In this document: positions 1-62,444 of the stretch, piece by piece | Layout: each line of letters starts with the position of its first letter | Numbering within the stretch: position 1 is the first letter of the stretch | Source of the DNA: a virus | Strand: one strand, 5' to 3' | DNA: 62,444 nucleotides | Virus record (IMG/VR): IMGVR_UViG_3300042503_001282 | Location: 1-62,444 of that record | Position numbers and translations under genes: made by a program | Notes under the pieces: model-generated | Database searches by the model: none | What the model was told of the DNA's origin: nothing | The model's input: the letters and a program-made list of their open reading frames with translations, nothing else

Positions 1-11
1 AGGGCTTAGTC

Positions 12-245
12 ATGAAGTTTCCAAAACGATTCGAAATTGAAGGTATCGATCCACTCACCGTAAAGTGCAAGGTAGTTCACTGCGTCGAAGGACACTTGTT
101 TGAGAACCTGTACGACAGTGTGGAAATGGCATCGTACCTTGTCTGTCTTGATACCCTTGTCGGACCAATGGCTGATAAGGACAAAGATGGAAATTGGTGT
201 GTGCGTTTCGAATCCAAAACCGCATACAAAACCCTTTCTGAATAA
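12..245 (+). CDS. Hypothetical protein, 77 aa
   Basis: I do not recognise this protein. It is a small, soluble, mixed-charge protein with no signal peptide or membrane segment. It has three cysteines and no obvious metal-binding spacing. The ATG at 12 follows a TAG at 7-9 that may end a gene lying mostly outside the window. A promoter for the next gene begins 25 bases after its stop, so it is probably the last gene of its transcription unit. Codon use looks like that of its neighbours. Confidence 0.6.
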   Translation: MKFPKRFEIEGIDPLTVKCKVVHCVEGHLFENLYDSVEMASYLVCLDTLVGPMADKDKDGNWCVRFESKTAYKTLSE

Positions 246-270
246 AAATACAAAAAGCCATATTTTCTGG

Positions 271-300
271 TTGACAGCCCCATCCAATCCCTGATAGAAT
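271..300 (+). promoter_or_regulatory. Extended -10 promoter, probably leaderless
   Basis: TTGACA at 271-276 (perfect -35), an 18-base spacer, then TGA-TAGAAT with the TG of an extended -10 at 292-293 and the hexamer at 295-300. Transcription should start near 307, and the next ATG is at 308. There is no Shine-Dalgarno sequence between promoter and ATG, so the mRNA would be leaderless. Confidence 0.7.
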
Positions 301-307
301 GGTTATT

Positions 308-745
308 ATGAGTCGAACTAAAACAGAAATCATCGAAACCCTAAACGCCACCGAACTTGACGGTTTGGCTATTCGCAAGAAGACCGTCACGTACTCTTTG
401 GTTGATGCTGAAGTGGTATTTGTGAAGAGCTACACTTCACACCTCTTCCGTGATCTGAGTCGTGCAAATCGAGGCATGCTCCTCCGTGGTGTAAAGATTA
501 TTGTGAAAGACCCTGTACTTGGGTCCGTATTCTTCCAGTCAACGTCAGATAAGTTCAATGACGTAGAACGTGGCGACAAGATCTCTCTCGTAGTGACTTT
601 AACGGGTGTAGGTACTCCATCTGAGAAGTATCCAGATCCGATTATGTTTGCGAAAGCGAACACTCGAAAGAGAGACAGTGTGGTCCTCACGAAAAAGGAT
701 CTCTCTGCACCATCCGCTGATGATGATATTTCCGTGAATGTTTAA
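308..745 (+). CDS. Hypothetical protein, 145 aa
   Basis: Function unknown. Residues 50-115 look beta-rich, with a Phe/Lys/Asp pattern that would suit a small barrel such as an OB fold; this is a weak inference. The acidic C-terminus ends in a run of Asp. I chose the ATG at 308 over the in-frame ATG at 299, because 299 overlaps the -10 hexamer of the promoter just upstream and would not be transcribed from it. With the start at 308 the message has almost no 5' leader. A similar arrangement recurs at 10503 and 15386. Confidence 0.7.
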   Translation: MSRTKTEIIETLNATELDGLAIRKKTVTYSLVDAEVVFVKSYTSHLFRDLSRANRGMLLRGVKIIVKDPVLGSVFFQSTSDKFNDVERGDKISLVVTLTGVGTPSEKYPDPIMFAKANTRKRDSVVLTKKDLSAPSADDDISVNV

Positions 746-750
746 TATTG

Positions 751-756
751 TATAAT
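751..756 (+). promoter_or_regulatory. Possible -10 element before 774
   Basis: A perfect TATAAT lies just after the stop codon of the previous gene and 17 bases before the ATG at 774. No good -35 is seen at the expected distance, so it may be weak or need an activator. A GGAG ribosome binding site follows at 762-765. Confidence 0.35.
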
Positions 757-773
757 TGATTGGAGACTAGACA

Positions 774-1046
774 ATGGTTAATTTGAATACAGCAGACGCA
801 ACCCTTTGGGGACGTAATCCATCGCACCGACAGGCACTCGTAGTTGAGTTTGTCGAGAAGCTTGGCGTCGTTGTTACTCGAAAGCAGGTTATTGCATTCT
901 TGAATTCGACAGGTCGCACACAAGCAGAAGCTACATGGCTTTTCAACAATAAGATTTTCAGAGCAGGTCGTGGCGCATATACGCTCCAACCTTTAATTGC
1001 AGATGGTGATACAGCTTCAGTTCCACAGGCTGCCTCTTTATCGTAA
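774..1046 (+). CDS. Hypothetical protein, possible winged-helix DNA binder, 90 aa
   Basis: I do not recognise this protein. Residues 18-70 alternate predicted helices with a basic turn and a glycine/arginine hairpin (around RAGRGAYT), an arrangement like small winged-helix DNA-binding domains. That is an inference from pattern only. The start at 774 is supported by GGAG at 762-765 with an 8-base spacing. The gene is followed by a structured non-coding stretch (1047-1337), so it may be the last gene of its unit or the regulator of what follows. Confidence 0.65.
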   Translation: MVNLNTADATLWGRNPSHRQALVVEFVEKLGVVVTRKQVIAFLNSTGRTQAEATWLFNNKIFRAGRGAYTLQPLIADGDTASVPQAASLS

Positions 1047-1065
1047 TACACTCCTTGATGTAGTA

Positions 1066-1174
1066 AGTAGCGCATCCTGAAAACAAAGCTACTGGAACTG
1101 CGCTCACACCAGCCCCCTCGTGTGAGTGTTAAATGCCCCGCAGGGTATAATTGGGTAAAACCAATGAGGGGGCT
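1066..1174 (+). ncRNA. Candidate structured RNA with H-type pseudoknot
   Basis: Several helices fit together. AGTAGC 1066-1071 pairs with GCTACT 1088-1093. CTCACAC 1103-1109 pairs with GTGTGAG 1120-1126, leaving a ten-base loop. Nine bases of that loop (AGCCCCCTC, 1111-1119) are an exact complement of GAGGGGGCT at 1166-1174. The linker holds two small hairpins, the second being ATTGG 1150-1154 with CCAAT 1161-1165, directly abutting the last helix. Together this is the connectivity of an H-type pseudoknot. No long open frame needs this stretch. It could be a cis-regulatory RNA for the gene at 1338 or a separate small RNA. Family unknown. Confidence 0.5.
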
Positions 1175-1207
1175 TCTTTCTCGTGACTGAATCTTTGTTG
1201 CCATTAA

Positions 1208-1268
1208 GCCCTTCATGGTGACACTGCACGAGACTGTTTGGGGAAGCACACTCGAAGGGCACTTTTTT
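1208..1268 (+). terminator. Terminator-like hairpin with T tract
   Basis: GCCCTTC at 1208-1214 pairs with GAAGGGC at 1254-1260. ACTTTTTT follows at 1261-1268. The 39-base loop is long for a plain intrinsic terminator, so the loop may fold further or the element may be switchable together with the pseudoknot just upstream. Confidence 0.5.
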
Positions 1269-1272
1269 CATA

Positions 1273-1301
1273 TTGCTTGAGTCTTGCAGAGATCGTATAG
1301 C
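1273..1301 (+). promoter_or_regulatory. Weak promoter candidate before 1338
   Basis: TTGCTT at 1273-1278, a 17-base spacer and TATAGC at 1296-1301. The match is only moderate. It would restart transcription after the terminator-like hairpin and reach the gene at 1338 with a leader of about 30 bases containing AGGTAGG. Confidence 0.3.
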
Positions 1302-1337
1302 TGAACTGTAGTAGGTTTTAGCTATCACAGGTAGGTT

Positions 1338-1553
1338 ATGAACAACTTCAAGATCGACATCGTAGGTAATACGTACCACATTTACTTCAACCACTCGCTC
1401 GTCGGCTGGGTCAACTACAGTGAGTTTGAGGGTGGCTATCTCGTCACACCACACAACGCTCGTTACACCGGATTTTTCAAGAACCTCGAAACCGCTATCA
1501 CAGAATTGGTTTTTCATACTTACGCTCGACATACAGCTATTCCTACTTGTTAG
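1338..1553 (+). CDS. Hypothetical protein, 71 aa
   Basis: Unrecognised small protein with many aromatic residues (Tyr/Phe/Trp) and few charges, probably a compact beta structure. The start has a good ribosome binding site (AGGTAGG ending 2 bases before the ATG). It ends convergently with the - strand gene at 1550-1828: the two stop codons overlap in the four bases TTAG at 1550-1553. That leaves no room for a terminator between them. Confidence 0.65.
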   Translation: MNNFKIDIVGNTYHIYFNHSLVGWVNYSEFEGGYLVTPHNARYTGFFKNLETAITELVFHTYARHTAIPTC

Positions 1554-1828
1554 TTTTCACGAATGACACGAAACTCGATGAAGTCGTACTCGTATGCTGG
1601 TACGCCTCGGTGTTTCTTGATTTGGGTGATGAAGAACTTTCCGATACGGGATACAAGTGGCACATCTACAGCATCTGCCGTTCCGATGAACTCTTGTAAT
1701 CCCTCTTGGAGAGCTTTCAACCTCTTCTTCAGAAGTCTATTCTTTCTGTCTAACTCTAAACGCTGCTGGTCTAGCTCGAAGAACTCGTTTGCTAATGCTT
1801 CAAGTGCTGCTTTCTGTTCACGCTTCAT
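1550..1828 (-). CDS. Hypothetical coiled-coil protein, 92 aa
   Basis: One of two genes on the - strand. Residues 1-50 form a strongly charged helix with leucine spacing typical of a coiled coil (many Leu, Glu, Gln, Arg). Residues 55-92 look like a short beta-rich tail. A GAGAGG ribosome binding site precedes the start codon on the - strand. It lies downstream of the AT-hook gene (1911-2354) and is probably co-transcribed with it. The function is unknown; such proteins often act as dimers in DNA binding or as regulators. Confidence 0.7.
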   Translation of the reverse strand: MKREQKAALEALANEFFELDQQRLELDRKNRLLKKRLKALQEGLQEFIGTADAVDVPLVSRIGKFFITQIKKHRGVPAYEYDFIEFRVIREN

Positions 1829-1910
1829 AAAACCTCTCGTATCAAAAACCTATTCAACAAAGGGATCGCTCACAAACCTATTACTGAGCGACCCCTATAA
1901 GACAACCACG

Positions 1911-2354
1911 TTAGTTTCCTCGAATCACAATCTGGTGTGGGTATCGAGATAACAAACTCGTACTAACCAAGAACTCGCCGAGTTTTGCATCGGGCAGTTT
2001 CTTGATACCTACGAAACCGTCATTGATCACTGCTGCGAGTGCTGCCTTACCTGGCTTACTTCGCAAGAACTTGTGTAATAGGTCTTGCGCTTGTTTTCTC
2101 GATAGTACAAACTGAGGCAGTACCCAATCACGCTGCCACTTTCGGTGAGCTGCGATTGATTTCGGTCTGCCCATTCGTTTAGTAACTTCCCAACCTTCTT
2201 GTCGAGGTGCTTCTTGTGCTTCATATGTTGGTATGAAACCATACTTCGGACGATTCTTTGAACCCTTTGGTCGTCCGCGCCGTTTTGAGGTCTCTTCGTG
2301 CTGTTGTGCTTCAGTCTCATCACGATTCACATTGTTTGTGTATACATCATTCAT
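1911..2354 (-). CDS. AT-hook type DNA-binding protein, 147 aa
   Basis: The N-terminal third carries two AT-hook-like cores: RRGRPKGSKNRP near residues 25-36 and RMGRPKS near 60-66. AT-hooks insert into the minor groove of AT-rich DNA. The C-terminal half (about 75-147) is unrecognised and basic. A GGAG ribosome binding site lies six bases before the ATG. The gene reads away from a 430-base palindrome-rich region (2355-2784), an arrangement common for regulators that bind their own upstream DNA; that role is inferred. Confidence 0.75.
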   Translation of the reverse strand: MNDVYTNNVNRDETEAQQHEETSKRRGRPKGSKNRPKYGFIPTYEAQEAPRQEGWEVTKRMGRPKSIAAHRKWQRDWVLPQFVLSRKQAQDLLHKFLRSKPGKAALAAVINDGFVGIKKLPDAKLGEFLVSTSLLSRYPHQIVIRGN

Positions 2355-2517
2355 ATATTACTCCATCACGGTTGTTTTTGAAACTTGCTCTCTTGCGGTA
2401 TTGCAGAAGAGGTTGTTTCATCTCATATAACCATGTTCGTCTGGAACTGGATTTTACACAAGCCTTATTTGCATTTTTTTATGCATACTGCGTAAAATAC
2501 GAAATTCTTCGACAGGG

Positions 2518-2526
2518 TGCTATATA
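2518..2526 (+). promoter_or_regulatory. Extended -10 promoter element
   Basis: TG at 2518-2519, one base, then TATATA at 2521-2526. It has the same extended -10 form as other promoters in this region but no clear -35. A transcript from here would run through both palindromes toward the gene at 2785. Confidence 0.35.
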
Positions 2527-2633
2527 TGCCACCTGACCCATAAAATCACCCCATAGTCATCATGTCGTAAGAAATAGTTGAATCTTGTCGTGCGCCGATT
2601 CCGGATTAGTACCTGTTACAACAGGTATGCTTC

Positions 2634-2746
2634 CGGTCCGGAAGTTTTGGCGAGCTTTTTGGGGGTTCGGCACGATAATTGATGAGGTTGCTGTTGATTC
2701 TGGACTCTATCTGTTGTAACGTGTACCTGGGCGGTCCGGAAGTTTT
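2634..2746 (+). repeat. 15-base direct repeat pair CGGTCCGGAAGTTTT
   Basis: Exact copies at 2634-2648 and 2732-2746. The first sits inside the palindrome CTTCCGG-T-CCGGAAG. The second is enclosed by GGCGG and CCGCC arms and ends 17 bases before the -10 of the next promoter. A protein-binding site used twice, or a duplicated RNA hairpin, would both fit. Confidence 0.6.
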
Positions 2747-2759
2747 TCGCCGCCTGAGC

Positions 2760-2768
2760 TGTTATAAC
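2760..2768 (+). promoter_or_regulatory. Extended -10 promoter element before 2785
   Basis: TG at 2760-2761, one base, then TATAAC at 2763-2768. The second copy of the repeat CGGTCCGGAAGTTTT lies where a -35 would be, so binding there could repress or activate this promoter. Confidence 0.4.
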
Positions 2769-2784
2769 CCCTATGGAGGACCAA

Positions 2785-2931
2785 ATGATATTTGTAGCAT
2801 TCGTGAGTGATGGTGTTATCGGTTTCGTCACACACGAGCTTTCTGAGCTATTAACGCACCTAAAAGAGCACCAGTGCCACCGTATAGAGATCTGGAAGGG
2901 TAGTGAGCGACGAGGCGGGTATTATTGCTAA
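2785..2931 (+). CDS. Hypothetical small protein, 48 aa
   Basis: A short gene supported mainly by a near-consensus ribosome binding site, GGAGGA at 2775-2780, four bases before the ATG. The product starts with a hydrophobic strand (MIFVAFV), then an acidic/His-rich helix, and ends in a basic, tyrosine-containing tail with a final cysteine. I do not recognise it. It is the first gene to the right of the palindrome-rich control region. Confidence 0.6.
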   Translation: MIFVAFVSDGVIGFVTHELSELLTHLKEHQCHRIEIWKGSERRGGYYC

Positions 2932-2968
2932 TAGAATCTCGTAAAAATACGAGGTGAACCTATCAAAT

Positions 2969-2993
2969 GGCTAAGTAGCTGTTTTACTTAGCC
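2969..2993 (+). terminator. Hairpin after 2785 gene, no T tract
   Basis: A perfect 9-bp stem, GGCTAAGTA with TACTTAGCC, and a 7-base loop. No T tract follows, so this may be an RNA-stabilising or protein-bound hairpin rather than a classic terminator. Confidence 0.4.
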
Positions 2994-3023
2994 CAAATAA
3001 TACCCTCCAGGTGGATTCTGTAG

Positions 3024-3053
3024 TTGACAATATCCACAAATATCTGTTATACT
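3024..3053 (+). promoter_or_regulatory. Strong extended -10 promoter
   Basis: TTGACA at 3024-3029, an 18-base spacer and TATACT at 3048-3053 preceded by TGT, giving an extended -10. Transcription would start near 3060, 22 bases before the ATG at 3082. It probably drives the operon 3082-4478 and possibly the metalloprotease gene beyond. Confidence 0.75.
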
Positions 3054-3081
3054 GGTCCAGTAAGATAGAGAAGAGGTTGAT

Positions 3082-3381
3082 ATGCTGAATTTAAGTGAGT
3101 TGCAGGTTAAGAAGATTAAGCAAGCTGCGGGGTATCGTGGTCGTAACGTGAAGTTCAAAGAGTTCCAGCCTGGTATGTCTCTCAATTCGTACTGGGATTC
3201 TGGAAGTCGAGACTACTTCTACTTCGTCAATATTGTGACTGGTGCGGTTCGTGCTGTTGGTCAGAATGGTACGCCGTTCGATGGGTTGAATCTGAAGACA
3301 ACCGTTCTCAATCCTAATGAGGTTCTTGCCGAGCGCACTGTGATGCGTGGTAAGGACGTTGCACTTTACATCTTTTCATAA
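3082..3381 (+). CDS. Hypothetical protein, 99 aa
   Basis: First gene behind the strong promoter at 3024. The ribosome binding site AGAAGAGG lies just before the start. The protein is basic at its N-terminus (KKIKQ, GRNVKFKE) and aromatic in the middle (SRDYFYFVN). I do not recognise a family. The next gene starts 16 bases after its stop, so the two are almost certainly co-transcribed. Confidence 0.7.
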   Translation: MLNLSELQVKKIKQAAGYRGRNVKFKEFQPGMSLNSYWDSGSRDYFYFVNIVTGAVRAVGQNGTPFDGLNLKTTVLNPNEVLAERTVMRGKDVALYIFS

Positions 3382-3397
3382 TAGTGAGGTTTTTGAT

Positions 3398-3760
3398 ATG
3401 AAGATTAAGCCAAGGTTTGTGTTAGGTCGATATAACAGAAGAACAGGAACACGTGGTCCTGAGAGAGACCTCTTTGAGAAGTATCAAGTAGGCACGATTC
3501 GTAAAACCGAACACGGCTATACGTTTGTTGAGATCATCGGACCACGAAAGACGTTCTCGCTCATGTCGTGTGCATTACCGCTTACGATCATCTCGCCACC
3601 TGAAGTTGATGGTGGTGATGCTATTCAGAGAAAAGTTCCTCTATACTTCGTCAGCCCGATGAATGGCACAGGTCAAATACAGGGTGCTACGTACTTTGCC
3701 GAGATTGATGGTGAGTTGGTAGCATATCGTGGGGGTGGCGGTTCTGTTTATCCACTATAA
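3398..3760 (+). CDS. Hypothetical protein, 120 aa
   Basis: Unrecognised. The frame is open further upstream from 3347, but the ATG at 3398 fits better: GAGG lies 9 bases before it and the earlier start would sit deep inside the previous gene. The N-terminus is basic (many Arg/Lys). The C-terminus ends in a glycine-rich patch, GGGGS. Second gene of the operon from 3082. Confidence 0.65.
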   Translation: MKIKPRFVLGRYNRRTGTRGPERDLFEKYQVGTIRKTEHGYTFVEIIGPRKTFSLMSCALPLTIISPPEVDGGDAIQRKVPLYFVSPMNGTGQIQGATYFAEIDGELVAYRGGGGSVYPL

Positions 3761-3771
3761 GGTATAGCAAT

Positions 3772-3969
3772 ATGAAAAAAGTAACGCTGCTCGATTTTCT
3801 AACACCTGCTGAGATTGAAGAAGCTCGCAAGATGAAGAGCGCAAGTGAGATCAAGAGAAAGATCATCGATCCAAACTTGCGGAGGATCAACGCTGCGTTA
3901 GGTCAACAGAATGACCCCATGTATCTTGCGTACATGGTCGAGTATGTTTTAACTGCGTTAAAGAAGTGA
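3772..3969 (+). CDS. Hypothetical helical protein, 65 aa
   Basis: Short, highly charged, largely helical protein; residues 11-40 alternate Glu and Lys/Arg. No known family. It sits third in the operon, 11 bases after the previous stop. Such small charged proteins in the accessory regions of T4-like phages are often host-takeover factors, but nothing in the sequence shows that here. Confidence 0.65.
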   Translation: MKKVTLLDFLTPAEIEEARKMKSASEIKRKIIDPNLRRINAALGQQNDPMYLAYMVEYVLTALKK

Positions 3970-3978
3970 GATGTTGAT

Positions 3979-4221
3979 ATGGCAAAGAGATTCGGCGACA
4001 AGCAAATGACAGAGACCACTGGTGCAAAGAACAGAAAGGTGATGGTATCATACCAAGAGCCGGTGGTGATAGTTGATGGCAATAACTACTTCGTCACTGA
4101 AGAGAAGTTCAGTAAGACCACGAGTCGCCACATAAACCACTACCTTCGGCTTGAGGGTGCTGTACATATCCACAAAGTGAATCCTGCCATCTTCAAGAAG
4201 CTCGTATCTGGAGAAATCTAA
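3979..4221 (+). CDS. Hypothetical protein, 80 aa
   Basis: Unrecognised basic protein. It follows the previous gene by 9 bases and precedes the next by 2, so translation is probably coupled. The middle carries a short beta stretch (VVIVDGNNYFV) and the C-terminal half is helical. No motifs of known enzymes. Confidence 0.65.
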   Translation: MAKRFGDKQMTETTGAKNRKVMVSYQEPVVIVDGNNYFVTEEKFSKTTSRHINHYLRLEGAVHIHKVNPAIFKKLVSGEI

Positions 4222-4223
4222 AT

Positions 4224-4478
4224 ATGAGCATGAAAGGCTTCAAGCAATACATCGCAGAGGGTCCAGATAATGGGGTTCTCTTTGTAACCGTCAAGAACGG
4301 ACAAGCTCAGTTAAGAGCAAGCAATTCATCTGGCGCATACCACACCTTCGGCAAAGATGTCGTCATGGCTGTTCTTCAAGGTGACACTGCTGTTGTTACC
4401 CTTCGCAACGGCGTCACACAACTCTATAAGGTCAATCTGAAAGCTCGCACCGTCAGTGGACCAGTAAGTTCATTCTAA
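4224..4478 (+). CDS. Possible packaged internal head protein, 84 aa
   Basis: The N-terminus reads MSMKGFKQYIAE|G. This closely resembles the capsid-targeting sequence of T4 internal proteins, a short basic amphipathic peptide ending in a hydrophobic-x-Glu site cut by the gp21 prohead protease. Cutting after E12 would leave a 72-residue beta-rich domain. The phage's own protease appears to prefer [IL]TE|[ASG] in gp23 and gp22; IAE|G is close. That it enters the head and is injected with DNA is an inference. It is the last gene of the early-type operon 3082-4478, an odd place for a head protein; no late promoter is seen before it. Confidence 0.6.
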   Translation: MSMKGFKQYIAEGPDNGVLFVTVKNGQAQLRASNSSGAYHTFGKDVVMAVLQGDTAVVTLRNGVTQLYKVNLKARTVSGPVSSF

Positions 4479-4494
4479 GCTACATAGTACTGTC

Positions 4495-5799
4495 ATGAAA
4501 AAAGCACTTGCCCGTTCCATTCTTGGAACACTGTTCATTCTTTTCCTTGTTGGTCGTCCAGTTGATGCCATCGTCAGTGGCGTTCTTGGGTTGCGGAATG
4601 ATCCTAGCTCGTCAGCTTCCATAGCCGAGACCCTGAACAAACCAGCTCTAATTAAATTAAAAGATAATAAAAGAGTCAATATCATTTTTTTAACTGCGAA
4701 GAGAAATGCGCCTGTTGGTCCAGAGTCCGTGTTCCTGCAAGGTAGGGTAGTGTACAGGCGTCGAGAATATCCGGTTGCCGCTGCGATCATAGACGGAAAG
4801 ATGAGAGTCACGTTCCCGAGTGTACCAAGAGGCAGTAAATTATCTCGGCAGAGAATTAATACTCTCACAATATCAAAGAATGGAACTGGAAGGTTAGCAA
4901 GTGTTCCAGTTTCAGTTGCTCACGCGAGGACCTGTGCCAATCACGCAGAACATTCCGAAAGTCCGCCCACTGTGATGGCTCTCAACGAAGGTATGCCTTC
5001 GAACCTGTCTCACGTGGTGACACTGCATACGTATGCCGATCAAGAATGGATTGCAAAGTACGGCGCTCGCTCGAATGAAGAGATCATCAGTATCATAAAC
5101 ACTGCTGAAGCTATCTACACTCGTCAGTTGGGGATTCGATTCCGCATCGTGGGTCAGAACAGCTACTACACACTAGAAACAGACCCATCGAAGATGCTGC
5201 GACAAATTCAGTCTGATGCATCAACACAGAACGACAATACAGATCTGAAGCACCTCTTCACTGGGAAAGATATGGACAGCACCACGGTTGGACTCGCATA
5301 TGTTGGCACCGTATGTGCATATCCAAACTGGGCGTACGGCATCACACAACAGTACTATACTCTCACGCCGTTTATTTTTGCACACGAGATCGGACACAAC
5401 TTTAATGCAAACCATACGTACACGGGGCTCATGGCGCCGTACATCTCAGCACAGTCATCGAGTGGGTTCTCTGATTTCAGTCTCAACCAGATCAATAATC
5501 ACCTGAACTATTTCGGGTCGTGCTTGTCACTTGAAGCTACGATGCCGAACCTTGCAACGTCACGCATCACAATATCGTACAGTAACAAGATCATCACCGG
5601 AAAGCTGGTCGACATTTCGGGTAAGCCGTTGCCGAACCAGAAGATCATCATAACACTCAACAGGAGGAAACAGACAGTACGCACAAACGCCCAAGGTCAA
5701 TTCAGAACGAGAGTGGTCGTGAGAGGGAAATACACGGCTAAAGCATCCACGGCAGGGGGAGAAAAAACGTCTAGGTCTATTTCATTCACAGTACGATGA
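4495..5799 (+). CDS. Secreted zinc metalloprotease (metzincin-like), 434 aa
   Basis: A Sec signal peptide spans about residues 1-25 (MKK, hydrophobic core, then VDA). A propeptide-like stretch follows to about 150. The catalytic domain contains HEIGHNFNANH at 297-307: H297, H301 and H307 would bind zinc and E298 is the general base. GLM with M313 fits a Met-turn close behind. These features match metzincins of the reprolysin/M12 type. The last ~80 residues (from about 355) look like an Ig or carboxypeptidase-regulatory beta domain. The product should leave the cytoplasm of the infected cell. I know of no T4-like structural role for such an enzyme; it could act on host surface or extracellular proteins at release. 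No strong ribosome binding site precedes the ATG, but the signal peptide fixes the start. Confidence 0.85.
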   Translation: MKKALARSILGTLFILFLVGRPVDAIVSGVLGLRNDPSSSASIAETLNKPALIKLKDNKRVNIIFLTAKRNAPVGPESVFLQGRVVYRRREYPVAAAIIDGKMRVTFPSVPRGSKLSRQRINTLTISKNGTGRLASVPVSVAHARTCANHAEHSESPPTVMALNEGMPSNLSHVVTLHTYADQEWIAKYGARSNEEIISIINTAEAIYTRQLGIRFRIVGQNSYYTLETDPSKMLRQIQSDASTQNDNTDLKHLFTGKDMDSTTVGLAYVGTVCAYPNWAYGITQQYYTLTPFIFAHEIGHNFNANHTYTGLMAPYISAQSSSGFSDFSLNQINNHLNYFGSCLSLEATMPNLATSRITISYSNKIITGKLVDISGKPLPNQKIIITLNRRKQTVRTNAQGQFRTRVVVRGKYTAKASTAGGEKTSRSISFTVR

Positions 5800-5915
5800 C
5801 ACTACTACAAACACACATACTACGAGTTTTTCTTATGTACATGTTCATTAAGATCACGCTGCTAGTACCCTTTATCACAATGGCTCTCGTAAACTACCTA
5901 TACGACAGGGAATAA
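5796..5915 (+). CDS. Small membrane protein, 39 aa
   Basis: A very short gene whose ATG overlaps the TGA of the metalloprotease gene (ATGA at 5796-5799), the usual sign of translational coupling. Nearly the whole product is hydrophobic (residues 8-33), with a short charged tail (YDRE), so it is probably a single-pass inner-membrane peptide. It could aid secretion of, or protect against, the protease, or act as a small holin or spanin-like factor. None of these is shown by the sequence. Confidence 0.5.
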   Translation: MTLLQTHILRVFLMYMFIKITLLVPFITMALVNYLYDRE

Positions 5916-5993
5916 TAATTCTCAGTTAGCACGTAAATTGTTGTTTTCTGGTTAATTTTGACCTTTCAGCTCCACATCCACTTATGGTATAAT
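5911..5993 (+). promoter_or_regulatory. Promoter with conserved upstream box, copy 1
   Basis: TATAAT at 5988-5993. A second copy of the whole 83-base element lies at 7077-7159 with no gaps in alignment. The best-conserved parts are AATAATAATT, then TCA and TTAGC, then TAAATTG, TTTTGA and the -10. No -35 at 17 bases is present, which suggests that an activator binds the upstream box. Drives 6029-7028. Confidence 0.6.
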
Positions 5994-6028
5994 CATACTG
6001 TAAGAAGGTTTTCAAAAGGAGCAATATT

Positions 6029-6235
6029 ATGAGTCATCCAGTAAACGATTCGGTTCTTGAGAGGCTAGGTGAGTTGCGAGATCTCGTGAATTTCCTAGAG
6101 AGTGAGTTGCTTTTCCATTCTCTTCAAGGTAACTACGACTATGCCGACCAGACATACGGCGAGTTGATCGATGCTCGCAAGGAGCTTGCGAAGTTCGAAG
6201 ATTGGTTGGGTATCACGCCTAGCATGGGAGTTTAA
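6029..6235 (+). CDS. Hypothetical helical protein, 68 aa
   Basis: First gene behind the promoter at 5988. A good ribosome binding site (AAAAGGAG) precedes the ATG. The product is acidic and helical throughout, with heptad-like leucines, so it probably dimerises. No family recognised. Confidence 0.65.
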   Translation: MSHPVNDSVLERLGELRDLVNFLESELLFHSLQGNYDYADQTYGELIDARKELAKFEDWLGITPSMGV

Positions 6236-6237
6236 TT

Positions 6238-6414
6238 ATGAAGATGACGTTTGATCAAGCTAAACAAATCGTGGGAAACCAGCCCAAGTGGGCACTTCAG
6301 AACATGGTTAAAGCCCTCTCGATGTTCGGTGGGTATCTGAATACACCAGAAGAAAACATTAGGCTTCAAGCTGCCAAGAGAGTGTTGCGTGGTGACAGAA
6401 GGAGCAAGAAGTAA
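6238..6414 (+). CDS. Conserved phage protein of NQPxWALxNM type, 58 aa
   Basis: A short gene starting 2 bases after the previous stop. The product carries the pattern NQPKWALQNMVKAL, then LNTPEE and RLQAAKRVLR. I recognise this as a small conserved family in many tailed phages, of unknown function. It is helical and basic at its C-terminus. The conserved pattern makes this call stronger than its length suggests. Confidence 0.8.
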   Translation: MKMTFDQAKQIVGNQPKWALQNMVKALSMFGGYLNTPEENIRLQAAKRVLRGDRRSKK

Positions 6415-6415
6415 T

Positions 6416-6574
6416 ATGATATACGAAGAAGAGCCACGTGTTGAGATGAACCGCACCGAATTCATTTACCTGTCGTATGTGAATGAATTCCTTACTGTAG
6501 AGAGATGTGCCGAGTACCACTGTATCACACCGTCGAGCCTCCGCAGAATAATCAGGTTGTGGAGGAACAAGTAA
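6416..6574 (+). CDS. Small helix-turn-helix-like protein, 52 aa
   Basis: Starts one base after the previous stop; GGAG at 6401-6404 supports the ATG at 6416. The C-terminal half (LTVERCAEYHCITPSSLRR) has the spacing of a helix-turn-helix that recognises DNA. It would suit a small transcriptional regulator or a subunit of a larger DNA-binding complex. No oligomerisation domain is visible. Confidence 0.65.
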   Translation: MIYEEEPRVEMNRTEFIYLSYVNEFLTVERCAEYHCITPSSLRRIIRLWRNK

Positions 6575-6575
6575 C

Positions 6576-7028
6576 ATGAACCTCAACAAACTCACAAAAT
6601 ACGCCGCCCTCAGGAAAGCCGTAAAGTTCGCTCGCCTGAATTGCAATCCAGAAGAGAACGCTACCAGATACCGAGCACTGATCCTCGGCTACTACTCAGC
6701 TATAGAAGAGTTGGGTGCGATCAAGTTTCCCAGACCAGAGAAACGTGCCCGAGAAGTGGGCAGAAAGATCTCGTCAACCAAACGCAAAATGATCAAGCAG
6801 GGATTGTGGTTCGGCGGTCGAGTGCCGTTCGGGTATAGTGCCAAAAACGGCAAGCTGGTCATCAACCACGAAGAAGATGAAGCCGTGTCGATGATGGTGA
6901 GATTATATGCGGGTGGGGTCAAGCCACATACCATATCGAAACGGATATTCGAAAAGCTCGGCATCAAGGTGTCCCATAATTGTGTGCGAAAGATATGCAC
7001 TGGTCAGAGAGTGACGCCGACACACTAG
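6576..7028 (+). CDS. Recombinase-domain protein lacking catalytic domain, 150 aa
   Basis: Residues 70-145 resemble the Recombinase domain of large serine recombinases: a basic lead-in, G-x-VPFGY, a stretch like LVINHEEDEAV, then a Gly-containing helix pair and a final DNA-contact segment. Full-length members place a ~140-residue resolvase domain with the active serine in front. Here that domain is missing and replaced by ~70 unrelated helical residues. The protein should bind DNA but cannot cut it. It may be a domesticated DNA-binding protein, comparable to the DNA-binding segments of phage homing nucleases. Last gene of the unit from 6029. Confidence 0.7.
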   Translation: MNLNKLTKYAALRKAVKFARLNCNPEENATRYRALILGYYSAIEELGAIKFPRPEKRAREVGRKISSTKRKMIKQGLWFGGRVPFGYSAKNGKLVINHEEDEAVSMMVRLYAGGVKPHTISKRIFEKLGIKVSHNCVRKICTGQRVTPTH

Positions 7029-7032
7029 AGCA

Positions 7033-7047
7033 TACGAAAAACTCGTA
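7033..7047 (+). repeat. TACGA/TCGTA dyad
   Basis: TACGA, five bases, TCGTA, placed just after a stop codon. The same half-sites recur at 2938-2953, 5887-5905 and 13045-13061, each upstream of a predicted promoter. Confidence 0.45.
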
Positions 7048-7076
7048 GTCCAGCTTAACTGGTTGATATTAAACCA

Positions 7077-7159
7077 AATAATAATTATCACTTAGCAATT
7101 AAATTGCTGATTCCACGCCATTTTTGAGCTTCGCATTAACATGGAAAGTGTGCTATAAT
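7077..7159 (+). promoter_or_regulatory. Promoter with conserved upstream box, copy 2
   Basis: TATAAT at 7154-7159 preceded by TGC (extended -10). The element aligns without gaps to 5911-5993, with strongest identity in the first 30 bases. Drives the run of small genes from 7191. Confidence 0.65.
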
Positions 7160-7190
7160 AAGAGTATAAGGTAAAGAGAAAAGGTTCTGT

Positions 7191-7400
7191 ATGTTATCGA
7201 AAATTGATCAAGCTAAAGCTGAAGTATTTGAAAAGATCATCGAAGATGCTGGTCTCGATTTCACCCCAGAGACAGTACTCAAATGTATTGAGATCGCCAA
7301 AGTTGCCATGAAGAACGGCGATTGCTCAGTCGAAGCATTCTATAAGGCAAAAGAGATCCTGATTTCCAGACTTGAGTGCCCCAGTGAGTTGTTAAACTAA
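7191..7400 (+). CDS. Hypothetical helical protein, 69 aa
   Basis: First gene of a long run of small genes (7191-10286). AGAAAAGG precedes the ATG. Acidic and helical, with Lys/Glu pairs typical of a small helical bundle; no family recognised. Confidence 0.65.
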   Translation: MLSKIDQAKAEVFEKIIEDAGLDFTPETVLKCIEIAKVAMKNGDCSVEAFYKAKEILISRLECPSELLN

Positions 7401-7414
7401 TCAAAGGAGTTGTT

Positions 7415-7624
7415 ATGAACATCAAAGAACTAGAACAGGCACTAGCAGAAGCCAACCGCCGTGCTAAACAGCACCTCGTCAACAGCAACATCGCCACCTA
7501 CTGGCGAGACTCGGCAGAGTCAAGTGAGCAGTGGGAGCACAGTAAAGAAGCTCTCGCCGAAGCTGAACTGATCAAGAAGCAGATTGAAGCTCTCAAGCTT
7601 GCAGAGGGAATCGTCGAGTCGTAA
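7415..7624 (+). CDS. Hypothetical coiled-coil protein, 69 aa
   Basis: AAAGGAG lies seven bases before the ATG. Almost all residues favour helix, with Leu/Ala spacing like a coiled coil (LEQALAEANRRAK). Unknown function. The next very short gene begins one base after its stop. Confidence 0.65.
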   Translation: MNIKELEQALAEANRRAKQHLVNSNIATYWRDSAESSEQWEHSKEALAEAELIKKQIEALKLAEGIVES

Positions 7625-7625
7625 C

Positions 7626-7739
7626 ATGAACTCAGTGAGTGGAGTCGTATACCTCAGAGAGTCGCCTGATCTCTCGTTGGACGTATTACTTTCCGAGGGC
7701 ATCGAGGGTATAATTGAAGAGAACGATGAGGACTATTAG
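7626..7739 (+). CDS. Possible acidic micro-protein, 37 aa
   Basis: A short open frame beginning one base after the previous stop and ending one base before the next ATG. That tight packing is the main evidence. The product is strongly acidic at its end (EENDEDY). No clear ribosome binding site; translation may be coupled. It could be a DNA mimic-like or decoy peptide, but that is guesswork. Confidence 0.4.
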   Translation: MNSVSGVVYLRESPDLSLDVLLSEGIEGIIEENDEDY

Positions 7740-7740
7740 T

Positions 7741-7965
7741 ATGGACATGTGGAACTTAGAGGGTCACAAAATCGAGGGTAAATATCACGGGGTTCCTTTC
7801 CGTGGTACGGTAATCAGTAGCCGGTCAGCATACGGTCGGTATCCTGCAATAATACATTTCATTGAACTTGAGAAGTCGATCACCGTATATGGCGAGCCTC
7901 GCCAATCACTCGTAGTGAAGACCGATGATGAGCCAGATATTTCAGAATTTGTTGTAGTAGAATAA
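7741..7965 (+). CDS. Hypothetical beta-rich protein, 74 aa
   Basis: The frame is open from a TTG at 7714, but the ATG at 7741 has GAGG ten bases before it and fits the gene packing better. The product looks like a small beta barrel: charged N-terminus, then alternating strands (GKYHGVPFRGTVIS). It ends in an acidic tail. Unknown function. Confidence 0.65.
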   Translation: MDMWNLEGHKIEGKYHGVPFRGTVISSRSAYGRYPAIIHFIELEKSITVYGEPRQSLVVKTDDEPDISEFVVVE

Positions 7966-7983
7966 CACGAAGGAAATGCAATA

Positions 7984-8160
7984 ATGGATAAATACAGAGC
8001 CGTCGCCATTGTAGAAGGATTTGAAGAACCGATCAGCCAAGACGAATTTCTCGCCGCGGCGCAGTATCTCGTCGATTCGGGTTTAGCATGGAGTCTACAA
8101 GGATTCTTCGGTAGAGTTTGTAAAGACCTGATTGACCAGGGGCTTATCGAGGACCGTTAA
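7984..8160 (+). CDS. Conserved phage protein (DUF7417-like), 58 aa
   Basis: A short gene with AAGGAA before its ATG. The product has the pattern QYLVDSGLAWSLQGFFGR, then a second helix ending QGLI. I recognise this as a widespread small phage family of unknown function, usually 50-60 residues. Its TAA overlaps the next ATG (TAATG at 8158-8162), so the two are translationally coupled. Confidence 0.8.
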   Translation: MDKYRAVAIVEGFEEPISQDEFLAAAQYLVDSGLAWSLQGFFGRVCKDLIDQGLIEDR

Positions 8161-8420
8161 TGCATCCACTCATACTAGACGCACTTTCAAAGGGCAAAGA
8201 TCGTGTCGCAGGAAGAATCAACCACGTTTCGATGCTTGATGATATTCGTGCGGTAGTATTGCTCGACACAAAACAAGAGATACACATCCACGTGAAACCA
8301 GGACAGTACGAACGACTCCAAGGTGGGTTGCTTGAAGAAGCGATCTTCATCGGCAAGTTTGATCTCGAAGTCCTTCAGTGTACCACGGTGATTTTTAACA
8401 AACGTCCGACTAACCAATAA
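8160..8420 (+). CDS. Hypothetical protein, paralogue of next gene, 86 aa
   Basis: Coupled to the preceding gene by TAATG. Its second half aligns with that of the gene at 8431: a beta strand with H/A-V-x-P, then LLEE-A-x-F (here) or LLED-V-L-F (there), and a final C-T-x-V/M-x-F strand. The two look like a tandem duplication that has diverged. No known family. Confidence 0.65.
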   Translation: MHPLILDALSKGKDRVAGRINHVSMLDDIRAVVLLDTKQEIHIHVKPGQYERLQGGLLEEAIFIGKFDLEVLQCTTVIFNKRPTNQ

Positions 8421-8430
8421 AGTATATACT

Positions 8431-8718
8431 ATGAAAACAGTTGAAGATGTAGCAAACCAATACCCAGGCGACTATACACTTGCAGCGCCGATCACGAAAA
8501 TTGAGGTCGTATCGAAGACCCTCGATGGTGGATTCCATGTAGACCTCACCCTTACCACAGGTGAGATCATTGAGGCAGCAGTGCCTGCTGAAAAGCTTGC
8601 TATGCTCCGCGAGAGGCTACTTGAAGATGTGCTTTTTGTTGTGAAGCCACTCACAGAATCGAATAGATATGAGTGTACGTGTATGGTATTTGGCAAAGCA
8701 CCGGAGTTTAAGCACTAA
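8431..8718 (+). CDS. Hypothetical protein, paralogue of previous gene, 95 aa
   Basis: Second member of the tandem pair (see 8160-8420). It has a slightly longer N-terminus and the same predicted strand-helix-strand order, with a Cys-x-Cys in the last strand. The pair may form a heterodimer. Function unknown. Confidence 0.65.
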   Translation: MKTVEDVANQYPGDYTLAAPITKIEVVSKTLDGGFHVDLTLTTGEIIEAAVPAEKLAMLRERLLEDVLFVVKPLTESNRYECTCMVFGKAPEFKH

Positions 8719-8721
8719 AAT

Positions 8722-8940
8722 ATGTGTCCAAATAAGAAACTAAAATTGTTCGAGTTGACGAATCGCTACAGATTCGCATTCTACCTGTTTGGAACCCCAG
8801 ACACAGGATACAACAGAATGCGCCTTGCTTCGTTCATCTCAACGAAAAAGCCCAGAGAGTACGAGCTGTTCATCGAAGACGATCAGAAAGTGTTAGTATT
8901 CTGGAATCCATATGATAAAGCTGAAGTCAAACAAAGCTAA
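8722..8940 (+). CDS. Hypothetical basic protein, 72 aa
   Basis: Begins 3 bases after the previous stop. Basic and aromatic, with no recognised motif. Its last 29 bases overlap the start of the next gene in another frame, so the two are read together. Confidence 0.6.
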   Translation: MCPNKKLKLFELTNRYRFAFYLFGTPDTGYNRMRLASFISTKKPREYELFIEDDQKVLVFWNPYDKAEVKQS

Positions 8941-9124
8941 GTGTCTCGTTTGCAACACCATTGTCGAGAGTAAGCACCGCCGTGATTTTTGTTGGTGCGA
9001 GTGTGGTGCCATGTACGTCGATGGAGGACTCGATTATCTCAGACGTGGCGGCAAAGATCTCTCACAGATCGAAGACCTGTCAGAGTATGAAGAGGTCGAA
9101 GATCAGCAGCAGACCACTAAATAA
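8912..9124 (+). CDS. Zinc-ribbon phage protein (DUF7695-like), 70 aa
   Basis: Four cysteines in two pairs (KCLVC near residue 11 and CWCEC near 27-31), followed by VDGGLDYLRR. I recognise this combination as a small, widely conserved phage family with a zinc-ribbon fold, function unknown. The C-terminus is acidic. The last codons (ACT AAA TAA) also form an ACTAAATA motif like the late promoters of this phage. Confidence 0.8.
   Translation: MIKLKSNKAKCLVCNTIVESKHRRDFCWCECGAMYVDGGLDYLRRGGKDLSQIEDLSEYEEVEDQQQTTK
9116..9123 (+). promoter_or_regulatory. Late-promoter-like ACTAAATA before 9130
   Basis: Shares TAAATA with the late promoters before gp19 and gp23 (GCTAAATA). It overlaps a stop codon, so it may be chance. 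If used, transcription would start at or next to the ATG at 9130. Confidence 0.3.
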
Positions 9125-9129
9125 CCTAC

Positions 9130-9414
9130 ATGTCGATCATTTCCACACTGAAAGAAGTAGTATTCAAAGAGACCGCAGATGCAGGGAAAGTTTCCATCAT
9201 CATGTGGAACGATGAGCAGCAACACTCCGGTACAGCATCAATACTCGTGCCAGTTGCAGCGTATGACAGAGCGCCGTACAGAGCAGCACTCAGAGCAATT
9301 AACATCAAGATTCCACAAGCCAAAAAGGTGTTAGCCGTCAAAGCCATGCCAGGCGTGGTAAAATACCCCACAGCTAACTACTACCTAGTGAGAGCAGACT
9401 TCATCACTAAATAG
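9130..9414 (+). CDS. Hypothetical protein, 94 aa
   Basis: Mixed alpha/beta protein with several Ala/Val-rich strands (SIIMW, ILVPVAAY). No family recognised and no gp21-type cleavage site of the [IL]TE form. It stands between two late-promoter-like motifs and immediately before a likely packaged protein, so it may belong to the same late unit. Confidence 0.65.
   Translation: MSIISTLKEVVFKETADAGKVSIIMWNDEQQHSGTASILVPVAAYDRAPYRAALRAINIKIPQAKKVLAVKAMPGVVKYPTANYYLVRADFITK
9406..9413 (+). promoter_or_regulatory. Late-promoter-like ACTAAATA before 9419
   Basis: Second copy of ACTAAATA, again overlapping a stop codon and again six bases before the next ATG. Recurrence before a gene with prohead-protease sites makes a late role plausible. 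Confidence 0.35.
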
Positions 9415-9418
9415 GTGT

Positions 9419-9976
9419 ATGAATATCAAACAACTCACCCAGTACATCACAAACAAGAGCAAGAAAGTGCAGCCGATCACAGAATCTGCCGAGTATACGG
9501 TAGTGAAAAGCTTAGTGATTCCACATTCCCTCACCCATACAGGCATTGCCGGTACCACCAAGACAATACAGAACCCCGATGGCGGCAAGACAGCAGTCCT
9601 GTTAAAATTCAAAGACGGCAAGATCACAACAGGTGTGGGTAAGACAAAAGAAGAAGCGATTGCTCAAGCCGTAGAAGCCAAAGCCGCGATCTTCAAAGAA
9701 GAAAACATTACAGAAGCAAAGTATCCTGTCCTCCACGATACACTTCACTCAGCAGTACAGACAGCACTCGCCTACACTAAGAAAGACGGCTACACCATTA
9801 GTGACGAAGAAGAATTCAACAAGATCACCACAGCATACAAGAATCTAGGCATTGGGAAAACAGACGAGTTCCACCTTGAACTATACAAGAATGGTAAGCC
9901 ACAGAGTAAGATGTTACACATTCAAGTATACCGCATGGACACAGGACGCTACGAACTCAATTTCTACGTAGCCTAA
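9419..9976 (+). CDS. Likely packaged head protein with two gp21-type sites, 185 aa
   Basis: The first 22 residues form a basic amphipathic leader ending PITE|S, and a second site, NITE|A, follows E99. Both match the [IL]TE|[ASG] pattern of gp23 (IITE|A) and gp22 (LLTE|G) in this phage. Cutting would give a ~77-residue beta domain (23-99) and an 86-residue C-terminal domain (100-185). The C-terminal domain resembles a conserved phage family (LHDTLHSAVQ..., GKT, and a final IQVY-x-M-x-x-x-RYELN strand). I infer an internal head protein processed into two pieces, possibly injected with DNA. Gene placement after a late-type motif agrees. Confidence 0.65.
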   Translation: MNIKQLTQYITNKSKKVQPITESAEYTVVKSLVIPHSLTHTGIAGTTKTIQNPDGGKTAVLLKFKDGKITTGVGKTKEEAIAQAVEAKAAIFKEENITEAKYPVLHDTLHSAVQTALAYTKKDGYTISDEEEFNKITTAYKNLGIGKTDEFHLELYKNGKPQSKMLHIQVYRMDTGRYELNFYVA

Positions 9977-9977
9977 T

Positions 9978-10286
9978 ATGGACATCAACCTCTTCCGTAA
10001 ATCATTAGCTAGTAAACAAAAGCTCCTCACTGAGAGCCACCCAGAGCTACAGAGCCTTGCACACCGAGTGGCTGAACTGCCACACAAAGGACCATCGAGA
10101 GACAAAATATTAGCAGAGATCGACCAAATATGGAGCGATTTAGACTATATACCGAGCCTTTCATCAATTACGAAACGCCGCATTCAATCCAATCTCGATG
10201 AACTTACTGATGCGATTAAAGCAAATGAGTATAGTGATGCCGATATCCTTCGAAACACAATCGTGAAAGACTTGCTCAAGGCGTAG
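9978..10286 (+). CDS. Likely packaged helical head protein, 102 aa
   Basis: Starts one base after the previous stop. The N-terminus is a basic amphipathic helix ending KLLTE|S at residues 15-20, the same type of site as in gp22 (LLTE|G). Cleavage would leave an 83-residue helical protein. It is probably translated together with the preceding two-site protein. Internal head protein is an inference from the leader and site. Confidence 0.6.
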   Translation: MDINLFRKSLASKQKLLTESHPELQSLAHRVAELPHKGPSRDKILAEIDQIWSDLDYIPSLSSITKRRIQSNLDELTDAIKANEYSDADILRNTIVKDLLKA

Positions 10287-10292
10287 TAGTCC

Positions 10293-10312
10293 ACAAACAG
10301 GCACTTGTTTGT
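10293..10312 (+). terminator. Hairpin after 9978 gene
   Basis: ACAAACA and TGTTTGT, 7-bp stem with a 6-base loop, starting seven bases after the stop codon at 10284-10286. No clear T tract follows, so termination strength is uncertain. The rest of 10313-10460 shows no gene. Confidence 0.4.
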
Positions 10313-10466
10313 AAAAGTGGTTTTATAGGAAAAGGAAGGACTGAACAATCATTTTATAGCGTAACTTCCAAGCTCGCCTACTGATTTACCCTCAGAGTCC
10401 TTTCCAGATTTCGCTCCAAAAAATTCTCGTCCACAATTTTTTTACCCCTGAGCCTTTCTTATTCGT

Positions 10467-10494
10467 TTGACAAAAGAAAGCAAGATGCTATATT
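10467..10494 (+). promoter_or_regulatory. Extended -10 promoter, probably leaderless
   Basis: TTGACA at 10467-10472, a 16-base spacer, TGC, then TATATT at 10489-10494. Transcription should start near 10501 and the ATG is at 10503. No Shine-Dalgarno sequence could be on the transcript. Confidence 0.7.
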
Positions 10495-10502
10495 CTTACA
10501 TT

Positions 10503-10727
10503 ATGACAGACACAGTTGCAGTACCGATGAAGACACGAGACGTGAACGAGATGAAAGAGCGCAGAGACCTGTTCAAGCAAGTCGCAATAACCGTTCTATC
10601 ATCACGAACCGCACTTGCAGTAACAGCAGATGCGAACGGTCCGAAGGTCAGTGATCATTTTATAGAGACGGTCACGCTCCTCACGAATGGAATCATTGAC
10701 GCAGCAACAAAATTTGGAGAAAAATAG
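10503..10727 (+). CDS. Hypothetical protein, 74 aa
   Basis: The frame is open from a TTG at 10467, but that codon is the -35 box of the promoter just upstream, so the ATG at 10503 is the better start. The product is helical with a polar N-terminus and a hydrophobic C-terminal stretch (ETVTLLTNGIID). Unknown function. It would be translated from a message with almost no leader, like 308 and 15386. Confidence 0.65.
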   Translation: MTDTVAVPMKTRDVNEMKERRDLFKQVAITVLSSRTALAVTADANGPKVSDHFIETVTLLTNGIIDAATKFGEK

Positions 10728-10730
10728 CAA

Positions 10731-10913
10731 ATGGCACGCATAGTAGCAGCAGTAAAAGCAGTAGTAGCAAAAATTCGCTCGATTGTTGAGCGAGTACGAC
10801 CGACGAAACATGCCGGGTGTGGTAAGGTTGTGTGTATCAAGAGCGCAAAGAAGAGCAAAACAGCTAAAAAGACTGCAAAACCACGAAAAGTAGCGAAAAA
10901 GTCGAGAAAGTAG
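10731..10913 (+). CDS. Histone H1-like basic protein, 60 aa
   Basis: Residues 1-28 form an Ala/Val/Arg helix. Residues 38-60 are almost only Lys, Ala, Ser, Pro and Thr (AKKSKTAKKTAKPRKVAKK), like the tail of histone H1 or bacterial H1-like proteins. It should bind DNA or RNA without sequence preference. Two cysteines at about 29 and 34 might bind metal or dimerise. It follows the previous gene by 3 bases. A role in nucleoid takeover or DNA compaction is inferred. Confidence 0.7.
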   Translation: MARIVAAVKAVVAKIRSIVERVRPTKHAGCGKVVCIKSAKKSKTAKKTAKPRKVAKKSRK

Positions 10914-10942
10914 CGGTTTTCGCTCGTTTTTCTCAAGATTTC

Positions 10943-10962
10943 GTCCTCCTTTCGAGGAGGAC
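10943..10962 (+). terminator. TTCG-loop hairpin
   Basis: GTCCTCCT and AGGAGGAC, an 8-bp GC-rich stem closed by a TTCG loop. No T tract follows. TTCG hairpins of this kind stabilise or end T4 transcripts. Confidence 0.55.
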
Positions 10963-10995
10963 ACAAAACTCACACTTTTTCAGAGTTTTGAGCAT

Positions 10996-11043
10996 TTTTG
11001 ACCATTTTCGGTAGATTTCGGTAAAATTCGGTACTTTTGACCA
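10996..11043 (+). repeat. Helically phased TTCGGTA repeats flanked by TTTTGACCA
   Basis: TTCGGTA occurs at 11007, 11017 and 11027, exactly 10 bases apart, so all three face the same side of the DNA helix. TTTTGACCA stands on each side (10996-11004, 11035-11043). The first of these also gives TTGACC with TAAAAT 18 bases on (11022-11027), a possible promoter for 11067. Looks like an operator or iteron array. Confidence 0.55.
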
Positions 11044-11066
11044 AACTAGCACAAAATAGCACTTCC

Positions 11067-11507
11067 ATGAGTTTCACGTACAGCACCAAAGAATTGCAGA
11101 ATTTAGAGCAAATGCTTGAAAAGAAGCTTTTTGACCTCAAAGTAGCACAACAGGGTGCGAAGACGCCTCCTGGTGAATTTGATGAATTGAGCTTAACGAC
11201 CAATATTCTCAAATTTGTGCAGTACTTGGTGAATCGAGAGCTTTCTCAGATGGGCTTCTGGAGACAGTCGCCTCTTTCAGACCCGCCATATACGTATGGG
11301 TATGGTAGTGTGACGAGTACAGGTGGTGCAGTCATGCCGAGTGTGAGCGATACTTCTACGATCTGTGAGAATTGCAGACAGTTGAACCCAACTCACACCC
11401 ATTGTGTACATAAAGTGGTAAGTGCTGACTTTGAAGCGCACGATCTCGGTGACTGCGATTTTGGAAGTACTATCGGGCAGAACAAAGCGATCAAAAGTGA
11501 AACGTGA
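11067..11507 (+). CDS. Hypothetical protein with Cys/His cluster, 146 aa
   Basis: The frame is open from a TTG at 11037; I chose the ATG at 11067, though neither start has a ribosome binding site. Residues 1-70 are helical. A Gly/Tyr/Ser-rich linker follows, then CENCRQLNPTHTHC near 110-125, which could hold zinc. The C-terminus is acidic. Unknown function. It is preceded by a phased repeat array. Confidence 0.6.
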   Translation: MSFTYSTKELQNLEQMLEKKLFDLKVAQQGAKTPPGEFDELSLTTNILKFVQYLVNRELSQMGFWRQSPLSDPPYTYGYGSVTSTGGAVMPSVSDTSTICENCRQLNPTHTHCVHKVVSADFEAHDLGDCDFGSTIGQNKAIKSET

Positions 11508-11561
11508 CGAAATGGATTTGGATTGATAATCGAAACTAACTAAGCGAAAAAGAGAGAACCC

Positions 11562-11939
11562 ATGAAACTTCGTGTACCACAACAGATGCTAGAGCAGATA
11601 CGAGCGACGATTATTAACAAACGTGCAGAGATACAACACAATCGTGAACATCGAAAGCAGCTCATACGTGATATTCGAACCTTGAAGCACAACATCAAAG
11701 CTGGCGAGAACTTGTGCTCGAAACTCGAAGTCGGTTTGGTGTGTGATGTTGCATACCTTCGTGCTGATCTGAAGAATAAACGAGATACCCTTGCAACCAT
11801 GCGTACCACTCTTCTCGGTGCAGAGATCGACCACAGTATTTCAAAAGCTATGTGTCGAGTATTGCATGAACAGTTAGACAGACTGAATGCGCCGTTTGAT
11901 CCATCACGAGCAACATCAGCAGGAAGATCACGGAGCTAG
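11562..11939 (+). CDS. Hypothetical coiled-coil protein, 125 aa
   Basis: AAAGAGAGAA precedes the ATG. Residues 5-110 are nearly continuous charged helix with regular leucines and isoleucines, and an Arg/Lys excess, so it is probably a dimeric coiled coil that may contact nucleic acid. The tail is Ser/Arg/Gly-rich. No known family. Confidence 0.65.
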   Translation: MKLRVPQQMLEQIRATIINKRAEIQHNREHRKQLIRDIRTLKHNIKAGENLCSKLEVGLVCDVAYLRADLKNKRDTLATMRTTLLGAEIDHSISKAMCRVLHEQLDRLNAPFDPSRATSAGRSRS

Positions 11940-11947
11940 TGTCACCT

Positions 11948-12340
11948 ATGTTTCGAATGCATGAATGGAACCCACACGATATGTCTAGTGCAATTCGCAT
12001 TGAGAATGAGCCGAAGGTTACGTTTGCAGCTAAAGACAATGTTGAAGTGTTCGTGTTGACCTCATCGGGTATGCTTTTTAATCGAGAGTTGTTTCCACAC
12101 GATTCGTATCAACAAGCAGCGAAGCGAACCTTTCTTGTGATTGACAGCATACTACGAGACACCCTGACTGATAATAGTCGCACGTTCAACTTCCGGCTCA
12201 AAGAGTGGAGAGAGTTCCCAATCAGAAATTTTGAAATTGCAGCATCAGGTGTGATCACTCATAACTACGAGGTCGATACCTGGCACTGGTGGTTCTTAGA
12301 AGCTCTCGGCAAACTCGTTCGTGAAAAATACCATACATAA
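11948..12340 (+). CDS. Hypothetical protein, 130 aa
   Basis: A GTG at 11939 in the same frame overlaps the previous stop; the ATG at 11948 has GGAG 12 bases ahead and is equally likely. The protein is alpha/beta with a tryptophan-rich motif near the end (TWHWWFLEALGKL). No family recognised. Confidence 0.6.
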   Translation: MFRMHEWNPHDMSSAIRIENEPKVTFAAKDNVEVFVLTSSGMLFNRELFPHDSYQQAAKRTFLVIDSILRDTLTDNSRTFNFRLKEWREFPIRNFEIAASGVITHNYEVDTWHWWFLEALGKLVREKYHT

Positions 12341-12345
12341 TCACT

Positions 12346-12516
12346 ATGAAGAAACTACTTGTCGCTACCCTCATTTACATCGCATTTGGACTCGGCTCAC
12401 TACCTGAACAACCACTCACAGGTGGCATGCTCGTCATCAGCATCTTTGATGAGAAACCACAGATTGATCGTAGAATCACCAGAGACGGCGTATACCTATT
12501 CGACGTGGAGATGTAA
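12346..12516 (+). CDS. Small exported or membrane protein, 56 aa
   Basis: Starts with MKK and a hydrophobic core (LLVATLIYIAFGLG), so it has either a signal peptide or a membrane anchor. The remaining 35 residues are polar and mixed in charge. No lipobox cysteine. It begins 5 bases after the previous stop. Function unknown. Confidence 0.6.
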   Translation: MKKLLVATLIYIAFGLGSLPEQPLTGGMLVISIFDEKPQIDRRITRDGVYLFDVEM

Positions 12517-12520
12517 CCGT

Positions 12521-12805
12521 ATGTCAGACCCTATCGACATCAAGTCTATTCTCAATGAGTACCTATCAGAAGACGACGACTTTGGCTTTTCAGCAGTCAG
12601 TGAAGAAGAGTACAACAAGGTCGTTACCGATTCTGAGCAGACTGTTGAGAACTACAAAGAAAAGCTTGCAGAGGTTGAAAAGCTGATTGTGCCGTTTTTG
12701 GTGAAGTTACTCAAGACAGCAGACAAAGAGTACATTTACTGGCCGAACAGAAAACCAGCCATTGAGAAGCAGATTGAGAAAGTGATCAAGTTGACCCGAA
12801 GCTAA
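12521..12805 (+). CDS. Conserved T4-like phage protein, 94 aa
   Basis: The frame is open further upstream, but the ATG at 12521 follows the stop of the previous short gene and begins a plausible acidic helix. The C-terminal third, with EYIYWPNR followed by a basic helix (EKQIEKVIKLTR), matches a small family I know from T4-like cyanophages, function unknown. The acidic N-terminus contains a run of Glu/Asp. Confidence 0.7.
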   Translation: MSDPIDIKSILNEYLSEDDDFGFSAVSEEEYNKVVTDSEQTVENYKEKLAEVEKLIVPFLVKLLKTADKEYIYWPNRKPAIEKQIEKVIKLTRS

Positions 12806-12819
12806 CCAGGAACCATATC

Positions 12820-13038
12820 ATGACAAAAACCAAAAAGAGCGAATCCAAAGGTAGTCAAGCAACCGAAGAGATGCTGAAGCTTGTGGAAGAAATTAAAGAG
12901 CTAGTACTCGTTAGGTCAGCACTAGGGTATGGAACAGGTACAGGTGTGCGTAAAACCGCAGAAAGTACCATATCTCGTGCTATATCAGCTAGGGTAGACG
13001 ACCTGTCCAAGTTGATTGTAGACGATATAGACGCATAG
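12820..13038 (+). CDS. Hypothetical helical protein, 72 aa
   Basis: Lys/Ser-rich start (TKTKKSESKGS), then a helix of Glu/Leu, a glycine-rich turn and a final acidic helix. AGGAACC lies before the ATG. No known family. Last gene before the subtilase promoter region. Confidence 0.6.
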   Translation: MTKTKKSESKGSQATEEMLKLVEEIKELVLVRSALGYGTGTGVRKTAESTISRAISARVDDLSKLIVDDIDA

Positions 13039-13044
13039 CCAAAA

Positions 13045-13061
13045 ATACGAAAATCTCGTAT
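13045..13061 (+). repeat. ATACGA/TCGTAT dyad
   Basis: 6-bp arms with a 5-base centre, beginning six bases after a stop codon and about ten bases upstream of the -35 of the protease promoter. Fourth member of the TACGA/TCGTA set. Confidence 0.45.
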
Positions 13062-13071
13062 AACAAATATC

Positions 13072-13099
13072 TTTGCACAAGCTCCAAACGTGCTATACT
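13072..13099 (+). promoter_or_regulatory. Extended -10 promoter of subtilase gene
   Basis: TTTGCA at 13072-13077, a 16-base spacer, TGC, then TATACT at 13094-13099. Transcription would start near 13106, leaving a 32-base leader with TTGGAGA before the ATG at 13138. Confidence 0.65.
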
Positions 13100-13137
13100 C
13101 AGAATGAGTGTGTTACTTAATTATTTGGAGACTTGTT

Positions 13138-14922
13138 ATGAATAAGGTTGTATCGATTGTTCTTGCTACAGTGTGTTTGTCTGCTTCGCTTGCGACAGCG
13201 CAAGAGAAACGTGCGTTTGATGGTGTCATTCTTTCGAGCACAAAAAAGCTCGATGAGAGTATCGTCAAGTTCATCGCACTGAGGCGTGAAAAGCTATCAC
13301 CCACAAGTGTTCACTACGTTGACGTTCGCAGTGATGGAACTGCAAAGCAATATAGTAGAAGCTCTTCTCTATGTCGAAGGGCAAATATTCGCAGAATTCA
13401 AAAATCATCTGGTGGTATGGTTCGATGCTCACCGAATTTTGAGGTGCGAACAACCGAAGAACCAAACGACCAATACTACAGTCAGCAGTATTCACACCGA
13501 TTAATGTCGATGTCATATGCGTGGGATAAGCAGAAAGGAAACTCAGAACTTCTCGCTCTCGTCATCGACACTGGTATTGATGTCAACCACCCAGACTTGA
13601 AAGAGAATGTGTGGGTTAATCCAAGTGAGATACCCAACAACAATATCGACGATGACAAAAACGGATTCATCGATGATGTCAACGGCATAAACGCTATCAC
13701 CAATGTTGGTAGTGGTATTGACGATAACGGACATGGCACTCACGTTGCTGGTATCATTGGCGCAGACACTAACAACTACATGGGTGTTGCTGGTGTTGCT
13801 CAGACGGTCAAGTTGGTGAGTCTGAAATTTCTCTCTGCAACTGGATCTGGCAGTACCGCAAATGCAATCAAAGCAATCAACTACGGAATACAACTCAAGA
13901 ATGTTGGTCATAATGTTGTCGTCATGAACAACTCGTATGGTTCGACGATATTCTCGCAGCCATTTCTTGATGCAATTCGTCGTGCACGAGACAAAGATAT
14001 TCTATTCGTCGCAGCAGCAGGTAACAGTAGCGTGAATACAGACGTGAAGCCGTTCTACCCTGCGGGGTATGACTCAGCGAATATTATTTCGGTGGGGTCG
14101 GTTGATTCATCAGCATCATATAACTCATTCTCAAACTACGGCGTCTCATCGGTTGATGTAGCAGCGCCAGGTGGTGGCATTCTCAGCACCGTTCTCTACA
14201 ATACCTACAACTACAAGAGTGGCACTTCAATGGCTGCGCCACAAGTCAGTGGTCTTGCAATATTAGCAAAAGCACAATGCAGCACTCTCGATGCACTCAC
14301 AGCTAAATCTCAAATCATGAGCAGTGTCGTTAAGTATTCTGCACTATCAACTAAGGTTGCTTCGGGTGGTGTGGTGAACGGCATAGGACTGATCGACACC
14401 GTAAGTCAGAATTGTTCTAATCAGACAGCAACGCCGACACCTACACCAACAGCCACAATAACAGGCACGCCACAGAACACAGCAGTGCCAACGGCTACAC
14501 CTACGTTCACACCAACACCTACCAGAACGCCGACACCTACACCCACAATAACACCGACGAGCACACCGACACCTTTACCTAAAGCTAGGTTCTTGAAGAG
14601 TGTGTTGATTCCAACTCAGACGGTTGACTTTATTGTGGAGGGTTCGCCAAGAAATTTGGCGACAGTTCAGTTTCGGTTGAAGCTATCTAACAACACACTT
14701 CACTCATGCACGAACATGCCGGTCAATTTGACGAATGGTAGTAGAGCGTACCGTGTCATGTTACCTGATGCTCTGAAGCTTTTCCCAACGGTGAATGTTC
14801 TGTTGAAAGCACCAGGTGTGATTGCGACAAGTTCAGTTGCAGTGAAATCCACAGGCAGCACCATGTCGAGAATACAAGCTAACGCTGCGTGTGCACGACT
14901 GAATGCACAACTTGATTGGTAG
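13138..14922 (+). CDS. Secreted subtilisin-like serine protease, 594 aa
   Basis: A Sec signal peptide spans residues 1-21 (MNKVV..., ending TATA before QE). A propeptide follows to about 100. The S8 catalytic domain (about 105-425) shows D144 in VIDTG, H199 in GHGTHVAG, N296 in AAGN (oxyanion hole) and S364 in GTSMAAP, all in the right order and context, so it should be active. Residues ~430-482 are a Thr/Pro-rich linker (TPTPTP type), as in secreted bacterial enzymes. A ~110-residue beta domain ends the protein. I chose 13138 over an upstream GTG because TTGGAGA precedes it and the signal peptide begins there. It has its own promoter. A secreted subtilase is highly unusual for a T4-like phage; its target is unknown. 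Confidence 0.9.
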   Translation: MNKVVSIVLATVCLSASLATAQEKRAFDGVILSSTKKLDESIVKFIALRREKLSPTSVHYVDVRSDGTAKQYSRSSSLCRRANIRRIQKSSGGMVRCSPNFEVRTTEEPNDQYYSQQYSHRLMSMSYAWDKQKGNSELLALVIDTGIDVNHPDLKENVWVNPSEIPNNNIDDDKNGFIDDVNGINAITNVGSGIDDNGHGTHVAGIIGADTNNYMGVAGVAQTVKLVSLKFLSATGSGSTANAIKAINYGIQLKNVGHNVVVMNNSYGSTIFSQPFLDAIRRARDKDILFVAAAGNSSVNTDVKPFYPAGYDSANIISVGSVDSSASYNSFSNYGVSSVDVAAPGGGILSTVLYNTYNYKSGTSMAAPQVSGLAILAKAQCSTLDALTAKSQIMSSVVKYSALSTKVASGGVVNGIGLIDTVSQNCSNQTATPTPTPTATITGTPQNTAVPTATPTFTPTPTRTPTPTPTITPTSTPTPLPKARFLKSVLIPTQTVDFIVEGSPRNLATVQFRLKLSNNTLHSCTNMPVNLTNGSRAYRVMLPDALKLFPTVNVLLKAPGVIATSSVAVKSTGSTMSRIQANAACARLNAQLDW

Positions 14923-14936
14923 CATAAATTAGAGGT

Positions 14937-15143
14937 ATGCAGGTAAACCGAAGCAGCTTCGAGCTATACAGCACATCTCTGAAGGGTCTAACGAACGAAG
15001 AGCTGGTCAAAGAAATTTGGGCACTCGATGAGCACATCAGTTACCTTGTGTACATAAATGAAGACACGACAAGGTTGCGTGAATTTCTTCGCATAGCAAA
15101 AGAAGAGAAAGAAACACGCATGGTGGCTCAGGGGTACCAATGA
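14937..15143 (+). CDS. Hypothetical helical protein, 68 aa
   Basis: AGAGG sits five bases before the ATG. Charged, helical protein with no recognised motif. Its TGA overlaps the next ATG (ATGA at 15140), so the two are coupled. CATAAATT just upstream (14923-14930) resembles a late promoter with mismatches. Confidence 0.65.
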   Translation: MQVNRSSFELYSTSLKGLTNEELVKEIWALDEHISYLVYINEDTTRLREFLRIAKEEKETRMVAQGYQ

Positions 15144-15373
15144 CAGACTTTTTGAACACATTCAGGCACGTCAGACACTTTCTTTTCCACCAAGATCCAT
15201 CCAAAATGTGGACTCGATTCCGTTTTTGGCTTGCACTGAAGCTACTACCGAAAGACTTCTCCAATTTCTTTGATATTGTTATTTCCAAATTGGATATGGA
15301 ATACGAAAATTTGGAACCTAAGAAAAGGGAGAAAATTACATCTTTGACCATTGACTTCGAATTCAGGGAATGA
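15140..15373 (+). CDS. Hypothetical protein, 77 aa
   Basis: Overlaps the previous gene by ATGA. Aromatic and basic in its first half (RFRFWLALKLL), acidic at the end. It could sit against a membrane through the amphipathic segment near residues 25-45, but no clear transmembrane helix is seen. The promoter of the next gene lies within its last 20 bases. Confidence 0.6.
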   Translation: MTDFLNTFRHVRHFLFHQDPSKMWTRFRFWLALKLLPKDFSNFFDIVISKLDMEYENLEPKKREKITSLTIDFEFRE

Positions 15374-15379
15374 TATACT
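15351..15379 (+). promoter_or_regulatory. Extended -10 promoter, probably leaderless
   Basis: TTGACT at 15351-15356, a 17-base spacer, TGA, then TATACT at 15374-15379. Seven bases later comes the ATG at 15386, so transcription and translation would begin at the same base. The promoter overlaps the 3' end of the previous gene. Confidence 0.75.
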
Positions 15380-15385
15380 TTTTAT

Positions 15386-15616
15386 ATGACAAGAAATTCT
15401 CGCTCAAAACAAAACATCGAACGAAAAATTGTTGAGCTGTACATTCGACTCAACAAGCGCAAGACAACCAAGATTGCACGTAGACAAAATCTCAAGAAGC
15501 GACTTGAGTTTTTCAAAGCTCTCTTACAAGAGACGACAGACGCACAAGCAACTGAAGTTCTCGCTGAGACTGATCAATCAGTAACATCTCTCTCAACCAC
15601 CTCTGTTACAGAATAA
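15386..15616 (+). CDS. Hypothetical basic helical protein, 76 aa
   Basis: Residues 1-50 are strongly basic (many Arg/Lys, RRQNLKKR) and helical; the tail is Thr/Ser-rich. It probably binds nucleic acid. Its ATG sits at the predicted transcription start, without a leader. It reads into the gene at 15620, so the same promoter may serve 15386-16965. Confidence 0.65.
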   Translation: MTRNSRSKQNIERKIVELYIRLNKRKTTKIARRQNLKKRLEFFKALLQETTDAQATEVLAETDQSVTSLSTTSVTE

Positions 15617-15619
15617 TAA

Positions 15620-16249
15620 ATGGGCTGCGACATTCACGCTCACCTTGAGTACTACGAGACTCAAGTTGCGAGCGACACCATTCACACTTCATGTCACGCA
15701 TCTGACATCAGCATGGGTCGAAACTATGCGATGTTCAATCTTCTTGCTGGTGTTCGTGGTGTGAATGGTCCGGTGTTTACGCTTCGTGGTGTGCCAACTA
15801 AACCGACTATGAGCTACCAAGTATACGACAAGTACTACTTAAAGGTTCTCGACATGTACAATCCGTCTATGTCATATCCATCAACACGGTACATTTCTTC
15901 AACAGAAGCAGAAAATCTCGTTGCGTCAGGATTGACCAAGTATAATGAGAATAAGCAGTACGTTGTGAATCCGAATTGGCACACACCAGGTTTCTTATAC
16001 AAAAAAGAATTGATAGAAATTCGTCGAAAGTATCTGATCAACATGATCGAGTATGAAGCGTCTGAGTACCGTGGTCTCAAGCGACAAGAAGCTCTCGACA
16101 CCTTAGAAAATTCAAGTGAAGTAGAACTCATGCAGAGTGTTTTTCCTTCTATTGAATGTGTGCAATTAAATGCAGTCATCGCTTCGATGATTGCTATTGA
16201 GAACAGTGGAAACTACCAATCTCGTTTTGTATTTTGGTTTGATTCGTAA
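15620..16249 (+). CDS. Conserved MGCDIH family protein, 209 aa
   Basis: Begins MGCDIHAHLEYY and later has RNYAMFNLLAGVRG. I recognise both as signatures of a family found in bacteria and many phages, with no established function. The conserved Cys3, Asp4 and His6 at the very N-terminus suggest metal binding or an enzyme that uses its N-terminal end. No signal peptide or membrane segment. Confidence 0.8.
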   Translation: MGCDIHAHLEYYETQVASDTIHTSCHASDISMGRNYAMFNLLAGVRGVNGPVFTLRGVPTKPTMSYQVYDKYYLKVLDMYNPSMSYPSTRYISSTEAENLVASGLTKYNENKQYVVNPNWHTPGFLYKKELIEIRRKYLINMIEYEASEYRGLKRQEALDTLENSSEVELMQSVFPSIECVQLNAVIASMIAIENSGNYQSRFVFWFDS

Positions 16250-16263
16250 TAATGGAGAATAAT

Positions 16264-16566
16264 ATGGTTAAGTTTACCGATGAGATGATCAAGAAAGCAA
16301 AGACGTTGTTTCCAGATAACGTGGTGCTGCTCGATATGATGCGAAAGGGTGATGTGAAGATAGTTGATGTTCTCTATGGCAAGCTTGGCTTTCACCTCGA
16401 TGAAGACGACATCATCAAAGCTTTCAGAAACAAGAAAGAGTATCGTGTGCTCGATATGGCTAAACGAGCAAAAGCAATTCGTGATCTATACCAACAGGTA
16501 ATCGCTCACGTTGACGCAACAGAAACAAAAATCGCAGAGAGAAACGGTTACGCAGACTGCATGTAA
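16264..16566 (+). CDS. Hypothetical protein, 100 aa
   Basis: An in-frame ATG at 16252 exists, but GGAG at 16255-16258 is placed for the ATG at 16264, which I therefore chose. Helical, with Asp/Glu clusters around residue 40-50 and a basic middle (MAKRAKAIRDL). Unknown function. Confidence 0.65.
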   Translation: MVKFTDEMIKKAKTLFPDNVVLLDMMRKGDVKIVDVLYGKLGFHLDEDDIIKAFRNKKEYRVLDMAKRAKAIRDLYQQVIAHVDATETKIAERNGYADCM

Positions 16567-16569
16567 TAT

Positions 16570-16965
16570 ATGAATATTGAGAATGTTAAGAAGCTGCTTG
16601 AAGCGGCACCATCTTTGTATGGAGATTCGTTCTGGTTTGAGTGTGGTGATGGGTGGTTCGATATTTTGTTACGAGCATCAATCGAGCTTGAGAGTCAAAT
16701 TCGCACATATCCAAAAGAAGTGCGAGATGATATTGTTGCACTACAGGTGAAAGAGAAGTATGGATCACTTCGCTTCTACCTCTCATACTATTCAGAAGAA
16801 CTAGACGAAATCGTTCAACGAGTCGAATCGCAATCTGCATGTACGTGCGAAACTTGCGGCAAACCAGGAAAGGTTCGTGGCTCCATCTGGCTCTACACAG
16901 CATGTGAAGAACACGTTCGTGAACAAGACCGACTACAAGAGGACAAATCATCCGGTGCTCGATAA
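16570..16965 (+). CDS. Conserved phage protein with Cys cluster, 131 aa
   Basis: Contains CGDGWFDILL near residue 25, VKEKYGSLRFY near 60, and CTCETCGKPGK near 92 with later Cys/His. I recognise the order GDGW, KEKxGxLRFY, CxxCGxPG as a family found in diverse phages, function unknown; the cysteines probably bind zinc. Its stop codon overlaps the GATAAATA late promoter of the hub gene. Confidence 0.75.
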   Translation: MNIENVKKLLEAAPSLYGDSFWFECGDGWFDILLRASIELESQIRTYPKEVRDDIVALQVKEKYGSLRFYLSYYSEELDEIVQRVESQSACTCETCGKPGKVRGSIWLYTACEEHVREQDRLQEDKSSGAR

Positions 16966-16968
16966 ATA
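16961..16968 (+). promoter_or_regulatory. T4-type late promoter GATAAATA before gp5
   Basis: Seven of eight bases match TATAAATA. It lies 22 bases before the ATG of the hub gene, as for other late genes here. Confidence 0.7.
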
Positions 16969-16990
16969 CACCTAGAGATGATTTGACACT

Positions 16991-19000
16991 ATGGAAAGTA
17001 AATTCTTTGGCAAAGATGGACTCATCTGGTGGAAGGGTGTAGTCGAAGACCGTAAAGATCCGATTATGTTGGGTCGAGTGCGTGTTCGCATCTTTGGTTG
17101 GCACACTGACGACAAAGCTCAAATGCCAACTGAAAAATTGCCGTGGGCAATACCAAGTCTTCCTGGTGACAACGGCAGAAACGTAGTCGGCTACAAAGAG
17201 GGTGATTGGTGTTGGGGTTTCTTTCTCGACGGTAATGATGCACAGAAGCCGATTGTGGTTGGGTTCATTCCTGGTATTGACACAAATCCAGCAGACCCAC
17301 AAAAAGGGTTCAATGACCCAACACCAGACGATCAATTAACTCCAGGTGCAATACCTCGTCCACCAGAAATGTCACCACCAGTTATGGACGACCCTGCTGA
17401 TGCTGTAGCAGATTTGCCAGGCGGCGGTGGGAGATTCAAGAACGACTCAGTACCAGGATCTAACCTAGCATTCGGTGAGAAGTTGTCAGAGTTCGACATC
17501 ACAAAGAGTAAGTTCGATGTGAACAAAGACGGCACATACGACGAGCAAGATGCACAAACACTCATCGATCTGAACAAGCAACAGAATGACTTTTTCTCTG
17601 GATACCCATCTGTAGCAGCATCGTTTCCTATATCTCGATACCCACTAGAGAATCGTCTCAAAGAGCCGATGACTTCTCGACTTGCAAGAAATGAGAAGAT
17701 CGAAGAAACAATCGTAGCTGCAAAAAATGGCTCTCTCGGTACAGGTGAAGGCGCTGGTTATGCAGCACAAGATTCAGGTGCAGAATCGCCTGGGTTGCCA
17801 TTCATGGAACCACCATCACCATACGCTGCGGTGTATCCATACAACCATGTATATGAGAGTGAATCTGGACATGTTGTAGAAGTTGACGACACACCAGGTG
17901 CAGAACGTATGCACTGGTATCATCGAACTGGTACCTTCACAGAAATTCACCCAACCGGCACTGAAGTAAACCGTGTCGTTAAGAAGCAGTACAATTTCAT
18001 TTACGAAGACTTCTTCTTAGCATCTGGCGTCAGCATCAACATGGACGCTAAAGATGCATTCAGAATGAAATCAGGCACCGACATGAATCGAATTGTTGGT
18101 GGTAACTTAAATGCTGAAGTCTCTAATAACTATCACCTCACTATCGGTGGTGACGGCTACGTATATGCAAAGGGTGGCGTTCTCTACCTGAAAGCTGTTG
18201 GTGACATCTCAATCGAATCAGCAGACGGCGCAGTAGAAATCAAATCACCAAAAGCAGTTTCTCTCTCAGCACCAGATATTCACTTGCAGGGTCCAGATGG
18301 TGGCGGTGCTACTATTCACTTGGTATCATCTGACATTAGAGCAGAGAAACTTCTCGCACACGAAGCACGGTCTCTCGGTAGAAAGCCAGATTCTCCAGAC
18401 GTGTTCGAGGGTGTTGAGAATGATGCAGATAAGAAAGCTGATGCATCAATGTCATCAAAAGAAGGCTTCATGTTACCTACAGGTCAGTTCGAAGACTTGT
18501 GGAAACCAATATCTGACAGCAACGGCAATCTTGTAACACTGAGCATCGATCCTAGTCCACATCAAGTGTACGAAGCACTACCAACCGGACAGCTCGAAGC
18601 AGTCATAATCAAGTACAAGCACCCAGACATGACAGAAACTCAGTGGGAGGTTGTACGACCTGTTCACGTTCGAGGTGAATTCATCGCTTCACCAAAGAGT
18701 GGACCAGTTCAGTTCGAAGAAAGCCCACGATTCTTACAACGATGGGACAGACCAGGTGGACAATTTCCACAGCAAGTGTTTTGGGTTACGGGATCAGCAG
18801 AACATCTCATTCTCGACAGTTCAGTTCGACACATGACTTGGGCACCGTACAACAACCAGCTTCCGCTTCCACCAATGGTACCTGCAACACCGCCTGCTGA
18901 GAATATTGAACCTCAGTTACCAGAACAGCCGACTTTACCGGATGTTCCTGATGTTGGTGACTTATTACCTGATGATGGAACCGATGATGGTGGATTGTAG
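16991..19000 (+). CDS. Baseplate hub / tail spike protein (gp5-like), 669 aa
   Basis: Residues 10-95 resemble the OB-fold domain of T4 gp5 (WWKGVVEDRKDP, GRVRVRIFGWH, GDWCWGFFLDG). Residues ~320-440 are the repeat-rich part that would form the trimeric beta-helical needle. T4 gp5 carries a lysozyme domain between these two; here none is visible. Instead a ~200-residue Pro/Gly-rich linker contains DVNKDGTYDEQD (176-187), a canonical EF-hand/dockerin calcium loop with ligands D176, N178, D180, T182 and D187. The C-terminal ~100 residues are Pro/acidic. It should form the central hub at the tip of the tail tube. First late gene. Confidence 0.85.
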   Translation: MESKFFGKDGLIWWKGVVEDRKDPIMLGRVRVRIFGWHTDDKAQMPTEKLPWAIPSLPGDNGRNVVGYKEGDWCWGFFLDGNDAQKPIVVGFIPGIDTNPADPQKGFNDPTPDDQLTPGAIPRPPEMSPPVMDDPADAVADLPGGGGRFKNDSVPGSNLAFGEKLSEFDITKSKFDVNKDGTYDEQDAQTLIDLNKQQNDFFSGYPSVAASFPISRYPLENRLKEPMTSRLARNEKIEETIVAAKNGSLGTGEGAGYAAQDSGAESPGLPFMEPPSPYAAVYPYNHVYESESGHVVEVDDTPGAERMHWYHRTGTFTEIHPTGTEVNRVVKKQYNFIYEDFFLASGVSINMDAKDAFRMKSGTDMNRIVGGNLNAEVSNNYHLTIGGDGYVYAKGGVLYLKAVGDISIESADGAVEIKSPKAVSLSAPDIHLQGPDGGGATIHLVSSDIRAEKLLAHEARSLGRKPDSPDVFEGVENDADKKADASMSSKEGFMLPTGQFEDLWKPISDSNGNLVTLSIDPSPHQVYEALPTGQLEAVIIKYKHPDMTETQWEVVRPVHVRGEFIASPKSGPVQFEESPRFLQRWDRPGGQFPQQVFWVTGSAEHLILDSSVRHMTWAPYNNQLPLPPMVPATPPAENIEPQLPEQPTLPDVPDVGDLLPDDGTDDGGL

Positions 19001-19301
19001 AACACTTCTTGTACTCGCTTGTATCATATTACAAATATTAGATGGATTGTTCACCGCACATGGGGTGATGTATTCTTCTCTAGGGTTGAATGTAGAAGCA
19101 AACCCATTCGTTAAGACCATGATGAGTGTTTTTGGAATCATACCAGGAATATTCTTGGTTAAGACATCGGGTATAGCAATACTTCGATTCATGCAAAAGC
19201 TTCAAACCCCCACATACTTCTTTGCCATCATTTGTGGAATTTACTCATGGGTTGTCTACCTTTGGGTCAAGGTAACATTTGTGGATAATTTGATTCGGTA
19301 G
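18984..19301 (+). CDS. Small membrane protein (DUF5658-like), 105 aa
   Basis: The gene begins inside the 3' end of the hub gene; four ATGs (18972, 18975, 18984, 18987) are possible. Two or three hydrophobic helices are clear. The pattern ILDGLFTAHG followed by GLNVEANPFV resembles DUF5658 membrane proteins (Asp, Thr, then Glu-x-Asn-Pro). No catalytic residues. It may act in lysis or in membrane contact by the tail; unproven. A membrane gene between gp5 and gp25 is unusual. Confidence 0.6.
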   Translation: MMVDCRTLLVLACIILQILDGLFTAHGVMYSSLGLNVEANPFVKTMMSVFGIIPGIFLVKTSGIAILRFMQKLQTPTYFFAIICGIYSWVVYLWVKVTFVDNLIR

Positions 19302-19323
19302 TCCACACACCATCCAATAGTCG

Positions 19324-19331
19324 CATAAATA
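19324..19331 (+). promoter_or_regulatory. T4-type late promoter CATAAATA before gp25
   Basis: Seven of eight matches to TATAAATA, 29 bases before the ATG at 19361. Confidence 0.7.
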
Positions 19332-19360
19332 ACTTGGCATATATTTGTGCGGCGTATCTC

Positions 19361-19855
19361 ATGGCAGACAACTACCGAAAATTGGAAATTGATGCATACG
19401 GACGTGTTCTGATCAACGGCAGTGTCGTACCAGAGGCAGCAGCATCTACAGGCAGAAACGAGTCAGACAAAATCACGAAGAAATTTTCTGACCTCAACCT
19501 CGACTTGATTCCACATCCTGTGTCGGGTGACATCATACCACTCACTGATGCAGAAGCAGTGAAGCGTTCGATTCGAAACATTCTTCTCACAGGTCTGAAC
19601 GAAAGACTTTTCAATCCAGAGTTTGGCGCGAACCTCAGACAACTTCTATTCGAACCTATAAATCCAGGTACGAAGCAAACACTCATCTTAGCTATCACAA
19701 ACAGCATCAAGGTGTTTGAGCCGAGAGCTTCGCTTATTGATTTGAAAGTGAAAGTGTCGCCAGATGAAAATGCATACGAAGTGACACTTATTGTGTCGAT
19801 AGACAACATTTCAGAAGTGGTCACATACGACCTATTTTTAGAGAGACTACGCTAG
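19361..19855 (+). CDS. 25: Baseplate wedge protein gp25, 164 aa
   Basis: GPW/gp25 family: AVKRSIRNILLTGLNERLFNPEFG, followed by LRQLLFEPINP, matches the core that bridges wedge and sheath. It is somewhat longer than T4 gp25 (132 aa), with an extra N-terminal ~45 residues. A TTG at 19334 is in frame but lies only three bases after the late promoter motif, so the ATG at 19361 is preferred. In T4, gp25 joins the gp6 ring to the first sheath layer. Confidence 0.9.
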   Translation: MADNYRKLEIDAYGRVLINGSVVPEAAASTGRNESDKITKKFSDLNLDLIPHPVSGDIIPLTDAEAVKRSIRNILLTGLNERLFNPEFGANLRQLLFEPINPGTKQTLILAITNSIKVFEPRASLIDLKVKVSPDENAYEVTLIVSIDNISEVVTYDLFLERLR

Positions 19856-19856
19856 T

Positions 19857-21689
19857 ATGGCAGAGATGAAGTATTCTGATCTTGATTTTGCACAGATCAA
19901 AGAGAACTTAAAGAATTTCTTAAAGTCACAGAGCAAGTTCAAAGACTATGATTTTGACGGCTCTGGTATGTCAGTGTTGCTCGATCTGCTTGCATACAAC
20001 ACTGCATATAACGGCTTCTACCTTAACATGGTAGCGAGTGAGATGTTTCTTGATAGTGCAGCTTTGCGTGAGAGTGTCATCTCACGTTCAAAACATCTTG
20101 GGTATGTGCCATCGTCACGTCGAGCACTCTCGGCTACAGTAGACATTGAATTTGATTTCTCACGACCTGGTATCAAAACACCAGAACCAAAAGCAGGATT
20201 CTTGATTGAAAAAACAAACGCTCTCTATACAGTGATTGATACAGTTCGATATATTTTTACGCCAAAGACCGAAGTGTATGCTCAGCCAATAGGTAACAGA
20301 AAGTATTTGGCAAAAGGCGTTCAACTCATCGAAGGAAAACGTCTTACCTACAAGTGGACGTATGATAGCTCACCTGGTAAAAATCAACGATTCATCATAC
20401 CAAACGAGAATGTTGATATTTCTACATTATCTGTGATTGTTCGTGACTCTGCAACATCAACAACAAAAATGCCATACACCCAATTTCAAGACTTGAATGA
20501 GCTTACGGGCGAAGATGCAATATACTTTTTAGAAGAAGTCCCTGGTGAGAAGTATGAGTTGATATTTGGAGATGGTATCTTAGGTAAAAAGCTTCAAGAT
20601 GGAAACGTGATTGAAATTGAATATGTTGTGCCAACAAACAGTGTTGCTGGTGGCGCTTCAACATTCTACCCAGTTGTCGGGTGGTCGGTAGACATTGTTG
20701 CAATCTCAAAAATAACTTGCACCATTCCCGCAAAAGACTATGCAGAGAAAGAGTCGATTGAGTCGATCAAGTTCAGTGCACCAAAGATGTATGATGCTCA
20801 AAGTCGTGCGGTAACTAAGAGTGATTATGAGACTCTGTTAAAGAAAGATATGTCGGTGATAGATCCGAAGATTCAGTACCTTCGTGTATGGGGTGGTGAA
20901 GAGGAAGATCCACCTCAGTACGGAAAAGTATTCTGTGCTGTGAAGCCATATGCAGCTATGGCACTCAATACCATAGAGAAGCAAAAGATCATCGAAAACT
21001 TCATACGACCAAAAAATATAATCTCGGTTCAAGTTGAGATTGTTGAGCCTGACTATGTTGGGTTGGTTGTGACATCAACCGTGAACTACTTTGCGAACAA
21101 GACAACAAACACCAAAGACACAATCAAAAATTTGGTAGTCAATAAGATCAAACAATTCAGAAGCGCAAACATCATAGGGTTCGATTCTGATTTTCGTCAT
21201 TCAAAGTTTGTGAGTGATATTGACTCTGCTGATCCATCGATTGAAAGCAACATCACCACAATCACAATGAAGTATCAAATCACACCACCACCATCAACCA
21301 TCTTCTCACAAGAGATCACTCTCAACAATGAGATTGCGAAAGGTGACAAAGCAAATGGTGTGAAAGCTGTTCTCAGTTCTCCATTTTACTATGTTGGTAA
21401 ATTGGTGGTGGTCGCCGACAATGGTTCTGGAGAGCTTGGTGTATATCCAGCAGGTAATGTTAAGAACGGCGCACCACTGAAGACTGTGGGTCGAGTTGAT
21501 TACCTGAAAGGAAAAATATACATCGAGAAGTTGATTGTAGACAGCATACCAAACAGCAGAAGCTACATCGATATTCATATTCTGCCGAAGTATAACGACA
21601 TTATCGCATACAAGAATCAGATTTTGCTACTTGATGATGCTGATATAAATGTGAATGTTATTGACCTCAACTCAATACGTTTGTCGTAA
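19857..21689 (+). CDS. 6: Baseplate wedge protein gp6, 610 aa
   Basis: The N-terminal ~90 residues follow T4 gp6 closely: FKDYDFDGSGMSVLLDLLAYN, then MVASEMFLDSA-LRESV and LGYVPSSRRA. gp6 dimers form the ring that holds wedges together and changes shape on infection. The length is close to T4 gp6 (660 aa). It starts one base after the gp25 stop, as in T4, so assembly partners are translated together. Confidence 0.92.
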   Translation: MAEMKYSDLDFAQIKENLKNFLKSQSKFKDYDFDGSGMSVLLDLLAYNTAYNGFYLNMVASEMFLDSAALRESVISRSKHLGYVPSSRRALSATVDIEFDFSRPGIKTPEPKAGFLIEKTNALYTVIDTVRYIFTPKTEVYAQPIGNRKYLAKGVQLIEGKRLTYKWTYDSSPGKNQRFIIPNENVDISTLSVIVRDSATSTTKMPYTQFQDLNELTGEDAIYFLEEVPGEKYELIFGDGILGKKLQDGNVIEIEYVVPTNSVAGGASTFYPVVGWSVDIVAISKITCTIPAKDYAEKESIESIKFSAPKMYDAQSRAVTKSDYETLLKKDMSVIDPKIQYLRVWGGEEEDPPQYGKVFCAVKPYAAMALNTIEKQKIIENFIRPKNIISVQVEIVEPDYVGLVVTSTVNYFANKTTNTKDTIKNLVVNKIKQFRSANIIGFDSDFRHSKFVSDIDSADPSIESNITTITMKYQITPPPSTIFSQEITLNNEIAKGDKANGVKAVLSSPFYYVGKLVVVADNGSGELGVYPAGNVKNGAPLKTVGRVDYLKGKIYIEKLIVDSIPNSRSYIDIHILPKYNDIIAYKNQILLLDDADINVNVIDLNSIRLS

Positions 21690-21701
21690 TAGAAGATCAC
21701 A

Positions 21702-23945
21702 ATGACAGCTCTCTACGTAGAAGGAATCACATCACTGAATGAACTAGGTAGCGAAACCTACGTGAATGTGTATCCTAATACGATTTCTATTCAGACAGAA
21801 GAGAGATTTGGCAGAGCACTGATTTCAGAAACAGTTGATCAACCAGGCACAAACATATTCGTAGCATCTCAAGTGCCACAGTTTGTTCGTGAAGATCATC
21901 CTCGATTTGTAGCATTTCTTGAGTCATACTATCGCTGGTTAGACACCGACAACAACATCGGCGAAAAAGTTCGAAAGATCAAAGAGCAGCAAGATATTGA
22001 CCTAGCAAAGCCAGAGTTTGCAGAGCAGTTCTACAAAGAGTTCTTGGTGAATATTCCCAGAACTGTGCTTACGAACAAGAAAGTTTTACTCAAGTACATT
22101 CGACAGTTCTATAGAGCAAAAGGTACAGAGAAGTCATATCGACTGTTCTTTAGAATGCTGTTCAATACGAGTGTAGACTTCTACTACCCATCGAAAGACA
22201 TTCTGAAAACATCTGATGGAAAGTGGGTGAAGCGTCAAGTGATGCGTGTGTTTCCTGTGACTGGTAATGTGTTCAATTTGAATGACGTGAAGATCATCGG
22301 CAAAGACAACGGCATCACCGCATTTGTCGATGAGGTCAGAAAGATTTACGTTGGTGGCTATAAAGCTTATGAGTTGGTACTGAACACATCGAGCATAAGT
22401 GGACGCTTCAGACCAAATGAGTTAATCTCGGCGGAAGATGGCTCCGTGATGGCTAGAATCAGTCCAATACCAACAACCTATCAGATTGCTCGTGATAGCA
22501 ACTTGGAGTTGAAGACTGGACTCGGATATAGAGTTGGCGACACGTTCGATATTTTGAACACCACAGGCCGAGGTGGTAGAATAAAAGTCACAGCAATCAA
22601 GCCAACAAGAAGAATTGAAACTGAAGTTGTAGTCACCGAAGCTGGCAATTCTGATGCAGTCAAAGTGATCAACTTGGGTAACGTAACCCTCAACTCTATC
22701 AAGAGTGTCATCTGTGCCGATGATGGTGGACTGTATCAAGCAGACCTTGACGATTTCACACAACAAGCATCAGACGACAACATTCAGTTCATCAATGTTG
22801 CGAACTATTACAACATAAGCGAAGACAGTTCTGGTAATGTTCTCTTGGTGTTCGATTTTTCATATCCACTTCCAAAGGGTAGGGTGAGGGTCGAGTTTGA
22901 GTATGTAATTCAAGATGAGACTGGAGAGATTGACAACTTAGAAATCATCAACTTTGGACTTCAGTACACAACGTACACCGATGCTTTAACACGAACCTTC
23001 AATCTTGAGCTAAACGAGCAGTCGTGTGTTACAAAAAATGGATTCACAGGCTCAGGTGCAGAGATTGTACTGACTTCAAATGCTGTAGGCTCATACCCAG
23101 GTTTCTACGCATCAGAAGATGGACACCTAAGCTCATCGAAGCGAATTCAAGATGGTGAGTACTACCAGCAGTACTCATATGTCGTTATAACGAACCACAC
23201 GCTCGGGGAATACGAAGACTCGATGAAGCGTATGGTTCACCCACTCGGCTTCAAATATTTTGGTCAATTCAGGCAACAGAACAGAATTGATGCCACATCC
23301 AAAAATGCCAGTGCATCTGGCCATACTCATGTGCGACGAGAGTTTAAGCAGTTTCCACACCCGACACAAAGTGGAAAAACCCCACCGCTACCTGCTACCA
23401 CAAAAGCTAAGACTGAGATTACGTTCATACATCAAACCAATAATGAGCGAAGTGCATATCCACTTGGTCCTGCAAATCGTTCTATCTTTAGAGAGCGATT
23501 CAACTACAAGCCAAATGAGAGGTACAATGCATCTCTTGAAGTCAACGGCGAAGGAAACTCGTTCTACTGGGGAGACAGAACAAACACTACGACACAATTC
23601 GCAAACACTCCCATCAGTAAGTTTATGCATATGATACCAATCACCATAGAAGGTATATCTCAAGAGGAAAAGAAGAATCTTCAATCAATTCAAGACAAAG
23701 ATAAGCCATACTACACACCACCGAGATGCACACTGATTCACAATTCCACATACAATATAGTGGAAATGTACGTGGGTGAAGGCAAATGGATAGAAATCAC
23801 TCCAAATAGACGAATAAATATGTTACCTGACTCTGTGGTGAGTACGACAGGGCTTGTTGTGTCGGAGAATGGAGATGTCACTGTGAAGTTGAACTCTCTT
23901 GGGTCTATTGAAACTTTTGGTAATCATAAAGTCTCTCAAGTGTAA
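21702..23945 (+). CDS. Baseplate wedge-region protein in gp7 position, 747 aa
   Basis: Lies between gp6 and gp8, where T4 has gp7, but I see no clear sequence match to T4 gp7 (1032 aa). The N-terminus contains PQFVREDHPRFVAFLESYYRW, a motif I know from structural proteins of environmental T4-like phages, followed by a basic helical segment (VLLKYIRQFYRAKGTEKSYR). The rest is beta-rich with a C-terminal small domain. Probable wedge component; gp7 equivalence is positional only. Confidence 0.75.
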   Translation: MTALYVEGITSLNELGSETYVNVYPNTISIQTEERFGRALISETVDQPGTNIFVASQVPQFVREDHPRFVAFLESYYRWLDTDNNIGEKVRKIKEQQDIDLAKPEFAEQFYKEFLVNIPRTVLTNKKVLLKYIRQFYRAKGTEKSYRLFFRMLFNTSVDFYYPSKDILKTSDGKWVKRQVMRVFPVTGNVFNLNDVKIIGKDNGITAFVDEVRKIYVGGYKAYELVLNTSSISGRFRPNELISAEDGSVMARISPIPTTYQIARDSNLELKTGLGYRVGDTFDILNTTGRGGRIKVTAIKPTRRIETEVVVTEAGNSDAVKVINLGNVTLNSIKSVICADDGGLYQADLDDFTQQASDDNIQFINVANYYNISEDSSGNVLLVFDFSYPLPKGRVRVEFEYVIQDETGEIDNLEIINFGLQYTTYTDALTRTFNLELNEQSCVTKNGFTGSGAEIVLTSNAVGSYPGFYASEDGHLSSSKRIQDGEYYQQYSYVVITNHTLGEYEDSMKRMVHPLGFKYFGQFRQQNRIDATSKNASASGHTHVRREFKQFPHPTQSGKTPPLPATTKAKTEITFIHQTNNERSAYPLGPANRSIFRERFNYKPNERYNASLEVNGEGNSFYWGDRTNTTTQFANTPISKFMHMIPITIEGISQEEKKNLQSIQDKDKPYYTPPRCTLIHNSTYNIVEMYVGEGKWIEITPNRRINMLPDSVVSTTGLVVSENGDVTVKLNSLGSIETFGNHKVSQV

Positions 23946-23947
23946 GA

Positions 23948-23955
23948 TATAAATA
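23948..23955 (+). promoter_or_regulatory. T4-type late promoter TATAAATA before gp8
   Basis: Exact consensus octamer, 23 bases before the gp8 ATG at 23979. Confidence 0.85.
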
Positions 23956-23978
23956 ATTCTATAGGATAGAGTTTTGCC

Positions 23979-25889
23979 ATGACAGCGATCATCAAGAACA
24001 AATTCAGACTTAAAAACGCAAAGAGTTTCATAGAAAGCTTTGAGGTTCCTAAGAACTTCACAGACCTTAACGAAGTCTCAGCACTCACAAACAGCGCAGG
24101 TCAACAACTCATCAACTCAGTTATTGCTAGAGTTCCAAATAGAAACCACTACCTCTTTGTCGGTAAGCCTTTCGGGTGGGACACTACAGTGTATCCTACC
24201 AACACAAACGACACAACCGAATTAAATCCTCCAGTTCCAGTTGATACACAATCGGCAGATAAGGTTGCTTGGGATGAAATGTTGGGACTGAAGAAGATCA
24301 CTCGTGGTGATGTTTCGCTGGTCATACCAAGAAGCGATTGGCGATCAGGCACAATTTTTGCCACATTTGATGATGCTGATGCAGATTTGTATCGTCAGCC
24401 TACGATAGATCGCATCAATGCAATTCGACAAGATCCCACAGCGAGAGCTGGGAACTTCTATGCATTGAACAGTCTCATGGAGTTGTTCATCTGCGTCGAT
24501 AACAATAACAATTCCGCAAGCACAGTTGAGCCATTTCGGTCAGAAATAAATGGCGAAAACTCAGGCATCACCGGCCGCTTGGAGAGAAGCGACGGCTACG
24601 TATGGCAATACATCACCACTCTCAGTGCAAATGAAGCTGTAAAATTTTTGACCGATAGCTGGATACCAGTCAAGACTCTTCCTGAAGGGTCGAGCTTGGG
24701 TGTGCCACAAGAAGATGTTCAAGCTAATGCAATACCAGGTGAGCTTCTTCGTGTAGCAGTCACAGCAGCAGAACAAACCCCTGGCGTATTCACTCACACA
24801 TATGCAGGCAAAGTCAGACGTTCTGTACTTGATGCCGAAGGTAAGAAACTTGTAATACCAAACGGCGACGGAAACCCGACACCATCAACAGTAGTTGATG
24901 CATACAAGGGCTATGAGCTTCTTATCGTCGATAAGCAAAACAATGATGCAATCATTTCGCGCCATACAATCACTGGTTATGCAACAATTCCAGATCAAGA
25001 GTTGACACTCGCCACAGCAGCAAGTGAACTGGAACTCAACACATCATATGACTGTGAGATCATTCCATTGGTTGTGGTTCAGACAAATGGAGAAGCAGTA
25101 TCAGTTAAGCCAGTTCTTGATGCTGGTGGAAATATAACTGGTGTAGAAGTTCTCGAAGCTGGCCAGAACGCAACATCAATCACCATGAGTGTAAACCGAC
25201 CTGCTACATTCACAGGCAATTTACCAACTTTGAGACCAGTGTTGTCACCACGATTAGGATTAGGAAAAGATCCAGAATCCGATTTGGGTGCATTTTTTGT
25301 GATGGTAAGTACACAACTGAAATATGATGAAGGTGATGGTGATTTCCCAGTGGCGAACGATTATCGCCAGATCGGAATCATTCGAGATGTAATGAAGAAG
25401 ACTAAGAATGCAAACGATGAAGATGTCATAGAATTAGCAACTGATGAAACACTCAATGCTACTACTATCGTCAATGTTCGTTTTGAGACTGAATCTAAGC
25501 TTGGACCAAGTGGTCTCGGCTTTCAGCCAGATGACATTGTAGAGATACGGTCTACTAGCGATGTCACACAACTGATCGGCAAAGCAAAAGTTGTTCAGTT
25601 TACTAAGAATGAGACTATTGGTGATTTAATATCAGGTACGCTCTATCTGTTACAAACAGAACAAACGGGCTACTCTACAATCGAAGAAGGTCAGAGTTTT
25701 GTATACTCATCTGGCACAAATGAAGTGAAGGGTGATGCATTCTCCACTCCTTCCACTCCTTCTGTACCAGCAGTAACGAACGTAGAGCTACTGAAATTTC
25801 ATGGTGACATTCTCTATATTGAGAACAGACGACCTGTGTTGAGGTCTATCGATCAGATCGAAGACATCAAAACAATCATCGAATTTTAG
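23979..25889 (+). CDS. 8: Baseplate wedge protein gp8, 636 aa
   Basis: The first half follows the T4 gp8 pattern: a start on an N-terminal helix, W-DEMLGLKKI, then VIPRSDWRSGT and, near residue 205, SDGYVWQYI. T4 gp8 is 334 aa, so this protein has ~300 extra residues at its C-terminus, beta-rich and acidic. gp8 links gp7 to gp10/gp6 in the wedge. Confidence 0.85.
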   Translation: MTAIIKNKFRLKNAKSFIESFEVPKNFTDLNEVSALTNSAGQQLINSVIARVPNRNHYLFVGKPFGWDTTVYPTNTNDTTELNPPVPVDTQSADKVAWDEMLGLKKITRGDVSLVIPRSDWRSGTIFATFDDADADLYRQPTIDRINAIRQDPTARAGNFYALNSLMELFICVDNNNNSASTVEPFRSEINGENSGITGRLERSDGYVWQYITTLSANEAVKFLTDSWIPVKTLPEGSSLGVPQEDVQANAIPGELLRVAVTAAEQTPGVFTHTYAGKVRRSVLDAEGKKLVIPNGDGNPTPSTVVDAYKGYELLIVDKQNNDAIISRHTITGYATIPDQELTLATAASELELNTSYDCEIIPLVVVQTNGEAVSVKPVLDAGGNITGVEVLEAGQNATSITMSVNRPATFTGNLPTLRPVLSPRLGLGKDPESDLGAFFVMVSTQLKYDEGDGDFPVANDYRQIGIIRDVMKKTKNANDEDVIELATDETLNATTIVNVRFETESKLGPSGLGFQPDDIVEIRSTSDVTQLIGKAKVVQFTKNETIGDLISGTLYLLQTEQTGYSTIEEGQSFVYSSGTNEVKGDAFSTPSTPSVPAVTNVELLKFHGDILYIENRRPVLRSIDQIEDIKTIIEF

Positions 25890-25895
25890 CATAAA
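25888..25895 (+). promoter_or_regulatory. T4-type late promoter CATAAATA before giant gene
   Basis: Seven of eight matches, 12 bases before the ATG at 25908, overlapping the end of gp8. The short distance leaves little or no leader. Confidence 0.65.
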
Positions 25896-25907
25896 TAGTA
25901 TTATACT

Positions 25908-28900
25908 ATGACAAAAATAGATCTGAGCACACCACCATACTTCGACGATTTCAACGAGAACAAAAAGTTTTACAAGATTCTCTTTCGTCCAGGTCGAGCA
26001 GTTCAAACTCGTGAGTTGAACCAGCTTCAAAGCATATTACAGAATCAGATTTCACGTCTTGGTGGATTCAAGCAAGGTGATATTGTACACCCAGAAAACA
26101 CACTAGGTGTTCGTTTCTTCAACACAACTGTTTTTGCTAAAGTACCTAGAACAGAAGAAAGCCTTACCGCAACAACAAGTCAGCTCGACATGTACTGGCT
26201 CAACAAGACAGTCGAAAGCGAGTTTGGCGTAAAGGGTATCGTTTCTGGATACAGTCTCTCTACTTCGGGCGACAATACAGTTCGTCTATTCATCGATTTG
26301 ACCGAAGCATCGAAGACAACTGGTAGAAACAATTTTGGTAAGAACCAAACCATCAAAACCCAAACCGACATCGACAGTACAATCTCAGTCACTATCGAGA
26401 ACTCACAGTACGCTGTTGGTCGAATCTGCAAAATCAAGATACCGAAGAGCATCTACTACTTCAATGAGTACTTTGTGCTTGTTGATGAGCAAACTCTTTT
26501 CTTAGAGCCAGACAATAAGACTGATGACTCTGCATGGAATACTTACGTCACATGTGAGGTTGGCATAAAGATGGTTGAGAGCATTGTCAACCATTCAAAC
26601 GATCCGTCACTGTATGACAACGCAACCGGCACACCAAACTATGGTGGAATTGGTGCAGACAGATTGCGTATTGAAGGTACTCTTGTAAAACGACCAAACA
26701 ACACCATCGAACAGAACTTCATCAAGCTTCTTGTTCTTCAGAATGGTGCTGTTACTGATGCACCACTCATAAGCAAAGAGTCTCTTGGTCTCACAAGTGA
26801 TGCTGATGCTCGACGTACCTATGAAGAGTCGGGCAACTATACCATTACACCATTCATCGCAGAAGCGAGAGAGTTCTTAGACAACGACAACGGTAACAGA
26901 GGTATTTTTTCTGAACTGAACGACCTCTCTTTTGGTTGGTCTGAAGAAGATGCAATCAATGAAGACATCGCACGTGAGAATGCAGCTAAAGTTGCATTAG
27001 ATGTGTTTAAGCTTAATCCTCCACAGACAGTATTGCACAACAATCGCTACTACCCTGGTACGAGCTATGATGATGTGACTGATGCAACCTCATTCAAGAA
27101 TCTTTGCGATTCGATGATTGGTGTTCAGGTTGAGCCGGGTAAGGCATACGTATATGGATATCCAGTAACACGAGTTGGTGCATCAAAGATTGGTGTTAAG
27201 AAAGCTAGAACATCTGACATTCAACCTTCGAGAAAGATTGAGACTCCAATTGGAAACTACATTCTCATCACGAATGTTTTCGGAGCGCCAGAGTTAAACA
27301 CATCAACATGGGCATACGATGATGTTGAGCTTCACTCAAAGATATTAGACTTGAGTGTGAACCGACCAGCAATTCCATCTGATGACACCAAGATTGGTAC
27401 AGCACGAATCTCTACCATAGGACTTCAGAGTGGCTTTCATGGCTCTAAGAATGCTGTATACCAATTAGCATTTTTTGATATGACTCTTGCTGAAGGGTAT
27501 GAGTACTCTGACATAAAGTCTATCTCTTCTGCTTCAAAGTCATCTGAGGGTAAGACTTTCTTAGCAAACCTTTTACTGAAAGATGTTGAGAAGTACCCAT
27601 CACTCAAGTTTGAGGGTACGATTGAAGCAATAGCAAATCCATACTCATTAACATCGTCTGATGCTATAATTTCAATATTGGACGATAGAAAGGGTCTTAA
27701 TCTTGACTTTTCCACAATAGCAGCACGAGAAGATGCTTTTAACGCACTCTCTATCGGCACATGCATCAAGGTCAACAGTGGTCTTCTCTCAGCTATAGTC
27801 ACTGATTTGAGAAAGATCGATACTGCAAGCGACATCACTGCAACATCTGACAGCGAAACATTCACAACAGTGGCAAATCAAGTTGCTATTACTTTAGAGA
27901 ATGTGCCAGTCATAGACAACCTATTCAAAATTTTTGTTGATGCATCGACAACCCCTCTTGCATCGATAGTATCTGTCAGTGCAGAGACGCCATCAGGCAC
28001 AATTAACGGCACCAACTCAACTTTCACATTAGATAATACACCAATCGAAATTCAAACTGATCGAGTCACAGTAGAGATTTCTGATGAGACTTTGGTGGGT
28101 GATGTAAATGGCGTCAATCGTGCGTTCACCATATCAAATACTGCTATCAACTCGGCTGTAATTTTAACCAAATCTACAGATAATGGTGTTACATTCACGA
28201 CAGTTAGTCCAGATGACTATACCGTATCTGGATCAAAGATAACATTCAAAGTTGTCAATGGTGTCAGTAAAGCACCAGCATCAGGACAAATCATTCGTGC
28301 CAAGTATCTCACAAACATTTACTCTGCAAATGGAAAGAACATTCTTCTTTCAATGCCACCTGCTTCTGGCAGCTCGCTTGCAGTGAACTATAAGTACTAC
28401 AACTACGTAGTCAACAACAAAGAGATAACATTCGCAGAAGCATTCGCAACCGGAACAACAATCAAAGTTGACTACACATATCTCAACAAGAGACGATTAG
28501 AAGTTCGTCTCGACACAACCATCACAGAATCTTCAGTGAGCAGATTAAAGGTTGCGAGAAAGGTGCGAGGTGTCGGCACTTCTTGGAAGAGCAGCACAGG
28601 TCAGTTCTTAGAAAAGGGTGATTGGGTCAAGATTGGTACTGGCGATACAGCTAAAATCTATCAAGTACACTCAACACCAGCAAATGATAATGAGTTGAAT
28701 CTTGATCCAGATCCACTTGAGAAGCAAGTAATAAACGGTCAAGAGGTTCTTGTAAACGCACCTTGGACAAATGGTGCGAAGATGATTTACCTCACCGCAG
28801 AAGCTGTTCGTGAAACATCGAGCGATGCTAATGCAGGTCTTCTCTATAAGCTTCCTCATTCTTATATCAGAACCATTCGTGGTGGTACTAAGAACAACCC

Positions 28901-31900
28901 AGACAGTAGCATCATAGCAACCACATATGAGAGTCGGCATTTTGAAGTGAGATCAGCTAACGGGGGTAACATAATCATCTCAGCAAGAGAGAATGAGTAC
29001 TTTCCATCATTTTCAAACTTATACTATCTCGTCGATCTCGATACCGGATATTGGTTTCAGCTCTTTGGTCCAGACACAACTCCTGAAGATGCTATCGGTG
29101 AGATGGACCCAGATAGACCAGAAACATTCACAGCACGTGTTGTCGTAAACACAAATGCTGATGAAGATGGTGGATCAAACGTCACTTTTCAAACAAACCC
29201 AGATGCAGAGACGAGAAAGTTTGCTATCTGTGTTCCTGTAATCAAGTCATCTTCTGCTGCACGAGAAGCTTCGAAGTCTCTAGTAAAAGGAACTTTTGAA
29301 AATGACATTTACTCAGGACCAGCAGTTGTTATCGACACCGATGCTGTCACCGAAATATCTTTAGGTAAAGCTGATGCACTTCGTATCACTCGTATTGTAT
29401 GTGCTGATGATGGTGGTAAGTATTCTGCAACACCAACAAACAAGTACTTTGAAGGTCCAAGTTTCACCGAAGATGGTGTCGTACACAAAGACATCACCGG
29501 CGCTTACTTGTTCGATAATGGACAAACAGATCACTACTACGGAATTGCAAAAGTTACTCTTCGCCCTGGATTCCCAATACCACAAGGGCAAGTTCGAGTA
29601 GAGTTTGATTATTTCAACCACACCGGAACTGGTGCTCTCTCTAACTACTTCTCTGTCGATTCATACACAGGCTCTGGCGTTTCATACGACGATATTCCAG
29701 AATACACGTCACCGAACGGCGTGGTGTTCGATCTTAAAGAGTGCTTAGACTTCAGACCAAGAGTAAATGATACAAGTGTATCTGAGATTCTGGGACAAAA
29801 GAACTTCGAGTTCTACAAAGAGATTCCACTCGGTAGTGTCACTTGCACCTACCATGTATATGAAGGCAGAAAAGACAGACTATACCTATCGAAAGATGGC
29901 GACATTCTCATCAAAGAAGGTACACCAGGTCTGAATGCTTCAACTCCATCTGAAGCTGACGATGGCATGACTCTTTACAAGGTGAACATTGAACCGTACA
30001 CAAGTACAGCACGTTCATGTACTCTTGAGATGATTGACAACAAGCGATATACGATGCGAGACATCGGCAAGCTTGAGAAGCGAATCAAGAACCTAGAAAA
30101 TGTTACCTCTCTGTCATTCTTAGAAAAAGACACCAAAGAACTTGTCATCAAAGATGCGCTCGGTCAAGACAAGTTCAAGCATGGCTTCATGACAGATACG
30201 TTTGAAAATCCATCGGTTGCTTCTATTAGTCATCCAGATTTCACAGCAGCATTCGACACTCGCATGAGTGAGTTGAAGCCTAGTGTAGAAAACTCACACG
30301 TTTCTATGATGGAAGCTGTGTTGATGCTTCAAGGTTCAACCACCCAAAGCACACTTCAGCTTCAAAACGACGAGCGAGAAGCTAGAAACTACACATCATC
30401 AAACAAAGATACACCAAACAAGAAGACCTCTCTATACACATTGAAATATGACCATGTGACTTTCATAGAGCAACCTCTCTGTAGTCGAGTGATCAACGTA
30501 AATCCATATGCTGTACAGAGTTTCGTTGGAAGTTTGAAGATCACTCCATGGACCGATACGTGGCGTGAAACAAAGGTTGCAGATCCTTTGATTGTGCAAG
30601 ATAGCACCGCATATGAGACTGCATTACGAAACTTCAACGGCAACTCATCACGAATTGATTGGGGTCTTACTGAACAACAGTGGACTGGAACATTTCAAGA
30701 AGACCCAGTTGAGAACGGCAAGCTTGAGTTCATCGAAGCATCTCTTCACTGGCCAGTAAAAGATGGCACATACCTCAAGAGAACTTGGAAGAGAGATGCA
30801 AACGGAAATAACGTAGAAACTTGGGTGTCACATCAGTATACCAAGAAAGAGCTTAAAGAGAAGGGTGGCTGGGCTAAGATTCCTGATGGATATCCTGGTG
30901 CTGGTCAGTACGTGAAGCTCTCTGCCGGTAATGCTAAGGTGCGAAAGGGATACAATGTAGTTCGTGGTACTACTGGTTTCGAATACCGAACTGGTGTCAA
31001 GAACACACTTGTTGATCTTGGCTTTAGTGATCCTGTTACAAGTCAAGAGCGAGTTGTAGACATCGCAGCAGCACAGTTCATTCGCTCAAATGAGATTCAG
31101 TATGAAGGTCGAGGGTTTTTCCCAAACACTAAGCTCTATGCTTACTTCGATGGTGTTGATGTAACTAACTACTGTTATCCAGATCCTGGGTTTGGAGAAG
31201 TTAGAGAAAATGCAGACAATACCATCTTCTCTGGTTCGGGTAAGTTTAAGTTTGATGCAACTTCTATCTCAACATCAGATGATTCGACGGTTCTCGCTGT
31301 AGCTGGATTGTCTTATGCAGAAATAGCAGACGTAAACAACAAGCTCGACTTCGCACTTCTCACAGGTGAAGTGACAACCGAAGGCACAACCCTCAAGGGT
31401 TCATACTCAAGCATAGAAGTTGTAAGCGGAGACTTGTCTAATTACTCTATAACTGAAGGTGACTTGCTTACTGGTCTTGCTGGTCAGGGTGTTGTAACTG
31501 ACGTTTCTGCGGACAAGAAGATTGTATACTTCAACAACACTGGCACAGACACATTCAACACAGTTCAAGACCAAATCACAATTACAAACAACAAGACGAT
31601 TGTTGTTAAAAAAGAGGTCTGCTCTGGTGATCCACGAGTTGATTCTATCTATACTCTTGCACACACGCCAATTCCGGGCACTGGTTCCAATTACCAGCCG
31701 TTGGTTGTGTACCTATATGACAAGACGAATAACATTCCACAAGAGATCAGTTCTACTCTATATACCATAACAGAAAATACGAATGTTATTCGATTCGTCA
31801 ATAACAAGTCGCCAGTCAGTCTCTATTTCCCTGGCGGTGCTCCAAACAATCAATATGAAATTCGTGTTGACTACGCATATGCAGGGTCAAACTACACAAT

Positions 31901-34900
31901 CGTCGATGAAATCGCAGTTCGTGATACCACCGACGCCACAAAGAAGACATACAAAACTAAACACACCATACTAAGAGGTACCAGACCAACAGTAAAAGTG
32001 AATGGTCTTGTAGTATCAGATTCTCAATTTGATTTCACACCGGAGTCAATTTACGTAACACTCACCGTTGCTCCAGGCGATAGTGATGTTGTGCGTATCA
32101 CATACACCACAGCAACTCAGGTGTTTGTTGGTAAACAAATCAACATCGGCACACTCTTCAAGACGGAGCTTATTCCAGGTTCTGTTGTTGTCTTCCCTAA
32201 TGGTGTTGAGAAAGAGATCGTTTCGATACAAGATAATGCAACCGCTACTATGAAGGCTGCGGTAAACGGCGACATCACAGCAAAGACACGATGTGCAGAC
32301 AAGCTCGAAGCACTTCAAACGAAGTTCATCGGCAAGTTTGTAGACATATCGGGTGCATCAAATCTTGACAGAAACATTCTGAACAAGAAGATCATCTCTC
32401 TTAGCTACACACCAGACTCTACGACGAAGTTGAAGTTCAATTTCCACTCGACTCTGATGATGCCTCCAATCGATATGGAAACTGTATCTCTTGTCGTCAA
32501 GAAGCAAGAGATTGGTAAAGATGCTAAGACAAGAAGCGTCACCCTTCAGTGTAATGAATCTGGAAAGATCAAGGGTCGTTTCTGCATACCTGACCCGAAC
32601 GTAGACGGAAACCCTAAGTTCAGAACAGGTGATAAAGCATTCAGACTCACAAACTCACAGAGAAATGAAAGTTTACCTAGTGTGTCACGTGCTGAAGCTG
32701 GCTACTCGGCAAATGGTTGGGTTGATACTAAGCAAGCTGAGATTAAGTCGATTCGTCAATTCAGAGTTGATCAACAAGCTGTATCTGGCGAAAGAACACC
32801 AATCACACTCAAGCAGGTATTTGAAGAATGGGGTCAGGTTTGTCCAGCAGATCCGATTGCTCAGAGCTTCACGGTATCAGACAAAGACGGCATATTCTTG
32901 ACTGCTATCGATGTGTTCTTCTACTCGAAAGACCCTGTGCTTCCAATTCGTCTTCAGATTCGTCCACTCGCTGATGGTGGAACGCCAAGCTCAACTCTCT
33001 TATATGAGAAGAGTATTGATGCGAACGAAGTTGTGATCAACAAGGTTGACTTGAAGACTCAGACAGTTACCGTTATTGGTGCAACGTCAGAAACAGCTCG
33101 AATTGGATTCAACAAGGGTCCATGGAACAAAAAAGAGACCGCAACAACGAATAGTATCTACACCGTAACATCATATGCATACGAGAAAGGTTTGTCATAT
33201 ACCACCATCGAAGATGGCAAACCTGTAGACTACTCTTTCGGCACAAACGAAGACATCAAGAATGCACATTCGTACATGATTCCTACACGATTTGTTTTTG
33301 ATTACCCAATCTACTTAGAGGGTAACAACAAGAACTATTGCTTCGTGTTGTTGACTAACAGTGTGCCACCAGCTCAAGCGGGTGGAGATATTTCTGTTCT
33401 TGAAGGTACATATCAAGCATACTTTGCTCAAACTGGTAAAGCAAATGAGCATCAAGAGCTTGCTACACCTGTACATAGACAGACTGTTCTTGAGCCAGGT
33501 GAAGATGATTTGAACTTCATCTTGGGTACAAACACACTCATCACTTCGATACCACAATCTGATGGACAATTATTCAAGTCACAGAACGGTATCAGTTGGG
33601 TTGGAGATCCTGTTGCCGACTTGAAGTACAAGATTCACAAAGCAAAATTCAACACCGATAGGTCTGCTGATATTGTGTTTGTGAATGAAGACTTAGACTA
33701 TACTCAGCTTGAGTTGAGTCCATTTGAGTCTCGAAAAGGTTCGTCTCTTGTTCGAGTGAACCACACAAATCATGGATTCACTGAAGGCAGTTTCGTATCA
33801 TTCACTGGTCTTGATGGCTACTTGAATGGAATCATGCCACAACAAATCATCAACAAAGACCACACTATTATATCTGCGGCGCTTGATAGCTATATCATCG
33901 ACCTTGGACCAGGTAATGAAGCTGCGGTGACTGGTAATTTTGGTGGTGCAAATGTTCTTGCATCTAAGAACATTCGTTTTGAAGAGATCATGGTGTTGAC
34001 AAGTCCACTCGAAGTTGCAGATACATCTGTAACATGGAGACTTTCATCGGTAACATCTGCTGCGCCAGATGATTCAGAAAGCACACCTTATCAGTTAGTG
34101 GAAAATATTCCATTATCATTGAACGCAAGTGTTCCTATGGATCAATCTCTTCAGGTATGTTCAGCTCGAAATGAACAGAAGATTACAAACCCAGAACAAA
34201 CAGAATGGGCGAAGAAATCTCTCAAGATTATTGCTACACTGTCGAGTAAGAATCCAAACATCTCGCCAGTTATTGATGCAGAGCGATTGGGTGTTGCACT
34301 CAAGACAGTTCGACTCAATAAGCCAGAAGGTGTTGGGTTTGAGAGAAACATCAACAATGAGGTGTTCGATACGTTCGTATGTTTACCGAGTGTGTTGCTC
34401 GATCAAAATACGATTTCTGGAAAGATATTCTTCTCAGACACCGACAACCAGATAACCGGAAGCTCATTCATTCTCAACAAGAAGACTATCACCGGAGTTG
34501 GAAGTCTGTTCACTGTCGAGTTGAAAGTTGGTGATAAGGTGAAGAACCCAACCAACAGTGAGACACGAACCATTGTTGATATTGCAAGCGATACTCAGTT
34601 GACGATTGACTCGCCGTTTAATGTGACTGAGGGTGCTAGTGAGATTGATCAGAAGGTAGATTACCTCACGTACAATCCAGCACGTTTGAAGATCAAGACC
34701 GCAGATAGACTCATAGCTGAGAGACTATCACAGCTTGAAGTTGGAAAATACGTATCACTCTCTGGTACACGAGATGCTGCAAGAGATTTCCATCAAGTGT
34801 TGGTGACGAACAAAGCATACACACCAAACACAACCGATATTGATCCACAGCTTGGTGCACCTAAGCTCTGTGAGATTGAGGTTGATCACTCGTTACCAAA

Positions 34901-35372
34901 CGATGTTGCTGCTGGTTTCGAGTTTGGTATGGTTGGTTCAACTCTGAGACTCACACAGCTCAACCAGTTCATTCACGATATTGGTATAGCGATGACATCA
35001 TCAGCATCGAAGTACATTTCTCGTGAGATGGTGCTTGCTAATCCAGCAAACACGATGAAGGTGCTCTTCGATGGTTGCAGACCACCAGGTGCTGAAATCG
35101 ATCTGTACTACAAGACACTTTCGAGGGATGAGAACATAGACATCTTCGAGAAGCCGTGGACAAAGCTTGAGTACAGCGTAGAGAATAACAGCATATTGAC
35201 GTTTGCTACGCCACCGAACAATGCTAACCACAAGTCGTTTAGTTCGTATGAAGCTAACGCATTGAATCTGCAACCGTTTGTAACACTTCAGGTTAAGGTT
35301 GTGTTGCGTGGTGCTGATGCAGCGATGTATCCAAAGATTCGAAACTTGAGAATCTTGGCTCTGGAGGAATAG
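25908..35372 (+). CDS. Giant DUF4815 baseplate/tail protein, 3154 aa
   Basis: The N-terminus carries the DUF4815 signature (FNENKKFYKILFRPGRAVQ, ELNQLQSILQNQI) of tail proteins from T4-like cyanophages and pelagiphages. Those are usually 1000-1500 aa; this one is far longer. Around residue 700 several beta units of the INGTNSTFTLDNTP type appear, shared in style with the fibres. Around 2310-2350 is a block PIAQSFTVSDKDGIFLTAIDV, and near 2555-2625 further tail-associated motifs (SQNGISWVGDPVADL, NHGFTEGSFV). The frame is open for 9465 bases without a stop. It lies where T4 has gp9/gp10, so it may combine several wedge and fibre-attachment parts in one chain. Structural role confident, exact position in the baseplate inferred. 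Confidence 0.85.
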   Translation: MTKIDLSTPPYFDDFNENKKFYKILFRPGRAVQTRELNQLQSILQNQISRLGGFKQGDIVHPENTLGVRFFNTTVFAKVPRTEESLTATTSQLDMYWLNKTVESEFGVKGIVSGYSLSTSGDNTVRLFIDLTEASKTTGRNNFGKNQTIKTQTDIDSTISVTIENSQYAVGRICKIKIPKSIYYFNEYFVLVDEQTLFLEPDNKTDDSAWNTYVTCEVGIKMVESIVNHSNDPSLYDNATGTPNYGGIGADRLRIEGTLVKRPNNTIEQNFIKLLVLQNGAVTDAPLISKESLGLTSDADARRTYEESGNYTITPFIAEAREFLDNDNGNRGIFSELNDLSFGWSEEDAINEDIARENAAKVALDVFKLNPPQTVLHNNRYYPGTSYDDVTDATSFKNLCDSMIGVQVEPGKAYVYGYPVTRVGASKIGVKKARTSDIQPSRKIETPIGNYILITNVFGAPELNTSTWAYDDVELHSKILDLSVNRPAIPSDDTKIGTARISTIGLQSGFHGSKNAVYQLAFFDMTLAEGYEYSDIKSISSASKSSEGKTFLANLLLKDVEKYPSLKFEGTIEAIANPYSLTSSDAIISILDDRKGLNLDFSTIAAREDAFNALSIGTCIKVNSGLLSAIVTDLRKIDTASDITATSDSETFTTVANQVAITLENVPVIDNLFKIFVDASTTPLASIVSVSAETPSGTINGTNSTFTLDNTPIEIQTDRVTVEISDETLVGDVNGVNRAFTISNTAINSAVILTKSTDNGVTFTTVSPDDYTVSGSKITFKVVNGVSKAPASGQIIRAKYLTNIYSANGKNILLSMPPASGSSLAVNYKYYNYVVNNKEITFAEAFATGTTIKVDYTYLNKRRLEVRLDTTITESSVSRLKVARKVRGVGTSWKSSTGQFLEKGDWVKIGTGDTAKIYQVHSTPANDNELNLDPDPLEKQVINGQEVLVNAPWTNGAKMIYLTAEAVRETSSDANAGLLYKLPHSYIRTIRGGTKNNPDSSIIATTYESRHFEVRSANGGNIIISARENEYFPSFSNLYYLVDLDTGYWFQLFGPDTTPEDAIGEMDPDRPETFTARVVVNTNADEDGGSNVTFQTNPDAETRKFAICVPVIKSSSAAREASKSLVKGTFENDIYSGPAVVIDTDAVTEISLGKADALRITRIVCADDGGKYSATPTNKYFEGPSFTEDGVVHKDITGAYLFDNGQTDHYYGIAKVTLRPGFPIPQGQVRVEFDYFNHTGTGALSNYFSVDSYTGSGVSYDDIPEYTSPNGVVFDLKECLDFRPRVNDTSVSEILGQKNFEFYKEIPLGSVTCTYHVYEGRKDRLYLSKDGDILIKEGTPGLNASTPSEADDGMTLYKVNIEPYTSTARSCTLEMIDNKRYTMRDIGKLEKRIKNLENVTSLSFLEKDTKELVIKDALGQDKFKHGFMTDTFENPSVASISHPDFTAAFDTRMSELKPSVENSHVSMMEAVLMLQGSTTQSTLQLQNDEREARNYTSSNKDTPNKKTSLYTLKYDHVTFIEQPLCSRVINVNPYAVQSFVGSLKITPWTDTWRETKVADPLIVQDSTAYETALRNFNGNSSRIDWGLTEQQWTGTFQEDPVENGKLEFIEASLHWPVKDGTYLKRTWKRDANGNNVETWVSHQYTKKELKEKGGWAKIPDGYPGAGQYVKLSAGNAKVRKGYNVVRGTTGFEYRTGVKNTLVDLGFSDPVTSQERVVDIAAAQFIRSNEIQYEGRGFFPNTKLYAYFDGVDVTNYCYPDPGFGEVRENADNTIFSGSGKFKFDATSISTSDDSTVLAVAGLSYAEIADVNNKLDFALLTGEVTTEGTTLKGSYSSIEVVSGDLSNYSITEGDLLTGLAGQGVVTDVSADKKIVYFNNTGTDTFNTVQDQITITNNKTIVVKKEVCSGDPRVDSIYTLAHTPIPGTGSNYQPLVVYLYDKTNNIPQEISSTLYTITENTNVIRFVNNKSPVSLYFPGGAPNNQYEIRVDYAYAGSNYTIVDEIAVRDTTDATKKTYKTKHTILRGTRPTVKVNGLVVSDSQFDFTPESIYVTLTVAPGDSDVVRITYTTATQVFVGKQINIGTLFKTELIPGSVVVFPNGVEKEIVSIQDNATATMKAAVNGDITAKTRCADKLEALQTKFIGKFVDISGASNLDRNILNKKIISLSYTPDSTTKLKFNFHSTLMMPPIDMETVSLVVKKQEIGKDAKTRSVTLQCNESGKIKGRFCIPDPNVDGNPKFRTGDKAFRLTNSQRNESLPSVSRAEAGYSANGWVDTKQAEIKSIRQFRVDQQAVSGERTPITLKQVFEEWGQVCPADPIAQSFTVSDKDGIFLTAIDVFFYSKDPVLPIRLQIRPLADGGTPSSTLLYEKSIDANEVVINKVDLKTQTVTVIGATSETARIGFNKGPWNKKETATTNSIYTVTSYAYEKGLSYTTIEDGKPVDYSFGTNEDIKNAHSYMIPTRFVFDYPIYLEGNNKNYCFVLLTNSVPPAQAGGDISVLEGTYQAYFAQTGKANEHQELATPVHRQTVLEPGEDDLNFILGTNTLITSIPQSDGQLFKSQNGISWVGDPVADLKYKIHKAKFNTDRSADIVFVNEDLDYTQLELSPFESRKGSSLVRVNHTNHGFTEGSFVSFTGLDGYLNGIMPQQIINKDHTIISAALDSYIIDLGPGNEAAVTGNFGGANVLASKNIRFEEIMVLTSPLEVADTSVTWRLSSVTSAAPDDSESTPYQLVENIPLSLNASVPMDQSLQVCSARNEQKITNPEQTEWAKKSLKIIATLSSKNPNISPVIDAERLGVALKTVRLNKPEGVGFERNINNEVFDTFVCLPSVLLDQNTISGKIFFSDTDNQITGSSFILNKKTITGVGSLFTVELKVGDKVKNPTNSETRTIVDIASDTQLTIDSPFNVTEGASEIDQKVDYLTYNPARLKIKTADRLIAERLSQLEVGKYVSLSGTRDAARDFHQVLVTNKAYTPNTTDIDPQLGAPKLCEIEVDHSLPNDVAAGFEFGMVGSTLRLTQLNQFIHDIGIAMTSSASKYISREMVLANPANTMKVLFDGCRPPGAEIDLYYKTLSRDENIDIFEKPWTKLEYSVENNSILTFATPPNNANHKSFSSYEANALNLQPFVTLQVKVVLRGADAAMYPKIRNLRILALEE

Positions 35373-35373
35373 T

Positions 35374-35616
35374 ATGAAAGATAAGTATCTTAGAGTTGAC
35401 ACCGAAGAGCACATGTATCGAGATACCGATACGAACGCTATCATCAACGTGAACGACATAGCATACGAACAGCACAGAAAAACCAAAGAGTTCTTGAAGA
35501 GAAAACATCTTGAAGAGAAACAAAAAGAAGCAAGGCTAAATACTCTTGAGAAAGAAGTAGCTGGTCTTAAAGAGGGTATAGGTCAAATTTTGGATATTTT
35601 GAAAAATGGCAGATAA
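35374..35616 (+). CDS. Small coiled-coil structural protein, 80 aa
   Basis: GGAGG is present before the start, which lies one base after the giant gene. An N-terminal part with RDTDTNAIIN is followed by a basic/acidic coiled coil (residues 30-75). I recognise this as a small conserved protein next to tail genes in environmental T4-like phages. It overlaps the next gene by 11 bases. Confidence 0.7.
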   Translation: MKDKYLRVDTEEHMYRDTDTNAIINVNDIAYEQHRKTKEFLKRKHLEEKQKEARLNTLEKEVAGLKEGIGQILDILKNGR

Positions 35617-35842
35617 CTTGACAAAGCCACATTATGTTGACATAGCCCATAGCTTCGATATTTGGCGTCAAGTCACCAACCTCATACACAGAGATCAGGG
35701 TGACATCACATTATTAGAGGTTAAGGATGATGCACATCCAAGTCGAGAGTTCTTGAATTTGGTCGATGTTGTCAATTTCGTTTATTTGAGCACACAAGCT
35801 AGGTTGAGACATATTCTCGTAAAGTCTATAGGCATGAGCTAA
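35606..35842 (+). CDS. Hypothetical tail-region protein, 78 aa
   Basis: Overlaps the previous gene. Helical-beta with a hydrophobic run (FLNLVDVVNFVYLS), no signal peptide. Unknown; likely structural or assembly-related from its place between the giant tail gene and the collar-fibre genes. Confidence 0.65.
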   Translation: MADNLTKPHYVDIAHSFDIWRQVTNLIHRDQGDITLLEVKDDAHPSREFLNLVDVVNFVYLSTQARLRHILVKSIGMS

Positions 35843-35855
35843 TGAAGGTAATGAT

Positions 35856-36251
35856 ATGAGTTTAGCTGGACAGTTCAAAAATGCAATTAAGCCAAATGTC
35901 GGCAAAGTGGTGATAGTTCTTGAGGATGGCACCAAAGAGCTTGTCAATGACGGCTTCACGGTTGTCTACACGACGCCAAATACTGTAGCGAGTTTTGCAT
36001 CGTATGTGATTGAGTGTGATATTGCATGTGTCAGTGATAGTGGAGTTCAAGTTTCTGTTCGTGTCAAGAAAGCTGACGGCACAAAAGCACACGTGATTAA
36101 GAATGCTCCGGTGCCTGTGGGGTCTTCTATTCAGATTATTGATGGTCAAAAGATCGTGCTCGAAAGTGGCGACTCATTAGAGGTTATGTGCGAAACCGAA
36201 GGAGAAGAAGTTGATGTCATCGTCTCTCTTGTAGAAAATGTTAATAGCTAG
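35856..36251 (+). CDS. Putative structural beta protein, 131 aa
   Basis: Nearly all beta: strands such as GKVVIVLED, FTVVYTT, SVRVKKADG, with an acidic C-terminus. The style resembles small capsid or tail decoration proteins, but I do not recognise a family. AAGGTAATG precedes the ATG. Followed after 11 bases by the collar-fibre gene, so likely co-expressed. Confidence 0.65.
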   Translation: MSLAGQFKNAIKPNVGKVVIVLEDGTKELVNDGFTVVYTTPNTVASFASYVIECDIACVSDSGVQVSVRVKKADGTKAHVIKNAPVPVGSSIQIIDGQKIVLESGDSLEVMCETEGEEVDVIVSLVENVNS

Positions 36252-36262
36252 GAACACCAAAC

Positions 36263-38875
36263 ATGGCTTACATAGGTAACGCTAAAACACCACTACTGCT
36301 CGCATCAAATGTCAGAGACGACCTTGTTCCTGGTGACATTGTAGACGGCTTATGCACAAAGACAACTTTTGATTTGTCGCAAGAAGTGCCTGGTGGTGAA
36401 GAGTCTAACGTAACCGTTGTTCGAAGAAAGTTTTTAACCGACATACTCATAGAAAACAGCAACCTGGTTGCTATCTCAGGCAACACAATCACTATCGACG
36501 ACAGCTCACTTGCAGCAGCACTCAGCATCGTTCAACCACAAAATGCTAACTACGAAGGTGATTACATCAAGACTGTTGCAAATGGTGTAACAAGAACTTT
36601 ATTGGTCTCGGCACTAACATACACCGGAACCACAATACAGATCACAACAAACAGAGATATTGGTCTTGAGATCGAAGAGGGTGATACTCAAGTCACTCTA
36701 CATCGCCAATACTACGGTGCGTGGGAAATTCTTGATCCAAAGACAGACTACAGAATTTCTGGCGAATTTGGCACACCATCATACAACAAGAAGATTGTAA
36801 TTGATCAAGCGCCACAAATTGATGACATCATCTACGTTCTTCATAAAGGTGATGCTACGTATAACTTTGTTCCGTCACCATATTCGGTTGGTGTTGAACA
36901 GCTCAGTAACAATCTCAAAAATTTCAGATGTGATCGATTCACTGGTGATGGAACAACCACCACATTCAGCGTCAGTCAGAGTGTTGTAACCGAACGTGCG
37001 CTATTGGTTACTGTCGATGGTGTTGTTGCGGAGAGTGATGATCTTCAGTTGTCTGGAGACGAACCAGGGACAACATTCGTCGGAGACTGGAAGCTCATCG
37101 ATGGCGAAGACAACACCCAAAGTATAGAATTTCATGAAGCACCAGTAAGTGGAGCAAAAATTCGTATTCTTCACTTAGGCTTCACGGCTGGCTTGAGACG
37201 TGCTATTTTTGCACCAGGTCAAGAGCCGGTTACGATACAGTATCGTTCAGTTCTTGAAGAGAAGCTTGCGGATGCTTCTGTGTCTACTCGCACCATAATC
37301 AACGGCGCAGTAACAACACCAAAGATTCATGATTCTTCAGTAACTGCTCAGAAGATTTTATTGAACGCAACTCAGAATGATGGATTGAGAGTTTCATATC
37401 CAGATGGAATCAAGTCAATCATCGGCGTCACCAACCAAAACACAACACAAGTACACACAAAAACTGAACTGACGGTAACAACCGATTCGCAAGAGTTATT
37501 GCGAGTTGCTTCTACAGAAGTATTACCTGGTGTTACAGATGCTACATCTTTAGGCAGCACAACCAAGAAGTTCTCAAACCTTCACTTGTCTGGCGCAGCT
37601 AATGTTGGCACATCACTCTCTGTAGCTCAAGGTGCAACAATCACAGGGTCTACAAACATCACTGGCGCAACCAACATCACAGGCGACACGAACATCACTG
37701 GCATCGTTACCATAACGAATCAAACTGCTCAACCATCATTAAATGTTGTTGGTGACATATCGGTTACGGGTACTGTAGACAGCGTAGATGTGTCAGCACT
37801 TCGAGATGCTGTGATTGCACTTCAACAGAAAGTAAGCTCGTTGATTCCAGTTGGAACGATCATGTCATCGAGCAGAACTACTCCACATACAGCAGATGGA
37901 GTTTGGCTTGTCTGTGATGGTTCTGAGTTGAATGTATCAGACTATCAAGATTTGTTCGATGCTATTCAGTATAGCTTCGGTGGCTCAGGTACAAAATTCA
38001 ACTTACCCGACCTCAGAAGACGTGCAGTTGTGGGTAAAGCAACCGCAGATACACTCGGTGCAAATGAGGGGTCTGCTGTCGAAGGTCGTTTGTTGACACA
38101 TAAGCATACGGGTGCTCCACATACCCATGATCTTAGAAATCATACACACTCGATACCAGCACACAAACACTCAATAACCGGAACATCAACACTACAAATT
38201 TCTACACTTTCTGGTGAACATACAACATCATTAAAACACAAGCATGGAAATGATGGAGTTTTATTTACAGAATCTCCAATTCAGTTGAATAGCGAACTTG
38301 CAGCAACCCTCACACACAAACATACCTACTCACACTCACACGGAAGTGAAGCTCAACCATTGTCTACCATGCAGACAAGAACACTTGATCATACACACAC
38401 CCACTCACATACATTTCCATATACAAGTATTCAGAGAATATTTCGTGGTGCATATAGCGACAGCACATACTACGCATTTACTAGCACATCGAACTATAAC
38501 CTACCGGCAAGTGGAACTGGCGTAGATTTAACCCCATCGGGTACAAATCCAATGACACATAATCATGGGTTCTGGATCGACTCAACATCAAACACAACCG
38601 ATGGTGTTGCAGCACAAGACAATTCTCTCTCACATAGACACAAAATCACTATCGCAGAATTTAATGGGAGCAGTTCAGGTGGACTACATACCCACGGACC
38701 TTCAACATTCAGTGGCTCTGTTGGTGATGATGCTGCATTAGATGGTAATTCGTCTCTGACCTCTGGCACACCATCAAATAACAACACCGGCTCTGCTACA
38801 TTCACTGACGACACCGGCGATACTACAACACCACACATACTACTCAACTTTATAATCAAAGCAAAGAATAGCTAA
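36263..38875 (+). CDS. Tail fibre with phage tail-collar domain and HxH-rich tip, 870 aa
   Basis: Residues 1-520 are beta-rich shaft. Residues ~526-593 are a phage tail collar domain (LIPVGTIM, DGSEL, FNLPDLRRRAVVGK), as in T4 gp12. The part from ~612 to ~815 contains many His-x-His pairs (HKH, HTH, HSH, HNH). Such pairs bind iron or zinc along the tip of T4 gp37 and gp12. The location matches T4 gp12 (before the neck genes). Probable short tail fibre or receptor-binding protein that holds several metal ions. Confidence 0.85.
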   Translation: MAYIGNAKTPLLLASNVRDDLVPGDIVDGLCTKTTFDLSQEVPGGEESNVTVVRRKFLTDILIENSNLVAISGNTITIDDSSLAAALSIVQPQNANYEGDYIKTVANGVTRTLLVSALTYTGTTIQITTNRDIGLEIEEGDTQVTLHRQYYGAWEILDPKTDYRISGEFGTPSYNKKIVIDQAPQIDDIIYVLHKGDATYNFVPSPYSVGVEQLSNNLKNFRCDRFTGDGTTTTFSVSQSVVTERALLVTVDGVVAESDDLQLSGDEPGTTFVGDWKLIDGEDNTQSIEFHEAPVSGAKIRILHLGFTAGLRRAIFAPGQEPVTIQYRSVLEEKLADASVSTRTIINGAVTTPKIHDSSVTAQKILLNATQNDGLRVSYPDGIKSIIGVTNQNTTQVHTKTELTVTTDSQELLRVASTEVLPGVTDATSLGSTTKKFSNLHLSGAANVGTSLSVAQGATITGSTNITGATNITGDTNITGIVTITNQTAQPSLNVVGDISVTGTVDSVDVSALRDAVIALQQKVSSLIPVGTIMSSSRTTPHTADGVWLVCDGSELNVSDYQDLFDAIQYSFGGSGTKFNLPDLRRRAVVGKATADTLGANEGSAVEGRLLTHKHTGAPHTHDLRNHTHSIPAHKHSITGTSTLQISTLSGEHTTSLKHKHGNDGVLFTESPIQLNSELAATLTHKHTYSHSHGSEAQPLSTMQTRTLDHTHTHSHTFPYTSIQRIFRGAYSDSTYYAFTSTSNYNLPASGTGVDLTPSGTNPMTHNHGFWIDSTSNTTDGVAAQDNSLSHRHKITIAEFNGSSSGGLHTHGPSTFSGSVGDDAALDGNSSLTSGTPSNNNTGSATFTDDTGDTTTPHILLNFIIKAKNS

Positions 38876-38876
38876 T

Positions 38877-41198
38877 ATGGGCAAGTACATTGGTAACGAC
38901 ATATCATATGGATTGTTTGAGAAGCAGATTTTGCCTGTTCCTAATCCACCAATCGATGAGTATTACCTCAATCACTTGGTGTCATCTGCAACTTCTATTC
39001 AAGTGGTATGTGAACGTGCTGTACTCGAACCCAATGTTGATTACACAGTTCGAACAGAGAATGGACGGTCGATACTGAAACTGAATAATATCGACTTGTC
39101 AAATCCAGGTGATGACAATCGGGTTTCTCTATATGTTGTTTTCTTGGGTCAAAAGTTGTTGACCCCTGGAACTGGAAACCAAGATCCAGAATTGGTGTCT
39201 GCAATAGCAGCAAAAGCAGATCAGTCATATGTTGACAGTAGAATTAATAATTTGGTGTCCAATGCCACGCCAGCTCTCGATACTCTAAATGAGCTTCGTG
39301 ACGCACTGGGTAATGATAAGGACTTTGCTGTAACAGTTGCCACAAATCTTGGTCAACTCTCGTCTAGCATCTCGACCCTATCACAAACAGTGAGTGATAA
39401 TTTTGATCAAACATCATCTGACATCACTGACCTAACAAACTCTATACAGACAGTAGAAACTGATCTTGCCGCTGAAGTTTCTCGTGCACAAACAGCAGAA
39501 CAAGCAAACGTAGATCAAATTGAAGCAGAGACAGTTCGAGCAACAAACGCAGAGGGTGCTATTTCAGCATCATTGACTGCTGAGACACAAGCTCGCATAG
39601 ACGCTGATGTGACGTTACAGAACAATATTGATTCTGTGAGTTCTAGTCTCTCTACCGTAGCAACAAGTGGTTCGTATAACGATCTTACCGATAAGCCAAC
39701 AATACCTAGCTTGTCTGGATATGCAACCGAATCGTATGTAGACACGCAAGTAAGTAATGAAGCATCAGCCAGACAAACTGGCGACACCACTCTTCAAGCA
39801 AATTTGGATGCTATAGAATCTACACTGTCGTCTGCTATCGACGCAGAAGAATCTGCTCGCATTTCTTCTGATGACACTCTGTCTACTCGAATAGACGCTC
39901 TTGAACAAAATGCATCAATCACATCACTAACAGAATTGTCTGATGTGTCTTTATCAGCAACGCCACAAACCGGAGACTTATTATCATATACAGGAACTGG
40001 TTGGACAAACACCACACAAACGCTTGCTACTGTTGCTACTACTGGCTCATACAACGACCTTTTGAATAAACCCACGTTGAATGTGCTACCTAGTGGGTCG
40101 GTTTCTTCTCCATCATTATACTTTTTTGGCGACACAAACACAGGTCTCTACCGAAAGGGTGAAGACAAGATGGGATTTGTTGCGAATGGACAACCGGCAC
40201 TTTCCATCGACGGCACTTCGGGTGTTGGTCGATTGGTGGTCGGTGACATTTCTTCTGTTGTGTCACGCTTGCAGATAGCAGACGACAACAACAACGCAGC
40301 ATCGGGCATTACCTTGGGTTCGAATGCTTCAACCTACGTTCAAATATACAAGTCTGCAAGCAATTCACTATGTATTTCCGCAAATTCTGTCGGCATTGGA
40401 ACGTCATCACCAACCGCAACCCTACATGTAAACGGCACTTCATACTATGCAGGCGATGTTACGGTTGCTAGTTCAATAATTAGTGCCGTAAGTGCCGAAA
40501 TTGGCGGTGCACTTAAACTTCAAAATAGCTCAAAGACTGGTTCTGCCTGTTACCTTTGGGCACTATACAACATGGCGAACGGAGCGAGTTCGTATGGAAA
40601 CGAACTTCAGTTGTGGAGATACCCCACATCTGGAGGTGCTTTACAAACAACTCGATTCACAGATTCTGGCGATTTAATTCAAAATGGTGTGATAACTGCA
40701 ATTTCTAATATGACAACCCTCGGTGACATAAACATCTCCGGCATGGTTGTTGATGCGACTGGTGTAGACGTGGGAATCACGGGCGCTTCGAGTGGTGTTG
40801 GTGTTAATTGGTTATGTAAGCTTTCATCATCTCTCAGATATAAGACTAATGTTGAGACCATTTTACCAGAATATTCAAACAAGGTACTTGACCTTAGACC
40901 AGTATGGTACAGAGCAAACACAGAAACGACAGTTGGTCGTGGTGATTGGTCTTGGTTTGGTCTAATAGCAGAAGAAGTTGCTGAGATAGAACCACGTCTT
41001 GTAAATTTTGAATATGCACCAGAAGACATCAATTCAGATACTCACATGCCAAACGAGGGAGCTCAGCCACGAGCAGAGAGCGTTTCGTATAGCAGACTCT
41101 CTGTGTTACTGATCGATGTGGTAAAACGACAGAAGCAAGAGATAGCAGACCTTGAAGAGCGTTTAGCAATTCTTGAAGCTTTGGTTCTATCTAAGTAG
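38877..41198 (+). CDS. Tail fibre with S74 chaperone domain, 773 aa
   Basis: Starts one base after the previous stop. A ~90-residue N-terminal beta domain is followed by coiled-coil and SYNDLTDKPTIP repeats. From about S652 (SLRYKTNV) comes the intramolecular chaperone of endosialidase type (Peptidase S74): PVWYRA, WFGLIAEEV, YSRLSVLLIDVVK and a final coiled coil. In known fibres this domain trims itself off at its first serine after folding the trimer. No enzyme active site is visible in the shaft. Confidence 0.88.
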   Translation: MGKYIGNDISYGLFEKQILPVPNPPIDEYYLNHLVSSATSIQVVCERAVLEPNVDYTVRTENGRSILKLNNIDLSNPGDDNRVSLYVVFLGQKLLTPGTGNQDPELVSAIAAKADQSYVDSRINNLVSNATPALDTLNELRDALGNDKDFAVTVATNLGQLSSSISTLSQTVSDNFDQTSSDITDLTNSIQTVETDLAAEVSRAQTAEQANVDQIEAETVRATNAEGAISASLTAETQARIDADVTLQNNIDSVSSSLSTVATSGSYNDLTDKPTIPSLSGYATESYVDTQVSNEASARQTGDTTLQANLDAIESTLSSAIDAEESARISSDDTLSTRIDALEQNASITSLTELSDVSLSATPQTGDLLSYTGTGWTNTTQTLATVATTGSYNDLLNKPTLNVLPSGSVSSPSLYFFGDTNTGLYRKGEDKMGFVANGQPALSIDGTSGVGRLVVGDISSVVSRLQIADDNNNAASGITLGSNASTYVQIYKSASNSLCISANSVGIGTSSPTATLHVNGTSYYAGDVTVASSIISAVSAEIGGALKLQNSSKTGSACYLWALYNMANGASSYGNELQLWRYPTSGGALQTTRFTDSGDLIQNGVITAISNMTTLGDINISGMVVDATGVDVGITGASSGVGVNWLCKLSSSLRYKTNVETILPEYSNKVLDLRPVWYRANTETTVGRGDWSWFGLIAEEVAEIEPRLVNFEYAPEDINSDTHMPNEGAQPRAESVSYSRLSVLLIDVVKRQKQEIADLEERLAILEALVLSK

Positions 41199-41205
41199 AA
41201 ACAAT

Positions 41206-41268
41206 AACCACAAGAAACGATTGTGGTTTCCAAAAAAAGTTGATGTTTCCAAAAATAATTGTGGAAAC
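41206..41268 (+). terminator. Two hairpins after the S74 fibre gene
   Basis: AACCACAA with TTGTGGTT (41206-41228), then GTTTCCA with TGGAAAC (41245-41268). No T tract follows on the + strand. They may end or protect the upstream message before the late promoter at 41283. Confidence 0.45.
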
Positions 41269-41282
41269 TCAGGGTGTCCGTG

Positions 41283-41290
41283 TATAAATA
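41283..41290 (+). promoter_or_regulatory. T4-type late promoter TATAAATA before repeat fibre
   Basis: Exact consensus octamer. The gene starts 154 bases further on, so the 5' leader is unusually long and contains TCATTATTCTTT at 41336 and 41399 and a variant at 41421. Confidence 0.8.
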
Positions 41291-41335
41291 ACATGTAACT
41301 TACTATTCTTACTACATCATTCACATACACTTGAG

Positions 41336-41431
41336 TCATTATTCTTTCAGGACGTTCACAAAGTCCTATTGTCTGTCATGTAGCTGATTGACTGCGACTC
41401 ATTATTCTTTACTCTAAAACCATAATTCTTT
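41336..41431 (+). repeat. TCATTATTCTTT leader repeats
   Basis: Exact copies at 41336-41347 and 41399-41410, and CATAATTCTTT at 41421-41431, within the 5' leader of the fibre gene at 41445. Purpose unknown; possible protein or RNA binding sites controlling translation. Confidence 0.5.
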
Positions 41432-41444
41432 AAGGAATATACAA

Positions 41445-44015
41445 ATGGCTATAACCAAAATTCGTGGTAATACACAAATTAAGGGTGGGTCGATTACTAA
41501 TGTTGAGATTGCTGCTGATGCTGCGATTGAACTTAGTAAGTTAGCGCAAGGCGCTGAACTCATTCTCCGCGACGGTTCCGTTGCATTCACAGGTAACATT
41601 GACGCTGGTTCTAACAAAGTCGTAAACGTAGCTACACCTACTGCATCTGGCGATGCTGCTAATAAAGCATACGTTGATGCTGAGGTTGCTGCGGTTGCTG
41701 ATCAGGTTGTAAACGACCTTGATCCACGACTTGACGCAATCGAAGGACGCATGACAACTGCTGAGGGAGACATTGATTCTCTCGAAGTTCGTATGTCGTC
41801 GGCAGAAGGGGACATTGACTCTCTTGAGTCTGGTCTCGCTGCTGAAATTGCTCGTGCTGGCGCTGCTGAGGCTGAGCTTGCATCAGACCTCGCTGCTGAA
41901 GAAGTTGCTCGTGCTGCTGCTGACACAACACTTCAAGGTAACATCGATGCTGTAGCATCTGATCTTGCTGACGAAACTGCTCGTGCTGAAGCTGCTGAAG
42001 GTGCACTTGATTCTCGTTTAACAACTGCTGAAGGTGACATCACTGCTCTTGAAGCTGCTGACGTTGTTCTTGATGGTCGTGTAACCGACCTTGAGAATGG
42101 TCTTGCTGCTGAGACACTTGCTCGCCAGAATGCAGATTCTGCTTTAGATTCTCGTCTCACAACCGCAGAGGGTGACATTGTTGCTCTTGAAGGTCGTATG
42201 GACACTGCTGAAGGCGACATTAACACACTTGAGTCTGATCTTGCTGCTGAAGTTGCTCGTGCAACTGGAGCTGAGGCTGGATTGGCTTCTGACATCTCTG
42301 ATGAAGAGACTCGTGCTATGGCTGCTGAGGCTGCTATCCAAGCTGAAGTTGATGCTGAAGAGGTAGCTCGTGCTGCTGCTGACGCTGCACTTCAAGCTGA
42401 AGTAGATGCTGTTGAAGCTGATCTTGCACAAGAAGTACTTGATCGTGCTGCTGATGTAACCGCCGAGGAAACTCGTGCTATGGCTGCTGAAGCTGCTATT
42501 CAAGCAGAAGTTGATGCTGAAGAAGTTGCAAGAGCTGCGGCTGATGTAACTCTCCAAGGTAACATCGATGCTGAAGAGTCTCGTGCTATGGCTGCTGAGT
42601 CTGCACTTCAAGGTGAGGTTGACGCTGTTGAAGCTGATCTCGCACAAGAAGTTCTTGACAGAGCTGCTGACGTAGATGCTGAAGAGACTCGTGCTATGGC
42701 TGCTGAAGCTGACTTGGCTGCTGATATTGCTGCTGAAGAGTCTGCTCGTATCAGTGCTGTTGCTGGTGTACAAGCTGAAGTTGATGCTGAAGAAGCTGCT
42801 CGTGCTGCTGCTGACCTTGTTCTTCAAGGCAACATCGATGCTGTAGAAGCTGATTACATCGCTGCTGATGCTGTTGTACTTGCAAGTGCTAATAGCTACA
42901 CCGATGCTGAGATTGCTGCTCTCGTAAACAGTGCTCCTGCTGTACTTGATACTCTCAAGGAACTCAGTGATGCTCTTGCTGGAGATGCAAACTTTGCAAC
43001 TACTGTAGCCGGACAGATCGGCGCAGTTCAAGCTGAAGTTGATGCCGAAGAGGTAGCTCGTGCTGCTGCTGACGCTGCACTTCAAGCCGAAATTGACGCA
43101 GAAGAAGTTGCTCGTGCTGCTGCTGATGTGACCCTTCAAGGAAACATCGACGCAGAAGAGACTCGTGCTATGGGTGCAGAAGCTGCCCTTCAGTCCGAGA
43201 TCGATGCTGAAGAAGCTGCTCGTGCTGCTGCTGATATTACCCTTCAAGGTAACATCGATGCAGAAGAGTCTCGTGCTATGGCTGCTGAGGCTGCTCTTTC
43301 GTCCGATATTTCAGACGAAGAGACTGCACGTATAGCTGGCGATGCTGCACTTCAAGGTGAGGTTGACGCTGTTGAAGCTGATCTCGCTCAAGAAGTTCTT
43401 GATCGTGCTGCTGACGTTGATGCAGAAGAAGTAAGAGCTATGGCTGCTGAAGCTGCTCTTCAAGCTGAGATCGATGCAGAAGAAGTTGCTCGTGCTGCTG
43501 GCGATGCTTCGCTCGCATCAGATTTGTCTGATGAAGAGACTGCACGTATAGCTGCTGACGCTGCACTTCAAGCTGAAATTGATGCTGAAGAAGTTGCTAG
43601 AGCTGCCGCTGATACCGCACTTCAGGGTGAGGTTGATGCTGTAGAAGGTCGTATGACAACTGCTGAGGGTGACATTGACGCTCTCGAAGGTCGTATGGAC
43701 ACTGCCGAGTCAGACATTGGTGCACTTGAAGGACGTATGGACACAGCAGAGGCAGATATTGCCGCTCTTGAGTCTACAGTTCTTTATGTATCAAATGTTG
43801 TAACTCGTGAAGCTCCAACTGGAACAATCAACGGTTCGAATGCTGAGTTCAGTCTTGCATACACTCCTGTGATGAACAGCGAGCACGTATACTTGAATGG
43901 TCTCTTGCAAGAGCCTGGGGTTGGAAACGATTACTCTATCTCTGGTGGAACTATCACGTTCGCTGTAGCACCAGTGAGTGGAGATCGTATTCGTGTTAGC
44001 TACATGAAAGCTTAA
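41445..44015 (+). CDS. Repetitive helical tail fibre, 856 aa
   Basis: A fibre-anchor N-terminus (TKIRGNTQIKGGSI, ELILRDGSV) is followed by ~650 residues of Ala/Glu/Asp-rich repeats with an 18-residue unit (AEVDAEEVARAAADAALQ type). Eighteen residues make five helical turns, so this should be a long, nearly straight coiled coil. The last ~65 residues are the beta domain shared with gp13 and other fibres (VYLNGLLQEPG). TAAGGAATA lies before the ATG. The DNA repeats in 54-base units with strong use of GCT, so it is prone to recombination. Likely long fibre shaft. Confidence 0.85.
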   Translation: MAITKIRGNTQIKGGSITNVEIAADAAIELSKLAQGAELILRDGSVAFTGNIDAGSNKVVNVATPTASGDAANKAYVDAEVAAVADQVVNDLDPRLDAIEGRMTTAEGDIDSLEVRMSSAEGDIDSLESGLAAEIARAGAAEAELASDLAAEEVARAAADTTLQGNIDAVASDLADETARAEAAEGALDSRLTTAEGDITALEAADVVLDGRVTDLENGLAAETLARQNADSALDSRLTTAEGDIVALEGRMDTAEGDINTLESDLAAEVARATGAEAGLASDISDEETRAMAAEAAIQAEVDAEEVARAAADAALQAEVDAVEADLAQEVLDRAADVTAEETRAMAAEAAIQAEVDAEEVARAAADVTLQGNIDAEESRAMAAESALQGEVDAVEADLAQEVLDRAADVDAEETRAMAAEADLAADIAAEESARISAVAGVQAEVDAEEAARAAADLVLQGNIDAVEADYIAADAVVLASANSYTDAEIAALVNSAPAVLDTLKELSDALAGDANFATTVAGQIGAVQAEVDAEEVARAAADAALQAEIDAEEVARAAADVTLQGNIDAEETRAMGAEAALQSEIDAEEAARAAADITLQGNIDAEESRAMAAEAALSSDISDEETARIAGDAALQGEVDAVEADLAQEVLDRAADVDAEEVRAMAAEAALQAEIDAEEVARAAGDASLASDLSDEETARIAADAALQAEIDAEEVARAAADTALQGEVDAVEGRMTTAEGDIDALEGRMDTAESDIGALEGRMDTAEADIAALESTVLYVSNVVTREAPTGTINGSNAEFSLAYTPVMNSEHVYLNGLLQEPGVGNDYSISGGTITFAVAPVSGDRIRVSYMKA

Positions 44016-44038
44016 CTTTAGCTAGTAGTTAATATAAA

Positions 44039-44064
44039 GGTGGTGCTCTGAAAGGGGCACCACC
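44039..44064 (+). terminator. Strong hairpin after repeat fibre gene
   Basis: GGTGGTGC pairs with GCACCACC, plus flanking pairs; no T tract. A second hairpin, TATCTCC with GGAGATA, follows at 44069-44099. Probably ends or stabilises the fibre message. Confidence 0.5.
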
Positions 44065-44156
44065 CCTCTATCTCCAAACGCACTATTTTGATGGAGATAT
44101 GACATAAGCTATTGCCATAGAAAATTACAAAGATTTTACTTAACGGAACAACGAAC

Positions 44157-45638
44157 ATGTCAACACAGATTCGTGGTAATAAACAAATTAAAAACATCAC
44201 CATTCAAAATGAGCAAATTGCGAATGGCACGATTGAACTCGATAAACTCAGAGAAGGGTCAGAACTCATTAAGAGAGATGGTTCGGTTGTAGCAACCGGA
44301 GATTTCGATTTTGGCTCCCATCAAATTAAAAACCTTGCTGCACCAACCGACGATAACGATGCGGTTCGTAAAGCAGACCTTGAAGCTGCAACATCTGGAA
44401 CTCTCGTTAATAGAGAGCAACCAACTGGTACACTTAACGGCTCAAACACCACATTTACACTTGCGAACACGCCAAATCTTGGTACCGAGCAAGTATTCTT
44501 GAACGGTGCTTTATTGAACTCTGGTGCTAACAGTGACTATGTTGTAGATGGTACAACTCTTACATTTACACTTCCACCACAGTCGGGTGATGTAATTCTT
44601 GTCAATTACATAACTGATGGAGTTGTTGTAAATGCTGATGTTACCAGCACACTTGCACAATTCAATTCACGTCTTACAACCGCAGAGGGTGAGCTTTTCA
44701 CTGCACAGGGTGATATTACAACACTCACAAGTGATGTATCTGGAATTAACTCTCGACTTACAACTGCTGAAGGTGACATTGTTGCCGTTGAAGGTGACGT
44801 TGCAACTCTTGAGTCAACTGTTAGTGCAGTTCAAGGTAGCATCTCATCTCTTCAATCAGATTTGTCTGATGAAGAAGCTGCTCGTATTGCTGCTGATGAT
44901 GCTCTCGATACAACTGTAGGTTCAATTCAAACATCAGTCACATCTATCGGCAACAGAATGACTACTGCTGAAGGTGACATCACTGCTCTCGAAGCTGCTG
45001 ATGCTGCGTTTGATATTCGTGCTGGTGTTATCGAAGATGGTCTTCAAGCAGAAACTAATGCAAGAACAAGTGCCGATAGTGCTCTCGGTTCTCGTGTTAC
45101 TGCTCTTGAGAATGCACCCGCACCTGTAACTTCATATAACGATCTCACAGATAAGCCTACATTGTTCAGTGGTTCATATAATGACCTCACTAACAAGCCA
45201 ACGCTCTTCAGTGGGTCGTATACAGATTTGACCAATACACCAAGTATTCCGGCTGATGTGTCAGATTTGACCGATACTACTGGTGCTTTGTTCAGTGGAG
45301 ACTATGCTGATCTTTCAAACAAACCCTCGCTCTTCAGTGGGTCGTACACAGACCTTACTAATAAGCCAACCTTGTTTAGTGGATCGTATAGTGATCTTAC
45401 CAACAAACCATCGATACCAACGCCAAAGAGAGAAATTCCCTCTGGTAGTGTCAATGGCTCTAACGCAGTATTCACGCTCTCAGAGACACCTTCTGTAGCA
45501 AACACCGAGCAAGTATTCTTGAACGGTCTCTTACAGATGGCTGGTGCTGAAGCCGATTATACCATCGCAGGTGGCACTATTACATTCAATACTGCTCCTG
45601 ATGCTGGGTGGAAACTTGTTGTTTACTACTTTGTTTAA
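44157..45638 (+). CDS. Tail fibre, 493 aa
   Basis: The N-terminal ~60 residues are a diverged copy of the start of the 41445 fibre (IRGNKQIKN, ELIKRDGSV). Two copies of the shared beta domain follow: one near residues 90-160 (VFLNGALLNSG) and one at the C-terminus (VFLNGLLQMAG). Between them are coiled coil and six SYTDLTNKPTLFSG-type 14-residue repeats. No chaperone domain. Probably a partner or an alternative fibre to its neighbours. Confidence 0.85.
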   Translation: MSTQIRGNKQIKNITIQNEQIANGTIELDKLREGSELIKRDGSVVATGDFDFGSHQIKNLAAPTDDNDAVRKADLEAATSGTLVNREQPTGTLNGSNTTFTLANTPNLGTEQVFLNGALLNSGANSDYVVDGTTLTFTLPPQSGDVILVNYITDGVVVNADVTSTLAQFNSRLTTAEGELFTAQGDITTLTSDVSGINSRLTTAEGDIVAVEGDVATLESTVSAVQGSISSLQSDLSDEEAARIAADDALDTTVGSIQTSVTSIGNRMTTAEGDITALEAADAAFDIRAGVIEDGLQAETNARTSADSALGSRVTALENAPAPVTSYNDLTDKPTLFSGSYNDLTNKPTLFSGSYTDLTNTPSIPADVSDLTDTTGALFSGDYADLSNKPSLFSGSYTDLTNKPTLFSGSYSDLTNKPSIPTPKREIPSGSVNGSNAVFTLSETPSVANTEQVFLNGLLQMAGAEADYTIAGGTITFNTAPDAGWKLVVYYFV

Positions 45639-45644
45639 TAAATA
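45637..45644 (+). promoter_or_regulatory. Late promoter-like AATAAATA before S74 fibre
   Basis: Seven of eight matches to TATAAATA, just at the end of the previous gene and 34 bases before the ATG at 45679. Confidence 0.6.
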
Positions 45645-45678
45645 TTTTAACTTATAGGTCAATTAAGGGATAACTATC

Positions 45679-47505
45679 ATGTCAAAGACAGAAGTTTCTG
45701 GAAAACAAATTAAAGACGGTTCGATTGAGATTCAAGACTTGTCGAACACCTTGTCGAGTGACATCAACACACTCAAGAGTGATGTTGCAACTCTACAAAC
45801 AGACGTTGCTGCAAAAGCTGATGCAGGAACTCTTGCAACAGTAGCAACAAGTGGTTCGTACAACGATCTCACTAATAAACCAAACATTCCTAGCTTGTCT
45901 GGGTATGCAACTGAAGCATATGTTGATGGTGCGGTATCTGATCTCGTAAACAGCGCACCTGCAACTTTGGACACACTCAAAGAGCTTAGTGATGCTCTTG
46001 GTGCTGATGCAAATTTTGCAGCTACCGTTGCTGGACAGATTGGTGATGTTGCATCAGACGTTTCAGCACTCGACACTCGTGTTACTGCGGTTGAAGCTGA
46101 CGTTGCTGCTCTTCAAGGTGCAGCAGAGCCCAATATTGCAGATTTGAGTGGCGTTTCTATTACTTCTCCAACATCAGGTCAAGTTCTCAAGTATGATGGA
46201 CTTGGTTGGGTAAACGGCACTGATAATTCATTCAGTGGATCATATACTGATCTTACTAACAAGCCAACCTTGTTCAGTGGATCGTATACTGATCTTACTA
46301 ACAAGCCGACGTTGTTTGATGGTACATACTCTAGCTTAACTGGAAAACCAACTCTTGCAACTGTAGCAACAAGTGGCTCGTATGCTGATCTCAGCAACAA
46401 GCCAACTATTCCGTCTGCGATTGATGATTTGTCTGATGTAACCATCAGCTCACCAAGTGCAGATCAAGTTCTGAAGTATAATGGAACAGCGTGGGTAAAC
46501 TCTGCTGCACCAGCGTCTGGAGCAACAAATCTTGATGGACTTACCGACGTTGTTATTACATCGCCAGTTTCAGGACATTATTTGCGACATAACGGAACAA
46601 ATTGGGTTAATGGTACTATTTTAGCTGCACATTTGCCCGTAGCTCAACAAAGTGCTGGAATTATCGACACTGGGTTTCAGATATTCTCTGGTGACAAACG
46701 ATTCAACGGTATTATTCAAGCATATGGTGGAGTTGCTGCTAAAGCACCCGCTATCAACCAACCTGCGCTTCGTGTTCAACCGGCTGGGGTATCACAGAGT
46801 ATTCCACTTATATATTTGGAAAACACTTCTGGTGGGGCTGCATTTACGGTAAACACGACAGGAGCATCTTCGATCATTCTGAGTAGTGCAAGTGCAAAAG
46901 GGCTTGTCATTCAAGGTGCTGCATCTCAATCAGCAAACTTGTTTGAAGTGCAAAACAGCGCAGGAGCAATTAAATCATCGTTTCACTCTGATGGTAGACT
47001 TACCGTAAATGCATTAGGAAATTCTTCTGTTTATGCTATTGGAGTTTCATCTGATTTGGCTGGTGGTACTTGTTTATCACTTCAACATTCTGGATCAGCA
47101 GGTAGATATTTGGCTGCATTTTATAATGCTGCTGCCGCGTTTGTTGGTGCAATTAGCCATGATGGTTCTACAACATCATATGCAACAACATCGGATTATC
47201 GTTTAAAAGAGAATTTTGTTTCTTTGACTGGCGCTTTAGATCGAATTGTTGCATTACCAACATACAGATTTAATTTCAAGGCCAACCCGGACAAAACTGT
47301 TGATGGTTGTAAAGCACATGAAGTTTCTTCTGTTTGTCCTGAAGCAGTAAATGGAGAAAAGGACGCTGTTAATGCCGACGGATCTATCAATCCTCAATCG
47401 GTTGACTATAGCAAACTTGTTCCTCTTCTTGTTGCAGCAGTGCAAGAATTAAAAGCTAAAAACGATGCTCTTGAAGCTCGTCTTGCTACTCTTGAAAACA
47501 ACTAA
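45679..47505 (+). CDS. Tail fibre with S74 chaperone domain, 608 aa
   Basis: The N-terminus (SGKQIKDGSIEIQDL) differs from its neighbours. It contains LVNSAPATLDTLKELSDALG, also present almost unchanged in the 41445 fibre, and 14-residue SYTDLTNKPTLF repeats. The C-terminal 104 residues, from S505 (SDYRLKENF), are an S74 chaperone with a terminal coiled coil. The chaperone should fold the trimer and cleave itself off at S505. Confidence 0.88.
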   Translation: MSKTEVSGKQIKDGSIEIQDLSNTLSSDINTLKSDVATLQTDVAAKADAGTLATVATSGSYNDLTNKPNIPSLSGYATEAYVDGAVSDLVNSAPATLDTLKELSDALGADANFAATVAGQIGDVASDVSALDTRVTAVEADVAALQGAAEPNIADLSGVSITSPTSGQVLKYDGLGWVNGTDNSFSGSYTDLTNKPTLFSGSYTDLTNKPTLFDGTYSSLTGKPTLATVATSGSYADLSNKPTIPSAIDDLSDVTISSPSADQVLKYNGTAWVNSAAPASGATNLDGLTDVVITSPVSGHYLRHNGTNWVNGTILAAHLPVAQQSAGIIDTGFQIFSGDKRFNGIIQAYGGVAAKAPAINQPALRVQPAGVSQSIPLIYLENTSGGAAFTVNTTGASSIILSSASAKGLVIQGAASQSANLFEVQNSAGAIKSSFHSDGRLTVNALGNSSVYAIGVSSDLAGGTCLSLQHSGSAGRYLAAFYNAAAAFVGAISHDGSTTSYATTSDYRLKENFVSLTGALDRIVALPTYRFNFKANPDKTVDGCKAHEVSSVCPEAVNGEKDAVNADGSINPQSVDYSKLVPLLVAAVQELKAKNDALEARLATLENN

Positions 47506-47514
47506 TAGCTAATA

Positions 47515-47542
47515 GCAGCATGGGAGTAACATCCCATGCTGC
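47515..47542 (+). terminator. 11-bp hairpin after last fibre gene
   Basis: GCAGCATGGGA with TCCCATGCTGC and a 6-base loop: a perfect 11-bp stem. No T tract, but its position directly after the fibre block and before the holin suggests it ends the fibre message. Confidence 0.6.
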
Positions 47543-47584
47543 CCAACCATGTGTATGTGACATAGTAAACGCTGAGACTTGCAC

Positions 47585-48067
47585 ATGAAGCATCTTTTCT
47601 ACAATACAGTTAAAGACTATGCACAGTCGGTGATAGACAACTTCACCGTTGGTGGCATTTCAAAGAGCATTTTACTGCTCGTCGCTGCATTCTTAGCACC
47701 GATAGCAACCGTCATCTTCGCAGTAATATTCTTGATTTTTGTGGATATGGTCACTGGTATTTTGGCTTCTCTCAAAGAAAAGCAAAGAATCACCAGCTCT
47801 GCTATGTCAAGAACCATAGCAAAAACATTCGTTTACTGCACCACGATCATTGTAACTTACATAGTACATAAATACTTACTGGTTGGCTTCGACTTCCCAG
47901 TAGAAAGTATTGTGTCTGGTTTCATAGCTTTAACAGAGATGAAATCGATTTTGGAAAACCTAGACAGAATCAGTAACCACTCTGTTCTGAAAGATTTGAT
48001 ACTCATTTTTTCTAACGAGAGGGAGAGAAGGCTGCCACCTAAACCAGTCAAGAAAGACAAGAAATAG
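47585..48067 (+). CDS. Holin (TcdE/phage holin 4 type), 160 aa
   Basis: Three hydrophobic segments (about 25-55, 78-98, 105-125). FVDMVTGILASLKEKQRITS and the later FIALTEMKSILENL match the pattern of the TcdE/LydA holin family (Asp-x-x-Thr-Gly, then Ser, then Glu-x-x-Ser-x-x-Glu-Asn). Holins open the inner membrane at the end of infection. A TTG at 47579 is in frame, but the ATG at 47585 is more likely. T4 also has its holin gene next to the tail-fibre genes. No endolysin is present in this window. Confidence 0.8.
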   Translation: MKHLFYNTVKDYAQSVIDNFTVGGISKSILLLVAAFLAPIATVIFAVIFLIFVDMVTGILASLKEKQRITSSAMSRTIAKTFVYCTTIIVTYIVHKYLLVGFDFPVESIVSGFIALTEMKSILENLDRISNHSVLKDLILIFSNERERRLPPKPVKKDKK

Positions 48068-48075
48068 GTCACTAG

Positions 48076-49296
48076 ATGGCAACTATCAAACAATCATTCA
48101 TCTGTAGAGAGAACGCAGTTCGTGTCAGCAATACTCAATACACGATTGCGAATCAGCCAAATGCAAACACCGATCAAGTTTTCGTAAACGGTGTGCTTCA
48201 AAACTCTGGTGTAGATAATGACTACACCCTGACCGGCACCACAATCAATTTCAACCGCAACATCGAGAGTGATGAAGTAGTTCTTGTCAATTACCTTCTT
48301 GATGTCATAGAACAAGACCAACAAGACACAGAAGTTGGAACCACCAACTACGGCAGAACAGAACTAATTCATTGGTGTCTCAGAAAACTTGGCGCACCAG
48401 TCATCGAAATCAACATAGACGACGATCAAATCGAAGATCGTATTGATGAAGCTCTCATGTACTTTCGAGATTACCACTTCGATGGTGTCGAACGAATGTA
48501 CCTTCACCACAGAATCACAGCATCACGTTTCAAACTCTCTGACGACTTTACAGACACTATAACACGTGGCGTTACGCTCACGGGTGTCACAAGCGGTGCT
48601 ACTGCAACTGCATATGATAAGTCAGTAGACAACAGAGAGATTCGATTCAAATCACTCAACAAGATTCCATTTAAGGTTGGAGAAACTGTTACCGTAACCG
48701 GCTCAACCGAAACATTCAACATACTAGAGATTCACTTAGGTGATATTGATAATGGATTCATTCCAGTCGGAACGAAGGTCATCAGTGTCACAAATGTACT
48801 ACCACAGCAGAAAGCAACTATCGGCGGAAACTTCGGTGGTATGTTTGACTTTCAATACCAGTTTGCACTCCATAATATGTTCAACCTCGCATCAACTGAC
48901 TTGGTAACATACGACATCTACCAACGGTACATGTCAACTTGGGAATTCATGTTCAGAGGCACCAAAGGAATTCGATTCAACAGAAAAACAGATCGACTGT
49001 TTCTTGACGTACAAGACCTTGTTGCTGACCAGTACCTTGTAATCGAAGCTTGGTCTGCACTGAACCCTGAGACATACAAAGAAATCTACATGGACGAATT
49101 CGTTCGTGAGTATGCATACAGTCTGATCAAACAACAGTGGGGCTCAAACCTCAAGAAGTTTAGTGGTGTTCAACTCCCAGGCGGCATCACCCTCAACGGT
49201 CAATCAATCTACGATGAAGCAAAGCAAGAACTCGAAGAGCTTCGTGAACGGGTGAAGAAAGAGTTTCAGCTTCCACCCGACTTTTTAGTGGGATAA
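48076..49296 (+). CDS. 13: Neck protein gp13 with fibre-like N-terminal domain, 406 aa
   Basis: Residues ~88-406 are gp13: the start LIHWCLRKLGAPVIEINI with DDDQIEDRIDEAL, and the end LIKQQWGSNLKKFSGVQLPGG are typical. T4 gp13 is 309 aa. The extra first ~80 residues are a copy of the beta domain at the ends of the fibres (VFVNGVLQNSG, DYTLTG, then VVLVNY). gp13 forms the ring between portal and tail completion proteins. The extra domain would project from the neck. Confidence 0.9.
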   Translation: MATIKQSFICRENAVRVSNTQYTIANQPNANTDQVFVNGVLQNSGVDNDYTLTGTTINFNRNIESDEVVLVNYLLDVIEQDQQDTEVGTTNYGRTELIHWCLRKLGAPVIEINIDDDQIEDRIDEALMYFRDYHFDGVERMYLHHRITASRFKLSDDFTDTITRGVTLTGVTSGATATAYDKSVDNREIRFKSLNKIPFKVGETVTVTGSTETFNILEIHLGDIDNGFIPVGTKVISVTNVLPQQKATIGGNFGGMFDFQYQFALHNMFNLASTDLVTYDIYQRYMSTWEFMFRGTKGIRFNRKTDRLFLDVQDLVADQYLVIEAWSALNPETYKEIYMDEFVREYAYSLIKQQWGSNLKKFSGVQLPGGITLNGQSIYDEAKQELEELRERVKKEFQLPPDFLVG

Positions 49297-49303
49297 CAAC
49301 ACC

Positions 49304-50158
49304 GTGGCAACCAACAAATACTTCAACATGTACCATCAAAAGCAAGAGCAAAGTCTCATGCAAAGCTTGGTTGAAGAGACCGTAAAAATTCACGGCATCG
49401 ATGCTGTCTACATACCACGTAAGCATGAAAAGATCGACCTCACCTACCATGAAGATGTTCTCTCAAATTTTGATGACTTCTACGACATAGAGCTATACAT
49501 CAAAAACATCGACTCGTTTGATGGTGATCAAGACATCTTCAAAAAGTTTGGCTTAGAGATCAACAATCAAATCACATTCTCAATCTCTCGTTCAAGCTTT
49601 CACAAAATTGCTGGTAAAGAGCTTGTTCGTCCACGAGAGGGTGATCTGGTTTACTTACCGATGAGCACTGCAACTGGTCTCTACGAAATCAAGTTTGTCA
49701 AAGAAGACTCTGTGTTTTTTAGCTTAGGTGAGTTCTACATCTACGACATTCAATGTGAACTCTACACCGGAGCAAACGAAGACATCAAGACTGGTATTGA
49801 TGAGATTGATGTATTAGCAGACGCAACAGAGAACATCATTCTTCTCAAGCTTGGTGAAATCGACGGCACTTTTGAAGTCGGTGAAACGGTGTACCAAGGT
49901 CCATCTCTCATTGGTGCAATCGCAAAAGGTACCGTTGTTGGATTTGAAGACGACAATACGCTCAAGCTGAAAGACTTGTTGGGTGAGTTTGACGCATCAT
50001 ACGGACCAGTCAAAGGCAAAACTGCACTCGCACCACTGTACAACTTCGAGTCTACTGAGCCAATTTCTCAAGACTACACAGCATCTAACACACAGTTCGA
50101 TTCAAGTGCTGTTCTTGACTTCACTGAACACAACCCTTTCTCTGAGGAAGACTTCTAA
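49304..50158 (+). CDS. 14: Neck protein gp14, 284 aa
   Basis: Begins at GTG (no ATG fits better). YFNMYHQKQEQSLMQSL and GIDAVYIPR, then FDIEL-type acidic repeats and a REGDLVYLPM strand, follow gp14 of T4-like phages (256 aa in T4). gp14 binds gp13 to complete the head neck. The TAA overlaps the next ATG (TAATG), so gp15 is coupled. Confidence 0.9.
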   Translation: MATNKYFNMYHQKQEQSLMQSLVEETVKIHGIDAVYIPRKHEKIDLTYHEDVLSNFDDFYDIELYIKNIDSFDGDQDIFKKFGLEINNQITFSISRSSFHKIAGKELVRPREGDLVYLPMSTATGLYEIKFVKEDSVFFSLGEFYIYDIQCELYTGANEDIKTGIDEIDVLADATENIILLKLGEIDGTFEVGETVYQGPSLIGAIAKGTVVGFEDDNTLKLKDLLGEFDASYGPVKGKTALAPLYNFESTEPISQDYTASNTQFDSSAVLDFTEHNPFSEEDF

Positions 50159-51051
50159 TGTTCAATGGTCCATTCTACCATGCAACATTCAAAAAGTTTG
50201 TATCGGGGTTTGGTAAACTCTTCTCGAACATTTACGTAGTTCGTACTCACTCAAGTGGAACTGAAAAAGAGCGTATCAAAGTACCTCTTGCATACGGTCC
50301 AGCAGAGAAGTACTTGGTGCGTCAAGCTGAAGACCCTACGTTGAATAGAGGGTACGCACTCAAGCTACCCAGAATGAGCTTTGAAATCAAAAGCATTCAG
50401 TACGATTCTTCACGCAAGCTCAACACAATCAAGAAAAACACACAACCAATCGAAGATAACCAAGGTAGTGTGATTCGACAGTATCAAGGGGTGCCGTACA
50501 ATTTGACGATTGACCTTTCGATCATCTCTAAGTACATCGATGATGCAAATCAAATTGTAGAACAAATACTACCGTGGTTCACACCGAGCTACACAATCAC
50601 GGTGAATACAATACCCGAAATGAACTACAAAGATGACATACCTGTAGTACTCAATTCGGTTACACTGTCAGACAACTACGAAGAAACCTGGTCAGCACGA
50701 CGAGATATTATCTGGACACTTTCATTCACCGTTAAGGGTATCTTCTACGGTCCTATTGTGGACAAGAAAGTCATCACCAAAGTACAAGCAGACATTTACG
50801 CAGTCGGTGGTGGTATTGATATTCAAGAAGGCAACCTCACTGGCATATCACGTCAAGTTCGTCACACTACTGAAGTCATACCTGGCAGTGGCGAATACAA
50901 TGAAGATTTTGGATACACCCAGTACGGCGAAACATTCGAAGATGGTCAACGCTACAACACCATAACGGGTGAAGATGAACCAGCTTCCACAAAAATATCA
51001 CCAGAACCTATTGAAGATTTGAGTAAGGTAGGTCGTCCAAAGTTATCATAA
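50158..51051 (+). CDS. 15: Tail sheath stabiliser gp15, 297 aa
   Basis: Typical gp15 start (FYHATFKKFVSGFGKLFSNI) and internal blocks (KVPLAYGPAEKYLVR, LPRMSFEIKSI). T4 gp15 is 272 aa. It forms the hexameric ring that caps the tail and binds the neck. TAATG overlap with gp14. CATAAATT at 51047, one base off the usual late variant, lies before gp16. Confidence 0.92.
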   Translation: MFNGPFYHATFKKFVSGFGKLFSNIYVVRTHSSGTEKERIKVPLAYGPAEKYLVRQAEDPTLNRGYALKLPRMSFEIKSIQYDSSRKLNTIKKNTQPIEDNQGSVIRQYQGVPYNLTIDLSIISKYIDDANQIVEQILPWFTPSYTITVNTIPEMNYKDDIPVVLNSVTLSDNYEETWSARRDIIWTLSFTVKGIFYGPIVDKKVITKVQADIYAVGGGIDIQEGNLTGISRQVRHTTEVIPGSGEYNEDFGYTQYGETFEDGQRYNTITGEDEPASTKISPEPIEDLSKVGRPKLS

Positions 51052-51059
51052 ATTAGTGA

Positions 51060-51620
51060 ATGACAAAAAAGAATATCATTGAACAGTATGAGAAAGAGAC
51101 TGAAACGCTCGTTGCAACCGAAGACGAGTTGAAGTCTATTCAGACACCTTCGTATGTAGCGACACCAGCTCAGATCGGAACGGTCAAAGAGCAAGCATTC
51201 GTACAGCGTGGCGAATTCATATCGAAAGACGTTACGAAAGAAGAGGTTGGTCCGATACAGTTTGAAGAGAAGTCGCTTGTTGAAGCGCCAAAGACAAATC
51301 AAGAACTCACCACTGATTATCAGTACATGCGTACCAATCTGTACACTATTACTGAACGATCAATCGAAGCACTCAATAACCTCGTACAGATTGCAGATCA
51401 GAGTCAACATCCACGAGCATATGAAGTTGTTGCACTCATGGTGAACTCAATAGCAAGTGCACAAAAAGACCTCATGACCATTCACAAAGAGAAAGCAAAG
51501 ATTGAAATGACTGCTCAAAAGAATGCTCCTGAAGTTGTGAACAATAACCTCTTCGTAGGTAACACCGCACAGCTTGATGAGATCATTAAGAAGATGACAA
51601 AGCAATCGAGTGATGAGTAA
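51060..51620 (+). CDS. 16: Terminase small subunit gp16, 186 aa
   Basis: The core has DYQYMRTNLYTITERSIEALN and HPRAYEVVALM, typical of gp16, and NNNLFVGNTAQL at the end. It recognises DNA and stimulates the gp17 motor. The N-terminal ~60 residues are acidic and variable. It overlaps gp17 by 11 bases, ensuring paired synthesis. Confidence 0.9.
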   Translation: MTKKNIIEQYEKETETLVATEDELKSIQTPSYVATPAQIGTVKEQAFVQRGEFISKDVTKEEVGPIQFEEKSLVEAPKTNQELTTDYQYMRTNLYTITERSIEALNNLVQIADQSQHPRAYEVVALMVNSIASAQKDLMTIHKEKAKIEMTAQKNAPEVVNNNLFVGNTAQLDEIIKKMTKQSSDE

Positions 51621-53334
51621 CGAGAAAGACGACTTTCAACAACTAGCACCTGATGGTGTCAAAAACTATAAGAGCAACCCTAACCTGAAAGCAGGTGGGG
51701 TACAGTTCATCTTTACCAAACAGCAGATTCAAGAACGAATCAAGTGCATGAAAGATCCTATTTACTTCATTCAGAAGTACATGAAGATTGTGCACGTTGA
51801 TAGAGGTTTGGTGCCGTTTGATCTGTATGACTTTCAGAAAGACCTGCTTCGCTCGTACATCAATAACCGATTCACCATAGCAAAACTGCCCCGTCAGGTA
51901 GGTAAGTCTACCGTCACCATCGGCTACATTCTGTGGACAGTTCTCTTTGGACCGATGCAGAACATCGCTATTCTCGCAAACAAAGCTAGTACAGCACGAG
52001 ACATTCTTGCGAAGTTGCAGCTTGCTTACGAACACATTCCACTCTGGATGCAACAAGGCATCATGTCATGGAACAAAGGTTCTATCGAACTAGAGAACGG
52101 TTCAAAAGTAATCGCAGCAGCTACCGCATCTAGCTCTGCTCGTGGTAACACCTACAACGTCATCTTTCTCGACGAGTTTGCGTTCGTACCAAAGAACATA
52201 GCAGAAGAGTTCATCACCTCAGTGTACCCTACCATTTCTTCTGGTAAGACCACGAAAGTAATTATGGTATCTACACCAAACGGTATGAACCTGTTCTACA
52301 AATACTGGACTGATGCAGTCAACAAGAGAAACTTGTACACGCCGATTGAAGCGCACTGGTCAGTCGTTCCAGGGCGAGATGAAAAATGGGCAGAAGACCA
52401 AATCAAACAACTCGGTGAAGAGAAGTTCGATCAAGAGTTCGGGTGTTCATTCCTCGGTAGTTCCAATACCCTCGTGAGCGCAGCGAAGTTGTCTACTATG
52501 GCGTGGACAAACCCCATTCAGCGTCTTCATGATTTACACATTTACGAACACGCTAAACCTGGACACTTGTATGTCATCACCGTCGATACATCAGAAGGTC
52601 AAGGTCTCGATTACTCAGCGTTCACGGTTATAGACGCTACACAAGCACCATACAAGGTGGTTGCGAAGTACTACAACAACAAGATTTCGCCGATGACGTT
52701 TCCAAACATCATCTTCAATGTGGGTGCTCAGTACAACATGGCTCACGTACTGGTCGAGACAAACGCTATCGGTATGCAGGTTGTTGACACTCTCCACAAT
52801 GATCTTGAGTACGAGAACATCTTCTCAACCACCAATCTTGGAAGAGGTGGTCAACGCATATCATCAGGGTTTACCAAGAACTCAAAACTTGGAATCAAAA
52901 TGACTGCACAGATCAAGTCTATCGGGTGCTCGAACCTCAAGAGTCTCTTAGAGCACAATAAGCTCATTGTAGAAGACTTTGACATCATCTCAGAGCTTAC
53001 CTCGTTCGTAGCGTCTAGTTCATCGTTTGCTGCTGAACCAGGGTGTCATGACGACCTTACCATGTGTCTCGTAATCTTCTCATGGCTCACCTCTCAACCC
53101 ACATTCAAAGACCTCACAGACGTAGATATTCGAAGAAAGATCGTCGAAGAGAAGATGAACAGCATGACCGAAGAGCTAGTACCCTTTGGAATCATCAACG
53201 ACGGCTCACAGCCCAAGAGCTTCAAAGATGCTGATGGAACAGTGTGGGAACACGTAGACTTAGCACAGGGATATTTTGACTCTGACGGATTTTTTTGGAA
53301 AGACGATTTTAACGATATTGACGAAGATTTCTAA
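51610..53334 (+). CDS. 17: Terminase large subunit gp17, 574 aa
   Basis: The ATPase domain has Walker A RQVGKST at 95-101, Walker B VIFLDE at 185-190 and the coupling motif STPNG at 222-226. The C-terminal nuclease domain has D327 (VDTSEG) and the late DD of CHDDLTM. This is the packaging motor that also cuts the concatemer. T4 gp17 is 610 aa. Start could be the ATG at 51610 or the next codon. Confidence 0.95.
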   Translation: MMSNEKDDFQQLAPDGVKNYKSNPNLKAGGVQFIFTKQQIQERIKCMKDPIYFIQKYMKIVHVDRGLVPFDLYDFQKDLLRSYINNRFTIAKLPRQVGKSTVTIGYILWTVLFGPMQNIAILANKASTARDILAKLQLAYEHIPLWMQQGIMSWNKGSIELENGSKVIAAATASSSARGNTYNVIFLDEFAFVPKNIAEEFITSVYPTISSGKTTKVIMVSTPNGMNLFYKYWTDAVNKRNLYTPIEAHWSVVPGRDEKWAEDQIKQLGEEKFDQEFGCSFLGSSNTLVSAAKLSTMAWTNPIQRLHDLHIYEHAKPGHLYVITVDTSEGQGLDYSAFTVIDATQAPYKVVAKYYNNKISPMTFPNIIFNVGAQYNMAHVLVETNAIGMQVVDTLHNDLEYENIFSTTNLGRGGQRISSGFTKNSKLGIKMTAQIKSIGCSNLKSLLEHNKLIVEDFDIISELTSFVASSSSFAAEPGCHDDLTMCLVIFSWLTSQPTFKDLTDVDIRRKIVEEKMNSMTEELVPFGIINDGSQPKSFKDADGTVWEHVDLAQGYFDSDGFFWKDDFNDIDEDF

Positions 53335-53368
53335 TACCTTACCGTCGAAATCCACAAAATGTCGAATT

Positions 53369-53376
53369 TATAAATA
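53369..53376 (+). promoter_or_regulatory. T4-type late promoter TATAAATA before gp18
   Basis: Exact octamer, 78 bases before the tail sheath ATG, followed by a leader ending in AAGGAGA. Confidence 0.85.
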
Positions 53377-53454
53377 AACGATATTAGAATTACAGTATCG
53401 AATCGACATGGCTATCGTGCTACTAACTCGACGTTAATTCAAGGAGACTAAGAC

Positions 53455-55695
53455 ATGGGATTTCAAATTTCACCAGGCGTAGAATTCAGTGAAGTTGATT
53501 TAACTGGTATCATTCCAGCAGTATCAACCACCGATGGTGCATATGCAGGTGCGTTCCGTTGGGGACCACTTAACGACATTACTCTCGTAGGAACAGAGAA
53601 CGAACTTGTAGAAAAGTTTGGTAAGCCAAACTTAGACTTCCGCGTTTCTTTCTTCAGTGCAGCAAACTTTCTTGCATACGGCGACAAGCTTCGTGTAGTT
53701 CGTGTTGCTGATACTACCACTCACGTTGAGCGACAAGAAGGTGAGAACGAAGATGGCGACTTAGAAGCTTTCACAGTTCTTGACATCGACAGAACAAACA
53801 ACAAGTTGACTCTTGCTCAAAAGCTTACCGGCTACGACGATGCTGTAACTGGTGATGCAGTTCCTGCTGTTAAGCGTCTTGATAAGATCGATACTGGAAT
53901 CACTGGTTCTGAAGACCTTATCATCTTAGAAGTTGAAGATGAGAATACTGTAGAACTCAAGCCTCTTGTAAGTGGCGATTCTCCTATTCCTGACGATCTT
54001 GAAGTTGGTGATACTGTAGTCATCAAGTGCTATGCTGGTGCTGCTAATGCTACCGCAGACGGTCTCGGTGCTCTTATCAAGAATGACGAAGACTACCAGA
54101 ACAACTATGCATCAGGTCAAGCACGTGTTGGTGCATTTGCTTCGAAACATGCAGGTGAGCTTGGTAATTCTATTCGTGTCTCTTTGTGTGCTAGTTCTGC
54201 TGCATTCAGAACAACTTTAACACAACGATTCAACACGCAAGCTGATCCAGAGTGGATCAAGCCATCTGACAATGCATCTGACTTCTTGTCTCATATTGCT
54301 ATCAATTCATTGGTAGTAAATGAGCTTAACAACGAAGAGAAGATTGTCGTAGCAATCGATTCTGCAAACAAGATGTTTAAGGTAGATTCACCTTTCACAA
54401 CAGCTTTGAGCAACGCTACTCTTACAGTACGTTGGGAGTTTGCAGACTTGTTCTCACCACCAGGAACCAGCTCATTTGCTGCTGACAAAGGTGCACGTAA
54501 CGACGAGCTTCATGTTGTAGTTGTAGACGAGAACGGAGAAATTACCGGAACACCAGGTTTCGTTCTTGAGAAGTATGAGTTCTTATCAAAAGCTGTAAAT
54601 GCACGTTTGGATGGTGACTCTAACTATTACAAAGATGCTCTTAACAAATCACGCTATGTTCGATGGTGTGATCATCCGTTCTTCAACCAGACAGTAAACG
54701 GTTCTGATTGGGGTCTTGCAGCAGTTCGTGGCGTTAGCTTCGATTCTCCTACACGTCCATATTCAGTAGACCTTGCTGGTGGAAGTGATGGTAAGCGTAC
54801 CGCAGGTTTCGACGCTGCACGTAAAGATGGATACCGTTTGTTTGCTGATGCAGACAAGGTAGACGTTTCTCTCATCATCATGGGTGATGCAGCAGCTTGG
54901 TTGTGTTCTGATGTAGTTCAGAATGTAGCTGAGAAGCGCAGAGACTGTGTTGTGTTCATTTCGCCACCTCGTGCTGCGGTTGTAAACAATCCAGGCAACG
55001 AAGCGAAAGCATCTATCGCTTTCAGAACTCAGCTCGGTTTCAGCTCATCGTATGCTGTAATGGACAGCGGATGGAAGAAGCAGTTCGACAAGTACAACCC
55101 AAGTTCTGAGGATATGTGGGTTCCACTCAACGCAGATATTGCCGGTTTGTGTGTTCGTACTGACATGACGAATGATCCATGGTGGTCTCCTGCTGGTTTC
55201 AGCCGTGGTGGTATCAAGAACGTCATGAAGCTTGCTTACAGTCCATACAAAGCAGAGCGTGATGACTTGTACAAGAACAACATCAACCCTGTGATCGATC
55301 AGCCAGGTGAAGGTCGTGTTCTCTATGGTGATAAGACCATGTTGAGCAAGCCAAGTGCGTTTGATCGTATCAACGTAAGACGTTTGTTCATCGTTCTTGA
55401 GAAAGCTATTTCTCGTCAAGCTAAGTACTTACTGTTCGAGTTCAATGATGAGTTCACTCGTCAGCAGTTCAGAAGCATGGTTGAGCCATTCCTTCGTGAT
55501 GTACAGTCACGCCGAGGTATGTATGACTTCAGAGTTGTTTGTGACCGCACGAATAACACACCAGAAGTTATTGACCGTAACGAGTTTGTTGGAGACATCT
55601 ACATCAAACCAGCACGTTCGATCAACTTCATTCAACTGAACTTCGTCGCTGTCAGAACTGGCGTTGAGTTCTCTGAGATTGTTGGAAAAGTATAA
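53455..55695 (+). CDS. 18: Tail sheath protein gp18, 746 aa
   Basis: Begins ISPGVEFSEVDLT, then AGAFRWGPLNDITLV, LVEKFGKPN and GDKLRVVR, the typical gp18 N-terminal part. The C-terminal part (QAKYLLFEFNDEFTRQQFRS, FLRDVQSRRGMYDF) is the highly conserved sheath core. T4 gp18 is 659 aa; the surplus lies in the outer, variable domains. Strong ribosome binding site (AAGGAGA). It forms the contractile layer around the tube. Confidence 0.95.
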   Translation: MGFQISPGVEFSEVDLTGIIPAVSTTDGAYAGAFRWGPLNDITLVGTENELVEKFGKPNLDFRVSFFSAANFLAYGDKLRVVRVADTTTHVERQEGENEDGDLEAFTVLDIDRTNNKLTLAQKLTGYDDAVTGDAVPAVKRLDKIDTGITGSEDLIILEVEDENTVELKPLVSGDSPIPDDLEVGDTVVIKCYAGAANATADGLGALIKNDEDYQNNYASGQARVGAFASKHAGELGNSIRVSLCASSAAFRTTLTQRFNTQADPEWIKPSDNASDFLSHIAINSLVVNELNNEEKIVVAIDSANKMFKVDSPFTTALSNATLTVRWEFADLFSPPGTSSFAADKGARNDELHVVVVDENGEITGTPGFVLEKYEFLSKAVNARLDGDSNYYKDALNKSRYVRWCDHPFFNQTVNGSDWGLAAVRGVSFDSPTRPYSVDLAGGSDGKRTAGFDAARKDGYRLFADADKVDVSLIIMGDAAAWLCSDVVQNVAEKRRDCVVFISPPRAAVVNNPGNEAKASIAFRTQLGFSSSYAVMDSGWKKQFDKYNPSSEDMWVPLNADIAGLCVRTDMTNDPWWSPAGFSRGGIKNVMKLAYSPYKAERDDLYKNNINPVIDQPGEGRVLYGDKTMLSKPSAFDRINVRRLFIVLEKAISRQAKYLLFEFNDEFTRQQFRSMVEPFLRDVQSRRGMYDFRVVCDRTNNTPEVIDRNEFVGDIYIKPARSINFIQLNFVAVRTGVEFSEIVGKV

Positions 55696-55703
55696 GCTAA
55701 ATA
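55696..55703 (+). promoter_or_regulatory. Late promoter variant GCTAAATA before gp19
   Basis: TAAATA with GC in place of TA. The same variant precedes gp23, so the first two positions seem relaxed in this phage. 22 bases before the ATG. Confidence 0.7.
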
Positions 55704-55725
55704 ATTTTTAACAGGGAGAACTATC

Positions 55726-56340
55726 ATGCCATTTAAGATTAACGACTTTAAGAAAAACTTAGTATACGGTGGTGCAAGACCATCATTGTTCCAAGTTGAG
55801 CTAACCCTGCCAGATAAGCTTGGTGATGCAGTCAACAACGGAGTTGATGGTCGTGGACTTACAGGTGTTGAAGAGAAGCTTACATTCTTATGTAACGCAG
55901 CTTCGATTCCAGAAAGCAAGATCACCGAGATCGAGGTGCCATACTTCGGTCGAAAGATTAAGGTTGCTGGATCTCGTACATTTGCTACGTGGGACATCAC
56001 AATCATCAACGACGAAGACTTCTTGGTGCGAAAAGCTTTCGAGCACTGGATGGCTTCAATCAACGGACATGGAACTAACATCAGAAACTCTGGTATCAAT
56101 GCTAGTCCAAGTTCATATCAGTCAACAGCTCTTGTTAAGCAATACAGCAAGGGACCAGTTGAGTCGCCAATTCGTGCATACAAGTTCGTAAACTGTTTCC
56201 CAACTGACCTCAGTGCGATTGACCTTTCATGGTCGTCGTCTGATGCTATCGAAGAGTTCAAGGTAACTCTCGCATATGACTGGTGGGAGATTGATACTTC
56301 TGGTGATATTACACCACCAGAGGGTAACGGACTCGCATAG
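55726..56340 (+). CDS. 19: Tail tube protein gp19, 204 aa
   Basis: T4 gp19-like order: GGARPSLFQVEL, FLCNAASIPES, VPYFGRKIKVAG-R-F and AFEHWMASING. T4 gp19 is 163 aa; the extra residues include a 10-20 residue loop near position 40. A GGGAGAAC ribosome binding site is present. It forms the hexameric rings of the inner tube. Confidence 0.95.
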   Translation: MPFKINDFKKNLVYGGARPSLFQVELTLPDKLGDAVNNGVDGRGLTGVEEKLTFLCNAASIPESKITEIEVPYFGRKIKVAGSRTFATWDITIINDEDFLVRKAFEHWMASINGHGTNIRNSGINASPSSYQSTALVKQYSKGPVESPIRAYKFVNCFPTDLSAIDLSWSSSDAIEEFKVTLAYDWWEIDTSGDITPPEGNGLA

Positions 56341-56349
56341 AGTTCCGAC

Positions 56350-56357
56350 TATAAATA
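56350..56357 (+). promoter_or_regulatory. T4-type late promoter TATAAATA before gp20
   Basis: Exact octamer. The expected start of transcription, near 56364, lies just upstream of the hairpin at 56374-56393. Confidence 0.85.
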
Positions 56358-56373
56358 GTATTATAGACTGAAC

Positions 56374-56400
56374 GTGGGGTCTTATGACCCCACATTTTTT
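56374..56400 (+). terminator. Intrinsic terminator between gp19 and gp20
   Basis: GTGGGGTC-TTAT-GACCCCAC followed by ATTTTTT: a textbook intrinsic terminator. It would end transcripts coming through gp19. RNA begun at the late promoter just upstream would carry the hairpin at its very 5' end, where it may instead protect the message. Confidence 0.9.
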
Positions 56401-56422
56401 AGAATGAGATTGAAGGAGCATC

Positions 56423-58009
56423 ATGGATTTTAATTTCTTTGGCTGGAACCTAAAGAAGACCAAAAAAGAAAAAGAGCAAAAGAGCATTCAATCGTTTGTT
56501 CTTCCTGAGAATCAAGACGGTGCAGTAACAGTTGAAGGTGTTGCTGGTGCGTATGGTGCATACATCGATTTCGATGCTACCGTAAAGAACGAGTTTGAGC
56601 TTGTCACTCGTTACCGTGAACTTTCTCTCTTACCTGAAGTTGACTTCGCAATCGACGACATCGTAAACGAAATGATCGTCATCGACAGTCAAAACGAATC
56701 TGTCGAGATTAACCTCTCAAACGTCAAGACATCAGCTACCGTTAAGAAAGCTATTGAGAAAGAGTTTGATAACATTCTCTCACTTCTCGACTGGAACAAC
56801 CAAGCATACGAACTTGTCAAGAAGTGGTATGTAGACGGTCGTTTGTTTCATCACCTTATTATCGATGAGAGCAATCCATCAAAAGGTATTCAAGAGCTTC
56901 GGTACATTGATCCACGACAAATCAGAAAGGTTCGTGAGGTACAAAAAGACATCGATGGAGACTCTGGTGTTGAACTCGTTAAAATCATCGATGAGTACTA
57001 CACATACAACTCACGTGGTATCACCTACAATTCAGCTACCGCATACTCATCAATCAACGTAGTTGGTGGCGTCAAGATTAAACCAGACTGTATCTGCTAC
57101 ACTCACAGTGGTGTTGTTGATACGTACTCTGCGTCTGTTCTTTCAAATCTTCACAAAGCAATCAAGCCAATCAATCAGCTCAAGATGATGGAAGATGCGA
57201 TGGTGATCTATCGTATTGCTCGTGCACCAGAACGACGAATTTTCTACGTTGATGTTGGTAGTATGCCAAAGTCGAAAGCTGATGATTACCTTCGCTCGGT
57301 AATGAATCGGTATCGCAACAGACTTCAATACAACATCGAAACTGGTGAGATGAAAGATGAGCGACGATTCATGTCGATGCTTGAAGACTACTGGCTTCCA
57401 CGACGTGAAGGTTCTCAAGGCACCTCAATCGAAACCTTACCTGGTGGCGAAAACCTTGGTGAAATGGCTGACGTTGAATACTTTCAGAAAGCAGTCTACA
57501 GAGCATTGAACGTGCCAATCTCTCGACTCGATGCATCAAACGGGTTTCAGTTAGGTAAAGCTGCTGAGATTTCTCGTGATGAGATCAAGTTCTCAAAGTT
57601 CATCACCAGACTTCGCATTCGATTCAGTCACCTCTTTGATGAGCTTCTGAAGAAGCAACTCGTACTGAAGAAGGTCATTAATCCCGACGAGTGGACCACC
57701 ATCAAAAATGGAATCAAGTACAAGTTCAACACCGACAATCACTTCGCTGAATTGAAAGAAGCAGAGATCATGAAGAGTCGTTTAGAGGTTCTTGCACAGA
57801 TTGATACCTACTCCGGTAAGTACTTCTCATCTAAGTACATCAAAGAACATATTCTCAAACAGACCGAAGATGAACAACGTGAGATTGAGAAGCAGATGAA
57901 AGAAGATGGACTCGAACCAACAGTAGGACCAGTAGATCAGATCGGCATGGAAACTGACCCATCACAAGATGGTGAAGACACCGATGTGGAAGACGATTTG
58001 ATGATGTGA
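56423..58009 (+). CDS. 20: Portal vertex protein gp20, 528 aa
   Basis: gp20 features: NEFELVTRYRELSLLPEVDF, then AIDDIVNEMIV; LHKAIKPINQLKMMEDAMVIYRIARAPERR; and LNVPISRLDASNGF. The length equals that of T4 (524 aa). It forms the dodecameric gate for DNA and starts head assembly. GAAGGAG lies before the ATG. The acidic C-terminus is typical. Confidence 0.95.
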   Translation: MDFNFFGWNLKKTKKEKEQKSIQSFVLPENQDGAVTVEGVAGAYGAYIDFDATVKNEFELVTRYRELSLLPEVDFAIDDIVNEMIVIDSQNESVEINLSNVKTSATVKKAIEKEFDNILSLLDWNNQAYELVKKWYVDGRLFHHLIIDESNPSKGIQELRYIDPRQIRKVREVQKDIDGDSGVELVKIIDEYYTYNSRGITYNSATAYSSINVVGGVKIKPDCICYTHSGVVDTYSASVLSNLHKAIKPINQLKMMEDAMVIYRIARAPERRIFYVDVGSMPKSKADDYLRSVMNRYRNRLQYNIETGEMKDERRFMSMLEDYWLPRREGSQGTSIETLPGGENLGEMADVEYFQKAVYRALNVPISRLDASNGFQLGKAAEISRDEIKFSKFITRLRIRFSHLFDELLKKQLVLKKVINPDEWTTIKNGIKYKFNTDNHFAELKEAEIMKSRLEVLAQIDTYSGKYFSSKYIKEHILKQTEDEQREIEKQMKEDGLEPTVGPVDQIGMETDPSQDGEDTDVEDDLMM

Positions 58010-58015
58010 TAAATA
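58008..58015 (+). promoter_or_regulatory. T4-type late promoter GATAAATA before core gene
   Basis: Seven of eight matches; overlaps the gp20 stop codon. 25 bases before the ATG at 58041. Confidence 0.7.
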
Positions 58016-58040
58016 ATTAGTGGAAACTTAGGAGTTAATT

Positions 58041-58214
58041 ATGGCTAAAAACAAGAAACCAGTAAAAAATGCAATAGAGTCTGCTCAGAATGGCGATGCA
58101 GTTTCTTTGAGAAAGCATATCAAAGAAGCGTTGTACCAGAAGATCAAGACAGCTCTTGCTAAGAAAGAGAAAGAGATTGCAAAATCTTTCTTGAATAGTC
58201 AGGGAAATAACTAA
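58041..58214 (+). CDS. Prohead core protein, gp67/gp68-type, 57 aa
   Basis: A short gene between portal and protease, exactly where T4 has core genes 67 and 68. GGAG at 58031-58034 precedes the ATG. The product is helical with RKHIKEALYQKIKTALAKKE followed by EIAKSFLN, the pattern of small core proteins in T4-like cyanophages. It should help form the inner core that shapes the head and is cut away by gp21. It ends one base before the gp21 ATG. Confidence 0.8.
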   Translation: MAKNKKPVKNAIESAQNGDAVSLRKHIKEALYQKIKTALAKKEKEIAKSFLNSQGNN

Positions 58215-58215
58215 C

Positions 58216-58875
58216 ATGAAACTCATTTGCGAAATCACAGAAGAGATCAAGGTCATTAAAGAAGAAGCTGATAACGCAGCTAAGAACTACTTTATTGAAG
58301 GCATCTTTCTTCAAGCAGAATTGAAGAACAGAAACGGTCGCATGTACCCACAAGAGATGCTTCAGCGTGAGATCACTCGCTATAATGAAGAGTACGTTGC
58401 GAAGAAGCGAGCGTTTGGTGAGCTTGGACATCCAGATGGACCGACCATCAACCTTGATCGTGTATCGCACATGATTACAGACCTTCGTGCTGAAGGTGCA
58501 AACTTCATTGGTAAAGCTAAGATTCTCGACACACCAAATGGCAAGATCGTTAAAGCTCTCATCGACGAAGGTGCACAGCTTGGTGTTTCTTCTCGTGGAA
58601 TGGGCTCTATCAGAACTGAAGGTGTAGACATTCAAGTTGTGCAAGACGATTTCTACCTTGCGACTGCTGCTGATATTGTTGCTGACCCATCTGCACCAGA
58701 CGCTTTCGTGAACGGAATCATGGAAGGTAAAGAGTGGGTGTGGAACAACGGTATTCTCCAAGAACGAGATGTATCGCAACTCAAGAGTCGAATCAAGAAA
58801 GCACCAAAGAAAGAGATCAAGAAGGTAACTATCGAAGCTTTCGAAGCGTTCATGAAGAAGCTCGAAGGAAAGTAA
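58216..58875 (+). CDS. 21: Prohead maturation protease gp21, 219 aa
   Basis: Serine protease of the T4 prohead type. The catalytic His lies in FGELGHPDGP and the Ser in LGVSSRGMGSI; NRNGRMYPQEML near residue 37 is the conserved substrate-side motif. T4 gp21 is 212 aa. It cuts core and capsid proteins after Glu; sites of the form [IL]TE|[ASG] occur in gp22, gp23 and three small proteins here. Starts one base after the core protein gene. Confidence 0.95.
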   Translation: MKLICEITEEIKVIKEEADNAAKNYFIEGIFLQAELKNRNGRMYPQEMLQREITRYNEEYVAKKRAFGELGHPDGPTINLDRVSHMITDLRAEGANFIGKAKILDTPNGKIVKALIDEGAQLGVSSRGMGSIRTEGVDIQVVQDDFYLATAADIVADPSAPDAFVNGIMEGKEWVWNNGILQERDVSQLKSRIKKAPKKEIKKVTIEAFEAFMKKLEGK

Positions 58876-58882
58876 TATCCAT

Positions 58883-58900
58883 TCTCTGTATAAATACAGA
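58883..58900 (+). promoter_or_regulatory. Late promoter TATAAATA inside a perfect dyad
   Basis: TATAAATA at 58889-58896 is embedded in CTCTGTATAAATACAGAG (7-bp arms, 4-base centre). The dyad could bind a repressor or fold as a hairpin at the end of the gp21 message. The next ATG is at 58956. Confidence 0.7.
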
Positions 58901-58955
58901 GATATTGTTATGATGCACTGTCAACATTATTTTATACGAACGAAGGATATGGCAT

Positions 58956-59405
58956 ATGCCAAATACACTATACGATAAAGCTAGAGAAGCTTTTCTCAAT
59001 GGCGAGATTAAGTGGTCTGGTGTTGGTTCTGACGAGATTCGAGTAGCACTTGTAACCAGCGCATACACACCAGATATTGCTAACCACGTTACCCTCAGTC
59101 AAGTCAAAGATTCACAGAACAGAACTGCAATTCTCCAAAAATCGGTACCTCTCGAAAACAAGACTTCTGACAAGGGTGTTGCTGATGCGAGCGATGTGAC
59201 ATTCAGCACAGCTAATGCGAACACTGCGGTACCTGCTGGTGAAGTTAAAGCGATAGTAATCTATCAAGCAGGTCCAACAGAATCAACTTCCAAATTGATT
59301 GCATACCTCGACCAGATCAACGGCTTACCAATCAACACCACGTCTAGTGCAACTGACCTCACAATTCACTGGGACAACGGTACAAATAAGATATTTAAGT
59401 TATAG
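58956..59405 (+). CDS. Putative head decoration protein, 149 aa
   Basis: I recognise a conserved set: LYDKAREAFLNGEIKW at the start, GVADASDVTF in the middle, AIVIYQAG and LIAYLDQINGLP, and a final TIHWDNGTNKIFKL. This family is found as a head-associated or fibre-like structural protein in many unrelated phages. T4 has no such gene between 21 and 22. A surface decoration on the capsid is likely, but inferred from position and family. Confidence 0.75.
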   Translation: MPNTLYDKAREAFLNGEIKWSGVGSDEIRVALVTSAYTPDIANHVTLSQVKDSQNRTAILQKSVPLENKTSDKGVADASDVTFSTANANTAVPAGEVKAIVIYQAGPTESTSKLIAYLDQINGLPINTTSSATDLTIHWDNGTNKIFKL

Positions 59406-59407
59406 GT

Positions 59408-59752
59408 ATGACTCTCGATTTGAGAAACACATACATCAAACAGCCATCTGAACAGATTCCGATTGACATCAATTTTGGAGCTCTTCACGTACTCCCTAAG
59501 GGAGCTAAAGAGATTCTATCAGGTAGTCTCTCTGCAACTAAATGGAAACGCACCATACCCGAAGAGGTAAGCGATGCACCTGAGATATTAGTTTCGACAA
59601 CACCAGAAATACTTCCACCAACGAGGTGTAAGGTGAGATTCCACATTAAAAATGGAATCGACGGCTACAACTATCAAGTGACTCTTCGAGTGACGTTTGA
59701 TAATGGAGCAAAGTTGGAAGAAGAGGTACACGTTCGAGTTGTTGAAAGGTAA
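59408..59752 (+). CDS. Putative Ig-like head or adaptor protein, 114 aa
   Basis: Follows the decoration gene by 2 bases. All-beta, with a strand order (CKVRFHIKNGIDGYNYQVTLRVT...) like the small adaptor or fibre-anchor proteins of siphoviruses that pair with the preceding family. It may attach the decoration protein to the capsid. Family call is tentative. Confidence 0.6.
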   Translation: MTLDLRNTYIKQPSEQIPIDINFGALHVLPKGAKEILSGSLSATKWKRTIPEEVSDAPEILVSTTPEILPPTRCKVRFHIKNGIDGYNYQVTLRVTFDNGAKLEEEVHVRVVER

Positions 59753-59763
59753 ATTGGCAATTT

Positions 59764-59771
59764 TATAAATA
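59764..59771 (+). promoter_or_regulatory. T4-type late promoter TATAAATA before gp22
   Basis: Exact octamer 43 bases before the scaffold ATG at 59815; a CAGGAG ribosome binding site follows. Confidence 0.85.
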
Positions 59772-59814
59772 ACTGTAAACCCACAATGGATTTTTACAAC
59801 CAGGAGTAATTACA

Positions 59815-61044
59815 ATGACGACTAAGAAAAAGCTTTTGAAGACCATTCGTGAAAGTGCTGAGGCTGATCTTCCGACTCATCCTTCAGATGCGTCGAATGA
59901 AACTCCCGATACTCTTGCATCAAAGGGTGCTCGTGCTGTTAAGCCCGAAGTTGATGCTGTGAAGGCTGCACTTGCTAGTAAGCCAGGAAGCACAAAGACT
60001 GTTGCTTCTGAAGAGACTGAAGACGAGATGAAGGCAGAGAGTGCTGATGACGATCTCCCAACAAGTGCGTCTGATGCTAAGGCAACTATTCCAGAAGAAG
60101 CTGATGAAGATGAGCTTCACGAGGAAGAAGATGAAGATCACATCGCCGAAGAGGAAGAAGACGAGAAGAAGGCTGTCGCTGAAGAGGAAGAAGACGAGCT
60201 TCACGAGGAAGAAGATGAAGATCACGTCACTGAAGAAGACGAAGATGAGATGAAGCTTTCTGAAGAGGAAGAAGAAAAGCTCTCTGAAGAAGAAGAAGAA
60301 GACGTTAAAGAAGCTGCTGATGCTCTTACAAAGGACGAGAATCTTCCAGAATCATTTAAGGCTAAAGTTGCTTCGATTTTTGAAGCTGCCGTTAAGCGCA
60401 CTGCAAAACGCAGAGCAGAAGCTCATCGTGCTAAGTTAGCCGAAGCTTACAGCAAGAAGCTTGCTGCTAAGAAGAAAACAATTTCAGAAACCCTTGTCAA
60501 TAAAGTTGATGGTTATCTCGACTATGTTGTAGAGGAGTGGATGAAAGAAAATGAAGTGGCAATCGAAACTGCTGTTCGTTCAGACATTACAGAGAAATTC
60601 ATTGTAGGTTTGAAGAACTTGTTCGAGAGTCACTATATTGAGGTTCCTGCTGAGAAAGCTGATGTTATCACACAGCAGGAAAAGAAGATCGTTGCACTTG
60701 AGAGAGAACTTAACGAAGAGCTTGTGAAGAGCGTTGAACTTCGTAAAGAGAACATCAATCTCAAGCGAGCAAATATCATCAAGAAGCACACCGAAGGATT
60801 GACTGTTAGCGATGCTGCTAAGTTCACCGATCTCTGTGAAGGGGTATCGTTTGAGACAGCAAAAGCTTTCAGCCAGAAGCTACAGGTAATTAAGGAAACT
60901 TATTTCCCGAAGAGCCCTCGAAATTCTGGTGACTTGGACGCTTCTTTATTGACTGAAGGCGGTTTGGATCATATCGAGTCACGACCAGTGCAGACTGAGG
61001 TTGACATCTATGCTCAGACCATTTCGAGAATGGTGAAAAGATAA
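59815..61044 (+). CDS. 22: Prohead core scaffold gp22, 409 aa
   Basis: Scaffold by position and by its helical C-terminal half (residues 175-380, as in T4 gp22, 269 aa). The first half differs: residues ~95-165 are almost all Glu/Asp, with a 28-residue repeat (ELHEEEDEDH) present twice. Near the C-terminus, LLTE|GGLD (E381) is a gp21 site, leaving a 28-residue peptide. The acidic block may fill the head with charge during assembly and be lost on maturation. Confidence 0.85.
   Translation: MTTKKKLLKTIRESAEADLPTHPSDASNETPDTLASKGARAVKPEVDAVKAALASKPGSTKTVASEETEDEMKAESADDDLPTSASDAKATIPEEADEDELHEEEDEDHIAEEEEDEKKAVAEEEEDELHEEEDEDHVTEEDEDEMKLSEEEEEKLSEEEEEDVKEAADALTKDENLPESFKAKVASIFEAAVKRTAKRRAEAHRAKLAEAYSKKLAAKKKTISETLVNKVDGYLDYVVEEWMKENEVAIETAVRSDITEKFIVGLKNLFESHYIEVPAEKADVITQQEKKIVALERELNEELVKSVELRKENINLKRANIIKKHTEGLTVSDAAKFTDLCEGVSFETAKAFSQKLQVIKETYFPKSPRNSGDLDASLLTEGGLDHIESRPVQTEVDIYAQTISRMVKR
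60112..60279 (+). repeat. 84-base tandem repeat in gp22
   Basis: Units begin at 60112 and 60196 (GAGCTTCACGAGGAAG in each), keeping the reading frame. They encode two copies of a 28-residue acidic segment. The second copy has diverged in its last third. Confidence 0.7.
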
Positions 61045-61048
61045 TAAT

Positions 61049-61056
61049 GCTAAATA
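61049..61056 (+). promoter_or_regulatory. Late promoter variant GCTAAATA before gp23
   Basis: Same variant as before gp19, 50 bases before the gene for the most abundant phage protein. TAAGGAGAA is the ribosome binding site. Confidence 0.7.
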
Positions 61057-61106
61057 ATGGATAGAAAACTTTTAGGGTATATCGTTTAATTTTAAGGAGA
61101 ACGAAG

Positions 61107-62384
61107 ATGTATCTCACTGATGAACTTCAAAAGAAATGGCAGAAGGTCCTTGATCACCCAGAACTACCTGCGGTGAAGGACTCTCACAAGAGGGCGGTAC
61201 TCACTGTTCTTCTTGAAAACCAAGAGAACGAGGCTCGTAAAGAGCGTGGTATTATCACCGAGGCAGTTCCTGCTAACCGTGGTGGTCTCTCAACTCAAAC
61301 AACCGATGCAAGCGGAACTGGAAATGCAAACGTACAGGCATATGACCCTGTTCTCATTTCTCTTCTCCGTCGTGCACTTCCAAACCTTGTAGCTTTCGAC
61401 ATTTGCGGTGTTCAACCGATGAAGGCGCCAACTGGTCTCATCTTTGCGATGAAGTCCCGTTACAGCACACAGGGTGGAGCTGAAGCACTTTTCGACGAAG
61501 CTAATACTGCACACTCCGGAACAGGAACCCATGCTGGTGATCCTTTCTCTGGTACTGCTGGTACTGGTCTCACTTCAACTGCTGGTGAAGCACTTGGAAC
61601 TGGAGCACCTGCTGGTAACTTCGCAGAGATGGCTTTCTCAATCGAGAAGGTTTCTGTAGAAGCTAAGACTCGTGCCCTCAAGGCAGAATACACGATGGAG
61701 CTTGCTCAAGACCTTCGTGCTGTTCATGGTCTTGATGCTGAGACAGAGCTTGCTAACATTCTTTCTGCTGAGATTCTTGCAGAGATCAACCGTGAGGTTG
61801 TTCGTACTGTGTTCAACAGCGCAAAGACTGGTGCAGCTACTACAAACACACCTGGTACTTTTGACCTTGACGTTGATTCTAACGGTCGTTGGTCTGTAGA
61901 GAAGTACAAGGGTCTCATGGTTCAGATCGAGCGTGAAGCCAATGCGATTGCGAAGGATACTCGTCGTGGTCGTGGTAACATTCTCATTTGCGATAGCGAT
62001 ACCGCAAGTGCATTGAGTGTTGCTGGTCTTCTTGATTGCGGATCTGCACTCAAGGATTCTCTCTCTGTAGACGATACTGGAAATACTTTCGTAGGTGTTC
62101 TCAACGGACGCTTCAAGGTATACATTGACCCATATGCTACTAGCAACTTCTTGGTTGCTGGATTCAAGGGTGCAAACCAGTACGATGCTGGATTGTTCTA
62201 CTGCCCATACGTTCCACTCCAAATGGTTCGTGCTGTTCACCAGGACAGCTTCCAACCAAAGATTGGATTCAAGACTCGTTACGGGCTTGTGGCTAATCCT
62301 TTTGCTAATGATACGGTAACTGGTGCTCTCAACAATGGTGAGAACCGCTACTACCGTAAGATTACTATCGAGAACCTTCTCTAA
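61107..62384 (+). CDS. 23: Major capsid protein gp23, 425 aa
   Basis: Contains LRRALPNLVAFDICGVQPM, then PTGLIFAMKSRY, the hallmark of gp23; RALKAEYTMELAQDLRAVHGLD and NREV; and a typical C-terminal strand order. The gp21 site IITE|AVP lies after E52, so the mature protein would begin at A53 (T4: after residue 65). Shorter than T4 gp23 (521 aa), as in other environmental T4-like phages, which lack the extra insertion domain. A very strong ribosome binding site precedes it. Confidence 0.97.
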   Translation: MYLTDELQKKWQKVLDHPELPAVKDSHKRAVLTVLLENQENEARKERGIITEAVPANRGGLSTQTTDASGTGNANVQAYDPVLISLLRRALPNLVAFDICGVQPMKAPTGLIFAMKSRYSTQGGAEALFDEANTAHSGTGTHAGDPFSGTAGTGLTSTAGEALGTGAPAGNFAEMAFSIEKVSVEAKTRALKAEYTMELAQDLRAVHGLDAETELANILSAEILAEINREVVRTVFNSAKTGAATTNTPGTFDLDVDSNGRWSVEKYKGLMVQIEREANAIAKDTRRGRGNILICDSDTASALSVAGLLDCGSALKDSLSVDDTGNTFVGVLNGRFKVYIDPYATSNFLVAGFKGANQYDAGLFYCPYVPLQMVRAVHQDSFQPKIGFKTRYGLVANPFANDTVTGALNNGENRYYRKITIENLL

Positions 62385-62412
62385 TTCGTTAGAGATTTCT
62401 CAGTAATCCAAG

Positions 62413-62439
62413 AAAAAGGGTCCTTCGGGACCCTTTTTT
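62413..62439 (+). terminator. Strong intrinsic terminator after gp23
   Basis: A-rich left arm and GGGTCC, TTCG loop, GGACCC and six T's. The arms can pair through A/T as well, making it bidirectional. Ends the capsid message. Confidence 0.95.
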
Positions 62440-62444
62440 GTGGC

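Follow-up and report, generated by a model that had tools for sequence, protein, structure and literature searches.

The nearest known parallel to the RNA element described here is RydC, a small RNA of E. coli and Salmonella (RF00505). The E. coli RydC sequence used for comparison was confirmed by Rfam, and its connectivity was likewise confirmed: a 7-bp hairpin, nine loop bases paired downstream, and a U tail. The 3' part of the loop pairs with the downstream strand so that the last helix stands directly before the U tail, and a 5' segment is left exposed. The RydC pseudoknot is required for stability; in a pseudoknot mutant, for which a plain terminator hairpin is predicted, the half-life decreased from more than 32 min to about 2 min (PMC4337610). 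Pairing of a P2 loop with a downstream strand also occurs in the preQ1-II riboswitch (RF01054), which bears a hairpin, P4, in its last loop (PMC11625349); this RNA is located in the 5' UTR of queT, where it hides the ribosome-binding site. In the HMP-PP (thiS) riboswitch, a possible pseudoknot and an intrinsic terminator are built on the same strands (PMC6478431), and the pseudoknot excludes the terminator. The STAXI motif (RF01728), an enterobacterial RNA often with UUCG loops and found near DNA-handling genes, consists of two or three tandem pseudoknots (PMC2864571). Structured RNAs of T4-like phages include the manA motif, for which a pseudoknot was proposed and which occurs in potential 5' UTRs, and the wcaG motif, with an apparent role in the regulation of exopolysaccharide or high-light genes (PMC2864571).

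A related arrangement is present in a virus record of IMG/VR, analysed here over a 62.4-kb stretch of DNA, called the window. The window contains a T4-type contractile-tail module, whose sheath gene (53455-55695) has relatives across many T4-like phages, and no tRNA genes were found in it. The tail/baseplate module also includes a single ORF of 3154 aa (25908-35372). Elsewhere in this T4-like phage, positions 4495-5799 encode a 434-aa reprolysin-like (M12) metallopeptidase with a carboxypeptidase-regulatory-like C-terminal domain, and GGTCCGGAAGTTTT occurs twice, about 100 bases apart (2625-2755), with a short inverted repeat beside each copy, in the region separating the leftward genes from the rightward gene that follows. 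The RNA element sits between two small plus-strand genes of unrecognised family, directly 3' of the stop codon of a 90-aa ORF (774-1046) and upstream of a 71-aa ORF (1338-1553). The reading preferred here, with moderate confidence, is that the element constitutes a pseudoknotted 3' UTR/transcription terminator of the 90-aa gene.

On the plus strand, the element begins with a 14-nt leader, TACACTCCTTGATG (1047-1060), invariant in the three phages that carry it and predicted to be single-stranded. The hairpin P1, AGTAGC/GCTACT, follows (1066-1093, arms 1066-1071/1088-1093), its counterpart at the same place in the relatives being a hairpin of other sequence, AGTAAAG/CTTTACT. A preliminary description of this DNA had noticed a 7-bp hairpin with nine of its ten loop bases complementary to a strand further downstream, and both features proved exact. 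The arms (1103-1109/1120-1126) extend to a 9-bp stem, P2 (1101-1128, arms 1101-1109/1120-1128), which is paired at nine of nine positions in the three phages and encloses a 10-nt loop (1110-1119). The complementarity of this loop (1111-1119/1166-1174) includes a conserved helix of 8 bp, S2, GCCCCCTC/GAGGGGGC (1112-1173, strands 1112-1119/1166-1173), invariant in the three phages and with a duplex energy of -17.0 kcal/mol. At the junction of this first pseudoknot (PK1), loop 1 has 2 nt and loop 2 is absent. Loop 3 holds the hairpin P3, ATTGG/CCAAT (1150-1165), directly 5' of the 3' strand of S2, and a further small hairpin, TGCCC/GGGTA (1134-1147), which the alignment places as an insertion in the window only, with a gap in both relatives. 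A T-rich tract, TTCTTTCTC (1174-1182), broken by a C in the window, ends PK1, and T-rich tails follow PK1 in both relatives as well. The nested minimum-energy fold of the element is unremarkable (z -1.1), because a nested fold cannot hold both helices.

Further downstream, the preliminary description had placed a terminator-like hairpin (1208-1268). Its components, GCCCTTC (1208-1214), GAAGGGC (1254-1260) and a T run (1263-1268), are indeed present, so that the helix and the T tract stand; the scan for H-type pseudoknots described below shows, however, that they belong to a second pseudoknot (PK2) of the same design, and that a T tract follows each pseudoknot. The P2 stem of PK2 has 9 bp (1196-1223, arms 1196-1204/1215-1223) and the loop TAAGCCCTTC, loop 1 is TAA, and the S2 helix, GCCCTTC/GAAGGGC (1208-1260), has a duplex energy of -11.3 kcal/mol and is followed by the tract ACTTTTTT (1261-1268). 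PK1 and PK2 have this design in common but share no sequence and are not direct repeats. The unit is doubled in two of the three phages: one relative (L002) carries another pseudoknot where PK2 lies in the window, and the other (L003) has a single copy.

H-type pseudoknots with a T-rich tail were searched for on both strands of the window and the two relatives, 188 kb in all. Five strong matches were obtained, with scores from 37 to 46.5, all immediately 3' of the 90-aa gene; the window has two (PK1 at 1101, 46.5; PK2 at 1196, 37), L002 two and L003 one. The best of the remaining matches in the 188 kb scored 28.5, and the highest score in 14 first-order Markov controls, each as long as the window, was 31.5. 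The same five matches still ranked first when the T-tail filter was removed, the next one scoring 35, and a T-rich tail, whose base rate is 9%, follows all five pseudoknots. Other phage DNA (816 kb) contained one weak match (32.5) with both helices of at least 7 bp, and some GC-rich matches scored up to 39 with a first stem of only 5-6 bp. This DNA included parts of the T4-like phages Melnitz, DLP_6 and OspM_OC (194 kb), in which no comparable pseudoknot was found.

The two relatives are the only other IMG/VR contigs in which the 90-aa gene was found, alignment-based searches included. INPHARED contained no homologue of this gene, giving one weak partial protein match, and a genome collection of 85k species yielded no further homologue. 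The 90-aa protein is 83% identical in L002 and 78% in L003; it is predicted to consist of helices followed by two strands and could be a small winged helix, according to a model of low confidence (pLDDT 63) whose fold has no significant match in the PDB. The downstream genes are also retained, the 71-aa protein with identities of 35% (L002) and 56% (L003), and both relatives show the same order of invariant leader TACACTCCTTGATG, P1 hairpin, linker, pseudoknot and T tract. Homologous phages thus keep the pairing together with the flanking genes, and a conserved protein across the stretch, which would have offered another explanation, was not found. Protein coding was rejected: the antisense ORF at 767-1249 faces the conserved 90-aa gene, and none of the leader's 14 positions varies, a pattern unlike the conservation of coding sequence. 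The 17-mer TAATACACTCCTTGATG recurs in two further contigs, only inside coding sequence (RecA/UvsX-like by inspection), and was taken as a chance match.

When the three phages are aligned, every one of the 66 pair cells in P2, S2 and P3 holds a standard pair. Compensatory changes had been predicted for the loop helix (1111-1119/1166-1174), but this helix does not vary, and hence does not covary, among the three orthologues; the changes lie instead in its partner stem and in the loop-3 hairpin. In P2, both sides changed at four pairs and one side at a fifth; in P3, double-sided changes affect two of five pairs in the relatives. Pairing falls to 39-55% when the partners are slid against each other, and a shuffle control gave 2 of 500, a figure that with three sequences is supportive and is not to be read as a probability. 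A G-U pair of P2 is retained in all three phages, which points to RNA rather than to a DNA palindrome. Among IMG/VR loci with GCCCCCTC...GAGGGGGC arms and a T tract, a P2 of at least 7 bp occurs solely at the locus of the element itself. Scan, Markov controls and conservation all bear out the H-type pseudoknot first proposed, and it is very probable that this structure is formed and selected.

The element begins 0 nt past the stop codon of the 90-aa gene in all three phages, and its distance to the next start codon varies (54, 83 and 164 nt). This combination of fixed and variable spacing suggests a 3' UTR/terminator of the upstream gene. On the emerging RNA, the P2 hairpin would form first and leave its C-rich loop exposed; the G-rich strand, made last, would pair with that loop, and the new helix of 7-8 bp, abutting the U-rich tract, would act as the terminator stem. 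The finished pseudoknot would provide a compact 3' end that should withstand degradation, so that the element may both terminate transcription and protect the transcript, and the doubled unit of the window and L002 could be a fail-safe or two-step terminator. In folding predictions, P2 has a probability of 0.95-1.00 in nascent prefixes ending before the last strand, and the L002 prefix, folded unprompted, gives exactly the leader (unpaired), P1, the linker and P2. S2 duplex energies range from -11 to -17 kcal/mol. From general pseudoknot geometry, the junction sizes (2-3 nt in loop 1, spanning 7-8 bp, 0 nt in loop 2 and 18-37 nt in loop 3) are compatible with both helices forming at once.

In all five copies a G+C-rich helix runs straight into a U-rich tract, as in intrinsic terminators, and the same GC-rich S2 arms followed by a T tract recur widely among phage terminators. 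The local short-loop hairpin of such terminators is lacking: 46-52 bases lie between the S2 strands in the window, and the hairpin loop strand of S2 belongs to P2. A consensus terminator scan misses all the pseudoknot copies. The leader, P1 and P3 exceed the needs of a bare terminator. In each of the three phages, the stretch from the T tracts to the 71-aa gene showed no recognisable sigma-70-like promoter; this gene is thus likely to depend on read-through or on a phage-specific promoter, and would fall silent if termination were complete. Ordinary hairpins are found a few hundred to 1,500 bases downstream (window about 2966-3053, L002 6893-6978, L003 6402-6487), clearly a terminator in L002 and L003 and followed by a promoter-like TTGAC(A/G)-17/18-(T/G)ATACT; plain terminators hence serve beside the pseudoknotted ones.

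The preliminary description had left the choice between a switch for the gene at 1338 and a free small RNA. Of these, the switch gained no positive evidence, and a 3' UTR or small RNA fits better. A RydC-like phage small RNA derived from the 3' UTR, with the leader UACACUCCUUGAUG recognising targets and the pseudoknot as a stabilising 3' module ending in U's, is nevertheless unlikely. The layout of RydC, an exposed 5' seed followed by a pseudoknot and a U tail, is matched, and the leader, predicted to be unpaired, is identical in the three phages where the adjoining ORF is only 72-75% identical. The leader, which contains the anti-Shine-Dalgarno-like CUCCUU, might, with similarly modest probability, be the targeting segment of such an RNA; yet, when it was tried as a seed against the translation starts of the three phages (233 in all), its complementarity was no better than that of shuffled leaders, and no promoter or processing site for a small RNA was identified. 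The absence of a recognisable promoter before the 71-aa gene, with the read-through it makes likely, keeps alive another reading, an intercistronic switch (a riboswitch or protein-bound attenuator) in which a ligand or protein bound to the pseudoknots controls either read-through to the 71-aa gene or its translation. Its connectivity with a loop-3 hairpin would be that of preQ1-II, the thiS/HMP-PP switch offers a precedent for fusing aptamer and terminator, and the last S2 strand of L002, GAGGGGGC, is located a short way upstream of the start codon and could be its ribosome-binding site. Such a switch is unlikely given that the position of the element is fixed relative to the upstream gene and not to the downstream start, that PK2 is missing in L003, that the associated genes are not metabolic, and that neither an Rfam riboswitch match nor an alternative antiterminator pairing was identified. 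Quite unlikely too is a phage RNA switch of a new class, made of two serial pseudoknots, each both sensor and terminator, in which a ligand or phage protein bound to the leader, P1 or P3 part would set read-through to the next gene.

S2 and its T tract, taken alone, fit a loose definition of an intrinsic terminator, and many unrelated phage terminators have identical arms. The element could accordingly be an ordinary terminator with a long loop in which P2 is incidental, but this is very improbable: P2 is preserved through compensatory change in the three phages, both second copies also have it in the same geometry at the junction, and the other phages with identical S2 arms have ordinary terminators from which P2 is absent. 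The succession of tandem pseudoknots, T tract and small ORF also resembles the toxI-terminator-toxN order (PMC5086642) of type III toxin-antitoxin systems, in which repeats of a pseudoknotted antitoxin precede a terminator and a toxin gene. This interpretation can be given almost no credence, as PK1 and PK2 lack the direct sequence repeats and each has its own T tract, L003 has one copy only, and no ToxN/CptN/TenpN-like endoribonuclease was found, the 71-aa product matching no Pfam, PHROGs or PADLOC model and its predicted fold having no significant match in the PDB.

If the element is a pseudoknotted terminator, programs that seek local hairpins would miss or misread terminators closed in this way. 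The terms "pseudoknot terminator" and "pseudoknotted terminator" were not found in the literature searched, which mostly excluded subscription journals and is weak evidence of absence. A conserved and duplicated case among T4-like phages would speak for repeated use of the RydC arrangement to end and protect a transcript, and the locus would provide a small system for comparing a pseudoknot with a plain hairpin in termination, stability and regulation.

The initial impression that the RNA matches no known class agrees with the Rfam search of the whole window, which gave no match. Rfam 15 riboswitch and RNA models, run on the element and both relatives, at permissive thresholds too, produced no credible match, and the RydC covariance model (RF00505, curated cut-off) found nothing in the window, the E. 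coli control being positive. The element thus differs from STAXI, manA and wcaG, sharing with the first its tandem pseudoknots and with the others their occurrence in T4-like phages, and, unlike manA and wcaG, it lies directly after a gene. It resembles preQ1-II in its pairing pattern but has a T tract after the last strand and a location behind a gene. In contrast to the HMP-PP riboswitch, the pseudoknot helix is here itself the putative terminator stem. As regards RydC, the leader and the bases next to it (1047-1063, CUCCUUGAUGUAG) are similar to its 5' end, CUUCCGAUGUAG, a likeness that L003 breaks and that is thus probably due to chance. RydC has a loop 1 of 6 nt, a loop 2 of 1 nt and a loop 3 of 7 nt without a hairpin, and occurs as a single copy in a gene of its own, whereas the phage element has a shorter loop 1, no loop 2, a longer loop 3 (with a hairpin in PK1), an additional P1, tandem copies and a position immediately behind an ORF. 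With RydC it shares the architecture of a hairpin loop paired downstream and a U tail after that helix; it is a new RNA family of an architectural kind already known.

Follow-up and report, generated by a model that had tools for sequence, protein, structure and literature searches.

Phages are known to carry auxiliary genes, which mostly act within the cell, and phage subtilases are also already known. The S8 peptidases of the Bacillus phages SP-15 and Goe7 and the protease of Moorella phage MTATph1 share 34-37% identity over the catalytic domain with the subtilase described here. However, they belong to other phage groups, their signal-like N-terminus is much weaker or absent, and they do not have the linker and C-terminal domain of the host type. 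The closest solved catalytic domain belongs to a cellular enzyme, deseasin MCP-01 (3vv3), a secreted subtilase from a marine bacterium, and the likeness covers the catalytic domain. For the second protease described here, an M12B-type metzincin, no phage reprolysin was found in the open literature searched, and no phage M12B relative was present in PHROGs or in 50,697 phage records. The best matches of this metzincin in a BFVD search were Ig-like domains, with no metalloprotease named. Within the libraries, collections and open literature covered by these searches, a secreted phage M12B metzincin that is paired with a secreted subtilase and can be traced to a host family is new.

Both proteases are encoded in a linear phage record of 62,444 bases (IMG/VR IMGVR_UViG_3300042503_001282), analysed over its whole length and hereafter called the window. 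The T4 head, tail and baseplate gene set was found in it, with products resembling gp5, gp25, gp6, gp8, gp3, gp13, gp14, gp16, gp17, gp18, gp20, gp21 and gp22 and a gp23-like protein, together with copies of TATAAATA, the T4 late promoter, indicating that the phage is of the T4 type. The T4-type structural block, including the tail fibres, fills the right two thirds of the window; in the left part, small genes form an island, within which the metzincin and the subtilase lie. Profile searches and comparison with the T4 gene set support what a preliminary description, made from the letters alone, had proposed, namely that a T4-type phage carries two different proteases of the export type, neither of which belongs to the T4 core.

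The metzincin gene (4495..5799, + strand) is intact and encodes an M12B-type (adamalysin/reprolysin-like) protein of 434 aa with the architecture of a secreted zymogen. In profile searches the protein matched PF13688 (E=1.4e-21) and PF13582 (E=1.6e-21) and passed the curated cut-offs of five Reprolysin models and one CarboxypepD_reg model, and its top PDB sequence matches were M12B enzymes of snake venoms and the ADAM family. The zinc site HEIGHNFNANH (5383..5415, +), of the HExxHxxGxxH type with Asn or Gly at the usual Gly position among homologues, contributes H297, E298, H301 and H307, and the Met-turn methionine M313 is encoded at 5431..5433 (+). All these residues, which had been singled out in the preliminary description, are invariant in 14 homologues. 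The structure model has a mean pLDDT of 70 and is weak in the active-site region; Foldseek matched it with a probability of 1.00 to ADAM-8 and venom metalloproteases (TMt 0.54-0.61). The C-terminal beta domain (CarboxypepD_reg / Ig-like; 5548..5796, +) scored above the cut-off of PF13620 with 36.4 bits, and the model has pLDDT values mostly of 79-95 from residue 351 on. The only cysteines of the protein, Cys147, Cys274 and Cys343, are likewise invariant in the 14 homologues. Cys274 and Cys343 lie in the catalytic domain, and Cys147 (4933..4935, +), at the end of the prodomain, is the sole unpaired candidate, with no partner Cys in the window metzincin. Because it is unpaired, Cys147 is a candidate cysteine switch like that of ADAM prodomains.

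The subtilase gene (13138..14922, +) is also intact and encodes an S8 protein of 594 aa, composed of a signal peptide, a propeptide, a catalytic domain, a Pro/Thr-rich linker and a C-terminal domain. Its longest ORF opens at GTG 13108, but the ATG at 13138 is the likely start, since GGAG lies upstream of it and the signal peptide begins right at it. The protein matched PF00082 in a profile search (E=1.5e-47, 162.7 bits), and deseasin MCP-01 was its closest PDB match (E=3.3e-80). A model built from a two-row alignment reached a pLDDT of 34.7, and the subtilisin fold is securely predicted by homology to 3vv3. The catalytic domain (13522..14382, +), delimited by the PF00082 and deseasin matches and by alignment with the homologue in the related contig L104 (see below), contains the Asp/His/Ser triad D144, H199 and S364 and the oxyanion residue N296; the residues named beforehand thus hold in the numbering from this ATG, and they are conserved in the L104 subtilase. 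The propeptide holds two conserved Cys. The linker, recognized from its sequence (14422..14583, +), resembles those of subtilases from the putative host lineage (L138, L130-L132), and the C-terminal domain (14584..14919, +) is conserved in L104 and in the host-lineage subtilase L138 (query 9-590, 43%). Misaligned active sites, which the preliminary description had named as a possible refutation, are contradicted by these alignments for both proteases.

Signal peptides and their cleavage were judged only by a simple measure of hydrophobicity, charge and the -3 and -1 residues. By this measure, both N-termini have the positive start, the hydrophobic core and the small -3/-1 residues of Sec signals, although the L105 metzincin described below is atypical. 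The predicted signal peptide of the metzincin spans about aa 1-25 (4495..4569, +; cleavage site VDA|IV), with a mean Kyte-Doolittle value of 2.87 in the h-core and an n-region charge of +3. That of the subtilase (13138..13200, +; cleavage site ATA|QE) has an h-core value of 2.79. In N-terminal hydrophobicity the metzincin and the subtilase rank second and third among the 47 ORFs of the window, after a holin-like gene. The ORFs, the Pfam models and this measure together agree with the earlier view that both proteases are intact and have signal-type N-termini, propeptides and C-terminal domains.

The same pair was found in a related phage contig from another metagenome, L104 (IMG/VR 3300005805_000102, 57.7 kb), with the order and neighbours seen in the window. 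The shared order includes a small gene directly 5' of the metzincin (4224..4478, +), the N-terminus of which resembles the T4 capsid targeting sequence (MSMKGFKQYIAE). Between the window and L104, the metzincins are 44% and the subtilases 49% identical, and neighbouring gene pairs are 37-78% identical; since the protease values fall within the range of the neighbours, the pair appears to have been inherited together over a long divergence. The preliminary description had named an assembly artefact from host sequence as a possible refutation. That the pair is such an artefact, or passing host contamination, draws on nothing beyond the host-type families to which both proteases belong, and it was rejected as extremely improbable: the arrangement recurs in an independent syntenic contig, the phage proteins form clades of their own in both trees (see below), and the G+C content of the genes is near that of the phage.

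Among 42 T4-type records searched, a full metzincin occurred only in L104, L002 and L105, and a subtilase above the cut-off only in L104. The metzincins of the T4-type contigs L002 and L105 are 38% and 29% identical to that of the window and adjoin genes that, judged only by eye, resemble baseplate genes of the gp53 and gp54 types; no subtilase was found in these two contigs, both of which are fragments. A scan of viral contigs with the single subtilase sequence gave no match, and one with the two-row alignment matched only the L104 contig. A subtilase match in L108 proved false, the protein being a baseplate protein. Another T4-type contig (L112, 3300020055_000005) encodes a reprolysin-like protein with an M12B-type catalytic domain. 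Different from the window metzincin, this protein matches only 45 profile positions, no signal peptide was seen where its ORF begins, and its gene is probably an independent gain.

When the genomes of 84,980 bacterial and archaeal species were scanned with a metzincin pattern, strong and long matches came only from certain metagenome-assembled genomes (MAGs). Their titles read delta proteobacterium, Proteobacteria or bacterium, and several originate from lakes or estuaries. These MAGs are 2.6-3.4 Mb in size and hold up to 7 metzincins and 6-14 subtilase matches each, the latter being match counts that include linker-only matches. Their M12B exoproteases (L113-L123, G043-G054) resemble the window metzincin over the full length, having the signal peptide, the prodomain with the invariant Cys, the catalytic domain and the C-terminal Ig-like domain in the same layout; they are 31-39% identical to it, and in many of them an additional hinge precedes the C-terminal domain. 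Their S8 subtilases (e.g. L138, L130) share the signal peptide, propeptide, catalytic domain, Pro/Thr linker and C-terminal domain with the window subtilase, the best being 43-56% identical over the best matched stretches, whereas the linkers and C-terminal parts vary and the phage pair forms a separate clade.

In the metzincin tree, the four phage proteins group together in a single clade (99/95), which falls within the host-lineage family (100/98) and adjoins one host paralogue group (90/90). In the subtilase tree, the two phage proteins likewise make up a single clade (99/97), placed among the subtilases of the same MAGs. In both trees the phage copies are thus nested within cellular families, showing descent from these families. 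Since each phage set is a single clade within the host-lineage family, each protease was probably captured once, from an uncultured freshwater deltaproteobacterial lineage, and then inherited. In the phylum around G048, relatives of the metzincin and of the subtilase at E<=1e-100 are held by the identical 10 of 46 genomes. This co-occurrence and the nesting in the trees make the lineage of these MAGs the likely donor and host of the phage, an assignment by gene homology only, with no spacer or tRNA match. The G+C content of the phages (28-44%) is below that of the MAG contigs (52-64%), which counts against the host link, and neither a relative of the portal gene nor a phage contig was found in 8 MAGs. 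The protease genes have a G+C content of 0.46-0.47, compared to 0.44 for the phage and 0.52-0.64 for the host contigs, and this closeness to the phage value suggests that the capture is not recent.

The upstream regions bear on when the proteases are expressed. All six exact copies of TATAAATA in the window are on the + strand and 5' of genes from 23.9 kb onward, that is, of structural genes, and five of the six are in sequence classed as intergenic, which makes up 4.6% of the window. The proteases are instead preceded by sites resembling sigma-70-type promoters. One with an extended -10 (TTTGCA-16-TATACT; 13072..13099, +) lies 38 nt 5' of the subtilase ATG, and the same element occurs in L104 at 16755-16782. 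The other (TTGACA-18-TATACT; 3024..3053, +) lies before the gene run 3082-5799, which ends with the metzincin and may be one transcript. Extended -10 sites TGnTATAmT in the protease island are located at 3045, 5985, 7151, 13091 and 15371. Over the window as a whole there are 8 such sites, where 3.2 would be expected, and 3 of 100 shuffles reached this number. Taken overall, promoter-like sites in the protease region exceed the shuffle mean only slightly. In L002, TTGACT-18-TATAAT is just 5' of the metzincin. Our best guess from these sites is that the proteases are transcribed from host-type promoters, probably early.

This pattern also bears on a possible role in release, in which the two enzymes would break down periplasmic or matrix proteins as infection ends and so aid lysis or virion spread. 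Both enzymes are of the export type, and the window is a genome fragment, so that it may hold only part of the lysis genes. In L104, moreover, TATAAATA is just 5' of the gene preceding the metzincin, and late expression of the metzincin is therefore possible in that phage. However, the holin-like gene is located at 47579, away from both proteases, and with late promoters in the window only at structural genes and sigma-70-like sites in the protease island, early expression is likelier than a role in lysis. We thus consider a role in release unlikely. The preliminary description had offered matrix, competitors, host defences and release as purposes and had chosen none. Its notion of export-type enzymes stands, but release is disfavoured relative to extracellular digestion of the host type, because the enzymes descend from host exoproteases, their promoters are of the sigma-70 type and not late, and two phage lineages keep the metzincin.

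Since host-type exoproteases under host-type promoters stay together in two phages, we propose, at about even odds, that they are captured auxiliary genes, which would keep extracellular proteolysis going, or increase it, in the infected cell. Both genes would have been taken from the phage's host lineage and retained, and during infection they would be read by the host-type RNA polymerase from the sigma-70-type promoters. The products would pass the inner membrane via Sec and mature outside the cytoplasm, where the subtilase would remove its own propeptide and the Cys-zinc latch of the metzincin would be broken. The mature proteases would then act extracellularly or at the cell surface, like the host's own paralogues. 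Most likely, extracellular protein digestion of the host, and hence its peptide supply, would be kept up or boosted during the shutdown of host expression by the phage.

The main rival to extracellular digestion, though a rather less probable one, is a shaving of the infected cell's surface: once exported, the proteases would cleave receptor or S-layer proteins there, which would block superinfection and the loss of progeny on debris. Export-type proteases with sigma-70-type promoters fit this equally, and the C-terminal domains could hold the enzymes at the surface; however, the host lineage itself makes many similar enzymes, so that a special receptor target is not needed. The large exoprotease set of the host lineage might also suit a predatory or particle-degrading life, in which the enzymes would act on nearby competitors, prey or grazers, but there is no sign of such targeting, and we regard this as improbable.

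Extending the proposal of sustained extracellular digestion, we suggest tentatively, by analogy with cyanophages, which take over photosynthesis, that T4-type phages of a protein-degrading freshwater lineage may seize the extracellular digestion of their host early, with matched zymogens of a serine protease and a metalloprotease. The early-expression programme of the proteases is a testable prediction of this proposal, and their homology points to a probable host for T4-type viruses to which none had been assigned. If true, the conserved pair of secreted, host-derived proteases would put the public, extracellular metabolism of the infected cell under the management of a phage, with a possible effect on protein turnover in fresh water.

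N-termini resembling T4-type capsid-targeting sequences were found at the start of many small genes in the window, in the related phage contig carrying both proteases (L104), and in two T4-type contigs carrying the metzincin (L002 and L105). Such genes lie at 4224-4478, 9419-9976 and 9978-10286 in the window, at 575-2315, 9699 and 13433 in L104, at 11136 and 15416-16292 in L002, and at 7380 in L105. In L104, MDINLFRKSLASKQ is common to at least five small genes, where it precedes unrelated bodies. The metzincin gene adjoins a capsid-targeting-like gene in all four phage contigs. Also near the metzincin are auxiliary genes for a class-III aminotransferase (8473-9756) and a UvdE-type UV endonuclease (14348-15403) in L002, and for a GH5-like glycosidase (10404-11429) in L105. 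Another T4-type phage contig, 3300020055_000005, encodes a reprolysin-like protein (1228-2094) distinct from the window metzincin.

Genomes of the likely host lineage (G043-G051 and G054) encode secreted subtilases and metzincins in large numbers, and the C-terminal domain of the metzincins is also matched by some of their subtilase loci. Elsewhere in the window, a small protein (6576-7028, phrog_95) has a serine-recombinase-like domain, apparently without the catalytic domain; a conserved gene (15620-16249, MGCDIHAH..., phrog_10141) lies shortly after the subtilase, as in L104; and a 3154-aa virion-type protein (25908-35372) contains DUF4815.

With a gp21-like protease encoded at window position 58216, the capsid-targeting-like small genes may specify an enlarged repertoire of internal head proteins that are injected, for which T4 offers a parallel (PMC3012670). 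The capsid-targeting-like protein adjoining the L002 metzincin (11136-12041) carries a zeta-toxin-type kinase domain (PF06414), and the L105 product next to the metzincin (7377-8222) resembles it. Possibly, the L002 protein is injected and acts on the bacterial host.
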